Positions 1 to 64,000 of a DNA stretch of 64,000 bases are shown in pieces. The position numbers and the translations under genes are program-made. Below the pieces are notes generated by a model. The model worked only from the letters and a program-made list of their open reading frames with translations. It did not search any database and was not told the DNA's origin. The stretch's first letter is position 1. Each line of letters starts with the position of its first letter. Source of the stretch: Nereocystis luetkeana (taxonomy: Eukaryota > Sar > Phaeophyceae > Laminariales > Laminariaceae); the NCBI GenBank assembly GCA_031213475.1, contig JARUPZ010000002.1:4349049-4413048 (forward strand), in the 5' to 3' direction.

Positions 1-152
1 TTCGAGCGGGCCATGTGTAATTTGGAGGTTACCATCCAGCTCGAACATAATCACTTTGTGCGACCACGACGTGGCCAACTGAGCCTCGCCCGAGGCCATG
101 GAGTGGGGGCGTCCTGCTTGCCAGTTCCTCCAGGCAAGCCCCAACTCGAAAC
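1..152 (-). CDS. Possible partial exon of an unidentified gene leaving the window
   Basis: On the minus strand a pyrimidine/GT-rich stretch ends in a good acceptor (tttttgtgccag) at 153-155. One frame from there is open to the window edge. It reads as ordinary globular protein, for example VIMFELDGNLQITHGPLE at its end. If real, the exon starts with two bases of a split codon and the gene continues to the left of the window. I recognise no family. The other two minus frames also stay open for much of this stretch, so choosing this frame is a judgement. It could equally be fortuitous GC-rich open sequence. Confidence 0.35.
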
Positions 153-3140
153 CTGGCACAAAAAACACACACACAAACAAACCTTTCTTTGTCTAGTGAA
201 TTTCCTGGTACGTTTTTTATGCAGTCTTTTCCTCCAAAAGCCACAACGACAATGGGTTTTTCGATTTTTCTGCCTCCACATGGATCATCGAAAGTCTCAA
301 ACAAAAAGACACATTCATGACCAATTACAGCAGTAGCAGACAACATGCGTGACCGCTGTTGAAGGTGTATCTTTCCCTCTCTCCTCGTTTGCCTCAGCAA
401 GCACCGCCAAGCAGCGACTGCGCACGGCGGATCGCGTCTGTTGACTCGCTAGTTTGGTTCTGTCTTGGATGTTCAGGCAATCGCGTTTTTGCACGAACCG
501 CAGGCTCTCGTTCGATGAGTCAGACAGAATACTGGTACCCTGGAATGTCGTACTCGTATAATACCAGGTAGTACTGCTTTGTAATATTCTTTTAACGTAT
601 TTCTACTATTTAATACCTGGTATTAATAATACCAGGTACGTACGTACCTGGTATGAAACTCCCGAGTACGAGAGTACGAGTACGTACCTGCGCTTGACCC
701 ACTCGCACGAGTATCAATTGGGCGGTCTGTGCTCCCTGACTGCTGTGAGACACAGAGAAGAAAAAACGAAACGATGATTATTGCAAATTAAAATTATTAA
801 TAAATTAATGGATGAAGCGAAGCGAAGTGCCAACGTACCGGGTACGAACACACAATCAACACATGCCAAACCGGACTTTGACTTTATTTGCAAAAATAAA
901 AATAAAAAGGATTCAATTGTTGAGAGCGCCTTGCAGCGTGGGTAGGCACAATTCGATGCGAGTCGACGAGGGAAGAAAATGCTGGAATCTTCTCGCGATA
1001 AAAATAAAGGCACGTACCCTAGCGGGAAGGGGGTAGAAGAGCCGGCTACGTGACCCCGGATCTGAGTTACGAGTTGGAAGGAGAGAGAGAAGATGTGCGA
1101 AGATAATGAATGGGATAAGAAAAAAAAAAAGAAAAAGAAAAAAAAAAACCCAGAAAATAACTTTGTGTAAAATTTGTCATGGATACACATATGTAGCCTT
1201 GAGACCGGACAAAAAAGCGAAAAACGTACCAGGGTATCAGGTACTGGCCGGATGTTTTTTCGGGGGACCCGATCTGGTACGGAGACTGGGTAGATTGCCG
1301 AACATTTTTCTGTTGATTTTGCCATAAAAAATCAAATGCGTCAGCTGTGAGTAGGAGTTTCGACATTCTGTGACGAAAAATGAATCTCTTTTCGACGTTT
1401 TTTTTTTTCGCATCACCAAATTTTACGAGTATTTGACGTGTACGTGAGCTGTGAGTCCAACCAAGTTTGCCGATCGTGAACTTCTGCTGTAAGCGAGTAA
1501 TCGCTCGCCCGCAATGTGAAATCGAGTCACAACCGCCGCTGGCTCGTGGTTGACGCCCCGGGAGGGCCAGCAGTCGGCAGGAACCAAATGTGCAGTTCTT
1601 GCACATACATCGATCACCGCGAACAGCGAACAATTTTTTCCGGGCTTGCTAGTGGTCGTAAGTAAACATTTTTGGCGTTCTTGCCTATTGATAGTCATCG
1701 TCATCACAAGTCTTTTCGTCTTTCCAAGAACTTTTCACCAAAGTGCGAAAGAAGATATTGTACTACCGAAGGGAATCGCCATTTCCATCAACGCTCAATG
1801 CCATCCCGCGGTGGCGTCGGCGTGCCGTTTGTCCAATCGTTGACCCGGAACCACTGCTGCCTCTGTTTCCGCCGCCGCCGCTGTGCTTGGAGCTTGGACG
1901 GCGTTCGGTTGACCGATGTGTTCCAGTCCGGTTGTTCGGTGGTTTGGTTGTTGTTCGGTGTTTTTTCTTCTTCATTTTTTCGACTTTCGTGTCCAAAAGC
2001 CTGAACACGTCATCGCGTCATCGGCCACGTCACACGCTTAAAACATGCGCTTGATAGGGAAACCTCCAACGTTCAATGTCTTAGCCGCCAATTGAACACG
2101 AGTGCCCCCGAGTACGAGCCTCGTAGCAACTACTCTTTCGACTGACGACAGCGGTGTGCTATAATTATATTTCCACGTACTACTCGTGGTGGTGCGCTGA
2201 TGTACCTGGTATGCCAGAGCGGGGCCGGTGAAAAGCGAACCAAAACAATTTTACCGAAAAAAGTAACAGGGCCAACCCCCACAGACACGAAAGCACTCTC
2301 CCACGTACCAAGCCACCAACCCAACTACCCATCGACACACCCACCATGCACTCACTTACAGGAGTACAACGGTAGATGTGTCACCATGGTCGAGTGGTGG
2401 AAGCACCATGGTCCAAAAAATAAAAAATAAACTCTCAGCTGTCAGACACGGCCACCACGCCACCACCCATATACCCACGAACCCACCGACCGACCATGTG
2501 CTACAGTAGCAGTACAGCAGTAGCAGTACATACAGCCGTATGTGCAGCGGCAGATCGGTTGGTTGATACGGAGATTGTTTGGTATCGTCATGCTGGGGTT
2601 TCCATCTTTTCTTGTTTTTCGATTCTCAACTGTGCCGGGGACCAAGAAAATCGTCCCCGCGAGGGCGCCTGCCTGCCTCTCCACGCCCCCCCCGTTCGCC
2701 GAGTTGAGTGTCGACGTTGTTTTTTTCGCTTGGGGTCAGCGAGGGCCTCTATGTGGGGTGGGCGTGGAGTGGTCGTGGTGCCGTGGGGGGTCCGGTAACG
2801 CGCGGGAGAGCAGGTGCCCGGCGGAGAATACTCCAAAAGGGGCAGCTTTGATGATTCAAAACGACGTCATGATCGTCGATCACTATTGATACTACGTGCG
2901 TACCGAGTACGTACAGTAGCATTAAACAATAAGGGTGTGTTACGCACGAAGTGTACTGCTGTAGATGTCTACGCCGAAGAATGGGATCCGATCAATCCAC
3001 GATACGGTATTTACACCCATTGACCCATGTTGGTTTTTTTTTTGGGGCTTCCTCTGTCGTTTTTATGAAAGAAGCATAACATTGGCCGCCGTTTTGTTTT
3101 CACTGCCCCGCCCCCCCTCCCTCCCCCTCGCTTGCTTCAG
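153..3140. other. No confident gene; presumed 5' region of CHLH
   Basis: No exon could be supported here. The first recognised CHLH exon begins at 3141 behind a clear acceptor, so at least one upstream exon with the plastid-targeting leader and about 25 mature residues must exist. I looked for a signal peptide followed by an ASAF-type motif and did not find one. The stretch holds T-runs and A-runs (for example 1116-1150), a cluster of four TACCWGGTA motifs at 563-652 mixed with GTACGTAC, and C-rich intron-like DNA before 3141. The first exon could also lie left of the window. Confidence 0.5.
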
Positions 3141-6100
3141 GTGACGTACGTGGTGCTGGAGTCGCAGTACCAGAGCTCCCTGACGAAGGCGTGCCAGGCG
3201 ATCAACGAGAGCAGGGACGACGTGTGCGTGGAGTGCGTCGGCTACCTTCTGGAGGAGCTGCGCGACGCGAAGAACGTTGCCGCCTTCAAGAAGGACGTCG
3301 AGACCTCCAACATCTTCATCGGGTCGCTCATCTTCGTTCAGGTGCGGTGTCCGGTAACCGGTTCTACGTGGCGCGTTACCTGTGTGCGGTGCGGTACCGG
3401 TAGCCGTGTAGCTGGAATTGTGCGATGCAGCCACGGTAGCTGCAAGTGCGGTGCGGTAATTACCGGTAGCTGTGCGACGCGGGGTATATAAATTGTGCGG
3501 TGCAGGCACGATAACTAACTGTGTCGCGGCAACTGCACCTTCTTTTTCTCTTCTCACGTCCCATTACACACGTAATTCCTGCATACCGAGATGCCGATTG
3601 CCTTAGCCCGCTGTGCGTCCGTCATCCGCCCGCTTCACAGGAGCTAGCGGAGGAGGTCCAGAAGGTGGTCGAGCCTTTGAGGGATCAGCTGGACGCTGTT
3701 GTCGTCTTCCCCTCCATGCCGGAGGTCATGCGCCTCAACAAGGTCGGCTCGTTCACCATGCAGAACCTCGGACAGAGCAAGTCGGTGGTGTCCGACTTCA
3801 TGAAAAAGAAGAAGAAGGTGCGTTCAAGGGTTTCGCACCGGCGGTAATGTCGATGTGCTTGTCTCCCCCCCCCCGCTTTACACTTGAAACCCGTGCCGTA
3901 TTTGCTGAAGTGTTTTCGTTGTCATAACGAACTCTTGGACGGGATGGGTGAGGCCATGTAGAGGGGGTCGTGCTTTTCGATTATTAATAGCACACGAATT
4001 TTCCCCGCGATGCGCTCCGCCGCTCTTCCTCGCCCTGTCCTGAAAATGGTGGAACATCTTCGCTTGTTTTTTGTGCTCACCTGCACTGCTTGTTTTTTGG
4101 GGTCTGAAATCATGTCCAGGGGATTACGATTGGTTCATTGCTCGGTTCATTTGTTTGACTCGATGATATATTGGTCAGTTGACTTGATTGGTGGACGTGC
4201 TGAACTTTTCTGGTCTCTGTGCGTGCCCGTGTGCAATTCGTTGTGCCTGTTTTTTTGTCTCCTGTTGGATGTGATCAGGAGGACGGGTCTTCCTTCGAGG
4301 AGGGCATGCTCAAGCTCCTCCGCACGCTGCCCAAGGTGCTGAAGTACCTGCCCTCGGACAAGGCGAAGGACGCCAAGAACTTCATGATGTCCTTCCAGGT
4401 ACTACTTTTTTTTTTTACAGCAACTTTTTGTTTAGTCTTTTGGCGAAACCGTGCAATTAGGAGAGGCCACTGGTATTATACCTCCGGTGTGTTCGCGTCG
4501 GGCGCTCCCTGCGCGATCCTCCGCTATTCCTGACCCTGTCGTCTCCTCCGTAGATTTCAGGTGGATGTCGTCGGCCTGCCTTCTTTTCATGTTTCACCTT
4601 TTTTATGTTTGGCCTTTTTATTGTCAATCCTGCTTTTCCTTCTCGAGCACGGACCGTGTAGTCCCCCGACGGTCTAGTGCCTCTCCCCACGATGACATGA
4701 TAACAACGCGAGACGAGAGAGGCGTTTTCTGCGGCGCACTGACCTTTGCGACAACGCCATCAGCCGTTTATTCACACTGTGCCGAATGCGAGTTGCCAAA
4801 GCCATTGCTGCCTCTTTTGTTGGAACACCTGAATTTTTTTTTCGCGTTCCAAAATAAAAAAAAAGCATGCGTAACCTCGTGTTTGCTATACATCTGCGGG
4901 CCATGCTGACTGACGTGCATAACATTGGCAGCATTTCAGGGCGCATATCTAAGATAAATGCCCCGCTCGGACTTTTCTTCATCTCTTTGTCGCATCCATT
5001 CCTGACTGTTTTCTCCCGCCCTTCAATGGCCTCCTTGGCATTTTTTGTTTTTGGTTCTTGTATGTGAACCTGCTATTTTCTTCCCACGTTCTAGTACTGG
5101 CTGGGCGGGTCTCCCGAGAACGTGGAGAGCTTGCTCCTCACCCTGGCAACGTCGTACGTGCCGGAAGTCATGGAGAAGGAGAGCCTCAAGAAAGTGGTGA
5201 GGATTAGGACTGCAGTCTCGTTTTGGGGACAATTGGGGACAGCTTACTTGGAATTTGACTGGTGTGTCCTCAAAACGGGACTGCAGTCCTAAAAGGGTCG
5301 AGTCGCACGACGGAAGAGACTACAGTTGAGTCGCACGACGGAAGAGACTACAGTAGTAGTATGAGTTATTTTTTGTCAGTGCGTAGGGTTGTTGGGTTGG
5401 TAAGTGGTTGGGTGCACAAGGAGGTGACGAAAGCCGTCGTCGGGGGCGAATCAGATTGGCACAGATAAGTGTTTTTTTAGGTGTAATTTTTATGTTGTAA
5501 TGCTCTACGAGTACTGCTGCTGCTGTGACTCTTTGTTGTTGTTTGCGACCGTGAGGTGGCTGAAAGAAAAACGCCTTTTGGGTGGTGCAAACCTCTGACA
5601 TTTTTTTTCCCCGTGTAGTGGCGAAGAACACGAATGCCGCTCGACTTAGAACAATCCACACGACTGGGAGCGAACCGTCATAATGACTTTCAGGTATGCA
5701 TATGGAGGAAGGGTGTTCTGCACCCCCCCCCCCCCACCCCCCCCCCAGTCTGGAAAGGGATGCATGGTTAGTCGTCGAATGCCTTGAGGCAACAAATGAG
5801 TACGCCCCCCGCATCCCCGCCCTTCCTTTGTGTCCGTCGCGATTTCAAGCTTTGCCACCGAACGTCAAGAGCAAATTGACACATTGTGTCGTCGCCTACT
5901 CCCCCCGCCCACCCCCACCCCGTTTTCGCTGCTGTCAGGAAATCGCGGAGCCCGTCCTCCTCCCCGACAAGGGCATTTGGCACCCAGTGGCCGACAAGGT
6001 GTTCGAGAATGCCGCCGAGTACCTCACGTGGTACAACAAGGTGCGTGCAGTAGCGGGGGGTACCATCAGCTGCAGCAACACAACACTCGGCAAAAAAAAG

Positions 6101-9100
6101 AGGACCTAAAGGGAGTTTGTAATTGTGATGGCGCTTTTTTTCGTCGATCGAAGCAGTGACACCAGCTGACGATCCCGTTCGTATCGCGTCCTTGGTTTTG
6201 TCATCCAGGAGCACGCGCCCGCCGCTGGCATCAAGACCGACGCTCCCGTTGTGGGTCTGGTTCTCCAGAAGAGCCACATCAACACCAAAGACGAGTGCCA
6301 CTATGTTGCTCTCGTCGCCGAGCTCGAGGCCCGCGGTGCCAAGGTACGCCTTTTGAGGGAGCGCGCTGAGAATACCCGTGCAACTGATTTTGTTTGAGCT
6401 CGTCCTGGTCAACCTTTCGAGCGTTTTTCGCTGCGCTTTTGTACTATGGGGAAGAGGACGGTTGGGATCGGGGAGTACTCGACTCGAACGAGTTTTGTTT
6501 TTTATTTTTTATTTTTTAGGGGGTTCTGTTGTGTTCCTCGTCTCGTCCTTCCCTGTCTTTCCATGTCTACTATTGTGTGTTCAAGAGGTGCAGTAGCGGT
6601 TCAGTCTTTGTCTATGGTGGTATTGCTCGCCGGGCGTTTGTCGTGAGCTGTTCGTCGTCACCCTGCCGTGGCTGCTGTTGCCCGGTCCAAGCTTTTTTTT
6701 CACGTTCGTACGTATGTGTCCCTAATGGTTCGTTCTCTCTAACCCCCCCCCCCCCCTCTGCCCACCCCAATCACACACCGCGAATGCCAACGCCATCGGC
6801 AACGCCAGGTGATCACCCTCTACACGGGCGGGCTGGACTTCTCCGGGCCCGTGGAGGAGTACTTCATCTCCGGCGGCAAATCCATCGTGGACACCTGCAT
6901 CAACCTCACAGGCTTTGCCCTCGTCGGTGGTCCTGCCAGCCAGGCAAGAGACTTACTTGCTACTGCACTACTCTGCATCGCTGCCCTCTGATACGTCCAA
7001 GTGCTACATACTTCTGAAAAGTTTGGTGTTGGCGTTGGGGGGCGGTGGTGTGGCTGCGGTTGTGCTGGCGTTGTTGGTGTAGCTGATGTCGATGTTGGGA
7101 TTTGTATCGATGCCGTCGAAGTGGTGATGCTGATTTAGTAGTTCTTTACCGTTGGTGTTCGTCGATTGCTGTTGTGGGTTTGTCGCGTTCGGCGGTTATA
7201 ATGGGCAGAATGACGAGTCTCGTTACGTTACCTGTACTCTTATTTTAAACTGTTGATGTTGACATGGAACAAGCGAAGCCACCCTGTGTGGGGGTATGGT
7301 GTACATACAGTAATTGTTTTCGAGCGTTACAGCCCTTTTCGCACATGAGCAAAGGAAACCACCGAGCGTGGTGTTATGTACAGATGGTGTTTGTTTTCGA
7401 GCGTTACAATGTGTATCGCGAAACGATGGACCGTTATCCTCATACGCGTATCCCCCGGCCCCGCTGCGCACACCCGCCTCTACCTCACGTCGAAAACCCT
7501 CATCCCATCCATACAACCAAAACCTTCGTCTTGCTGACCGAGAAGCGCCACCCCTCATCCGCTGTGCTGGAACGTCTGTTTTCGCGAGCAGGACCACGCC
7601 AAGGCGGTGTCTACCCTGGAAAAGTTGAACGTGCCGTACCTGTGCACGGTGCCGCTCGTCTTCCAGTCCTTCGAGGAGTGGCAGGCGTCCGAGCTGGGTC
7701 TTCACCCCATCCAAGTCGCTCTCCAGGTATACATACATATATAGATGCACGATGTATACTGCTTTGGTCTCTTGACGCCTCGTAGCTGCACCCTCTTGTT
7801 TGGTCATTGTTGTGGTTGAGCGTGGAAGCGTGACCGCCCCGCTGCGATAAACACGCCAACATCATACATACCCATACCCCGCGCCCCCCCCCACACCTCC
7901 GCTCTTGTCGTGGCTTCTGTGCCCGCCTGTGCCCCTGTCCGTGCCCGTGCCCGCCTCAATCGCGCTTCAGGTGTCCCTCCCTGAGATCGACGGCGCCATG
8001 GAGCCGATCATTTACGCGGGTCGCGAGGGCGCCACTGGGCGCTCCGTCCCCCTTGCTGACCGTGTGCAGCTTGTCGCTGACCGGGCCCTTAAGGTGGGGT
8101 TGATGTTTCAAGTCGAACTGACTTGATTGAAAAAAAGAAAAAAACGCGTGGTCGCGTAGGTGATGGAGAGGCGTTTGTTTTTGCCTTTCAAGACAAAGTA
8201 GTAGGAATGTTTCTATATAAGTGTGGATGTTTGATATTTGCAAGCAAAAATTGGCGGGTTCGCGTAGTGGTAAAGATGCGTTCTTGTTGTGCCGGGAAGA
8301 CAAAACTAGGGACAGCACGGTCGGCATTGAAGCGTTTTGTGTGTGTTTTCTGTAATACGTGATCGAGAGTGAAAACACGTGGCGTACTTCTCTACAAAAT
8401 AATTACCTGGTACACTACTGTATCTGAATGCTGACGAAATGTTTACGAGACACACTTCCACCCTATACTCGTATACACATGAACCCCACTTCATGGTGCA
8501 CGCAAGGGGAAGCCTTACCCTGAATCTTGACACCTCCCAATGCACGTCGGCGATGTCCCGTCCTCTTTTTTGTGCCTCGCGAACCTAACCTCAGTGGGCC
8601 ACGCTTCGGTCGAAAAAGAACAAGGACAAGAACCTGGCGGTGACGATCTTCAGTTTCCCCCCGGACAAGGGTAACGTCGGTACCGCCGCCTACCTCGACG
8701 TGTTCGGCTCCATCCACACGGTGCTCTCCAAGCTCGGGAAGGAGGTGGGAGGCGGTGTCCGCTCATTTCTTGAAAACCCACACAACGCGCGGTCAAAAAA
8801 TTCACACAAAAGCTTTGCAAATATGGGTTTTGAGTATTTTTTCGATCTCACGGGTTCGTCTTTTTTTTTCTTCTATTTTTTTTTCCCCCTTACAATAGTG
8901 TTTTTGTGTAAAGGTTACAAAGGGATACGCCACTTTGTCGACCATTTCATTCAGGCTCTCGTGTCCCCGGCGTGTTTGGTGCATTCAGATGATGACGTCC
9001 CACGAGGCATTGCGATCGTCGGTCGTAAGTGTTGGTTTTTCGGGCCCACGCTGAACGAAGACTGACGTACGCGGACCGACGTAATACGGGGAGAGGGAAA

Positions 9101-9665
9101 CGGGAGAGAAAAACTACAGAGCGTGTTGTCCTCTCAGTTTCGACCGCTTGGTATCGGAATCGAAATGCTGCTCTTGTCTATACTTGGGTATGCATGCAAC
9201 CATTTAGGTGCTCTCTTGTGTCTCGTTGCGCTTACGTGCCTCGCCGGTGGTTTTGTTTTGCGGGAGTGTCCGTGACCGCCTCCTCCCGACACTTTTCCGT
9301 CTTTTAAAAACATAGTTTTTTTCCTCGTGTGTGTGTGTGTTTTTTTCGTTTTTGGCGGCAGGGCTACGACGTGGGAGACCTGCCCGAAAACCCCAGAGAT
9401 TTGATGGAGAGGATCCTCAACGACCCGGAAGCCAGGTGACCATTATTAGCATGGTAGTTGTAGTACCTGGTACTGTAGTAGTAGTAGTAGTAGGTAGTAG
9501 CAGCGGTAGTAGTAGTAAGTAGTAGTAGTAGTAGTAGTGGTAGTAGTAGTAGTGGTAGTAGTAGTAGTGGTAGTAGTAGTAGTAGTAAGTAGTAGTAAGT
9601 AGTAGTAGTAGTAGTAGTAGTAGTACTAATAGTAGTAGTAGTAGTAGTAGGAGTAGTAGTACTAA

Positions 9666-9713
<48 letters not shown>

Positions 9714-12408
9714 GAGTAGTAGTACTAATAGTAGTAGTAGTAGTTGTGAGGCCCCGGGTTGACGGATTATAAGCTTGAACACCGACGGCGTTTTCCCTCC
9801 GAGCTTCGGCTAGAAGTTGGTACGGGAGATGGCTCATCGAACATGCGTCGCGTGGTCGCCTGTCACAAGCCTTGGTGTGCACAGTAGATCATAGGGTGGC
9901 GATCACGCACCACGCACGCCCCCCTTGCCCACCCGCTGAGTTTTGCCCTACCCCCCCCCCCCCATGCGCGGGTCACCCCTGTCTTTTCCTCGCTTTCGCT
10001 GTGTTGTCTTCCACGACCCACCGACCCGCTGTTGCTGCTGTTCCCTCCTTCTGCCTTATCGTGATCTTCGTTGACCTTCGACAGGATCGACTCCCCCGAG
10101 ATGAACGTGCAGTACCGCATGTCCGTCCAGGAGTACGAGGAGCTGACGCCTTACGCCGGCGACCTCGTCGAGAACTGGGGCAAGGCACCCGGGCACCTCA
10201 ACTCGGACGGCCAGAACCTTCTGGTCTTCGGCGCGAAGTTCGGCAACGTCTTCATCGGCGTCCAGCCCACCTTCGGATACGAGGTGATGAAAAACGAGAG
10301 TCTTGTCTTGTCGTGTTGGTGTGACAACACTTCCTGATCGCTCAATGATACAAACATCGGCACAAAAAAATGGTTCCCCAATTCCCTGTAAATGTTATTT
10401 ACATGTTTTGATTAGAAACATACTGGTACTGTACAGTAACTTTCCCAATCAGCTCTAGGCGTGTCACGCGGTTTCGGTCCATGAAGATTACCATCCACTT
10501 GGGCTCCAAGTAATTGCGGATGATTATTTCGGTGGTGACTTGTGCTGATACTGTTATTTTTTTTCGCTTGGTAATCCCCTCTTTTTCTTGTTTTCCAGGG
10601 CGACCCGATGCGTCTCCTGTTTTCCAAGTCGGCGTCCCCTCACCACGGCTTCGCGGCGTACTACACTTACCTCGAGAAGATCTTCAAGGCCGACGCCGTC
10701 CTCCACTTCGGGACTCACGGTTCGCTCGAGTTCATGCCCGGAAAACAGGTGAGCGTTTTACTATCTCACCTTCGAGAAGTGGTTTCCGGTTTTGGCTGCA
10801 GGTGGAGGCAAAGCACCCTTCGCGTCGTCACGGGCTGTTCCCGTTAGAGAGCTGTGTTGCGCATTCGCACGGAGAAGGTCTGCAGCACACTACAGCGCGA
10901 CGTGATGAGAGCGCTATCACCACACCGAGAGAGCAGTAAATGTTTTGTCTTGCAGGTTTTCGAAGCCGAACAGACCTGGCGAGCGTTACACCACGTGTAA
11001 TGTGTGTGTGTGTTTTTTCCTACTGCAAATATCATGCCGCTATTTCTCGAGCCACGTAGTGTTCCCCCCCCCGAAAAACAAAACGAAACATAGGTTAGCA
11101 TCTCTGAAGCGGTCAAGTTTCGCGGTGGTCAGACTCCCTCCACCTCTGCCGCCACCATGTCGTCCTTGTGCACTGCTGTGCATGACTTTTTCTTGTGCTT
11201 TTGGGTGTGTTGATTTGTTTTTTGCAGGTGGGCATGTCTGGGGCGTGCTACCCGGACAGGCTGATCAACTCTATCCCCAACCTCTACTACTACGCGGCGA
11301 ACAACCCGTCGGAGGCCACGATCGCCAAGCGCCGCTCCTACGCCGCCACGATCTCGTACCTCACGCCCCCCGCCGAGAACGCGGGTCTCTACAAGGTATG
11401 TTGGGATGTCGATTTACACATGTATAGTGCTTTCGTGCGGTGACGGTGTGTTTTTTTTTGTGGGTGGGCGTCGGGGGGGGAGGGGGGTGAAAGGGAGTCG
11501 TATCACTTTTCCGAGCGTTTCCGGAACACTCAGTTTGGTCTTTTGTCATGTTTTCGTGTGTGATTTTTTTCTTTCCACGAAGGGGACCGAGCAATAGCTT
11601 GGTAACATGTCGTTTGTTTTGATGGGTTTGCAGCTAGAAGGCGTTACGGTTTCAGGCTTGAATGCTTATTTCTTTTTATATAGTCTTTTGTCGTGGATGG
11701 TTTCTGCGCTACCACGCAGGCACTCTTTGCGGTGGAACTTGATTAATACTATTTTCCCGCTGACCGCGTTCATCTATCTATATCTACCTCTGGCACTGCT
11801 TTGCCCAACAACGTCCCTCCACACCCCTAAAAACGCCGGCATCGCGACTCGCAGGGACTCAAGGAGCTGGGAGAGCTGGTGGCGTCGTACCAGGGCCTCC
11901 GCGACAACGGAGCCCGCGGACCCTCGATCGTGAGCGCTTCGATCGCGTGCGCTCGAACGTGCAACCTGGACAAGGACATCTTGGACCTGCCCGGTGACGA
12001 CGTGGACTGCAAGACCATGACCATCGATGTAAGGCCCGACGCCGCGGTGGCCCGGAGCCGGAATGGTAGCGCACTGTACGCTGTCACCCGGCTGTCCATA
12101 ACGCCTCCTCGTATTGGTTTAAAGTTGTAGATGGGGAGGAGCGGTTGTGACCGAAAGCTCTATTTATTACAGGGCGGCCTGAGGAACGGCGCAGGGTTTC
12201 TAACGATGAACGTTTTTTGTCGGATGTTTTGGAGACGTAACACAGATTTTGGAACATTCCGAACCCTCACCTCTGGAATTATAAATGGCGCTCCTTTTTT
12301 TGCCTGTAAGTGTGTACCATGACTTTCAGGTGTCTGCTTGCGTAATTTCCATGGCTTTCTGAGGAAGAATAGGAAGAAGGCGTGCCCGAGAGTCGCTTGC
12401 GTCCTCCT

Positions 12409-12448
<40 letters not shown>

Positions 12449-13166
12449 CCGGTATTTATTTATGTATTTTTTCGTACTTGGTACGCCTGTAGCCGACTTG
12501 GGAGACGGTTTCCCCCTGGCGTTAACATAGTTTACAGTATTACGGGGGACCATAATTAATAGGACCAAATATTGTTTGTAAAAATGGTTAAATATACCTG
12601 GTACCAGGTATAGGTTTTTATGTTTACCATAGGTCCTACCAGGTATTAACTATGGTCCCCCGTAATAGTCTCCAGCTTTTATTTATCGCTCATCGCCCGT
12701 TTTTTTCTTCCTTTTTCCTACTATTGTAGGTGTTTTTTCACGAACTTATGGTTTCTTATCATCGTTTTTTTGTTGTCTCATCCTGTTTTTTTTCCCGTGT
12801 GTTTTTGTCGTCCGCTCAACCAACTCTCTCGTCTTCCTCTTGTTTGTTGATTCTGTTCCTCCAGGAGCGAGACACGGTGATCGGCAAGATTTACCGCCGT
12901 CTGATGGAGATCGAGTCCCGCCTCCTCCCCTGCGGGCTGCACACGGTCGGCGTGCCCCCCACCGCCTCGGAGGCGATCGCCACTCTTGTCAACATCGCGT
13001 CGCTCGACCGACCCGAGGACGGGATCAAGGCCCTGCCCCGCATCGCGGCCGAGTCGGTGGGACGCGAAATCGGAGAGGTGTACGTCAGCGCCGACAAGGG
13101 TAACCTCGAGGACGTGCAGCTGCTGCAGCAGGTGAGGCGTGGTTGGGGGGGGGGGGCTTGGGTTGG

Positions 13167-13197
<31 letters not shown>

Positions 13198-16100
13198 GGT
13201 GTTGGTGGTGTTTTTGTTTTGACATCAAGTCGTCGCCCTAGAGGGCAGCGGTTGGCTTGGCCAGGGTTGGGCGGAGGGCGTTTTATTTTGTGTTGCTCTT
13301 CACGTGGTTGTTCTTGTGGGTTGTCTACATCACTCATCATCGATGTAACTTTTTTCGTGGTCACTGGACCAGTATTTTATGACGGTAGCGTGGGGTAAGG
13401 TAGGTTCAAGGTCCTATGGTGAGGTGGGGTATATTGGATCGAGGCTGCTGTTCGATGATGTGAGGGTTCGTGTTGGTTCGGTGCGGCGGGTGGTCTCTGT
13501 GGCTTGGTAATGGATGCAGGAATTGCTGGAATGGAATTCCCGTCTGGCCTCCACTGGCCGTGAGGCTTTTTTTTTTGCGTGATTGGTTTTCCTGTCCGAT
13601 GTATTTTTTCATGGAAAAACAGATCACCGAGGGATGCCGCGACTCCGTGCGCGCGTGCGTGGAGAGGTCGACCAACTCGGAGGGGCGCATCGTGGAAGTT
13701 AACGCTTTCGCCGACTTCTTCAGCAAGAGCTTCGGTAAGAACTACCGGGAAGTCCGGACAAAAAACGCCTCTGCCAGGTTGCGACGGAATTGTTGACTTG
13801 TCACAATGCCATGCCCTCCAGTTTCGAAACGTCTCTATACTGCAGCCGGTAAAATCGTGCAGTGCTTTCGCGGAACGTGTTCGCTTGTCCTCGTGTTCCT
13901 CGTTTGCCACCGAAACATGGATAACATCTGTCCTGCGTTTTTTTTTCTCGCGGTTATTTGAGGGCGTTCTCATGATATCAACGGTGTGTGAGTTTTCACC
14001 CGAATATACTCATACACCCTCTTCGCTTTAATCTTGTTTTTTTCCTTTTTCCTCTCCCCGTGGTGTAATCGGCGTATCATGTGTCTATGTGTCTGGGCCG
14101 TATCATGTGCGGCTGGATTGATGGATGGATGGATGGATGCACTGATTGATGATCGATGAACGAATGGTGTTTTTGTGCCCCAGGCGGAGGAAGCCCGATG
14201 AAGGCGGCCCTGGAAAAGAACGGCTTCAAGGGATGCAAGGACTCCGACCTCGAACCGTTGTTCACCTACCTCGAGTTCTGCCTCAAGCAGGTGAGCGATT
14301 AATTGGCGATTGACACCCTCAATCTTTCGCTGCGCCACCTCCGCTGTGTTAGGCCGGGGCGGCATGTGGTACAGATTCGGAGCGGGCTTCGTTTTGGCGT
14401 GCCCGAGGATGACGTCTAGAGGTGTGGGTCCGTTTACATTCGGGCATGCTTTTTGTTTGTTTGTTGTGTTGTTCACTCCCATCGACACTTTGCGACCGCG
14501 GTTATTTATCCGCCATGAAGACCCCCCGGGCACTCGGTCATCCCGTGTGGCGTTGCTGGGCGGTGTGTAGGCACCTACCCCTGCGTATCGCGCCTTCGCG
14601 GGTGTGACGCGGCAGTCGTTGTGTCTTATCTCCCTCTCCCTCAACACTCTCCCCCTGTCGTGATCGTTACCTTTATGGCACCCTCGGAACTCTCAATGTG
14701 TTGAATGCCCCCCCCCCCCCTCCCCCCCCCCCACGACTACGGTCATGCATGAGATCGAGTACATCTTTCCTATCGAGTACCCCCCGCCCCCCCCCCCCCC
14801 CGCCCCCTCTAAAGCTTCCCTCCCCGCCCCCCCCCCCCCCCCACATTACAATGCCACCCCGTCCGTGTACGAAAACCGACACATATTTCCTCCCTGTTAT
14901 ACATTATTAGTTGGTGGCCGAAAACGAGCTGTGTGGCCTAATCGAATCCAACCCCACATGTAGAATACCACCCCCTCCCATGTACCGCTAAATCAACGCA
15001 CTTGACTGTGTGTGTGTGTGTGTGTGTGTTTTTTTCCCTCCCCCATTTTGTTCAGGTGGTGGCTGACAACGAGCTGGGCGGCCTGATCGGCGCCCTTAAC
15101 GGCGAGTACATCACCCCGGGCCCGGGCGGTGACCCGATCCGTAACCCGGACGTACTGCCCACGGGCAAAAACATGCACGCCCTCGACCCCCAGTCCATCC
15201 CGACGAAGGCGGCCGTCGACTGCGCGATGGTGGTGGTGGACCGCCTGCTGGAGAGGCTCTCGGCCGACCAGGGGGGGGTGTACCCGGAGACGGTGGCGTT
15301 CACCCTGTGGGGCACGGACAACATCAAGACCTACGGTGAGTTTTATTGGGTGGGGTCGGCGGAGTGTTTTTTTTTTAACGTATAGGAAGGGTAGGGATGG
15401 GCATCTTGTCTGTAAACGAGTGAGTGGGCCCGGTACAAGCTTTTTGTTTGTTCGGATGTTATGGCCGTATACCGTTGACGTGACGATCTTGTTTTTGGCG
15501 GCGGTCAGCAGGGGATGGGGGATGGCTGTGTTGATATGCGCTCGAGTGTGGTGGGAAGAGGTTGTATGACGGGCCAAGCGATGTCAAAACTTCGTTTCTC
15601 GCCCTTTTTGGCTCACACGTCTTGAGATAAAAAACGTCGCGCGTACTCGGCGAGAATTTGTTTAGTTTGTCTTCTTTCAGGAAGCGCCCACCCGCCTGTC
15701 GTGCAACAGCTGACTTAACCCCCTCCCCCCCCCACCTTGCCCCTAACCTACCTCTACCCTGCCCCCTGCTTCTAGAACGCCATACTGTTCGTCCTCCAGC
15801 CTTCCCTCCTGACGGCTACCACCATCCACCCCTTGCCCTATTTTCTGTCATGTGCCACCTCACAGCCCCCCTCCCCCCTCCCATCAGATCCCTTTCTCAG
15901 TTCCGCCTCGCACCCCGCGCTCTTTCTGCAACGTTGCGCTATGTGCTCGTTCAGGTGAATCGTTGGCCCAGGTGTTGTGCCTCGCAGGCGTCCGGCCCGT
16001 GGCGGACTCGATCGGCCGAGTGAACAAGCTCGAGCTGATCCCCCTCGAGGAGCTCGGCCGGCCTCGCGTCGACGTCGTGGTTTCGTGCTCCGGGGTGTTC

Positions 16101-18615
16101 CGCGACCTTTTCATCAACCAGATGAACCTGCTTGACCGTGGAGTGAGTTTGTAAATGTTTTTTTTTTTCTTTTTTCTTCTGCGCTCGTTCACCCTGTTGT
16201 CGAGCTTGCCGCGTGCCCTGTGGGTGGTGAGGGGATGCTTGAGTTATGTTCGTCAAAGAAACATTGCATGAAGCAGCCTACAGGCTTTTATTTATGTCCA
16301 CTATTCCCGCAATTTTGTTTTGACACTTTTTTTTTTTTCTTCTTTTGTCGAGAGCGTACGGTAAGTAGCGTACGCTTTGCTTATGCACTCCCTCTGCTGT
16401 ATGTCTCCACCTCTCGCGACCTCGACGTAAAAGTTGTCCCACCATTCGCAAGAACACAAGAAAAAGCAAACGAAGGAATAAAAGCCAAGGAATCAAGCTA
16501 CAAAAAAAACAAGAAAACTTGAATATATATATCCCACCCTCCTTGCCTTCGCCTAGGCTGACGCTGAAACAGTTTTCGCGCCCGGTGGGTGTAATATCCC
16601 GAACTAACTACCGCCAAAACTCCGACTACTTTTTTTTCTTCGCGATTCAATAGATCAAGATGGCCGCTGAGGCAGACGAGCCGGAAGACAAGAACTTCGT
16701 CCGCAAGCACGCCGTGGAGCAGGCCAAGGAGTTCGGCCTCTCCGTGCGCGACGCCGCCACCCGCGTGTTCTCGAACGCCGCGGGGTCGTACTCGGCCAAC
16801 GTTGGCCTGGCTATCGAGAACGGTGGCTGGGAGGGGGAGGAGCAGCTGCAGCAGCAGTTCGTCAGCCGTAAGGGCTTCGCCTTCAACGCCGACAAGCCCG
16901 GCATGATGGAGCAGCAGGTGGAGAACGACGCGTCGCGTTTACTTTAGTCACTGATGTAGGCGTTGGGTGCACGCACATGTTGGTAACTTTTGTTTTTTTT
17001 TGTTTCGGGTTTGTTGCCTTCGTTTTTTGTGTTGGGTGTAGTCGGTGTTCACACGCTTCTCCTCCACCTCCCCTATTGTGAGCGAAACCGCTGGGAACAC
17101 GTGACGTAAGCTTTGAAGGACGAGACCAAGCAGAGACGTGGGATGACGTTTGCTAGCTACCAGGGTAGTGCTTCGTTTTACGTTGTGCGGTCGACCTGCT
17201 TTGGCACGAGCAAAATATCCCCCCCCCCCCCCCCCCACACACACACATTGGAGCTGTCATCCATATGCAAGTCCGCCACACAAGCGGTTCTTGGTAGGAT
17301 GCAGCTCACCCTTCATGTGACTCGCCGGACACCTCACGGCGCTTCGCGCTTGGTGTAAGCAATGTCTGCCTGGTCGGTGAAACCTCGACATGCTCCGTCC
17401 CGGCATTGTAGGGATGCGGGGGTCTTATGGTCCTACGACTAAGGCCATGCATGAGATCGAGTACATGAGCTCTCCTATCGAGTACAACCTCTCTCCCCCC
17501 CCCCCCACCACAGGTGTACATAGACGATGCCGACACTCCATGGAGCAGAAAAAATCACACGTGTGTTGGGTGACTTTTTTGCTTGTTTCCCGCTCTCGTT
17601 TGTCCTGTTTGTTTATTTCACGTCTCCCACGAAAAAACCACAGGTGGACAAGTTCACGATGGCGTTGAAGACGGTGGACGTGACCTTCCAGAACCTCGAC
17701 TCCTCCGAGATCTCCCTGACCGACGTCAGCCACTACTACGACTCCGACCCGACCAAGGTGGTCTCCAGCCTCCGCGACGACAAGAAGAAGCCTGCTTCCT
17801 TCATGGCCGACACCACCACCGCTAACGCTCAGGTGCGTGCCTTGCCTCGTGTGTGCTTGGCCGTGTGGCTTGCTACGCGCCTCGCCTTGCGTTGGAGTGC
17901 TTTTCGCTCTGGAAGGCCCTTGCCTTGACTTGGCTTGTCGTGCCTCGCCACGCCACGCCTTGCCATGGCTTTGACTCGACTTGATGTTGTTTCGGAGCCT
18001 CTTCGGGCGGGCGACTTTGCGCGTTTTGTTTTTGGCTGACACGGTTCCTCCAATGCGTGTAAAAGCAGGAGGATGTGGCCGTTGCCGACCCTTTCGTCTT
18101 TTCTTTTTGCTTGAAACCGCGTGATGACAACAGCGAAATACTTACGGTAGTTGACTCGGGGCACATTTTGCGGGTTGCACATGTGCTTCCGTGTGTGTCT
18201 CTTAACACCGTACGTGTAGCCTCTCGTTGATTTGTGCCCTCTAATTTCTGATTTCAACGGGGCCCTTGCATTTATTGCATACGCTGGTGCCACGGCGTGG
18301 TTTGTGCTTCATCTAGAACTATTTACTGGGGACCATAGTTAATAGGACCTACCTGGTATGGTATACATGAAAACCTACATTTTTCACCTTTTTTTACAAC
18401 AATATTTGGTCCTATTTACTATGGTTCCCCTTAGTATTAAGACCACTGTATTTTGTTGCTGACTACCACGTACCTATTCGCAGCCTTCCGGGTGGAGTCT
18501 GAGCTTGAGTTTCGCCGCCACGGGCACGTTTCTTGTTTTCTGCCACTCAAAATAGCTGTTAGTCGGCTACCGCGTCAATATGGTATATATTAATAGAAAA
18601 GGTACGCCGTAACTC

Positions 18616-18654
<39 letters not shown>

Positions 18655-20207
18655 CTTCCACCGCGCATTTCTTCTTTCCGTTTGCAATGAAAAACGTCGC
18701 GTCGAAATCGTCACCACGCACGCAGGTGCGCACCTTGTCAGAGACCGTACGCCTGGACGCCCGCACCAAGCTGCTCAACCCTAAATTCTACGAGGGCATG
18801 CTCGCGTCGGGGTACGAGGGCACCCGCGAGATCACGAAGCGCCTCCGCAACACGATGGGGTGGGCGGCGACGGCGGGCGAGGTGGACAACTTCATCTTCG
18901 AGGACGCGAACGACGTGTTCATCAAGGACGAGGAGATGAGGGACCGCCTCATGAACCTCAACCCCAACGCTTTCCGGTGAGGCGGTGGTGTCCAGGGGTA
19001 TTTCTCGTGTTCTGTGTCCGTATCGGTGTTTCAAATCGGGCAGGGGGGGTGGGTGGGGGGGGGGAGGGGGGGGAGGGGGGGGTTGGCGCGGAGGGAGTGC
19101 CTAGTGTATGTACTACTTAATTACGGTTATAGTTTCTTCGCTTTGCGTTTGATCCAAGGGTATCAGGGTTGGTAATACAACGCCATCTATGGCGGTGTGT
19201 CCTCGCTGACTATTAATAGTATGTTGAACAGCGCAAAATGCGTACTCGTAGTTCATACCTTGCGCAAGACAAGTTGACCACTTTATTTGTGGTGTAACTG
19301 CTCCCACGTTCAGGGGACTACTTGGAAATATAGTGTTCTAAAGGATTTAGTATCAGCCCAACACGAAACGCCCACGTAATTCAGAAAACCTAATGATCTT
19401 ATCGTTACAGCATCCTTCTTCGACCTTGAGCATAGACCACTACGTACCGGTAGGATTTTGTGCAGCGCTCGCCGCTAACTCATTTTATTTATCCAAGATC
19501 CTTACGTAGCGCCCGTTGTTTCCTGATACTGTGCCAAGTAGGCTCTAAGGAAGAGCCTTACTCGTGTGTCCTGTACTGCTGCTGTAGTGTGTGGTGTGGC
19601 TTGTATATATTTTTTCGGTTATCACATGAGAATCTCTGTGAAGTGGAAGACTCCCTCAGAAAAAACGTTAAGAGGGTGAATGAACATATCTCTTTTTCAG
19701 GTCAGGCTTTCTATTAATAGTGTATAATCGTAGAGGTCGTGCGTCCCGACGCGAACTTTGGAAGACGAAAATGCAACCCCGGTGTTTACACAGGAGATAT
19801 TCCTCTGGCCTTCTGACCCCTCCCCACGTTAACGCCGCCCTCATATACGTTTCCCCACATACGCCTCTTCTGCTCCACCTACCTCGCTTGGCCTTCTGAC
19901 CCCTCCCCACGTTAACGCCGCCCTCATATACGTTTCCCCACATACGCCTCTTCCGCTTCACCTACCTCGCTCGTCCCTCCACTTGATAGTTCGCGGGCCT
20001 CATTCAAAACGTTTCTCAACAGTTGTTTCACAAAATGATACCAATCTCTCTCGCTCTCGCTTGTACACGCTTGTACATGATGACAGGGACACGGTGACCA
20101 CGTTCCTGGAGGCCAACGGACGAGGGTACTGGGAGACGACGGAGGAGAACATCGAGCTCCTACAAGATTTGTACCAGGAGGTTGAGGACAAGATTGAGGG
20201 CGTCTAA
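3141..20207 (+). CDS. CHLH: Magnesium chelatase subunit H, 24 exons, N-terminus missing
   Basis: Large subunit of Mg-chelatase, which binds protoporphyrin IX and, with ChlI/ChlD and ATP, inserts Mg2+ at the start of the chlorophyll branch in the plastid. Exons: 3141-3341, 3641-3817, 4279-4398, 5095-5196, 5939-6040, 6209-6343, 6809-6943, 7592-7726, 7971-8093, 8595-8744, 9362-9435, 10085-10283, 10599-10748, 11228-11395, 11855-12028, 12865-13131, 13623-13734, 14184-14290, 15056-15335, 15955-16142, 16654-16917, 17644-17832, 18726-18976, 20087-20207 (TAA). Phases agree throughout, giving 1307 codons against about 1380 in plants; roughly 70 N-terminal residues are missing. The N-terminal domain is residues 1-160 ([24 protein letters not shown]). 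The CobN/Mg-chelatase domain follows, with [19 protein letters not shown] (about 590-605), [10 protein letters not shown] (about 650), [10 protein letters not shown] and [16 protein letters not shown]. The reading frame is intact and looks functional. 19 of 23 introns are phase 0. Introns carry MITEs, microsatellites and poly-C. The exons are certain by homology; edges were placed by eye. Confidence 0.95.
5202..5298. mobile_element. TTAA-type MITE (family B), degraded copy in a CHLH intron
   Basis: Both arms of the family B inverted repeat are present: ggactgcagtctcgttttgg on the left and ccaaaacggg-type sequence followed by actgcagtcctaaaaggg on the right. The left outer end has decayed. The copy starts six bases after the donor of the exon ending at 5196, so it has landed almost on the 5' splice site without destroying it. 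See 28086-28182 for the intact form. Confidence 0.75.
6944..7591 (+). other. GC-AG intron of CHLH
   Basis: The exon ends ...GGPASQ at CAG followed by GCAAGA. The next exon resumes the conserved protein (DHAKAV) after gcgagcag. No GT donor keeps both the frame and the conserved residues, so this is a non-canonical GC-AG intron. GC donors with a strong AG/GCAAG context are an established minority class. Confidence 0.8.
9467..9745. repeat. (TAG)n microsatellite, about 280 bp, in a CHLH intron
   Basis: Nearly uninterrupted TAG/AGT triplets with a few interruptions such as tactaa and ggtagt. It starts in a TACCTGGTA motif about 30 bases after the exon ending at 9435. All apparent reading frames across it (poly-Leu, poly-Thr, poly-Tyr) are artefacts of the repeat. 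Confidence 0.95.
12411..12445. repeat. (TTG)n microsatellite in a CHLH intron
   Basis: About eleven consecutive TTG triplets within the intron 12029-12864. Confidence 0.9.
12538..12667. mobile_element. TA-type MITE (family A) copy 1, in a CHLH intron
   Basis: Terminal inverted repeats TTACGGGGGACCATA.../...TATGGTCCCCCGTAA flanked by TA on both sides. At 130 bp it is about 20 bp longer than its relatives because it carries three CCWGG+TA micro-insertions: two in tandem near 12596-12610 and one at 12637-12645. The left arm lacks the insertion seen in the right arm, which makes it an internal control. It has no coding capacity. TA flanks suggest mobilisation by a Tc1/mariner-like transposase (inference). 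Confidence 0.9.
14700..14845. repeat. Poly-C tracts plus 3' end of repeat C, in a CHLH intron
   Basis: Several C runs of 10-16 bases flank a short fragment at 14733-14780 (ctacggtcatgcatgagat, then two copies of atcgagtac). This fragment matches the 3' end of the dispersed repeat C seen at 17247 and 25277-32480. Only the terminal 45 bases or so of the repeat are here. Confidence 0.75.
15005..15030. repeat. (TG)n microsatellite just upstream of a CHLH acceptor
   Basis: About twelve TG dinucleotides followed by T-rich and C-rich DNA and the acceptor at 15054-15055; it serves as part of the pyrimidine-poor upstream acceptor region. Confidence 0.85.
17247..17485 (+). repeat. Dispersed repeat C, 3' part, in a CHLH intron
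   Basis: About 240 bp matching the 3' half of repeat C: gagctgtcatccatatgcaa, ggatgcagctcaccc, ccgtcccggcattgtaggga, then catgcatgagatcgagtac and a second atcgagtac, followed by a C-rich tail. The left side abuts (C)16(AC)5. It lies between the exons ending at 16917 and starting at 17644. It is non-coding and unclassified. Confidence 0.85.
18320..18436. mobile_element. TA-type MITE (family A) copy 2, in a CHLH intron
   Basis: Diverged copy with arms tactggggaccatagttaat and actatggttccccttagta. Compared with copy 5, ggacctatggtatacat has become ggaccta-cctggta-tggtatacat, which is a single CCTGG+TA micro-insertion. Confidence 0.8.
18624..18653. repeat. (C)30 homopolymer in a CHLH intron
   Basis: An uninterrupted run of about 30 C on the sense strand, 70 bases before the acceptor of the exon at 18726. 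It may act as a polypyrimidine tract and could form an i-motif, or a G-quadruplex on the other strand (inference). Confidence 0.9.
19806..19971. repeat. 83-bp tandem duplication in the last CHLH intron
   Basis: Two adjacent units, each starting tggccttctgacccctcccc, with a period of 83 bases and only a few differences near the unit end (ctgctccacc versus ccgcttcacc). High similarity implies a recent duplication. Confidence 0.9.
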
Positions 20208-23175
20208 GCGACGGCCATTTTTTACCCTTGGGCCGGGCGAAGGGTAGACATGTAGACACCATACCCTACAGCCCGCTTTGTCGACTAGTGGATTTTTTTT
20301 AGCACGCGCCAGCCAGGTTCCTAGCGCACACGGGTCGTGGAAGAGCGAGAGGGAGGGAGAGACGGCGGAGGATTTTTGAGAAACCTTTTGATTTTTGAGA
20401 AACCTTTTGGTGCGGATAGTAAAATGCTGGTGGTTTGGGGGGGTCGGTGAGTGGGGGGAGCTTGGGAGTTCGAGCGCTCGAAGAGCGTGCGCGCGCCACG
20501 GCTCCTTCTCTCCGGCGCGAGCAGCAGGCGTGTTTTGTGGTCCGTTGTTGGGCCTCCCCGCCCATTAGAGTAGAAGAGAGGCGGCAAAAGAGAGCGTTAT
20601 AAGTAGAATTGTCGCCTCAGAATGGGGGAACGGTTCAGTAGGCGGTGGTCCGCTCCGCATCATGTGCAAACGTGCGGCGCGGGACAAGCAGGCCATGTTG
20701 GGCACCCAGCGCGCGCTGACAACCTTCGGGGGAGGGTTTCCCTGTGCGGAGAGGGAGCGTGGGGTGGCAGGGGAGGGGGAGGGGCGGAAGAACGAAAGGA
20801 AGAAATTAACCTAACAATCGGGGGAGGAGGAGGGGGAGCAAACACAGTGGAAAATATGTGGCCGGGAAGGATACGAGGCCGACGCCGGCCGGCAACCACT
20901 TTGTTTTTGTCGGCCCAGAAGCGTTAGCCTCGGCGGCGCTTTTTCAGGCGCGTGCCGTATTGTTTGGCGCCGTAGTTTTTTGTTGTTGTGTGTGCTGTTT
21001 TTGATGTTTGATCAACTCTTTTATCTGTCTTGTTTTTACGATTTTTTCGATAAAAAGCCGTCGCGCGAGATCGAAGTTTCTGTGTCGTCCGAAATTGGCG
21101 GGAGGGGGGGGGGGGGGGGGGGGGGGGGGGAGGAGGGGGGAGAAGACGGGGGCACTTTCATCGGCTAGGAGAGGGGAAGCGGAAGGATGGGATGGGAGGG
21201 AGGGGGGGAGAGATGTGGGAAGGGGTTTTGAGGAGATGACGGCCATACCACATGGAATTTGAAACAATATACTGCACCTTATAATTTCTTGAGGCACTCG
21301 CATAGAAGATGGCATGGCGATTTCCGCGACGAGTCGTGATGAGTACAAAGCCGACAGTTTATTTTATTTTCGCATTTTATTCAACTTGGCCAAATAGCCC
21401 AGGGGATTGTTTTCTTCTCATGTATCAAAACACCCTATGAGTTGCTTGGTGTCCGGGGGATCTTCAATAAATCCTCAATACCAGGTAGATCAATCAAGAA
21501 GCTGCAGCGCACATAAAAATACTTAATACATGCATGCATGCGCTCAACGCAGCAGGGAGCGTCCAGGGGGGGGTAGTCACGCTCGAGTGCCCGACAGCCC
21601 TGGCTGTGGGAAACCGTGAACCTTTCCAAGGCGCCGATTAATATGTGAATCGTCGCAGCGTCCGCCCAACCTCCTCGTGTTTACTCGGACATCGACGCCT
21701 AGTGTTCCATCGCGCTATTTCTGTGCCGAAACGGTGGCCTCCGCTCCGTACATATTTAGATATGATATGAGGGGGTAGGGGGTGATTCGTTCACTCGATC
21801 GAGTCCGTGGTGGATGTAACAGATTGTTTCAAACCAAAAAAGGTGACCAAGAACCCACAGAGGCATTCAAGGTTTACCGTATCCATTTTGTTGGTCTGGG
21901 CATTATAATACCGTGTACATAGCGTGACGAAAAATCAACCGAGGACACACAAGCAACATTACAACAGCCCAGTCAGGCATCATGAGCACAGCGAATCACA
22001 TCGGCGACCTCAGTTAACAGGCACCGGCGGGTAGGTCATTGCGATGCGAGACCATGACTCGCATATATTTTGAGATCGGGAGCCGGCGTGAGTGCCATAC
22101 TCTTCCAACGATAAAAATAAGGGCGGTAGGTAAAACTCCGGTGAAGATGTGCTCATGTTTTCTCTCGCAAAATACAGGACAGGAGGGAATCACATTTCAA
22201 TGCAAAAAAACAGCGGCCACCCGCTACGCTCACAAAAAAAAGCGGAGTTATTTTCATCAATAGTTACGACAGTCTAAAATGACCACACTCGAAATGTACA
22301 ATCCGATACACACATCTCCTGGTTTGGATCTGTCCCACTGTTTGTTGTTGTACGCGGATCCTGCAAAATAATCTCTCACTCGTAAGGCTGGTGAGGAACT
22401 GCAGCAGACAGATAGATGCGTCACTGGAGTACATAGATAGATCATGATGTGTCCGATGTGTGCAATCGTCTGAACGGGAAATATAATATGTACCTTGTAT
22501 GTAATACTATCACGAATTATGCTCGCCTTCCGACAGTAAAGCGTAGATGCCATTCCACGTATCATTTCATCTTAGCTACGTATATATCCTATTCCTCATC
22601 AACATTCCACATCCCCACAGGTCATCATGCAGTATGCAGGCCAGAGTGTTTCGATGCTGCAGCATGATGAGTAGCTGTTGAAACTACCGGTATTATATAT
22701 AAATAGTTGCTGCTGCATACGGCGGTAGTAAGTAGGACCAGGTGTCAAGGAGAGAGGTCCTTCGACCCGCGGAGGGTCTGTCTGCTCTATGATAATATAA
22801 GAGTGTGGAGGTGCAGCTGTAAGACTTATATAGTTTATTGTACTGCTGTGTGTAGTGCGAGTATTAATATGTAGAATCATCAGCATGCATGCGCGCGTAT
22901 ATCGTTAACTCGTTGCAGCAGCATCACCATCACCATCATCACGGTATTTTTGTTTGTTGTATACTCACTCGTAGTAGTAATAGTTCTCAGACACAAAACC
23001 TTTCATAAGTGAAAGCCAGCAGCCCATGATGATTCGTTGGGCCGCAGCGGTGCTGTGCTACTACTGCAGTACACGTAGAGTATACCGGTGCATTTTTGAA
23101 AGTACGTACATCTGATAGGCTGATCCTCGTATTATCTGGACGACATGAAAAAAAAAACAAAAAAAAACAAAAAGT
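20208..23175. other. CHLH 3' flank and gene-poor DNA
   Basis: The first several hundred bases after the CHLH stop are presumably 3' UTR; no poly(A) signal is obvious. A purine-rich stretch contains a (G)27 run near 21104-21130. The rest holds no reading frame that looks coding. There is one TACCAGGTA at 21479 and one TATTAATA at 22864. I see no gene here. Confidence 0.5.
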
Positions 23176-23247
23176 ATGGCATGCCAGGTTTCGATCCTGG
23201 GACCTCGAGGTTATGAGCCTCGCACGCTACCTCTGCGCCACATGCCA
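23176..23247 (-). tRNA. tRNA-Met (CAT anticodon)
   Basis: Reads 5'-TGGCATG...CATGCCA-T on the minus strand. The 7-bp acceptor stem is perfect. The D-stem is GCGC/GCGT with loop AGAGGTA. The anticodon stem CGAGG/CCTCG closes the loop CTCATAA, so the anticodon is CAT. The T-stem is CCAGG/CCTGG. The T-loop is ATCGAAA, with A in place of the usual first T. There is no intron and no encoded CCA. Downstream on the minus strand is TACTTTTTG followed by long T runs, a good Pol III terminator. It is probably the elongator tRNA-Met, though initiator identity cannot be excluded by eye. Confidence 0.9.
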
Positions 23248-25005
23248 ATTTGCACTGCATTGGTTGAAATATGTTTTCTACTAAATAAAACTTTACGTTT
23301 ATTTTTGTTTTGGCGTGGGCCTGATCTTCGTTCACATCGCGCATACATGCAGGTATTAATAGCAGGTATAGAGTAAAAAGTGTGTGGTGCAGGTGCTGGT
23401 GCTGGCTCTAGAGTAGGTAGTTCCGGTACCTGTATAGTGGTATTGCATCGTAGTACATACCTGGTACTCTCTATGGATCTCTGGCTTTCTGCAGTAGTAG
23501 TTAGTTAGGTATCCACACATCACATGCGACTGCTGTTTGATGGTGTAGTTTATAGCTCGAATTGTGGCGGTATCGTCTTGAAAGGAGCTTACGTGACGAT
23601 AATACCATGGCGGCAGTGCATACACGATGAGGAGACGCGGTGTACCGGCGTCGGCATGCATGCATGCATGCATGTAGATACCGATATACTTGCTTACCGT
23701 AAAGTAGGTACCAGAAACGTACAGTAAGCATCACAATGTGGCGCGTTGTTTTTCCCTCATCATCCTTTCTTGAGTTCCTGTCTGTCTGGTACCTGGTATG
23801 GCACTGCAAGCACCCGCAGCAAGCGGAAGTAGCAGTGGCACGAGTAGTTAGTTGCTGGGTGCGCAAGGAAGGAGCCGCCGTTACGATCGGCCACGTTGTG
23901 CTCTGCAAGGTATTGACCTACGAATCCATTTTTTTGTCGTTTGGTCGTTTTGTCGTGATGGTTATACGTTTTGTCGTTATCGTTCACAACTGCATGCGGT
24001 TCATACAGTGTTGACGGTACTGCACTGGTATACTGTACCAGGTACCAGGTAGTATAGTTATAGTAGTATTGTGGTTGCCATCCGACAATGTGTAGTGCTG
24101 TTCTATAAAATACTAAGGAACATAAAGCGAAGAGCTCTCCAGAACGAAAGCGCGGCAGTATCATACGACGAATCACAACCGATGTGACGGACATACATGA
24201 TATCATCGTTCGTCTTACTTTGTTACGTACGTACAAGGAGAGGCAGTACATCATGTAGAACAGCAGTAGTAGCAGTTTTAAAGTGTAGCAGTTGCTGTCA
24301 TTGTGGCCAGCTGCATACAATTATCGTTACGTGGTATACTGCTGCTGTACCTGGCAGGTATTATCGTAACCATCGTACTACTTGCTGATGTACTGTATGT
24401 AAACTTCACATACATGCCATTATGCATGTAAAGTTCACTTGATTAACACCGGGCGCCCCCACTCTACGAAAAAGGAGAGAGATAATTGAAGGTCGAAATA
24501 TAATAAATGGAAGGAGAAGATACGAAAACACCCGAACACATACACGAAAACAGAGCTTGCCAGGCGAGTACCAGAGGTGACCCGCGTCCATACACACCAG
24601 AGAGGGAGAAGTGTATTGTAGTATTGTTGGAGCGTTCTTAGTAAAAAAAAACACACACACACACAACAATTGGTTTGCTTTCTAAAAAAAAACGTCCGTT
24701 CTCATTTTTGGCTTCGTTCCCATTTTTCCGATTTATCTGTACAAAAAAAGTGTAATCATAGCAGGTACTGCTGCTGTTGTTCTAGTAGCTGGTACACACA
24801 CGCACACTATAAGCGTAGCGGATCGCTTTCAAAAGGGATGGAGGACTACAAGCGGGGGGTCACGGGCGAGGGCAGTGTACGCCCCCCGCTTGCGTTTTGC
24901 CGATCGATGCAGGAAAGTACAAAGAAAGCCAGAAATGCTGAGAAAAAGAAAAACATATATTCGAGGGGGTGAAATGTGGCGGTAAAACCCACACTACTAC
25001 TACTA
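23248..25005. other. Gene-poor DNA rich in short GT/TA palindromes
   Basis: No gene seen. It contains five TACCWGGTA motifs (23458, 23790, 24036 and 24043 in tandem, plus degenerate forms), a GCAT microsatellite at about 23655-23674, and one TATTAATA at 23353. Confidence 0.5.
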
Positions 25006-25117
25006 TATTACGGGGGGCCATAGTTAATAGGACCAAATACTGTTAGTAAAAATAGGTAAATATGTAGTTTTTTGTGTGTACCGTAGGTCCTATTTACTAC
25101 GATGGTCCCCCGCAATA
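25006..25117. mobile_element. TA-type MITE (family A) copy 3
   Basis: 112 bp, TA-TTACGGGGGGCCATAGTT ... GATGGTCCCCCGCAA-TA. The interior matches ggaccaaatactgttagtaa of its relatives. No CCWGG insertion. A TATTAATA motif follows directly at 25127. Confidence 0.9.
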
Positions 25118-25276
25118 CTATTAATACTACTACTACTGTAGCGACACTGATGTACGTACCTTGTACCTTCAAAGTTGTCGCCCTGGTTCCCCGGGTATTG
25201 AAACGAAGCGGTTAGGTCCACGTACGACCGGATACGCTACCGTTACGCCCCAAATACCTCACCGTTCAGAGGGGGG

Positions 25277-25800
25277 TGTACTCGATAGGAGAGACGTACT
25301 CGATATTATACATGGCCGTAGTCGTATGGCCATATAGACCCTCGCATCCTTACAATGCCAGGACGGATCAAGTCGGGTTTTCACTGACCAGGCAGACATT
25401 GATCGAACCAAGCGCGAAGCGCCGCGAGGTGTTGTGGGCGAATCGCATGAAGAGTGAGCTGTATCCTGCTGCGAACCGCTTGTGAGACGGATTTTTCTTG
25501 CATGCATGTGGATGACAGCGTCAATATATCGGTGGTTCAATTTCTGGTGTGGCCAGCTCCAGAGACAGCAATGAGTTTACTATGTACTGCCTCGTGGGTG
25601 TCTTACCATGTACGCACTACGTAATACGATCATCCCCGTTGTGCGGATGGAAGGTTCTCCCTGCACAAAAATGATCTAACTCGACTGCGAGCCGTGGTGA
25701 CCAAACAAAAAAACAAAAAAAAACAGTACCCTGGCTGTCTGGCTCACGTAGTGAGAGGCGTGTTTTACAGCGTCGTCGCCAACCGACGCCAACCCAAGCT
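25277..25800 (-). repeat. Dispersed repeat C, near full length, inverted
   Basis: Reverse-oriented copy. It begins at its 3' end (gtactcgataggagagacgt after a G run) and ends at its 5' end (cgacgccaaccc). It contains the hallmarks ggatgcagctcaccc, ccgtcctggcattgtaagga and cttccagagacagc-type sequence in complement. With the copy starting at 25904 it forms a large head-to-head inverted repeat. Confidence 0.8.
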
Positions 25801-25903
25801 ATATACACCAGGTATATAATAGAGGGGGGGGGGGCTCACATGGATTAATTACCCTGGGCTGGGTAATCGATCGATTTCCCCCCCTACCCCTATTTTATAT
25901 GGG

Positions 25904-26599
25904 TTGGGTTGGCGTCGGTTGGCAACGACACTGTAAAACATGCCGCTCACTACGGGAGCTAGACAACCAGGGTACCGTTTTTTTTTTTCTTCTTTTTCTT
26001 TTGGCGGCCACTCACAGCTGGTGGTCGAGTTAGATTAGTTGTGCGAGATAAAGAACCTTTACTCCGCACAAGGGAATTGATCGTATCACGTACCAGGTAG
26101 TGTTCAAGGTAAGCCACCCAAGAGGCAGTTACATAGTACTCCCGTCGCTGTCTCTGGAAGTGGCTACACCGTAAATTGAATAACTCATTGCAGCTGTCAT
26201 CCATTTGCAAGTCCGCCTCACAGACGGTTCTTAGTAGGATGCAGCTCACCCTCCATGCGACTCGCCGGACACCTCACGGCGCTTCGCGCGTGGTGCAAGC
26301 AATGTCTGCCTGGTCAGTGAAAACCCGACATGCTCCGTCCCGGCATTGTAGGGATGCGAGGGTCTATGGTTCTCCCTCGTCCAGTTTCCTCTGCCCCGCC
26401 CCATCCCGTCTCACATGCCCGTTATTTATTGAAAACGACAGACCTACCCCTTACCCTGACGGGCAACCTCACCAGCCCAGAAACACCTAGACCCCCCCAC
26501 CCCCGACATGCTCCGTCCCGGCATTGTAGGGATGCGAGGGTCTATGGCCATACGACTACGGCCATGCATGAGACCGAGTACATCTCTCCTATCGAGTAC
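25904..26599 (+). repeat. Dispersed repeat C, near full length, with internal insert
   Basis: Starts ttgggttggcgtcggttgg and runs through agctagacaaccagggta, tactccgcacaaggga, aagaggcagttacat, ggatgcagctcaccctccat and catgcatgagaccgagta to a (C)26 tail at 26601-26626. A 43-bp segment (cgacatgctccgtcccggca...) occurs twice, at 26328 and 26505, around 133 bp of foreign DNA. A CCAGG+TA micro-insertion lies at 26089-26097. No protein-coding capacity was seen. Confidence 0.8.
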
Positions 26600-26626
26600 A
26601 CCCCCCCCCCCCCCCCCCCCCCCCCC

Positions 26627-27956
26627 GCGCGCGCCCCAGATCAGTAGTAGTAGGCAGCGAACCTTCACAAGGCCTAGCCAAAGCACAGCAGATCAATTAT
26701 CCGGAAAGAGCATCAGGGAAGCAACAGGCCAAACATACCTCCTATATACGAAAGGCCTACAACATCTATCCCAACCCATCGGTAAAGAAAGAGGCGGGGA
26801 ACACTTCGAAAACCAGGTGACCAAAAGAGGTGGTAGGGGAGAGGTCAAAAGAGGTCAGTATCGCTGAGCACGTGCATTGGTCGCATCTTGGTCCGCTCTG
26901 ATAAGAGTAAAACATGGAAACATGAAAAAAAAAAAAAGTACGCACGAATACCGAAACAGAGGCTGAAAGCTCATCCCTTGAGGAAGAAAAAAACGGAAAA
27001 AGAGCAAAATACGTACCTGGTACATTTTTTTTTTTTCAACGTTTCGGCCTAACACAGGAGGTGCATTTTTGAAGCGGGAACCGAAGTAAAAAGTGCGGCT
27101 CGTAGACGTCGCCGCGGCCCATCCATCCAGCGAAAGCACCCTAAGGATAGAGGCGTGACATGCGTGTATCTGTCATCCCGGACTTGGAGGCGTTCTACGA
27201 TAGAGGCTCACCCTATTTTTTCTGAGGCTCCTCATCACGTAAGGAGAGCTCCATACCTCACCCGAAAACTGTCTTCAGCAAAACTCAATTGGCATCCCGA
27301 TTAATAAGCCCATGGCCCAGGCACACAAAATGTCATTTTTTTAAACAAGATTGGCATTCTGACGGGTTTGGGTTAAGGAGCCCCGTCATCCAGCAAAACA
27401 ATTGGCGGAATTGTGCTACCTCTATCGTAGAACGAGTTACTGACCGATGCAGGACATACATGTTACAAGGCGCGGGGGGGTAATTTTTAACTTTCCGGAA
27501 ACGCGAACTAATTGCGGCGGGGGCCATTTTCCCATATTTCAGGAGGTTGCAGCGCAAATGCCCATTGAATGGAATCGCCAAAAATTCGCCAAGCGCGCGG
27601 AGGTCATCCGCTTGGTTGTGCCGTTAGTCGGAGGTATCCCGGCTCCTGGAGAGGCGACCGCGTGCCTCGCAGGCGTAGCTATATGGACAACTTATTCCAG
27701 CATATACAGACAACGCCCTCCACGGTGAGAAAGTAGCAGTCGATTTCGTGTCGATCTCGTCTCCACGTCGGTGAGTCGGCTCTGTCGACTGGACGCTTTC
27801 GTGATGCACGGCGCTTTCTACGAGCAGCCAAGGCCTGGGGATGAACCTGAGGACGACCCTGGGGAGGATCAGCCTGGTATATTCTGTACAGTAGTGACGA
27901 ACGGCAATCCGGCGCGCACGGCTCACACCGCGCTCCTGCCCGACGACGTTCTGCAC
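26627..27956. other. Unassigned DNA, no confident gene
   Basis: Short open frames occur (for example plus strand 27800-27977, acidic, PEDDPGEDQPG), but none has splice context or recognisable homology. One TACCTGGTA at 27014. These could be remnants of an unidentified mobile element. Confidence 0.4.
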
Positions 27957-28067
27957 TATTACGGGGGACCATATTAAATAGGACAATCGGTACACACAAA
28001 AAAACCCTACATATTTCGCTATTTTTAATAGCATATTTGGTCCTATTTACTATAGTCCCCCATAATA
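27957..28067. mobile_element. TA-type MITE (family A) copy 4
   Basis: 111 bp, TA-TTACGGGGGACCATATTAA ... TATAGTCCCCCATAA-TA; the interior is more diverged (gtacacacaaaaaaacccta). Confidence 0.85.
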
Positions 28068-28085
28068 GTGAAGGGGCGGGCCACC

Positions 28086-28182
28086 TTAACCCTTTTAGAA
28101 CCGCAGTCCCGTTTTGGGGACAAACCACTCAAATTTCAAGTAGTTTGTCCCCAAAACGGGACTGCGGTTCTAAAAGGGTTAA
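28086..28182. mobile_element. TTAA-type MITE (family B), intact copy
   Basis: 97 bp, near-perfect inverted repeat. TTAA, then CCCTTTTAGAACCGCAGTCC and CGTTTTGGGGACAAA on the left arm, a 13-base loop, the exact complement on the right, then GGG-TTAA. TTAA on both sides with termini starting CCC is the signature of piggyBac-mobilised elements (established for that superfamily; assignment here is inference). The near-perfect arms imply a young insertion. Confidence 0.9.
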
Positions 28183-28430
28183 AGGGTTGGGTCTGGGTCT
28201 ACACCATGAGCAACGCTACGCTCCACACTATCGCCCACACCGTTGCGGGAAATCCTAGTAATCATAATCGAAAATGGTGCTACTTTAGCCGTAAATGTAG
28301 GAACGCTTGGTCTTCATATTCAAGTTTAAACGTTCCCTGTATTTCAGTCCAAAGCGGTGCTAAAAATGGAGGAATTTGTGCGTTTTTCGGGTCCTTCGTG
28401 GTTGCTGATTTCTACGTGCCAGGTACGTAT

Positions 28431-28539
28431 TATTACGGGGGGCCATAGTTAACAGGACCTATGGTATACATAAAAACCTATATGTTTAACCATTTTTACT
28501 AACATTATTTGGTCCTGTTAACTATGGCCCCCCGTAATA
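28431..28539. mobile_element. TA-type MITE (family A) copy 5
   Basis: 109 bp with well-preserved arms, TA-TTACGGGGGGCCATAGTTA ... TAACTATGGCCCCCCGTAA-TA. It is in the reverse orientation relative to copy 1 and serves as the insertion-free reference for copy 2. Confidence 0.9.
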
Positions 28540-28778
28540 GTATTATTACTACTGTATGTATTGCTGTGCATTGCTATGGCCTCTCGTAACAAGAGCTGAA
28601 GGGCACATGAAGGGGCGGAAGATGGCGCGGAAGCAACCTGATCTGTCCGAGACTGTCGAGGATTAGCGGACCACGTGTTGCCCAGTCGATGATTATTATG
28701 CTTGCCCTCCGACAATGCGTACAGTGTTGTAAAAAAAAAAAACGGACTATACTAAAAGGGCGGAAACGGGTACGTACG

Positions 28779-28781
<3 letters not shown>

Positions 28782-28824
<43 letters not shown>
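28782..28824. repeat. (TA)n microsatellite
   Basis: About 21 TA dinucleotides in a row. Confidence 0.95.
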
Positions 28825-28828
<4 letters not shown>

Positions 28829-28880
28829 ACTTATGTGTGTCAATTTCTCATACTATTGCCAAGTTTTCTCTTCGCAGGGG

Positions 28881-28979
28881 CACTTTTCGGCGAAACGATA
28901 AGTACCCGGACACGGGAAACCCGGCCGGACACATGGGTTTAGGTCTCGACGCGATCCGTGCACTCTGAAGCGCGTGCAA
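28881..28979 (+). repeat. Dispersed repeat E, copy 1
   Basis: About 100 bp closely matching the minus strand of 60725-60827. Both copies share a frame containing KY(P/S)DTG(N/S)P and GLxAIR, here broken by a stop after DAIRAL. This suggests a remnant of a protein-coding mobile element or gene family that I could not identify. Confidence 0.6.
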
Positions 28980-29814
28980 TTTCCAAACTAGAAACTCAGT
29001 TTTACCAACTGAGAATAAGCCACCGAAGATGATCACATATATACATCTATATATTGTTATTGCCCTCGATGAAATGCATTCGAGCGCTCTTCTCAGTTTG
29101 CTTGTCTTTTTTTGTGACATCGCGGTTGGAGTTGGTGAGAGTGTCGAGAGAGATCAGTCGGCACCAGCACAGATGGCGCCCCAGCAGGCGGGGTTTGGCT
29201 CAGACTGAACGTCTGTTTTTTCCCCTGGGAAAACCAATAAAAAAAGGCTCGCGCTTCGCGTTCGCGCGCCTCATTGTTCAATCCGAACGGTTACCATATT
29301 ACGGGACAGAGTGGCATGCCAGTGTGTGTGTTCTTCACATTAAACCGTTCTTTCTACCCGTCGACACCTAGCACAACCGGTGTCCTTTCCGATTCTTCAA
29401 TCCTAGAAGAGATACAAGTTCTGTGGTCACAAAGCTACGCCACAGAGATACTACGTTGTATGCAGTAAGCACAGCTGTGGGCAATGCAATGCCATGCCAT
29501 CATACTAGATCCGACAGGCACGACATACACAATCTATGAAATAGTGAAACGAAGAGAAACAATCAAGAAGAGAAAACAAAAACAAAGTAGACAAATCGAA
29601 AGAGAAAAAGAAAAAAAGAAGAAATAAGAAATAAAAAATAGAAGAAACAAACTGTCGTGCCCCCCCCCGCAGGCGATGTGGCAAACACTTGAAAATAACG
29701 AGCTGGGGGAAAAAAATAAATAAGAAAAACACCACTACATGTGAACAAAGTAAGACAAAGAACCAAGGGGAAATTACAAAGAGAAAATAACAGGCAAACC
29801 AAAGCACAAAGCAC

Positions 29815-29950
29815 CCTCCAGGTAGCGGCAGCAGTTTGTGGTACGAGTAGCACAGCCAGGTTCTCGCTGCTAGTCCGACTGTTACCTTGCTATCCTGACT
29901 GCCGTCTCCGTCCTGCGTTCGTCAACTATGCCCGGCCCCTCGGCGTCAGA
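29815..29950 (-). repeat. Diverged second copy of the LINE 3'-flank
   Basis: About two-thirds identical by eye to 30145-30250, the DNA just beyond the LINE stop codon: gcagcagtttgtggtacgag versus gcaccagttggtggcactag, then ttaccttgctatcctgactg versus tgccttgctaccctgtctgc. It is followed leftwards by a long purine-rich stretch on the plus strand (29570-29660). It may be an older LINE 3' end next to the younger one. Confidence 0.5.
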
Positions 29951-30144
29951 CAATACCTGGTACGAAACAAGCAGAGCAGGCTCGTCATCCACCCACGCCA
30001 CACGTCTTCTTCAAAACGGCTTATCAATCGAAAAAAGGAAGATAAATACATAAAATGAAAATCACAGGGAATCAGCGCAAGAAAGAAAAAAAAACAAAAG
30101 AAAAGAAGAGAACACAAAGGAAGACCACGTTCGAACCAGCTGCA

Positions 30145-31157
30145 CCAGTTGGTGGCACTAGTAGTATAGTTCATGGTCTACTTCTTAGTCGGCCTGGTGC
30201 CTTGCTACCCTGTCTGCCATTTCCTTCCTACTTTCGTCCACCACAGTTTCCCTTCTACTCCTCTCGTTCCCCCCCCTCTTCGCATTCCCTCGGTCGGGTT
30301 TTCTGCCACTCCTCCTGTTGCCCCCCCCCCATCCCGTTGGACAACACTCACGGCGGATGCGCGGCGCTGCCTACTCAGCTCAGCCTCAGCCTCGCGCCAC
30401 CTCACCACGAACCGTTCGGCTGCGCCAAGGATCCCCCGGTACCACTTCCCCGCCTTTTTTGTCGCAGTGGACCACAGCGCGGTATCAACTCCAAACACCA
30501 AGGGGGCAAGTTCCGTTGACCCTTCGGTGGCTCGGAACTCCCTCAGGTCTTCGACTATGCATCTATGCCAAGCCTTAAACTGTCCGCCTGGTCTCGGGTT
30601 GTCCCCACCAGCCATCGTCTCGAGCATTACCCGACTGGGGGATCGCTCCTTGCTCCGCCGTGCCACGACCCCCCAAAGAAGAGCCGCCGTTTACGAATGG
30701 TCGTTTCGATGCTCTCGCAACGTGTCATCTTGAGGGCCTTCGCGTACGAGAGGGTGGCATGGTCAGTACGAAGTCGGTGCCGGAAGCCAATGACTCGCAA
30801 CAGGATTTGGTGGTGAGCCGTTCGAAGCTTGGCAAAGTGTTCCGCTCTGAGGGTCCACGTCACACACCCGTACAGCAGGGTCTCGATCACCTCGGCCTTC
30901 AGCATTCGGACTTTCTGGCTAAGGGGGGCGGTCGTCCTATCATACAACTCCGGGCCGAACCGTTTGAGGCATGTTCGCATGAGACGGATCCGTCTGTCGA
31001 TTTCGAGCGAGAGGTCAGCGTTTTCGTGGATAATGCCGCCTAGGTATAAGAACTGGGCCGTCTGTCTATACCTCTGGCCTGCTGCTTCGATGACGAGTGG
31101 GTGGTGCGAGGGTTGTCTGGTCTGGTGTTTGTAGAAGTATGGTCTCTGTCTTCAGCA
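30145..31157 (-). mobile_element. 5'-truncated LINE, reverse-transcriptase C-terminal region
   Basis: The minus strand encodes the part downstream of the RT palm ([52 protein letters not shown]) and a C-terminal tail with a stop at 30205. It matches the plus-strand element at 63540-64000 at roughly 97% by eye. Homology stops abruptly at about 31157, the 5' truncation typical of target-primed reverse transcription. One base is missing in a G run at about 30673-30679, which shifts the frame between LFFGG and ARRSKERSPSR; another small indel lies near 31108. A dead copy. Confidence 0.85.
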
Positions 31158-31537
31158 GTACGATAGCACGGCGGGAGCAGGACGCCCCACCTCCCGACAC
31201 CCATTAATAGGTCGTGGCTTGCCTGGTCCGTACGGCGGTAGTGTATACGGGAAACCACGTCTGCCGATATCTGTATATCGCAGGATGTCTCCCCTCGCTT
31301 CTAAGCGCCAAGGGCTCACGGCTCCTGTTCCGAGCAACGATGGAAGCCGGAAGCCTACCCGTCCCTACGTTCGGAAATACTATGTCACTTTACGAAGCGT
31401 GCTATCATGATGTCATGTAGAGTCCAGACGGTGGTGGGTCAGTAGGCAGAGCTTGCAAGAAATAATATGTATCTATTTTATCTGAAATCGGGGAGACGAA
31501 TAATATACGACGGTAACAAAGTGCTCGACTGACGGTT

Positions 31538-31893
31538 AGACAGAACCTTTGCTCCGAACAAGTGGGAATGGTCGTATCACGTATTGCTCATGGTAAGGCA
31601 CCCAAGAGGCAGTTACATGGTACTCCGATTGCTGTCTCTGGAAGTGGCTACACCGGAAATTAAATTAACTCACTGAAGCTGTCATCCACGTGTAAGTCCG
31701 CCACACAAGCGGTTCTTAGTAGGATGCAGCTCATCCTTCATGGGTCTCGCCCAACACCTCACGGCGCTTCGCGCTTAGTGCGAGCAATGCCTGCCTGGTC
31801 GGTGAAAATCCGACGAGCTCCGTCCTGCCATGTAAAGGATCTGAGGGTCTATGGTCATACGACTACGGCCATGCATGAGATCGAGCAATACCC
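31538..31893 (+). repeat. Dispersed repeat C, 5'-truncated copy
   Basis: Starts in acctttgctccgaacaagtg and continues through aagaggcagttacatggtac, gtctctggaagtggctacac and ggatgcagctcatccttcat to catgcatgagatcgagcaat. The next copy follows 11 bases later in the same orientation. Confidence 0.8.
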
Positions 31894-31904
31894 CCTCCTG
31901 CACC

Positions 31905-32480
31905 TCGGCATCTGTTGGCAACAACGCTGTAAAACACACCAATCACTGCGTGAGCTAGACAACCGGGGTATATACCGTTTCGTTTTTGGTCGCCACCATG
32001 GCTGGCAGTAGAGTTATATAATTTTGTGCGGGGTGGAGAATCTTAACTCTGCACAATAGGGATGGTCGTGTAACGCAGTCTTAACCAGGTACCAGGTACC
32101 AGGTATATGGTAAGGTACCCACGAGGCAGTTACATGGTACACCCATTGCCGAGGCAGTGACATGCCGGTAGAGTATATCAATTGCCGAGGCAGTTACAAA
32201 GTATAGTCATTGCTGTCTCGGGAGGTGGCCAAACCACAAGACAAATTAACCATCAATATGTCGATGCTGTCCTCCACATGCCAGCAACCCCGCCTCACAA
32301 GCGGTTCTTGGTAGGATGCAGCTTACCCTCTTCATGCGACTCGCTGAACACCCCACGGGGTTTCGCGCTCGGTGCAAGCAATGCCCATCTGTTCGGGGAA
32401 AACCCGACGAGCTCCGTCCCGGCATTGTGGCGATGCGAGGGTCTGTGGTCATACGACTACGGCCACGCATGGCATGAGCA
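31905..32480 (+). repeat. Dispersed repeat C, diverged near full-length copy
   Basis: Starts ggcatctgttggcaacaacg and ends ctacggccacgcatggcat. It carries a tandem triple ACCAGGT array at 32080-32105 where other copies have a single TA, and an internal duplication of the gaggcagttaca segment (32130-32210). Confidence 0.75.
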
Positions 32481-35400
32481 CTCCCTCCCCCATCCAGTCG
32501 TCAAAACGGTGCCAGACAGTTTGCTGTTTTCATGATAACACTGCAGCGCCAACAAAAAAATCTGTCGCAATCTCTACAATAATCCAAGCACTTGCTAACG
32601 TTGACGCTTTCGATACTTACAAGTTGACCACTTACACCTCTCGGCAATACCGCTGCATTGGTGGTCCTATTCTTGCTACGCCCTTTACCACTACAGGCAG
32701 GTGTCAGCCCGTCGCGGCGAAGCCTCCTTGCTGTACACCTGGCACTACCGTACGTACCCCCGGGCCTAGAGGAAGGGCTGCGCGAAAATACGGACTGGCA
32801 ACAAAAAAATGACACAAACTGGCTGCTGGAGCTCTCCACAATATCACCCTCGTAGACACCAGGCCATAAAACAAAAAGCGGAGTGGAATACGAAAGGGCA
32901 CGTGTTCCGCTGACGTTCGCAATCTGACGCGGTAAGGAAGGGATACTTGGCGGTAAACCCTATCAGTACGGCAAGCAAGCACCACTTCAACTTGCGACAG
33001 GCAGGCCAGCGAAGGACGACCTTCTTTCGGTAATGAATGACATTTCGCGCTGACCACTTACTTCCCCATGAAGTGGTCTGCTACCCGGTATTACTGGTAT
33101 ACTATAAATAAACACACTCACCAGGGTATTACTCAGAGCTTCATGGGCATACGATACTGCAGTAGCTTTTACATACCGCGGAGTGGACAATGCCGCCGCC
33201 GCTGCTGCTGCTGCTGCTGCTGCGAAACACCCATAAGTTAGCGAAACGAGATGCCTTTCTGAATTTGCTGGGGGGGCGTATTGAAGTATAAACAAAGCCC
33301 TACCAATGAGTGGGGGCGATTCTTCAGACCTTAAACCATCCAACTGGCCCCAAATACCTAGAAATTACAGCACTTCGTACGTATGCATCAGTGAGTGGAA
33401 ACGAACCTTCACACCTTGCACCATTTATCTGCCTTGGAAGGTCCACATCTTGGAGTGGGAATCGATGGTCTGTCCGGGATGTTCAAAACTTCAAACCTTC
33501 AACCCATGAGCAAACCACCACGAAAACTCCCCACAGTTTGCTACCAATGGCAGCATGAAATCCATGTCGGGAACCTTGGCGGTAAAGCCTACCTGCGGTA
33601 CTACGTGCAGGGGCTTCCTGGGGGGCGCACGCAGCTAGCTGCGAGGTCGGCGAAATACCGGCGTGAGACGGACGTTGCCGCTGAAAACAAAGACCGACCC
33701 CCAAACGAACTATTTTACTTACATCGTGCACTGGTGCCTCTATTGCCTTGACTCTACGAACCTAAAATAAAGCACAAATAAAATATAGATAAAACTTACC
33801 GTAAGTCTGCATGAGTACGTAGCAAATGAACATTCAAACGTAAGAGCCTGGAACCGTCACAGGAAAGTTGTAAGTAGATGTGCGTGTGTGAACGAAGACC
33901 GTTGGACTATGCTATGAACTACTAAATGGAGAGCTAGACCCCAGATTCATAAAATCTAAAACCCTAACGTGCCAACGTAGCTTCTAGCCTCCAGCGCAAA
34001 CCTTCGCATTCCAAGGACAAGCAATAGTTAACGAGGCGTTTACGGACTGGGGGCCAAAACGAATGCTCTCAGCAAGTCGTCCGCCAAAAGAACATCTTCG
34101 AAACCGACAAAACCGAGCATTTTCAAATGCCTGGTAAGCTCCAGTTGCCCTCCTGACCAAACAGCGACAACCCACCGATCGACAGGTTGAGCCTACAAAC
34201 TTATCGTTAGCCCGTTGAAAATAATAACCACTATTCCGGGGGCCATCTTAACAGTGATTAGAACCAACCATGGGCCCAACAACCAGGTACCCCCCTTACG
34301 TTTACGCACCATTTTTGGTCTTGATTCCTACGTTCCTCTGTAACGCTACGGCAGCTGAGCAATAATTTACCCGGTCTTCTTATCCTCACGAATATATCAA
34401 AACACGAAAAGTATAGGTCAAAAACCCGCGGGTGGGTGGGGGGGGGGGGGAATACACCTTCTCAATCGACGCGCACCAATCTATCAATCGATCAGTTTAA
34501 TGGTTGGATCAACCAACAGACGACCTGAACCAATACAGCCAATCAGCACTCAGCACGGCCGATTTCCAGACGTTATGTAAGCTTCCGCGTTAGTGTTGTC
34601 CGATGTCGATCCCTCGGCGAAGCAGCCACCCCTCTGAACGCGAACGCCGACTCTGGAGCCGGAACCCGGGTACAACCCATCGCCCACGTTGCCTGAGTAC
34701 AACGTCTCGGTCGTCCGGATACTGTTCAATAGGGAGGCGTGCGTGTGTCAAGGAGGGCATGAATGAGGGCGGGGGGGGGGGGGGGAGGGGGATTCCCGAT
34801 CAGTATTCGACGGAGCTGGGGTGTCGGTGGGTTTACGAGGTGCGATGTACACCGAGTGACCACGCGGGGCTTTACCAGCGTTCGAAGGAACGTAACCCCG
34901 CGCGTGCATGAGTCTTCGCAACAAATAACACGAAGGGGGTGAAGCCGTGACTTGTGTTAAGCCTACTGTAGAGCAGCGCAAGGCGCGGTATCATGCCCAC
35001 GCACACCGACGGGAGAAGGCCGTTGGTTGCCTACGTCTGTGTGTTTCCAGAGCACGAAAATATCCCGAGTCTATTTTCTGCAACTAGACTAGACATCGGT
35101 GTGTTGGTTGATACTGTACGACAACTAATATTATGGAGTTGGATTGCGAAGCGAGTGACACTCGATGTATAAGACGGTCCCGGCTCTGCAACCGAACGCA
35201 CGCACCGTGGCGTGCTGTTACGAGCTTCTGGTACGGGCTGAAAACGATGATCACGCATCCTTCTGAAGCGGAAACGTCAACGCTGCATTATGGTCGGCTT
35301 CCTGGGACCGGTTCCCCCCCCCGCGTGGGGAGGCAAACGTCGATCAAACACTCGCATGACGCAGCCAGCTGCTACTGCTGCTTTCCAACGCGTTCGGCAC

Positions 35401-35944
35401 GTACCACTTTTTTGCTTCGTCGTGTGTTTGCCGTCGTTTTGAGTTGACAAAGGTATTCGAAGTTCAGCGACCCGCCCAATAAAGTTGTGCAACGGAAAAA
35501 TCAGATATGTCACGATCAAGATCGTCTAGATCCTCACCCGCCGTTGTGAGAGGTTGTTGCGCAGGATCTGTGTAGTACAGATAAAAAAATCCAACCCAGG
35601 AAACACGTGCTAGACCATGCACATTACACGGCTCCCACTCGGTAACATGAGCTAGATCATACAGATCATACATATCATACAGATCAGGAATATAGTTTCC
35701 CTTAAATGTCCAGAGCATGCAGTGGGAACCGGTGATCCGTCCGAGGGGTGAGCCCCACGGGACATGAACGCCAGGCACGAGGCTTGGGCCTGGTGCACGC
35801 CTTGCGTAATGCCCCCCCCCCCCCCAAAAAAAAGAGATGAAATTGCCGTCCTCACACCTGATGACTTTGCAGCTTTACAGCGAAATCCACTGCACGGATG
35901 TTGCACGGTAGTAAACCTTAAGCGCGGCGCACGACCTAGACACA
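32481..35944. other. Gene-poor DNA between repeat C copies and the beta-helix gene
   Basis: No coding exon supported. It holds a CTG/GCC triplet run at 33190-33222, G runs at about 34436-34451 and 34770-34784, and a C run at 35811-35825. A minus-strand frame ending at 35464 contains a degenerate TATGATC/TGTATGATC repeat, so I treat it as UTR or noise. Confidence 0.45.
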
Positions 35945-38900
35945 TCACTTATGATCGTCCCGCTGCTGCTTATGCGCGCTATGATACCTGGCACAACTTA
36001 ACTGCATGCCGGCGTGTACTCGTACTACCAATAGGTACCGGCGCGTGAAATACACGTTGACATTTCTCTGTCGCGGTGGCGACCAGTGCGAGAACCAGCT
36101 GGGCGCGTCTATACACGGCGATGTGCAAGACAATTTTCTGCGGGAGCATACCGCAGAGGAGGACATGTCACATATTACCTGCCACGTTTAAGGGCTATGT
36201 ACTGATCATCGATAGCCGTTCGATGCATTTGCCACCCCTGGGAACCCGTTGACTTCATCTAACATGTATGTGGTTGCAATGTCGAGACACAACGGCACAT
36301 TTCCACAATGCGCCGGGTTTTGTGACACTTACCGAGCGGCGTGGCTTGAGGGATCGAAGATGTTTCCTGTAACCTGCACACCCGCGGCGTTGGCCGTGTA
36401 CAAGCCCCTCGTGCCGATCAACACGTTGTCCGCGATCTAAAAAAAAGGCACAAAGCACGCACGGCGGCGGGACATTTAGAACGATATATATAATACTAGG
36501 CTTTCTATAACTGGTACCTGATAGTTGATGTACAACTCCAGGTATCTATATGTGGCGGCCTTTTGAAGTGTCTGCCCATTTGATGTCGCTGCTGTGTGTG
36601 GTTATGAGAGGACTCTCGGCTGGATATTAACATTCGGACCAAAACCGGAAGACGTACATATTGTACGCGCTGCTGTTGATACACTGCGAAGTATGTACGC
36701 AGAAATGCCTAACAGGACGCCTAGAGATTCGAGAGGACAGGAATCGTATCATACGTCGGAACAGTAGCAACGAACACAACCGCATGAAACTTGGCAAGCT
36801 TTATGTGATTACATGCACCAGCGATAGTTATGCGGCATCAGGAGCGATAGTTTTGCAGCAGCGATAGTTATGCGGTCGTTTGAGGCTGCACCTACGGACC
36901 AACGCCTTCATCTCCTATTGATACAAATAGTGAAGGGCTTATAACCCCGATCTCACCTGTATGCCAGGGGAGCGCTGACAATGGATGCCCCAAGTCTCGG
37001 AGGAAGGGGACAATTCACAATCTAGAGCACACAGGCGATCACACGTAGGGAGCAGCAGGCACGTAAGACAGAACCAGACATGCGCGGGTTGTGCCGGTTA
37101 CCAACAACACAGAAAAAATAACCAGCAAAACAAGCTGGAAATCAAGACGGTTCACAGCGTCTATTCGCGTCTTTTGGCCAAGGAAGGTTGTGGTACCGTA
37201 GCAGCAGGCAGAACCGATCCCATGCGAAAAGGGCGGTGGAAAGAGGGGGAGGGGAGATGGTGGTGGGGTCGGGACGAAATCGCCGAGTTCTGTTACGATA
37301 TCAACCGCCCCAACACGGCTGCCCATATTACAGTACTAGTGTGAAAAAATGCTGGAAGGAAACAGAGAGAGAGCTCCGACACAATTGTTCGCAGTAAAGC
37401 ACAGGCGTGCACAGGCAACACAGCACGGCAGATAACGCGGCCCCTGTCACTGCGCTTTCGTGCGCTAGACATTCGTACCAGGGCTGGACTTTGTTATTCG
37501 ACTACTACTGAGAGTGGTTGTTACTGTACAGCAGTAGTGAGGCTTGTTTGTGGTCGTTTCTTCTTCTAAACACCCAAAGCCAGTTTACACACCCAAAGCA
37601 TTTGTGTACCAGTCACAGACTCCTCTCGCATGTGAGGGCTACCTCCATCGCTGCAGAACAAACGGTAGACAGTACGAGTATGCTCCCGGCCTCGGAGGGC
37701 ATTGGTTGATACGAGCACTCCCCCGCCGTCGCACGAGGAGCCACCGCCTAGAACGATCACATTCCTAGTTCAGGAAGAGAGGGGTTTACACCATCGTCCT
37801 TTCCGGCTACATATCAGGAAATACACCTTCCGGTTCCGTTCCGGTTCCGGTTCCGTTCCGGCCAGTCTCGCAGGGGTCACCAACGGTTGGGAGATGTCCC
37901 GGTAAGTTATCGATAGTCGCCGTTCAACCAAACACGTTTCTCCGGGATCGGTAAAATAAACCGCAGGTTAGGATCTAGATGATCTATCTGTAGATGCTTT
38001 ATCTGTATATGATCTGTCCGACGTGTGAAACGTTACCTTTTGCGGCAATTGGCATATCAAAATATATTGTTGCCAACCGTCTCGTATGTACGTGAACGAA
38101 ACTCACTGCTGATGTCGCCCGAGCATGTGTCAACTTGGATGGTGGTCGTAGTTCCGCCGGTGACTGTGACGTCGTCAAAGTCGAGTTCCACGCCCTTGGC
38201 ATCTTCAATGTTCAGATGCCGTAGTGATGAAGCACAAAAATACACGCGGTTTCCCGACGGGGAAGAGGACACCCCGCCACAATGATTTCGAGGGAGAGAG
38301 GGTAGGTGCAAGGTCGAGGCACGAGACAAGACACGATACGTTACGACACAAATCAAACGTGGAGGGCAAGGGTTAGTGGACACGTACGTAAGCCTTGTGG
38401 TACAGGCTAACTTGAACGACGCAGAACGCAATGCCAGGTGTTGCGACCTGTCATCCATGGACAGCTGTTTGCTGAAACTCATCCTAGAGATCAACCGAAC
38501 CACGGGGCAACGTAATTGCGTCAGGTATTGCCAGTGGACGCCTGTTGGCTGACAAATTTGTCCTCCGCCTGATAGAGATGATCGGCTGGACCCGCATTCA
38601 GGAGGGCGGAAGCTATCAACTTTACCCTGTATCATACATAACTGTGGGGGCCTCTCTATGATCCCGCCAGCACGCTCTTCCCTTGGAAGGATCTATTGAT
38701 CAGTTTCTAAAGGTGTAGACACGGGCGGCACGGGATCGCGTGATGACGACTCCGGATGCTTGCACGGAACTCCCGCTCTCTGGTATTGCTATCCAGTCGT
38801 CAAGCTGACTCCGTACCTCACATGGAGATACACGATGAGTGGCGTCCGGAGGTACGGTCAAACCTCAATCAACATAACCTCTCTCTACACAGAACGGAAC

Positions 38901-40315
38901 GGCACCGCCTTGCGCCAGCGGCAACGAAGGAAAACTAAACCACCGCTCCGTCGATACCAACGTATAAAACACGTGGGAGCCTTCCGCCTCTCACCATATA
39001 CCACTAATACTCAAACATGAGAGATTTTTTAGGATGAAATATGAATCTAAGAACGGTCCTTATATTTATGGACCGAGGGGTACACTGGCGAGGCGGGTGG
39101 AGACTTCCACAGCAGGAATACGAAACATTTCAACCTGGTAGTAGATGTTATTCTGCGCCACCAAGTAAGCATCGGCCTCCTTGACTGTCAAGTGTGTCTA
39201 CGATAGCTAACTCCCGTCTCCTTCTGGTCTTCTGGCCTTTTTCACAGGCAGCAGCGAATCCGCACGGCATATATAAGGTTGGATCATTCCTCCTGTTGAG
39301 TTTTTTTTTACGGGTGCACGTGCCGGTTTCGGGCCCTGTATACCTGGACGCCAAAACCAGCACTGCTTGAGTTGTGGTACGTAATAACACCGCAGGTGGC
39401 CGGGACGCACCATCCCTCTTGCACAACCTGGGTGTAAACAAATCCTTGTGGAGACACTGAATAACGTAGCACACCATCAACCCTCAGGGGAAAAACGCTG
39501 AGAGGTTGCCATTGTTCAATCATTGAACGATGTATTCAACCATGTAGCACACCGTCATTACCACAAGGGGGACGGAGTTGACAGGTTGACAATGTTCAAT
39601 GTCTCTACAAACTTGTTTTTTACGCCCACGTAGTGCAAAGGGGGCGTCCCCGCCACCAGTGGCCACCTATACTTTCCAGCTGATTTTGGGGGAGATTGCG
39701 TCCCTCAGCGGCATTCTGGACAAGCCAAGGTCACAGGTGTCATCCGTTCCCCACCCTTGTTACATACATGCCCTCCTTTTGTTTGGCGCATAGGGTGGTG
39801 CATTCCCCTTAGCAGACATACGCACAGTAGGGACTCTGTGAAGGTACACCTACTTATTAATAGTATAGTGGCTGGAACCCCCCCCTTGTGGGCGTAAAAA
39901 CATAATTGTGGAGACATTGAAGAGTTGGCAACCTCTCGAATCGGTACGCCTAAGGGTGTGACATTGTTCAATGTCCTCACAAGGATGTATTTACGCCCAC
40001 CTTGCGCAAGAGAGGGAGGGGGGGGGGGGGCGGGTCCCGGCCGCCTGTGACCTGAACAGGTCACACAACACTAGGAGTGAACTGCAGCACAAGGATTCGC
40101 GTCAATGAATGCATAGGATATCAGTTGGCCCTCACTACACTAGCCGTATCGATGTGAACGAGGCGAGCCATTTACTCAGTCAGCAGCTGCTGTAGCCGGT
40201 ACTTACATATGCCACGGCGGTTGTCGGCGATGGTGACGCCCTGAGCAGACGCCAAGGTGGATGTGTCGGAGCAAAGGTCCTGCGCATCGATATCATCAGC
40301 AGCAGGATTATCCGC

Positions 40316-40397
<82 letters not shown>

Positions 40398-43300
40398 GTC
40401 ATTATCATAATCGTCATCATCATCCTCCATACGGCCGTTCTCAATGCCATCATCACCACCACCATAATCGCCAACTTCATCCTAATCGTCATCGCCATCA
40501 ACAGCATCGTCATCAGCAGCAGCATCAGCAGCAGCATCAGCAGCAACATCAGCAGCACCAGCAGCAGCACCATCAGCAGTATCATCAGCTACGACGGCGG
40601 TGACGTACACAAAGGTACACGGCACTGCTATTGACAACCAAGCATGAACATCACCAGGGTCGTTCACGCGTCGGGTCAAACCTCGCGGGTCAGGTCGGAT
40701 TGGGTCGGGTAAGGGTGACCTGCCCCGACCCGTGATATTTCAAAACTGTCCTGGCCCGTGAAGAGCCTCGACAATGAGCACAAGCAGTGCTGCTTGTAGA
40801 ATACTGTTGTACCAGGTACGTACGTACAGGTACCATTTAGCGAATAATGCTGTGCTCGAAGGGACGCAGAAAGGCTCTGCTCCTCACGTATTTGGGAAGC
40901 ACGCTTAATGGCAAGTGAGAAGATGCAGCCGCGCAGCTGTTGTCGCTGTTGCTGTGTTGTACCGGCATGATAAGCATGTTAAGCTTCGCTTTCTCGTACA
41001 GCACACAAAAGCGGGCGGCGTTTTCTCGCGACCGCAAAAAAAACATCGTTTCCGCCGGGTATTTCATGCTTTCGGCGGCGAACAACCCGTCGCAAGCATT
41101 GGCAGCTCTCACGACATCAAGGGCAAGAAGGTTTGAAACGTAGCAGAGTTCAGCACTCACTCGAGAAAATGGTTTGGAAAAACACTAGCTGTGTACGAGA
41201 CGAAGAGACTAGTGCTAACCAATGGTTGGTCGCGTCTGGTCTGGTCGGCTTAGGGTTAGGGTTATTAAATAATAATAGTAAAGCTCGTATCGTACGCAGT
41301 GGCTCTCAACTATCGTGTTGAGCGAGTGATGAGCCCCCCTCTTGGAACGTGCCAGCAACGCAACGCAACCGGCCGAATATGCATAAGATGCCCCGATGCC
41401 CACCACGCGTTTCGACGCAGACGGGCCCACTGACCTTCCACGTCAGGCCGCCCGTGTTCACGCCCCCGGAGCCGAGGTTCCCGATGGTGCTGTCCGCTAC
41501 GGTCATGGTGCACTGATCGGTCGCTGGGTGTATAACCGAAGGAAGCGTGGCGTTGGCATCCAGCAATAAGGCGTTACGGTACAAGTCAGGAACGTTGGCA
41601 ACGCCACCGTGTGTTTCGACGTTGACTTTGCTTCTAACCTGGGGTAGAAAATACTTGCGATCCGTGGCGTGTATAAGGATTTTCCAAATAGATCGTCTCC
41701 TAAACGAAAATTAATGCATTGATTAAATCACACTAACCCAAGTAGTTTATGAACTAACTTCGCCGACCCATATCATGCCATCTCCTAACTTGCTATATAT
41801 ACGAGGTACATCAAGACGTTCAGGCATATCCTACCCCCCCCCAGCTGGAGGCGAGTACCCAGTACCTGGCAACACACATACTGACAAATAAAAAAATGAA
41901 ACAGAACAACAGCCGTCATTGATGTGAGACTCACAGCCCGAGCACGAGAGGCAGGAAATGTACCCGCGCTGGGAAGTTTCCTCGGTGTCTTTCCCGCCGT
42001 CTTTCCAGCCGAATATCTGACACACAGGACGAGTTCGTCGTGATTCAAGACGCATTGGACAGGGCAAGCAGGGGGTGAGACGAATACTTGTGAGGTCTAT
42101 ACGGGGCGCCCTTTCACGTATCGCCTTCGACCACGAAGCTTGTCTGTGCGTGGAGTGGGTGCGGGAATAGGCTGCGCACTTTGTGACCACAATGAAAAGG
42201 GTTCCCTTGGCGTAGCTCCGGGTGACGTTTCGAAGATCGGACAGGGCGATAGCGTCACCCATGTTTTTTTTTTTTTTTCGGTGACTGTTGTAGCACAACC
42301 ACCCCCGTTCGTGGGCTCTGTCGAACATCCTTCGTCGTCACGTGTGGTTGGCTGGTTCGTTTATGATAAACCTCCACCAGCTTACCGGTGCATACGTGTG
42401 TTCGACTTGGTTTGATTCGTATAGGCGTGATCAGAGATGGAACATGACCGGTCTCTTGATCGTTTTGTTAATCGTTCACTGCGGGTTGCCCGTGGCTCTA
42501 CACCCCCCCCCCCCCCCCCCCCCCCAAGTCTTTCGACTACGGCAGTGCATGACATGGAGGCAACCACCAGTCGGTGCCGAAATCCGCCTCACAAAGCGGT
42601 TCTTAGTAGGATGCAGCTCACCCTTCATGAAGCTCGTCTGACTCCCCACGGGGCTTCTCTTCGCGCTTGGTGCAAGCAATGTCTGCCTAGTCGGTGATAA
42701 CGCGACGTGCTCCGTCCCGGCATTGTAGGGACACAAGGGTCTATTCACTTTCCTTCTCTTTCTTCCCCGTTCGATGTCGACTTCGACGTCGATTTCTTTT
42801 ATCTGTCTTTTTGTGATGGGCATTTTGCTGTCTCCTCGGTTTCTGCTGCGACTCGTACAGCGTACCATATGTACGAACGTATGCTTATCTCACGTTTTTT
42901 TGGTCTGAGGTTCACGATTTGTTTCAGTTGTTACAGATGTGTACTATGTTCTGTCATACTTCCCCTTCTGCGGTAATCTCCCACTCCAGAGTTATTGGAG
43001 CATGTCTTGTGACCGCGGACTGCATCGTGGCGATGACATGATGTGAGGCGAACAATAACAATAGTCACACGACTACGGCCATGCATGACAACGAGTTCTC
43101 TTCCTCCCTCCCTCAGTCTATCGTCAAAAGTACCTGAGTGTCCTGAATGACGATGTCTCCTCCAATCCCAAGCACCCTGCTCCTCGGCGAGTTAGAAATC
43201 AGCCGAAGGCCGTCGCATTCGCCAGAGTCCTGTAGAGCGGCATCGATCGATGGGCAAGCAAGGTAACACATAACCGTTCTTTTGACATCTACACTCACAG

Positions 43301-46300
43301 CAACACACAGAATATGCGAGAAACTGCCGCCTTTCGCTGTTTTCCTTCGATGTCATTAGAACCCCCCCTCCTCAAGGCAACGCTCAGAACAAAAGTCGAA
43401 CAGTTAGCTCTCCCTTATTCTTCACCCGATTCTGCAACGTCGCCCCGCGTTCGGTTCGTTGGAAATTCCTTCCACTCGTCAATCGCTTTTTCCGAATTGC
43501 CCTTGCAGCAGTCTGAAGCTAATTTTTGGCGCTGCCAAATTCTACGAGGCGGGCTCGGCAGGTCGTGGTCTCCGAAACAGATTTTTTGCAGACAAGGTTG
43601 AGGTTCGGACCAAAGAGCTACCAGGTAGTCGCGTAGTGTATACAGAGGGTTTCTTGAACGTAAAAAAACAAAACAAATTTCCTGGACGACAGGGTCCTAG
43701 TGGCTCATTTTTGACACACTCAAATGGGTGTGTAGCCTCTACAGTAGAACCTATTTTTCATGTATGCGCGCAATTACCAGCAGAAAACTCTAAACAGCAG
43801 CGGAAAACGCTGGTCTATCGGAGGTGAAGAGCTACTCTGCCACGAACACGTATTGGTTCGAAACCATATTGGGTCCGTCGTTATCGTCCGCACCATAAAG
43901 TGGTCATCAAGACGGAGATACCCAATGGCGGAGCGGCCATAAGTCGGAGCTATTACGGGGGGCAATAGTTAACAGGACCAAATATTGTTAGTAAAAATGG
44001 TCAAATATATAGGTTTTATGTATACCATAGGTCCTGTTAACTAGGGTCCCCCGTAATAGCAGTCCTAACGACTTACGAAACGAATGAGGGTGCAGTCCAA
44101 ATAAACATACACGAACCGTCAACACTCTTATCCCAGGTAAAACGTTCCAAGAATCGGTCGACCTACCACCTATCAAACATTTGCACAATACCCCCATCGC
44201 ATCAATCGACATATAAAAACAACGGGATTTTACTATTAATAAGTGAATTTTTGCATGCGGATCATGGGAGTTCCGCAGAGTTAGCCCGGCCGCGGGGCCG
44301 AGCAAAACTGGTGTATAACCCTTCACTAAATGCTGTGTTGGTGCATCACGACACGCGGGACGGATGCCAACGTTTTTTTTTCCGCGCATGCTTTCGGGCG
44401 GCTGGAACGGCTCTCGAATCGGTCGGATTCACTTGTTGCAAGTTGGCAGATCAGAAGCGGCGCAAGAGGAAGCTCGCAAGCTCGCACGCGTATGAAGCAC
44501 CAGGCGGGCTATAAAATAGTGAAACGCAATTTGTATCACAAGCGAGAAGCGACGAACGCTCTAAAACAAAATATCGGTACGGTTACAAAATGCGAGACAA
44601 CGTGTGACGGCTCGACTCCGCGGCACGTGGAGCTGGGAGCTGTTCCTGCGTTACGGGTCACATTTCATTTGTCAAAGACGGCGTGAGAAGGGTGTCCGAA
44701 GGATCGCTTTATAAAGGCTAGCGTCCTGTGCTATATAATGCACAACGAGGTGCTTCGTACAAGTCCCCCCACCTTTCCGATGATCTTGACGGTCGATCCA
44801 ACCCTCACGTCGAGCGTACCGTCAAGCTCCCACACCCCGGTCTCCACCTTCCAGGTAAAAACGTGGGGGAAGGAGAGAAATAAAAAACATGGGGGAGAAG
44901 GGCCAAGGGACAAACATCTGCACGACCGCAACACACCCGAATCACAGCCGAAACCCGAACCAGGAACTGGGATGATAGACTTTCTCACCCGCTCTACAGA
45001 CCGCAACGCCCGGTTGACTCACAGTAGAAACAGCGAGGCATTGGGGATGGGAGATGCTAGCCCTCTACCGATCGGTACCCAAGATAGATAGATAGATAGC
45101 GTGCCGCCTGTAAGGAGTGGCTGAACAAGTCGACACGCCAAGTAGGAAGGGACACAACGACCCTAACCTCCCTTACAGTCCCCTGTACCAGGAATACGGT
45201 AAGGGGTGTGTAAAGTGGTCGCCAACGGGCGTTACGGGCGGCCACTCAACATTGCAGGGACTCGCTGCACCCAACAGCAGCACAGGGATGTACGCCGGCC
45301 TTCGTGGTCAAGGGCCGTGGGGAAACGCGTGATGTCTTACGGCAGGCCGAGGCCTCATGCCACCCGGCCAAGTATGTTTCTGCTGCTGCGGAGTGCCGTT
45401 TCAATCATCTCACGGGCACCGACACGGCGTCGGAAGCATAGCCGCCTCGTGTCTGTGTTTGCATTGTTTTGACCAGAGGTACGTACTTGGGAAAGGACGT
45501 CGGTGATCGGTGGGTCTTGGTCTGTGAGATAGGATAGCATCCTGGTCATGTCTGCACAGCCCCCTCCCTCTATTCTGAGCTTGCGCGAGCTCTCTTGCCA
45601 TACCATCGTTGACTCCGGTTCCGAACCGCACGCCGTCAGTCCCTGATAAAAAAAATGAAGCCGAATAAGAGGGGGGGGATATGAGGCTTTTGAGTTCCGT
45701 TGTTTTGCAGAGCAAGGCGAAAAGCAACGGCCACAATGCTACAGATCAACCGCTATATGTCCCATTCGTCTCAAACGAACCACCCGAAAAAAAAATGAGC
45801 AATAGATACTTCGAGACTCCAAACAATTACGAAAAACAATTTTCCCCGGCGACATCGTTGCTCTCTCTATATACGAGTCCGCAGTAGCGTCTCTTTCGCC
45901 GACGGTGAAGGACACCCAAATCGCGTCTTAACCCTTTTAGAACTCCAGTCCCGTTTTGGGGACAAGCCACTCAAATTCCAAGTAATTTGTCTCCAGTTGT
46001 CCCCAAAACGAGAGTGCAGTCCTTAAAGGGTTAACCCTTTAAGGACTGCACTCCCGTTTTGGGGACGATTCACGTAAAATAAGAGTCACATTTTTGTTTT
46101 CGCGCGGTGTAGCACGAAATGGGCTGATAACCAAACAACGTATTAAGAAACAAAACCGTTTCGACGACCGTTGCGCGCCGCTCCACCAAAAACACAAAAG
46201 CGGGTACGCGGAGTACATCTTACAGAACTGTGGTGCTTGCCAACGATCTCCAATTTACTTCCTCGGAAAGCGGTATGAAATGCGTACCAGCTCGGACGGA

Positions 46301-49300
46301 GTAGGCGGCAGTGTAGGCGAGGGCGTAGGCATGGGCGTGGTAGGCGCGGGAGTAGGCGGCAGTGTAGGCGAGGGCGTAGGCAGGACCGGAGTAGGCGCGG
46401 GAGTAGTAGGCGCGGGAGTAGGCGGCAGTGTAGGGGAAGGCGTAGGCAGGACCAGAGTAGGCGCGGGAGTAGTAGGCGCGGGAGTAGTAGGCGCCGGAGT
46501 AGCAGGCGCGAGTGTAGGCGCAGGCGTAGGTGAGGCCGAAGTAGGCGCGGGAGTCGTCGGCGCAGGTGTTGGTTTCCCACAACTGGAGCTTGCCGAAGGG
46601 TTCGGGGCCTGTTGATTTCCGCCGACCGGCCGTCGCGGGGTTGTTCCGAAAGGGTGAACATATTAACGGCACAGGGAAACACGGCGTAAGGGGGGATGGG
46701 AGCGCACATGCAAGTCGAACGCATGCGACCCCCGATACAAATAAGCTGCCGCGGTCTCACTTAGGCGCCACGACAGAGGAAGCGATCTCCAGAAAGCGCT
46801 GTCCATGATGTTTGCTGAGTACAGCCACCATGCTTCGCGAGAGGTGTCAGTACTAAACACTCCACTGATGCCGTCGTAAGAAGACACGGACAGTATCTAT
46901 TAGTAGCAGCCCCCGTCAACTGAGAGATCGCGGTGTTCTCATTCGTCTTCGGTTATTGCTTCTTCTCTCGCTCATCGTCCTCCAACAGCACTTCTCATTC
47001 AACGCCTACTCTACGACTTTTCCCTACGCCTCCAGTAGCTCACTTCTCTACCCCCCCACATTGTCCAACCGTGCGCTTCGTCGCCCTTCCCGCCTTTTCT
47101 CACTGCTTCACTAAACTGCGGCGCCACGTCATCTTTGTCCGCCTTGCGCACGCGATCGCCCGATTCGACGGACGTACACAACCCGGCTTGGCTCTACTCT
47201 AGCCGGCGGCTTCATGAGTTTTGTTCGAAAGGGCTCACCGACGTTTCGCTGACGAGCGTTGCCCAGTAGGAGCTGAGGGTGGTGAAATCGTCGGCCTGTG
47301 TGACGTAAGCGTATCCGTACGAGGCGGCGGCCATGTCCGAGATCGCGCACTGAAAAGCGCAAGCACAAAGGGGGACACAAAGTTTGCCACAGCAGGAAGG
47401 TGCGTTAAGGGGTCGGCGGCATAAAAACAAAAAGTTTGTGAGGTTTGCCTCGTCGTTTAGGTCGCTGTAAGATGGTCTCACACACGAGTGCTCGCATAAA
47501 GTACACGGGGGCTCGTGTGGGTTTGCGCCACAGCAATTCCGAGCGTCTTATCGCTGGAGACGAGCGAGGAAGGCCTGATCAACATCGCCTCACACCTTGC
47601 TGAGGACGAACGGAACGCACCAACTACTTAAAAATTCGTCCTGTTCACACGCTTGCAGCTATCGGTCGGCGATTCAGTTGGGCGGAAAACAAAACAAGCA
47701 CAAACATAGGCGTACGTATAACACACGGACGAAAAAAAACCCGAGACAAAGCTGCTGCAGTCTCGGGCATCCCTGCGGGAACGAAGCTTACTTTTATTTT
47801 AGAAACATTGATCAGTATAGAAAACTCCCTGGCAAAAACAGCACCTCAACAACGTCAGAAAAAATCGACTCACCTCCGCGGGGCTGCCGTTGAATCCGGT
47901 CATCATCACTGCGGAATTTCCCCTATCCCCCGCTGGAGAAGGAATGGTGGTTGAAGTCGCACCGTCGACCACAGTAGCCACAACAACGCGGCCCATTTGA
48001 AAAGAAACCTGACCAATTTCGTGCACAAACGGGACGTGTTCAGCAATATTTGCCTTTCATTTGGCTAGTGGTCCGGGGGTCGCTGAGCTGCTGTTGTATG
48101 ATGCGCCGTGAGAGTATGAACACTGGCGCGAATCAAGGTTGGTGTGGGTAAAGGTACAGACCTCGTGAGGTGAGGGAGAGTCGAGAGTTTTCGTGCCTGT
48201 AATAGAGGATTACAACACGCATACTGAAAGTCATGCACTTAGAAGATCGTATGGCATCTAGCATATCATGCCAAACACATGTGCGCCCAAAAATGAGCAA
48301 ATAAGCAAGGCTCACTTGTTTGGATTTTCTTTAAAAAAAAAGCAATCCATATTATAGGAGACAACAAAAAAAACGTTTGTCTTTATAGCTCACCAACACT
48401 TCGCTTCTGTCAAATATTTATCTACAAGGCTTCCACATGTCCAGCGGTGGGATCTTCGACACGCAAGAACGATGGGTATATCAGCCGAGCCCATACAACG
48501 GGCATGTACGATGCCCAAGACCAACCGATCAAAACGTGTCCCCGCTAGGTGCCGACTTCAAGTATCAAAGGCGCATAAACACAGCTGTCGGTACTCAAGA
48601 AGATGTTTTGGGGCCGTTGACAGCCCGCGGCAAACCTAAAACCTTCAGTGCCTTCAACTTGTCTGCGTCAGGTGGTAGAGCACATACAGAGCAGCGGCTG
48701 TGGCGCCCTTGGCGTGCGAATGCAGAGCGGGTAACAGTAGGCTGGAGATCATTAACCACACGTCCAACAGATGGTAGACCCTCGCCTCAAGATCTACTGT
48801 AGATACTTCAGGGAATACATTTTCCTGATCTGTATTATCTATTGGGAGTATTGATAGCTCATGCCACCGGATCGGGGCCGTACAAATCTGCTTGATCTAT
48901 CACTCGCCTGCAGAGTTGGATCTGTGTTAAACAGATACTGCACAGCATCTCATAACGGCAGGCGAGGATCTATCTGATCCGTTCAAGGTGAGCTACGAAT
49001 GCTTAAATACTACCAGTATTCAATACCATATGTCCCCCGTCCTTGCGTCGATCGTAGCTGAGGGCAGAATATCAACAACAAGTTCGATGTCTTGGGTGCG
49101 GATTTACCACAGTTCGCGTATTCTTAAGCGTCAACATGCTTCGTGTCGCTCCCCTGCGGCTGCTCCACGTAGCAAAAACAGAAAGGCTCTCCTCTAAAAC
49201 TAGCGTCGGAGCCAACGACAAAAAAAAAACACCCATGGTGTCCCCACCTTTCCGACACCCTCGCCCGTCATGAAATCGTCACTGACATGAAGTTCGTCCC

Positions 49301-52300
49301 GATGGTTTATTTAAGGTTGTCAACACCTTAATGGCATAATCTAGCCGATCAGATCCAAGGTTCCTCCGCGCAGTTGGCAGCTAGCGTTAAGGTTGGCGCT
49401 GTGAAATCGTACTGACACGATTTCGCCCCGAGCGGTGTTTCTATCGTCCCACTATAGATTCCTATAAACCGTACGTGGCCCGGCTATTTCCTCTTGCCGA
49501 CAACGAATGCCTGCATTTTTCTGGCACAAACATAAACGGGCCATTACGGGGGGGGGGTGTAGTAATACTTGCCTGGTAGTTAATAGAACTCGACGATGGA
49601 CCCAAGACTCAGGGACCCCCCTATGTTCATATGCAGTCTTTGAGATTACCTCGTCCCAGTTGTTGGTGTGGAAGTATGCGTTTCCAGCTGCTGAGGCATC
49701 CGCAGGCTTGAACACAACTGTGCTGCGAGGTACCTTGAACTGTCGTGAGTAACGATGCACGAGAGCAGAAGAAAAAACAATGCAGGCGCTTAAAACGCGA
49801 GGCGAGTGAGTGCATTGCAGTGGGGTAGGCGGAGTGGTGGGGAGCACGCGGGGGCGCGGGTACCGTACGCGTTGGCACAAGCTCGTATACTGCCCGACAG
49901 CCACATCCGGCCGCCAAACAGCCACTACATCCGGCCCTTATTGAGCTGTTGGTCCTGATAGGCCGAGTTTCACAACCATGTTGCGTCTGCACATTGATGC
50001 CGCACTCGTACTTGGGTGGTAAAAATTGAAACAGGTCAACCGTGGCGCGGAAAATAAACAAACGTGTGCACTCGAGAGCTGCATGGTGCAGCCAGATATG
50101 TTCGTCGCGACGAGAAGTGCCTGCGCAGAGACTAAGTCAGCAGGATGAACGACGCAAGAAACTCATAAGGCAGGGAACACAAGGAAGGGAGAGCGGAAAC
50201 CGCCGGCCACGACGATGACGGGGGGAAAAAAAACGGGCCAGCTGTACTTTCACGAGCGCGCCGTCACAGTAATCCTGCAGAAGGGACAACAGGTGCCCGT
50301 TGAACATTGCAACTCGAGAGTTAGCACTCGAGACTTTTCCAGAGCTATTTCCAGTACCTGGGCGGTGGCGTAGAGGTCGTTAATGTCGAGTCCACTGATG
50401 TCCCTCGTGTTAAAGTTGTCGAAGAAAAAGCCGCCGCAGATGTCAGGCAGCTCGTCAAGGGAGGTGGACAGTGCGTTCGTTTCCTCGAGGTTAATAGCAT
50501 CCAAGTAACACATTATCTGGTACAGATTTTGAGCCGTAGGTTAGAGGTGGGACGGCGGCGAGAGAGGTCAGTCACTACGATAAGCCAGTGCCGGGTGCCT
50601 GACGTATGTTAGACGCTACTGGTAGGCAGCAAGGATATGACACACACAAAGTTTTTCCTTCTTTTCAAGGCGTGCGTGGAAAGTGATAAGGAGCACTGAG
50701 CTGCAGTTTCAGTCCAGACGGGATTCACGGGTTTTGACGAAATTCTAGTCATCATCGTTTTTTAGGTAATACTACAACGGTGCATTCAACGCTACATCTT
50801 GTGTGTACAGTGCACGAAGAAGTTCGTCAGCTGTGTCCTGACACGTGGTAGGTACGACCCGCAAGCGTTAGAAAATAACTTTCTCGTGAAAAACAATGTC
50901 GCTCCCCTTGCAAGGCCCGCAGTGGGCAGAGTCGCGGCTCGTGCTTAGTCACCATCGCGACAAGTGCAGCCGCCAACACGGTGATTGGTAGAACCACCGT
51001 GCGCCAACCATCGTGTTGATGATCTCCCGAAACCGTCTGGCTGCTTTGCAGCTCTCCGCACCATCGACAAGCGGACCAAAGAAAACCTCACCACACGATC
51101 CACGTTATAGACAATACTGTAGGCGACGACAAAAATGGCAGCGCCAGTACGTGCTGTCTCACCCTCGCTCCGGCATCACGTAGCACCACAGCCGCGTCCT
51201 CCACGGTACTGTCGCTTACGTCGAGGACGACGGACACAACGTCACCGTAGTCGCTCTTCGACAGAACGTTCAACACAGGCTCAATCATATCGGACATTCC
51301 TGTCGCGTCCATGAAGGGCGGCAGCAGGTTGGTCGGTGCAGCAAGGAGAAACATGTGGTGGTTGACGCATATACAAGCTTGGGTGTTGCTGTACGAACAG
51401 CTGCGGCTTGCCGAGTGAACACAGAGCGTCCTCGTAGTCTCGACTAGTCGAATCTTAGCGCTAGCTTCCTCCGCCCCCCCCCGCCGCGGACACCGACCGC
51501 GAGACGATGTTTGTTGTCTACGACGTTGGGTGAGGCGACCTTGAGTGGTACTTTGTCTATCGCAGCCGTTGCCACCCATTTCACAAAACACAAGCAACAA
51601 AGCCAGTTGGTGTTTTGGTGCACCTCCTGGCCGATATCAGCGCGCCCTCAAGGGAAAACAATGTCAGTGCACCCGCGACAGGAGGAGCTGATTTTACCAC
51701 CTGAACACCGAGGTGAAAACAAAAGAGTAACACACGCACCGTCAGCGTCTGGCACGGGACTCGGCAGGAGAGGCACCATGATCCTCATTTGCGATTGGTC
51801 CGAGTCCGGGCAGGTGATATCGATGTCTAGTGACACCTCGGTCACCAGGTCGTGCCAGAAAAGGGTGTGTTCGTTCCATGGGTTTTGGTCTTGATCGTCC
51901 GTAGCAGATGTAGTGAAGTAGATCTTGCCCCACCCGGAGCAGGCCGCCTTCTCCACCATGGCCTTTACGAGGGAAGGCTGCGGGCGGTGGTGTGGTGACA
52001 CCAGAAAAATCCGGTAATAAATCCGTGTAGTAGCGGAATCCCGAGGCAAATTGCGCATATGTCATTACCGGTCATTAAGAGTGCTTGATTTATTGTAGGA
52101 GATGCATCTCGCTAAGATTGGAGCTCTAACTCTATTGCTCTAGAACTCGAAGCAGACTAAAACCCGCCAATGTGGGGCAACGCCCAAAACTCAGCCGACA
52201 CAGCTTCCCCGAACCCAATACAACTAGCTGAATACGAGCGAACGGCAAGCAGAACAAACGCGACGCTGGGACGCCTACGAAGCAAAACTGACGAAATTAA

Positions 52301-55300
52301 CATGTACCAGGTACGTAAAGCCTACACTTTGTGTAAGCCACAGCTATATACCAGAAAAGTCTTGTCGTGGTCGACCAAACTAAAAATAGGACCAAGCGAC
52401 CAACCGAGTCCGCCATTTCCACTGGCCGGCCACTAACGAGCGGACACACTCCATCAACCAAGGTCGACTCCCTGTGCAGGTGTACCCACGTTTTGTTTAG
52501 GGGGAATTTTCCCTGAAATAGTGTCGGAACAAGTCTGCAGTTAGAAGAGAATGTCTAGAATGGCTTTCAGCAAGCCAACCAAAACAGCCAATCAGAGCGT
52601 TTATTAACAGATAAAAAAAAAGACTCTTACATCTCCCTCCACTTCTCTTGCGCCGTGGACGAACATCGCGTTCTGCTCAGGGATGCTCGTTGGGCTCCTG
52701 GTTATCCCCACAGTTTTCACGCTGCGTGACCGTCGAGGGCCAAAGCAGGGCGGGGGGCAAAATGTTGGTAAGCCAAGGCAAGGTGGGGCAAGGGCACGCC
52801 TTTCTCTTCTTCTTCGGTCATGGTTGATTATTAACAGTCGCACGACGAAACGGACAGCCCCGACAACTCGTTTACGCGGCCGGGCGCGGCACGTTAGGTA
52901 TTTCCTGAAAAGTGCAGACAGCGAAAAGCGAAAGGCCATACCTCTGCTATTAACAATAATAGTACCGAATAGCACGTAAGAGAGTACCCCACTCCCGCCC
53001 ACGAGCGGGAATTTCTCAGCTCATCATATCGGCTACGGGGAGGGCGTACTAACCACGCCGAGCGATGCGTCTCAATATGGAAACATCTCGACCGCCATTT
53101 TTATTGAGCATACCACCCTTGGATTCAAGAGCCTCGGCTCGGAAGATCATCCCAGGCAGTCACTATTAATAGCTTTCTTTTCGCCCCATATAGATGCGAA
53201 GCAATGCACGTAGTAGGGCAAGTACCCTTTACCACACGGCAAATCTTACATCCGCTCACGTACAGGAAAAATGGTGAAAAACGGGGGAAAACATAGATAT
53301 TCGTGTACTGGTATGTTTGATGATTTTGGCAATATTCATATTTTGAGGAAATTGTTGCGGGGAAAAAAACACCCACGGGTATGGTAAGGTAGGCTAGGGG
53401 TAGGGCTAGGGCTAGGGCTAGGGGAGGGGGTAGGGGCAGGTGTAGGGGCTAGGGTTAGGGTTAGGGTTAGGGTTTGATTTAGGGTTGGTTTTGTTTTGGC
53501 TTATTTTTAACAACCCTTATCCCGACACTGGGACTACGCGGGAGTAACACGACGTCCGTCCCCGGTAATCTATGCCACTCTGCCCCGAAATATAAAGACC
53601 TTTCGTAAGTTAAAACTTAATACGAAGGGTCCTTATATCTCGAGACGGAGGGGTATCTGGTATTTCACCAAAAATACTTTAATTAGGGGCTATCCGAAAG
53701 GTAGCCTTAAGCAGTGCATAGTCTACGCATGATAGCATCGGCTTCCTGTAGCCCACCTCTGGAGAAGTGGGCACATACCTCGGGAGAAGTGGGCACAGAA
53801 CGGGGTCCATGGTCGGGAGAACATGACTGCTGTATATCTCCGCACAGCAGTAATTCATACAGGCCCCCGGGGGCAAGTAACGCTTCGGCGTTTCGACGAA
53901 AACCCAACCGATGTCGTCTTTGTGGTTCCCACTTTTCGAACACAAGAACCTCAGCGTGTGCTGTGTCGGCGCCGCGTCTCATCTCCACGCAACAGGCGCT
54001 GCCTCAACAAATCCGGAAGGCGTGCTTGCGAGAAGCAGCACGCACGCGCGCGCGCGCTTCACCGGCGCTATCAACGCCCCAACAGCCCGTGCCACTGACG
54101 TTGCTTCCGGTTCGAGAGCAGCTTCCGGGTGTTGTGTCGGTTGCGCACGAGGTCTGTTTGTTGTGCCGGTCGGTTGTAAAGAGCACCCACGGTGCATCAC
54201 TTACCGGGAATAATTGTTCTCGAAGGTCATCACCGTAGGCGGGCCATCCCAACCGAAGTAAACTGGTTCAACTGCGGTGCCGGGGTTAAACGTAACGGTT
54301 TTTCCCTGCGAAGGTAAATCCATAAGAGCAGCCACGCGAGAGCACGGGGGGGGGGGGGGGGGGGAGGGGGGTACTCATGTCATGGATGACCGTAATGGTA
54401 TGACGATAGACCCTCGCATCGCTAAAATGCCGCGATTGAGCACGTCGGGTTTTCGTCGAACAGGCAGGCGTTGCTCGTACGAAGCGCGAAAGGCCGTGGG
54501 ATGCATGAAAGGGTAAGAACCGCTGGTGAGGCGGACATTGATGCTCATGGGTGACAGCGTCGAATGAGGGCGGGGTGGGAGTGATGACTGATTGTTGATA
54601 TTGCTCAAGCTGTCGCTATGCATTTGATTGACAACTGTCGCACGCACACAAAACTACAGCGAGCACAGTAAGCTCAACGGGGGGGGTTTATCCCGAAAAC
54701 CATAAGCGGCGCTGTTGCCCAACACGGACCGCTCATACTCGCTTTTTCTTCCAAAATGTGTGCACCGAGGGTTCATGACTAAAACGCTGACACCACAAAG
54801 CCCTCGCCGATCGGACCTCGATCGGCCCAACCAGAAACTGGCTCATTGTGATTTGTTACCTGCTGAGCACGCTATCTGAAATCCAGGCAAACGACAGGTC
54901 AAGGTATCGCTACTTCTATACACGCGAAGGGACAGAGAGAAAACTTCCAAGCTGGTCTCTGTTTAACTGTTTTCAAAGCACCAACCCACCGCAGCTATGG
55001 CGTCCGCGTTGTAATCGCGGTAGATCTGCCCCAGGGAGGTCAGGACCACGTCGCCGGTGCTCGTCAATTCCGTCAATAGGGCCGGGGGCGCTTCATCGAA
55101 GAATATTCCGTCACAAACGCCAGGATAGCGCTTCCGCAAGAAGGCAACAGACAAAAAAAAATCACATGAAACGACAAAGAAAAAAAGAAGTTAATGCTTC
55201 ATCATGCACCCTGACGCCGGTGGCATCAGCAAAAAAAAAGCGACAGCCAGAGATACATGTACTGTTGTTCCCTAGGTTGTTTATCTGTTCGTTTGTTTGT

Positions 55301-57736
55301 TTGGTGGTGGGGGGGGGAAGGATAACATACTACTGCCGTAAAACTCTCGCTCACTATCGGCCTGACAGGCACCGGCGGCATTGCTCAGTCGACCTACCGA
55401 GTCCCAGCGGCGTACATGCAGTGTCCTGCACAGCAGCAGTACTCTTCTGCACCTTCATCGATCATTTAAACTAAGTATTGGGTTCGTTGAGGCCTCCTGC
55501 GTTGAAATATAATGCTCTCATGTGCACACTACCAACCAGCTGTTTCGGATTTGACTATTGGAACCACGTGTGTACCATGCGTTGCTCCAAGTGGTCGAAT
55601 CTCGAGTTTACTTGACAAGGATCGGATGGGCAGCATCGCGCATCTGTGCTCAAGGCACAGCCGGATGATCGTCGGGGATCAAACCGTGTCCATCTTGAGA
55701 CGGACACGACGACGCAGGAAGCAAGGGTCACATGCACGATGCACCACACCCGTCTTAATGCCAGCGCCAACAAGTCATCGATGCCTCCTACCGTATCTCA
55801 AACATACCAGGTACAGTAAGTTTCGGATCCTGCGCTCCTTTACAGCAACAAGATGCATTGCAAGCGCTGGTTGTGAAAAACCGCAACAAAAAACAACCGC
55901 CACGGGCAAATAGGCGAGCTCTGCTCTGCACGTATCGACAAGTCGTGTACCTCTGTCTTCAAGGTTGTGGAGTTACTCGGTGATGCGGTTGCACCTGCAA
56001 GTTATTTAACTCATGAACCATCAACGCCAGCAGCAGGCGCGAAGAAACTACCTTAGCTATCGCTGAAAGCTGGACAGGAACCCCTCGACGCCACACACTA
56101 CACACCTACGGCAAATCAACCACGCACCTGGGCTTACGCTACTGCTATGATATAGTGCTGGCTATGATCTCACCGTATCGTACTCTGCAATCGAAGAGCT
56201 AACATTCTCTTTCGGCCTGTTTTCTTGGTTGCCGTAGCCGGTTGCGATGTAGCAGAGTATCTGCCGTCGAATGAAAAGGAAGGGCGGTGTGTTTGTTAGG
56301 GGCAGGCACTCACAGTTTCGAAATACCCGCCGTTATGTTCTCATCAAAAATTTATCGTAGTGTCCACATCCATTACATGTGCATACACATATCGACAGAG
56401 AGCTCTCAGCTGTAAGTGCCTTTCACGGCATCTAGAAGACCCAGCGCAATGCCCCTATTCTACAATTGAATATGCCAGAAGGTACATGGGGTTGGGGGGG
56501 GGCGACGTAAAGCAGGCCGTATCTCTCGTAATTTCGCAGACGCGTAAGCGACCAATTTTAGCAAAAACTCCATGTCAGTCCTGATCCGACGACCACAGTG
56601 CGTTTTCAGTCCCTCTCCGGCGCACTTCACCCCCAGACTGGCTCTAGTAGGAGGCGGGGAGTCTTCCTAGTCGATTGACGTCAGCCCCTCCTGGTGTACG
56701 TCCCAACAGGCCCCACGACCGCCCCTGCGCTTGCAAATGCGACGCAACACAAGTCGTACCGACCAAGACGTGTGTGTCCTAAACGCCATGCGAATCACGT
56801 AACGACGGGTACATTGATCCGTGAGTACGATGCACCCGCCCGCCCACCCCCCCCCCCCCTCTCGGCTAATCTTCGTACCGTAGGTTTTGCTGTATCTGAG
56901 CTAGGTGCTGCATCGCCGAGGCCCATCTCGTCGCGAAGGAATGTTTTGTATATCTGCTCGCTGTCCGAGCTGGCGATTGGACCGCTGTTGGGGTTCATGA
57001 TACCCGTAATCGGGTAACCTCCGGCTGCAGCTTCTCGAAGCTCGATCCACATATTGTCCGCTGTCCAAACAGACACACAATGGGGAAGCACGAACTGGTG
57101 TTGTGAGTGCTTCAGGAGAGCGGATGGGTTTTAGCGGTGATAGCCGTTCCAGTGACGGTACAGGCGTGGGGGTGGAATTGTTCAAGTTCGTGTTTTGTGT
57201 CCAATAAGCAGTCAATCGTGCCGGAATCACATGACACATTTCCCTTCGCCTCCGTGTGCCCAAGAAAGAGCATCACTACCGTTCGCCTTTCGAATTATCG
57301 CCTTTCCTTGGAGAGCTGCGGGGCACAGCGAGAGCAGTGTGGGCAGACCTCCGCCAGCGGCAACGAGAAGATACGAACAATTTTAGGTGCAGGCACTCTC
57401 CGTTCGCGACTTGTTGCTCCGGTCTCTATCTCGATCGGCCGTAAGCACAACTATTAATAGAACATGATGGGCCATGTATTCACAGGAAACTCGGGGATGT
57501 ACCCCAATTGTCCCCTAACGACCACATATCGGCGCACATAAATACGTTTTCTAGCACATACAGATTACGGTACAAGTTGGCAGACTGCGCCGCGTATACT
57601 GTGCATATGGCGCCTCGAACTCAGCCCAAAAAACCAAAATACTCACGATCGGGGTTCGGAAACTGGTAGAGTGGAATCATTATCTCGGTATCCACCGCTG
57701 AAACGAGCCCGACGGACATTGCCGCCAAAACACCTC
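35945..57736 (-). CDS. Tandem spherulin-4-like domains plus right-handed beta-helix protein
   Basis: Large intron-rich gene reconstructed from splice sites and phase. Exons in transcript order: 57736-57647, 57060-56879, 56260-56174, 55130-54990, 54305-54205, 53998-53779, 51977-51740, 51377-51163, 50516-50358, 49739-49650, 48008-47874, 47349-47239, 45642-45487, 44847-44773, 43229-43134, 42016-41964, 41633-41435, 40279-40207, 38202-38107, 37747 to about 37700, 36436-36333, 36137-35945. Junction phases agree wherever both edges are clear, over about 900 codons. The first exon starts mid-codon inside a likely signal peptide (GVLAAMSVGLVSA), so a short 5' exon is missing. The last exon and the donor near 37700 are uncertain. 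The order is domain 1, domain 2, beta-helix. Likely secreted; substrate unknown. It could instead be two adjacent genes, but the 47239/45642 junction is phase-compatible. Introns hold MITEs, minisatellite and telomere-like DNA. Confidence 0.72.
37829..37863. repeat. Short GGTTCC/GTTCC tandem repeat
   Basis: About six units of TTCCG with one-base length variation (ttccggttccgttccggttc), in an intron of the beta-helix gene. Confidence 0.8.
39429..39628. mobile_element. Inverted-repeat element D, copy 1 (older)
   Basis: Ends tgggtgtaaacaaatccttg / aacttgttttttacgccca, about 200 bp, in an intron of the beta-helix gene. The interior contains a second partial arm (ttcaatcattgaa), so it may be composite. 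Flanks do not match clearly. Confidence 0.6.
39889..39999. mobile_element. Inverted-repeat element D, copy 2
   Basis: 111 bp. The arms TGGGCGTAAAAACATAATTG (continuing GGAGACATTGAA) and TTCAATGTCCTCAC (continuing TTTACGCCCA) are inverted. CCTTG stands on both sides (39884-39888 and 40000-40004), consistent with a 5-bp target-site duplication. Non-coding MITE of undetermined superfamily. Confidence 0.75.
40313..40400. repeat. (CAT/TCA)n microsatellite
   Basis: About 28 CAT triplets followed by degenerate CAT/CAG triplets to about 40585, in an intron directly upstream (in transcript sense) of the exon 40279-40207. Poly-Met and poly-Ile frames here are artefacts. Confidence 0.95.
42505..42746 (+). 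repeat. Poly-C run and repeat C, rearranged copy
   Basis: A (C)20-24 run, then a 3'-end fragment (ttcgactacggcagtgcat), then the central part of repeat C from about 42576 (ggttcttagtaggatgcagc ... ccgtcccggcattgtaggga). A further 3' tail (cacgactacggccatgcat) lies at 43069-43087. It sits in an intron of the beta-helix gene. Confidence 0.7.
43951..44058. mobile_element. TA-type MITE (family A) copy 6
   Basis: 108 bp, TA-TTACGGGGGGCAATAGTTA ... TTAACTAGGGTCCCCCGTAA-TA. Its interior aaatatataggttttatg is the insertion-free reference for copy 1. Located in an intron of the beta-helix gene. Confidence 0.9.
45928..46034. mobile_element. TTAA-type MITE (family B), near-intact copy
   Basis: TTAA-CCCTTTTAGAACTCCAGTCC ... 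AGTCCTTAAAGGG-TTAA with a ggggacaa inner arm duplicated on the right side. It lies in the intron between the exons at 45642 and 47239. Confidence 0.85.
46031..46067. mobile_element. Solo terminal repeat of family B sharing a TTAA
   Basis: TTAACCCTTTAAGGACTGCA followed by CTCCCGTTTTGGGGACGATT, with no second arm downstream. It begins at the same TTAA that ends the preceding element, so one element inserted into or next to another's target site. Confidence 0.8.
46298..46563. repeat. GC-rich minisatellite (GTAGGCGCGGGA-type)
   Basis: Degenerate tandem array built from units such as ggcgcgggagtagta and ggcggcagtgtagg. It is open in several frames on both strands, giving Gly/Val/Ala-rich protein on plus and Tyr/Ala/Arg-rich on minus. 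It lies in an intron of the minus-strand gene, and I treat the frames as fortuitous. Confidence 0.8.
47239..51377 (-). other. Second spherulin-4-like domain, catalytic residues lost
   Basis: Exons 51377-51163, 50516-50358, 49739-49650, 48008-47874 and 47349-47239 repeat the exon architecture of domain 1. The counterpart of the NPNSGP loop is DVSDST. The chain then runs (AR)IMCYLDA, ICGGFFFDNFN, STVVFKPADASAAGNAYFHT, RVVVATVVDGA and YGYAYVTQADDFTTLSSYW. The first-domain FFDE has become FFDN, and the later TFEN glutamate aligns with FHTN. All five exons are phase compatible. The likely outcome of duplication is a non-catalytic, perhaps binding, copy. Confidence 0.7.
53388..53487. repeat. Interstitial telomere-like repeat (TTAGGG)
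   Basis: Degenerate GGGGTAGGGCTAGG-type units grade into four exact TTAGGG copies at about 53452-53473, then TTTGATTTAGGG. It lies in the intron between the exons at 53779 and 51977. A shorter patch (cttagggttagggttatt) is at 41248-41265. Confidence 0.85.
53574..53660. mobile_element. Small inverted-repeat element F
   Basis: Arms ccactctgccccgaaatata/aagacc and ggtccttatatctcgagac/ggaggggtatctgg are imperfect inverted repeats around a short AT-rich loop. A related half-element is at about 39050-39090 (ggtccttatatttatggacc, gaggggtacactgg). Probably a MITE; the family is not resolved. Confidence 0.5.
54349..54570 (-). repeat. Dispersed repeat C, 3' part, inverted, with poly-G/C end
   Basis: A G run of about 18 plus ggaggggggtactcatg, then the complement of the repeat C 3' half (tagaccctcgcatcgctaaaatg, cgggttttcgtcgaacagg, ggcggacattgatgctcatg). 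It lies between the exons at 54990 and 54305. The poly-C end is on the same strand as the repeat, as in other copies. Confidence 0.75.
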
Positions 57737-57896
57737 CTGCGATCGGCACAACACGCGGAAGCGGGGAGGGGAGGGGAGAGGGGGCGTGGTACGGTGTACA
57801 AAAACGGCGATGATACATAGCGACATACTCACCAAAAAAAAAAAATGACGCCACGTATGATATTCCGCAAGTATACGTATAGGCTGGCTCAAGCAT

Positions 57897-57990
57897 AACC
57901 CCTTAAGGAAGGGAGTCCCGTTTTGGGGACACAATACTTGAAAATAGGCTTACATATTTCTTTGTCAACAGTGCAGTTCTAAAACGGCTA
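57897..57990. mobile_element. TTAA-type MITE (family B), decayed copy
   Basis: The left arm ccccttaaggaagggagtcc, cgttttggggacac is recognisable. The right arm is reduced to gtgcagttctaaaacggctaac. The interior acttgaaaataggctt fits the family loop. Confidence 0.65.
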
Positions 57991-59046
57991 ACGCCCCAAT
58001 TGGTTCAAGCGTCGGAAGTGCACCGCCGTGCTCTGGAGATGCATCCGGATTTTCTGCACATGTGTTCTACGAGCCCCTGCCAGAACTTTGTGTTTTTTCG
58101 CCAGATATTTGGGTTATCGTTTTTTTTTGGATATTATTTGGTTCTTACGGCCGGTACTAACGAGGAGAAAAAAACGGAACAAAACGAAAAAAAACGAACA
58201 GACTTTTGCTTTTTCGTGAAAAACGACAGGTTGAGTTCTAACGCGAAAAAAAATCTATGAACAAAAAACAGAAAAAAATAAGAAAACTGAGTCGAATTTA
58301 TATGCGGTGCAATAGTTCAGAATGACTCAACCGCCACAGCACGTGATTGTCGGTGATAGCGCTTAACAGCGACGGTTGAAAGACTCAACACGCACACGCG
58401 AGGCACCCTCCACGGCATACGGTTCTCGTGGCCCAGTCCGCTCCCTCCGGAGTGCTCTACTATAGAACTTATGTATCGGCCATCGTTGTTCGATAGCAGA
58501 CTTTTGAATATTGAAAAATTCACAGCCACCTCCTGATCCCTCGGTTTCTTGCGGGGGCACCCCTGGGGATACCCTACCCATATACGACCGCGCTTCTAGC
58601 AGACAAGCCGCGTGACAGCCACATGCACAACCTCGGCCATCGTGCGCCTGCCAACCGGTCGTAGAAAATTGATCGGAATATCATCTCAACGCTCCGAGCT
58701 CCTCCAATGTTTCTCTTCGCTCCTAGGTGACCCAAACTTCGTCTGTTTTGACACCCATTTCGTAAAAATTGAGTGCTTTGGACTTGAAAAACACGAAGTG
58801 TGAAAAACAGAGGTATCTGTATTGTTTTATTGGACTACTATTAATACGTATTTTGTTGCCGTTCAATTGCTCAAGACAATAATTGATTGTTTTCATCCAC
58901 CCCTACCCCTACCTACAAAAGAGAAAGCCGCCCATAAACAAGGAAACCCAAATATTAGTAGTCGGATCGATGGCACCGCCGCAACTTGACTGTTTTTCTC
59001 ATCCCATCTTTTTTGGTTCGTCCTTCTTTTTTTTCTTCGCCCTCTC
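57991..59046. other. No confident gene; likely 5' region of the spherulin gene
   Basis: The missing signal-peptide exon of the minus-strand spherulin gene should lie here or further right. No frame stands out. A-rich and T-rich patches occur at 58120-58260. TATTAATA occurs at 58839. Confidence 0.4.
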
Positions 59047-59155
59047 TATTACGGGGGACCATAGTTAATAGGACCAAATATTGTTGGTAAAAATAGGGAA
59101 ATATATAGGGTTTTGTGTCTGCCGTAGGTCCTATTTAACATGGTCCCCCGTAATA
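59047..59155. mobile_element. TA-type MITE (family A) copy 7
   Basis: 109 bp, TA-TTACGGGGGACCATAGTTA ... AACATGGTCCCCCGTAA-TA; the interior aaatatatagggttttgtg has no insertion. Confidence 0.9.
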
Positions 59156-59460
59156 GTCGTCACTCAGATCCGGGGCCACGAAGCAGGCGCTTCTCCCCCC
59201 TCCCCAGCCACTCCGGGTGGGCGCCTTCGTTTTTCTCGCGATAAAAGTTGAGCACTTTCTTCTCTCGTCCCCTCGCGACGATTTTTCGCATACACACGAC
59301 AGGCGCTTTCTGCAGTCGATTTGGTTCGGAAACGAACAACCCCATGGCAGTTCGCGATACAGTACATACCGTATTAAGAGTGTGACCTTCGACTTCACTA
59401 GTTTCAAGTATAACCACTAGGCCAACGGGGCGACCCTATAACACTATAATACTATAATAC

Positions 59461-59569
59461 TATTACGGGGGACCATAGTTAACAGGACCTATGGTATATA
59501 TAAAAACCTATATGTTTAACAATTTTTACTAACAATATTTGGTCCTGTTAACTATGCCCCTACGTAATA
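59461..59569. mobile_element. TA-type MITE (family A) copy 8
   Basis: 109 bp, TA-TTACGGGGGACCATAGTTA ... AACTATGCCCCTACGTAA-TA, in the copy 5 orientation. It is preceded by a small actata repeat, showing insertion into TA-rich DNA. Confidence 0.9.
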
Positions 59570-61950
59570 ATACTTATAGCCAACTAAAAGGGTAATCATA
59601 CCTAGCGAAGTGAAAAAAACACGATTCGTGAAGCTTTTGTCATGAACCGTGATTTTTCATGTCACCTTTCTCGACAAAAATCTCACGCATCATGACGCCA
59701 TTTGTTTTTGGGCTTTTCCCATGCAATAAAAAACTAATTGGCGATTAGTAACATTTTTGTCGTGGAAACACGTCTGATGAAGGCACTGCTACATAACCCA
59801 CGCGCCATCAACAGTATCCGAAGGCATGGCAGACTCTATTTCGTAAGCCGATTGTGGACAACGAGCGGCTGTTCAAAATAAACCTCTGGGCGCGGGCGAA
59901 CGAGCACGTTGCGGCCTTGCAACCTTGAGGACGAGACACCGGGCGAAGGAAGAGCGAAAAAATTAAGATAATCTCGCCGACCAGGCCGGGCAGACGATCA
60001 GTGAGATTGGAATCTCGCGGACCGGGCCTGGCCGACGGCGTGGGAGATTGGAACCTCACCGGACGGGTCAGGCTTCGGCCCGTGATTTGAGAGCGGTCGG
60101 CCCGGCCCCCGGCCTGGCCGTGCCCCACCGGCGAGAGTTGGCCCGACCCGCAAAAAATACCGTTGAATTTGAAATACAGGATTTTTACAAATAAATCAAA
60201 CATTTTTCATGGTTTCGGCGTGCCCGTCACGTTTAAACTGCTTTGTTGTGAACCAACTTGTGATTGTCTTGTGTTCCCCGACCTTCGCGCGTCGATCTGC
60301 TGTTGTTTCAGTGTGCGAAATGGTACAGGTATTATCGTCTCGTCGACCCTGGTAGCATCCAGGGGAGTCACCGGCCAGTAGTCAGTCAATCGCGAGGGAA
60401 ATAATGGAAAACGCGCGACCGGTTCACGCAGCTTGCAAAGTTGAGTATCGATCGATCTGCCGATCGGTTGAACTCACAGCTGACGTACTCTTTTATTTTT
60501 TTATTTTTTTATTTTTTTGAAAATGGCACGAAACGTACGTAAAACGTGGCATATCAGCAATTTTCGTGGTAGGGATGGAATGCCATGAATTGTGACGGTG
60601 TTGTATTGTCTTGCCAAAAATATGACGACATTTCAGAGGTACGTACGTACAAAATAAGGCCTCTCGTATCGGAACCAGGGAAATCGTCTTATCCACTCCC
60701 GCCGAATAAAAAACTTTGAGCGCCTGCCACGCGCTCCAGAGTGTACGGATCGCGCCGAGACCTCGACCAATGTGTTTGGGCGGGCTTCCCGTGTCCGAGT
60801 ACTTAGTTGGTGTTTCGCCGAAAAGTGGTTTGTACGAAGAGAAAAAAAGTTGGCAAAAGTACGAAAATTTGACAAACATACGTCTACATACATACCAGAA
60901 TAAAATAGCTGTACGAGTAGCCACGTGACACACACCCGGCACGAAACAACTGGACTACGATCGCCCACAACAACAACTATCGAAGGTAGAGGAGAGAGCC
61001 GCTCGCTCGTGAGTGCCTTCAGCTTGACGTGCATCTAGCCACGCCGGTCCAAGCAGAGGTACACGAGCAGGACACTGCCCGCTGTAAATACACACCTGGT
61101 ACAGGTATAGAACTACATACTTAGATCACAACCCCTGAGCGTGCTCGGTTGGTGCATCCCTGGCCTCTCAGAGCTCCCACTTCCAAACCGCCTCCTTTCA
61201 TTACTTACCGGACCTTTCCAGCAGTTCTTTGTTTTCTCGGTCCTTCCTTCTTTTTTTCTTCTTTCGTTGCGTGTGCGTGCGTGTTCTCCGACCACGGCAT
61301 CGCGGGAGGACCCGGCACCGTCGCGGGTGTCAGCGGGTGCTGGCGGGTAGAGGGGGGGTTGCAAGGAGCGCGGCCGCCGCTTTCGTGCCTAGGCGTCGCG
61401 TGTGCCTCGAGACACGACAGATGCATGAACGGGCTTTGTCTGGCTTCGATTTATGATTGTTGATAGAGTATGTACGAGTTTATAAAGTAAAGGTCGTTCG
61501 GGATGGCAAGATAATATTCAAGCGGTGCTTATTTTTGCGACCACGCTATAGTTGAAAGAGGGAGGTGTGCAGTTTGAACACCAACGTTATCGAGCTGGCG
61601 AACGACGGCCACGGTGAGCACCGGGCTTCACGCGAGGCGGGCGACGGGGCTGATTGTGGCAGAGAGTGATGAAAGCTTTACCCGGACCGAACCGGTAGCG
61701 AGGTGGTCGCGAGAGGGGCGGGCGGCGTACGAGGCTGAGAGAGAAGCTCTTCAGAATCTGTGCGATTTGTTTCTTTTCTTCTTTTCTTCTTTTTGACCGG
61801 GTGTAAGGTGTTCCAATCAGGCAGAAAAATATTACACGAGAGGGGACGGGGATTTTTTTCCTTTCCGAGTTTTCGGTTTCATTCTTGTTGTTTTTGCTGC
61901 TGTACCGTGCTGTGCTTTCGCTTTCTTCGTACATACAGACAAATACGTAG
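59570..61950. other. Gene-poor DNA upstream of the LINE
   Basis: No coding exon supported. A proline/GC-rich minus frame at 59.8-60.2 kb contains degenerate GGCCTGGCC/GGGCCGG direct repeats and is treated as repeat DNA. A (TTTTTTA)n patch lies at 60490-60520. Confidence 0.4.
60725..60827 (-). repeat. Dispersed repeat E, copy 2
   Basis: The minus strand matches 28881-28979. The shared frame here is open from at least FGETPTKYSDTGSPP through GLGAIRTLWSAWQALK, longer than in copy 1. I do not recognise the protein. Confidence 0.6.
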
Positions 61951-62001
61951 ACGTAAATACGTAGACCGACGAAACGCCGAGAGTTCGACAGGCAGCTTTT
62001 T

Positions 62002-64000
62002 ATGTCCGATGGAAATTGTCGTGAACGAGTAGTCTCCAGGATCATCTCCACTCTCAACCAGCCTATCCAGCCCCGTAATACGTCTGGTATGGTTGAGATT
62101 TTCACTACGGCTGTTATTGATGCGGTCGAAAAAGAGGTACCACCCCCTGCACGTCGCCACCGCAGACATGGATGGTGTGAGTCTGCCGAAACCTTGGCCG
62201 CATTCATGCCAGCATGGACAGCGAGGGAGGATGCACGACAATTCTTGCGTGCCCACCCCCGGGACAGAACCGCGTGGAAGACCCTGAGATCTGCGTGTGC
62301 GAACCTGCAGAAGGTGATTGCCGCAGGACTGCATGCGTACTTCGAAGCGTACCTCGCCGAAACCGAACGACTCCTAGCGAACAACGACCAAAGAGGCTTT
62401 TACAAGCACCTTAAGAGTACGGTAGGATTGGAAGGGACTAAAGCGAGGAGCGAACAGTTCATTAGGGACGAGGATGGCACGATCCTACGGGATAAGGTGC
62501 GAATTCGTGAACGATGGGCGGGGTTTTACCACAAACTCTTGAACACGAAGTCGCTGAAACTCGATCCCACGATCATCGACCTCTTGCCACCGCGACCGCC
62601 TAAACTGTCGCTTGAAGATGAACCATCCATAGACGAGATGACCGAAGCACTTAAGGGGATGTCGAATTGGAAAGCTGTCGGGCCAGATGGTCTCCCGGTC
62701 GAACTCCTAAAAATCGACCACCCGGCATTCGCCCAGCGCTTTCACAACATCCTTGTCAATGTTTGGTTAACAGGAGAAGTCCCTCAGCAATGGAAAGATG
62801 CGATCATCAAGGTCCTTCACAAAAAGAAGGATCGAACTGACTGCAACAACTATAGAGGGATTTCGCTTGTTGCCCACGCAGGCAAAGTGTTGTTGAAAAT
62901 CGTCGCGTCCCGCCTCAGCAACTACTGCGAGACCGAGGAACTACTCCCCGAGGAACAGTGCGGCTTCCGCCCCGCACGATCAACGATTGATATGTTGTTC
63001 GTCGTGCGCCGGCTGCAAGAGCTCGGACGACAGAGGAAAATCCCCTTATACGTGTGCTTCATCGATCTGCAGAAAGCGTACGACTCTGTCGACCGAGAGC
63101 TGTTATGGAAGGTACTCACACGCTTTGGCGTACCAACCAAGATGCTGAGAATTATCCGTAATTTCCACGATGGCATGCGGGCTCGCGTACGTACTGATGA
63201 CGGCGAGCTCTCGGAATGGTTTGATGTCACGCAGGGGCTGCGGCAAGGCTGTGTACTATCACCGTTACTGTTCAACGTGTTCTTCGCTGCTGCGTTACAC
63301 GTCGTACTAGTACGCTTCAGCCAAGACGAAGCCATTGTAAGGGATTTGGTCCAACTCTGGGAAGCTGGAGTAGTTCGAACAGGGAAGGAGGAGCCATTGG
63401 CGTGCGTGCGAAGGTCTGTATGGGGCATGTTGTACGCCGACGATGCAGGAATTGTCTCGAAGTCGGCTGAAGGGCTCGCAAAAATGATGACAGTCATCGT
63501 GACTGTCTTCGAAGCAGCAGGCCTCACGGTGTCGGAAAAGAAGACCGAGACAATGGTCCTACAAACACCAGACCGGACAACCCTCGCACCACCGCTCGTC
63601 ATCGAAGCGGCAGGTCAGAGGTATAAGCAGGCGACCCAGTTCTTATACCTAGGCGGCGTTATCCACGAAAACGCTGACCTCTCGCTCGAAATCGACCGAC
63701 GGATCCGCCTCATGCGAGCATGCCTCAAACGGTTCGGCCCGGAGTTGTATGATAGGACGACCGCCCCCCTTAGCCTTAAAGTCCGAATGCTGAAGGCCGA
63801 GGTGATTGAGACCCTGCTGTACGGGTGCGTGACGTGGACCCTCAGAGCGGAACACTTTGCCAAGCTTCGAACGGCTCACCACCAAGTCCTGTTGCGAGTC
63901 ATTGGCTTCCAGCGCCGACTTCATACTGACCATGCCACCCTCTCGTACGCGAAGGCCCTCAAGATGACACGTTGCGAGAGCATCGAAACGACCATTCGTA
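62002..64000 (+). CDS. LINE-type reverse transcriptase, partial (runs off the window)
   Basis: A single frame is open from a stop near 61950 to the window end (666 codons from the ATG at 62002). Non-LTR retrotransposon RT motifs appear in order: [16 protein letters not shown] (about residue 225), [14 protein letters not shown] with [39 protein letters not shown] (353), [18 protein letters not shown], catalytic YADD (478-481), KTETMVLQ, then LYLGG and [12 protein letters not shown]. The catalytic aspartates are intact. The N-terminal APE-type endonuclease expected upstream was not seen, so this copy may be 5'-truncated or the ORF may begin elsewhere. It is nearly identical to the remnant at 30145-31157, implying recent activity. 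The 3' end lies beyond the window. Confidence 0.9.

Follow-up and report, generated by a model that had tools for sequence, protein, structure and literature searches.

At positions 12865-13130 of the window, by which we mean the whole stretch of 64,000 nucleotides analyzed here, the DNA aligns over 88 residues with the Mg-chelatase subunit ChlH, a protein of 1,351 residues (PDB, E 4e-34), and within the open frame around these positions the match to the Pfam family CobN-Mg_chel is confined to that same stretch; the exon had no match in plasmids. Contig C1 has a length of 21.9 Mb, and the window would accordingly be nuclear DNA from a photosynthetic eukaryote whose genes are split. A reverse transcriptase frame (61957-63999, Pfam RVT_1) runs past the window end, the stretch 63592-64000 recurs in inverted orientation, at 95% identity, at 30692-31100, and a long interrupted TAG/GTA trinucleotide microsatellite occupies 9490-9763. 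Repeat C (25271-26606) includes 1.3 kb in which there are long inverted repeats, one scar of the kind described below and several partial copies in the window. MITE family A is represented by a forward-strand copy at 12538-12667, an inverted repeat with TA at both ends and three scars, by a reverse-strand copy at 18323-18436 with one scar, and by a reverse-strand copy at 28431-28539 that is empty at all three scar sites, as are the further copies at 25005-25117, 27957-28070, 43951-44059, 59047-59155 and 59459-59569. No stretch of this family was found in viral contigs.

The scars are copies of the motif TACCWGGTA. Single scars with the exact motif and with A or T at both -7 and +7 lie at 614-622, 630-638, 645-653, 8404-8412, 21479-21487, 23458-23466, 23790-23798, 27014-27022, 40810-40818 and 43619-43627, and single exact scars that do not have A or T at both of these positions lie at 562-570, 2203-2211, 29954-29962, 52305-52313 and 55805-55813. 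The motif at 9464-9472, which borders a TAG microsatellite, likewise does not have A or T at both positions. A tandem double scar with A or T at -7 and +7 is found at 24036-24051, and a copy of repeat C carries a tandem array at 32083-32105 that consists of an AACCAGG unit, in which the first TA is changed, followed by two exact units. The remaining scars fall within MITE family A (12595-12610, 12637-12645 and 18350-18358) and within repeat C itself (26091-26099), and are considered together with the other copies of these repeats below.

A preliminary description of this DNA, made by eye, had put the number of occurrences at about 25 where about 0.4 would be expected. The window contains 25 exact TACCWGGTA motifs against a mean of 0.25 and a maximum of 2 in 100 dinucleotide shuffles, and the computed expectations of 0.25 to 0.5 lie close to the original estimate; 22 of the 24 hand-counted coordinates were right within 2 bases, with 633 off by 3 and 29946 by 8, and the site at 32097 had been missed. 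After masking of simple repeats, CCAGG/CCTGG ranked first among 813 TA-w-TA classes in the window (25 occurrences vs 0.51). Across the genome, counted over 465,085,209 bases in 1,987 contigs (465 Mb), TACCWGGTA occurs 182,395 times against 1,744 for the reversed-pattern control, an excess of approximately 105-fold and a density of one per 2.55 kb. These counts, which are far from expectation, confirm the excess of the CCWGG motif at TA in this genome. More detailed comparisons were made in a 264-kb sample composed of the window, C1:1-100000 and C1:200001-300000, in which 110 motifs are grouped in 100 arrays. Clustering of the arrays is weak, with 10 neighbors within 100 bp vs 4.5 expected (simulation maximum 11). 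The same sample holds approximately 640 hexamer repeats of the TAACCC type, which most plausibly mark a chromosome end.

Comparison of filled and empty repeat copies identifies TACCWGGTA as the product of an insertion of CCWGG plus a second TA, with 7 bp gained. In an alignment of eight copies of MITE family A there are clean gains of 14 (2 x 7), 7 and 7 bp, each in one copy only. The copy at 12538-12667 holds the tandem double scar at 12595-12610, for which exactly 14 bp are missing in the other seven aligned copies, and a 7-bp insertion at 12637-12645; the copy at 18323-18436 holds the third insertion, also of 7 bp, at 18350-18358, and neither 7-bp insertion is present in the other seven copies. 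The inserts are thus confined to these two copies, just as had been proposed from inspection. The corresponding proposal for repeat C held in part: copies exactly 7 bp shorter at the scar at 26091-26099 do exist (six pairs are shorter by exactly 7, one by 4 and two by 5), but the inverted copy near 25615 that had been taken as the empty site has a 5-base gap.

The same pattern extends to other repeats in the 264-kb sample, where an alignable repeat copy spans 44 of the 100 arrays. At least one copy without exactly 7n bases was found at 20 of these 44 testable arrays, some of which belong to related copies of a repeat and do not count as separate events, compared with 9 of 319 control TA-N5-TA sites. 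Among the other 24 arrays, 13 had only copies that share the scar, five had such copies together with others, and six had neither; length differences other than 7n occur too, such as ten pairs of copies that differ by 4. A single TA is retained in 19 of the 20 best empty copies, these being from 20 sites chosen by a second script, 19 of them common to the first set. When indel positions in the repeat-copy alignments were sorted by length, the motif was present at 23 of 45 seven-base positions vs 12 of the 825 positions with shorter indels (1-6 bases), with the reservation that some sites are counted twice through alignment wobble and the positions are not fully independent. The view put forward in the preliminary description, that a palindrome of 5 bp is inserted at TA with duplication of the TA and can recur in tandem, agrees with both these comparisons and the genome-wide counts.

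The insertions follow a target rule of which the preliminary description made no mention. For this analysis the insert was removed by script and the flanks rejoined, leaving 83 de-duplicated sites with unrelated flanks. Of these 83 sites, 66 have A or T at -7 as well as at +7, compared with 26.9% of other TAs (p 2.7e-23), and each side alone has A or T at position 7 in 74 and 73 of the 83. With both strands summed, position -7 is A in 45% and T in 43% of these sites, position -6 is A in 46%, T is rare at -1 (6%), and positions -8 to -20 depart in no clear way from background. The rule holds in each stretch of the sample taken separately and without de-duplication (16 of 22 in the window, 27 of 32 in C1a and 36 of 46 in C1b, each vs approximately 27%). 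In the genome as a whole, where the pattern was fixed after the sample analysis, it holds for 123,968 of the 182,395 sites (68%) vs 520 of 1,744 reversed controls (30%), with about a third of the sites falling outside it. When 110 TA-w-TA classes were tested, CCAGG gave a p of 4.8e-26 (75 of 93 sites) and the next class, ATATA, a p of 8e-4 (7 of 8).

The rule is obeyed by 59 of 76 single arrays and, among these, by 33 of the 48 that have no TA 7 bp away on either side, and old neighboring scars are therefore not its whole cause. Fourteen of the 20 empty copies, and 17 of their 20 filled counterparts, have A or T at both positions, which means that the rule was there before the insert. Prior to insertion, then, most sites conform to a 16-bp palindrome, W A N5 TA N5 T W, in which T is disfavored immediately ahead of the TA. 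To our knowledge, no Tc1/mariner element has a sharp preference at exactly +/-7.

Scars also occur in tandem more often than they should by chance. Single units make up 90 of the 100 arrays in the 264-kb sample and dimers the other 10, of which three mix both orientations; if TAs were hit randomly, 1.66 tandem joins would be expected instead of the 10 observed, and in the whole genome there are 15,917 tandem dimers vs 2. The 7 bp of a scar space its two TAs seven bases apart, thereby supplying the W at -7 and the A at -6 on that side. With the target rule met on one side by their own spacing, scars would attract further scars and grow in tandem, and the +/-7 rule is thus the probable cause of the tandem excess.

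The center of the motif is mostly W, with 182,395 W-centered and 10,882 S-centered sites in the genome compared with 1,744 and 1,899 in the respective reversed controls, and apart from this W center the remnant is self-complementary. S-centered sites were considered as decayed scars and set aside, as none of the five in the 264-kb sample obeys the flank rule. Forms with one mismatch number 38 in the window vs 12 expected, and 112 in the 264-kb sample vs 110 exact motifs; in the same sample, 37 of 100 de-duplicated one-mismatch forms obey the flank rule, such that perhaps a sixth of them are decayed scars. Since so few of these forms look like decayed scars, the collection is, by this rough reckoning, mostly little decayed.

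Two other footprint-like classes are in excess, TA-CWG-TA in the window (22 vs 7.0) and TA-CGAG-TA both in the window (10 vs 2.0) and in the 264-kb sample (44 vs 12). Neither obeys the +/-7 rule (24 of 77 and 11 of 41 sites, background 27.8%), so that the rule belongs to the maker of the CCWGG scars; the excess of both classes is what other TA-targeting transposons would produce by leaving scars of their own. A 782-bp element at C1:218932-219713 (L042:8932-9713), which is a single long inverted repeat with arms 96% alike and ends TA-CTCGTACGTCCGGCAACT, is a candidate for the origin of the TA-CGAG-TA motifs in excess. Its arms bear CCWGG scars at mirrored places.

The transposon flanked by TA and ending in CCAGG/CCTGG that the preliminary description had envisaged was not recognized in the 264-kb sample, through either half-sites or general TA-bounded inverted repeats, or at three loci with DDE_1 domains. 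The search covered approximately 0.06% of the genome, a fraction that up to a few thousand donor copies could escape. Half-sites, with TACCWGG but no second TA, were compared for interiors in common, for homology that begins at the motif and for pairing as inverted ends; a repeat match begins near the motif at 7 of 96 half-sites, none of which is among the paired ends. One ambiguous inverted pair, C1:219156-219489, starts with TA-CCTGG on both sides, but its arms extend outward to the TA-CTCG ends at C1:218932-219713; we tentatively read it as two mirrored scars in that larger element and not as a donor. A 29-bp stretch at C1:28357-28385, TACCTGGCATAAATAATATAAACCAGGTA, is bounded like a tiny element (TA-CCTGG...CCAGG-TA) and could be the remnant of one, and it is the sole instance. 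A comparison of scar sites with copies that hold a longer insert there gave 288 pairings, and none was a donor among the matches listed. A profile search of the genome in which the best candidates were scored gave 28 matches to DDE_1 domains (best 3.4e-28), several of them without stops and none tied to scars. TA-CCWGG inverted repeats are absent from three of these 28 loci (L178-L180, 3.2 kb each, in which the elements are possibly truncated). Searches of the same kind gave no match to DDE_3 (PF13358) and none to Transposase_1 (PF01359), for which the controls were silent too.

The explanation that we favor, with moderate confidence, is that a TA-targeting DDE transposon (Tc1/mariner/pogo) whose ends begin CCAGG or CCTGG left the scars as footprints of its excision. 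In this mechanism, a long cut-and-paste transposon with CCAGG or CCTGG at both ends would enter at TA and later depart, leaving 5-nt overhangs that are complementary except at the middle base. End joining would unite the overhangs, and mismatch repair would then yield either CCAGG or CCTGG between two TAs. The resulting 7-bp scar would re-create the target spacing, and further scars could be added head to tail. The W center, although expected here, fits the insertion of a fixed duplex equally well and does not discriminate, because CCAGG and CCTGG are the two strands of one duplex. The Tc1/mariner-like footprint suggested in the preliminary description thus stands as the likeliest explanation, tempered by a donor that went unrecognized in 264 kb and three DDE_1 loci and by a length of 5 nt that exceeds the usual 2-4 bp. 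Further points against it are the great uniformity of the scars, the sharp preference at +/-7, the third of sites that fall outside the target rule, the 24 of 44 testable arrays with no exact empty copy, and the lack of matches to DDE_3 and, with silent controls, to Transposase_1.

Known transposon systems resemble this process to differing degrees. The ends of the mariner element Mos1 begin CCAGG, possibly similar to the first bases of the scar, and its footprints are 3 nt; it differs in that its type of transposase, Transposase_1, is unmatched in this genome, where the controls were also silent. Like the scars, Mos1 has a TA target and a preference for palindromic AT-rich sequence, and mariner/Tc1 elements are biased to bendable palindromic AT-rich targets, according to the available part of PMC5481204; such a preference is present at the scars as A/T at +/-7, A at -6 and T at +6. 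Sleeping Beauty and Frog Prince leave the excision footprint C(A/T)GTA at TA (PMC3878927, Table 1), and that of Sleeping Beauty is printed as TAG(T/A)CTA in PMC2874221. As given in the available portions of these sources, this footprint arises by staggered excision and end joining, and it is like the scar in its TA duplication and in its odd-length palindrome with an A/T center between the TAs. Unlike it, the scar has 5 nt (CCWGG) instead of 3, is present in 182,395 copies, follows an A/T rule at +/-7, and had no donor recognized in 264 kb and three DDE_1 loci. Tc1/mariner footprints in general, given as 2-4 bp in the accessible text of PMC7913693, share the TA target and the TA-flanked remnant of transposon ends; the scar, by comparison, has a length of 5 outside this range and is far more uniform as a product, with footprints elsewhere being mixed (0-4 bp for Passer and 0-3 for ZB in the parts of the sources available). 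With a length beyond the stated range, and with no donor recognized in the sequence searched, the scar works like a Tc1/mariner footprint but is not filed here as one. Sailor elements were set aside on the basis of their TATA duplications, as described in the available part of PMC8533490. A paper on Ectocarpus transposons lists Mariner-Tc1 families, and the word footprint does not appear in its main text so far as this is available (PMC12477816). No report of CCWGG scars, and no paper with a title on a motif of the TACCWGGTA type, was found in the open-access literature, which was searched mostly by title.

Three other accounts of the motif can be weighed against insertion and excision. The preliminary description had itself named the possibility of an ancestral motif, once common to the repeats and since lost by deletion from the empty copies, which we now regard as very improbable. 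Although most or all spanning copies are filled in some families (e.g., C1:61225, 92260 and 94926), C1:226582 has five filled copies to one empty, and filled copies outnumber empty ones at 2 of the 20 exact-empty sites, each insert in MITE family A is present in one of eight copies, and no other spanning copy is scarred at 14 of the 20; recurrent, exact 7- or 14-bp deletions that spare one TA, in unrelated repeats and always of the same motif, are unlikely. Equally hard to credit is an ordinary heptamer microsatellite, (TACCAGG)n, generated by replication slippage, which as the main cause is already refuted. Arrays with a 7-bp unit do exist in this genome in the form of the tandem dimers, and similar period-7 arrays of head-to-tail TACCWGG units are found in bacteria, in many lineages among the matches listed (L060-L177, prokaryote records, with several contigs from the same genome bins). 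Against slippage, single units dominate here, the mixed orientation of three of the ten dimers would require a point change, the flanks are unlike CCWGG, and a lone unit at a TA within a repeat copy is not made by slippage. The bacterial arrays, moreover, which come from loci chosen for holding the tandem motif, are where read runs of degenerate units (TACTTGG, TACCCGG, TACCAAG) with no clear +/-7 rule (46 of 121 vs a 31% background, p 0.065), and on both counts we set them aside as a separate phenomenon. An improbable but less remote account has the scar spread by insertion and retained by selection as a putative protein-binding site, in the form of a 23-bp dyad W A N5 TACCWGGTA N5 T W. The dyad symmetry about one helical turn from the center is in keeping with this, as is the apparent intactness of most copies, given that one-mismatch forms are about as numerous as exact ones and follow the flank rule weakly; on the other hand, the flank rule is already present in 14 of the 20 motif-free empty copies and so precedes insertion, and several scars are located in MITEs and other repeats.

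A competitor that we consider doubtful, though a good deal more credible than these, dispenses with the long transposon altogether. An enzyme, transposase-derived or not, would write CCWGG and the duplicated TA directly into the 16-bp palindromic target, no long element would ever have been there, and the scar itself would be the spreading unit, growing in 7-bp steps. We know of no enzyme that directly inserts such a 5-bp palindrome plus TA, and no description of such a process was found in the open-access literature, again searched mostly by title. The very uniform product speaks for direct micro-insertion, and the sheer number of copies, the exact 7-bp step, the +/-7 target rule peculiar to the CCWGG class, the self-templating tandem growth and the failure to recognize a donor in 264 kb are all in its favor. 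Weighing against it are the small fraction of the genome searched, from which a few thousand donors could have escaped, and the form of the scar, since a TA, an odd palindrome with a W center and a second TA is the known form of a transposon footprint, as seen in the available part of PMC3878927. Excision of a DDE transposon that targets TA remains our preferred origin for the scars.

Under either reading, the CCWGG scars are dense markers that could date the activity that made them and separate strains. If they are footprints, they constitute a countable record of up to approximately 180,000 transposon departures, far beyond the testimony of surviving elements, with the true number of departures being lower because the copying of repeats has multiplied some of the scars within them. 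Structural work on transposases could then take up two features for explanation, a footprint of 5 nt and a target rule symmetric at +/-7. If instead no transposon stands behind the scars, they would represent a new route by which small insertions of fixed sequence arise in genomes.
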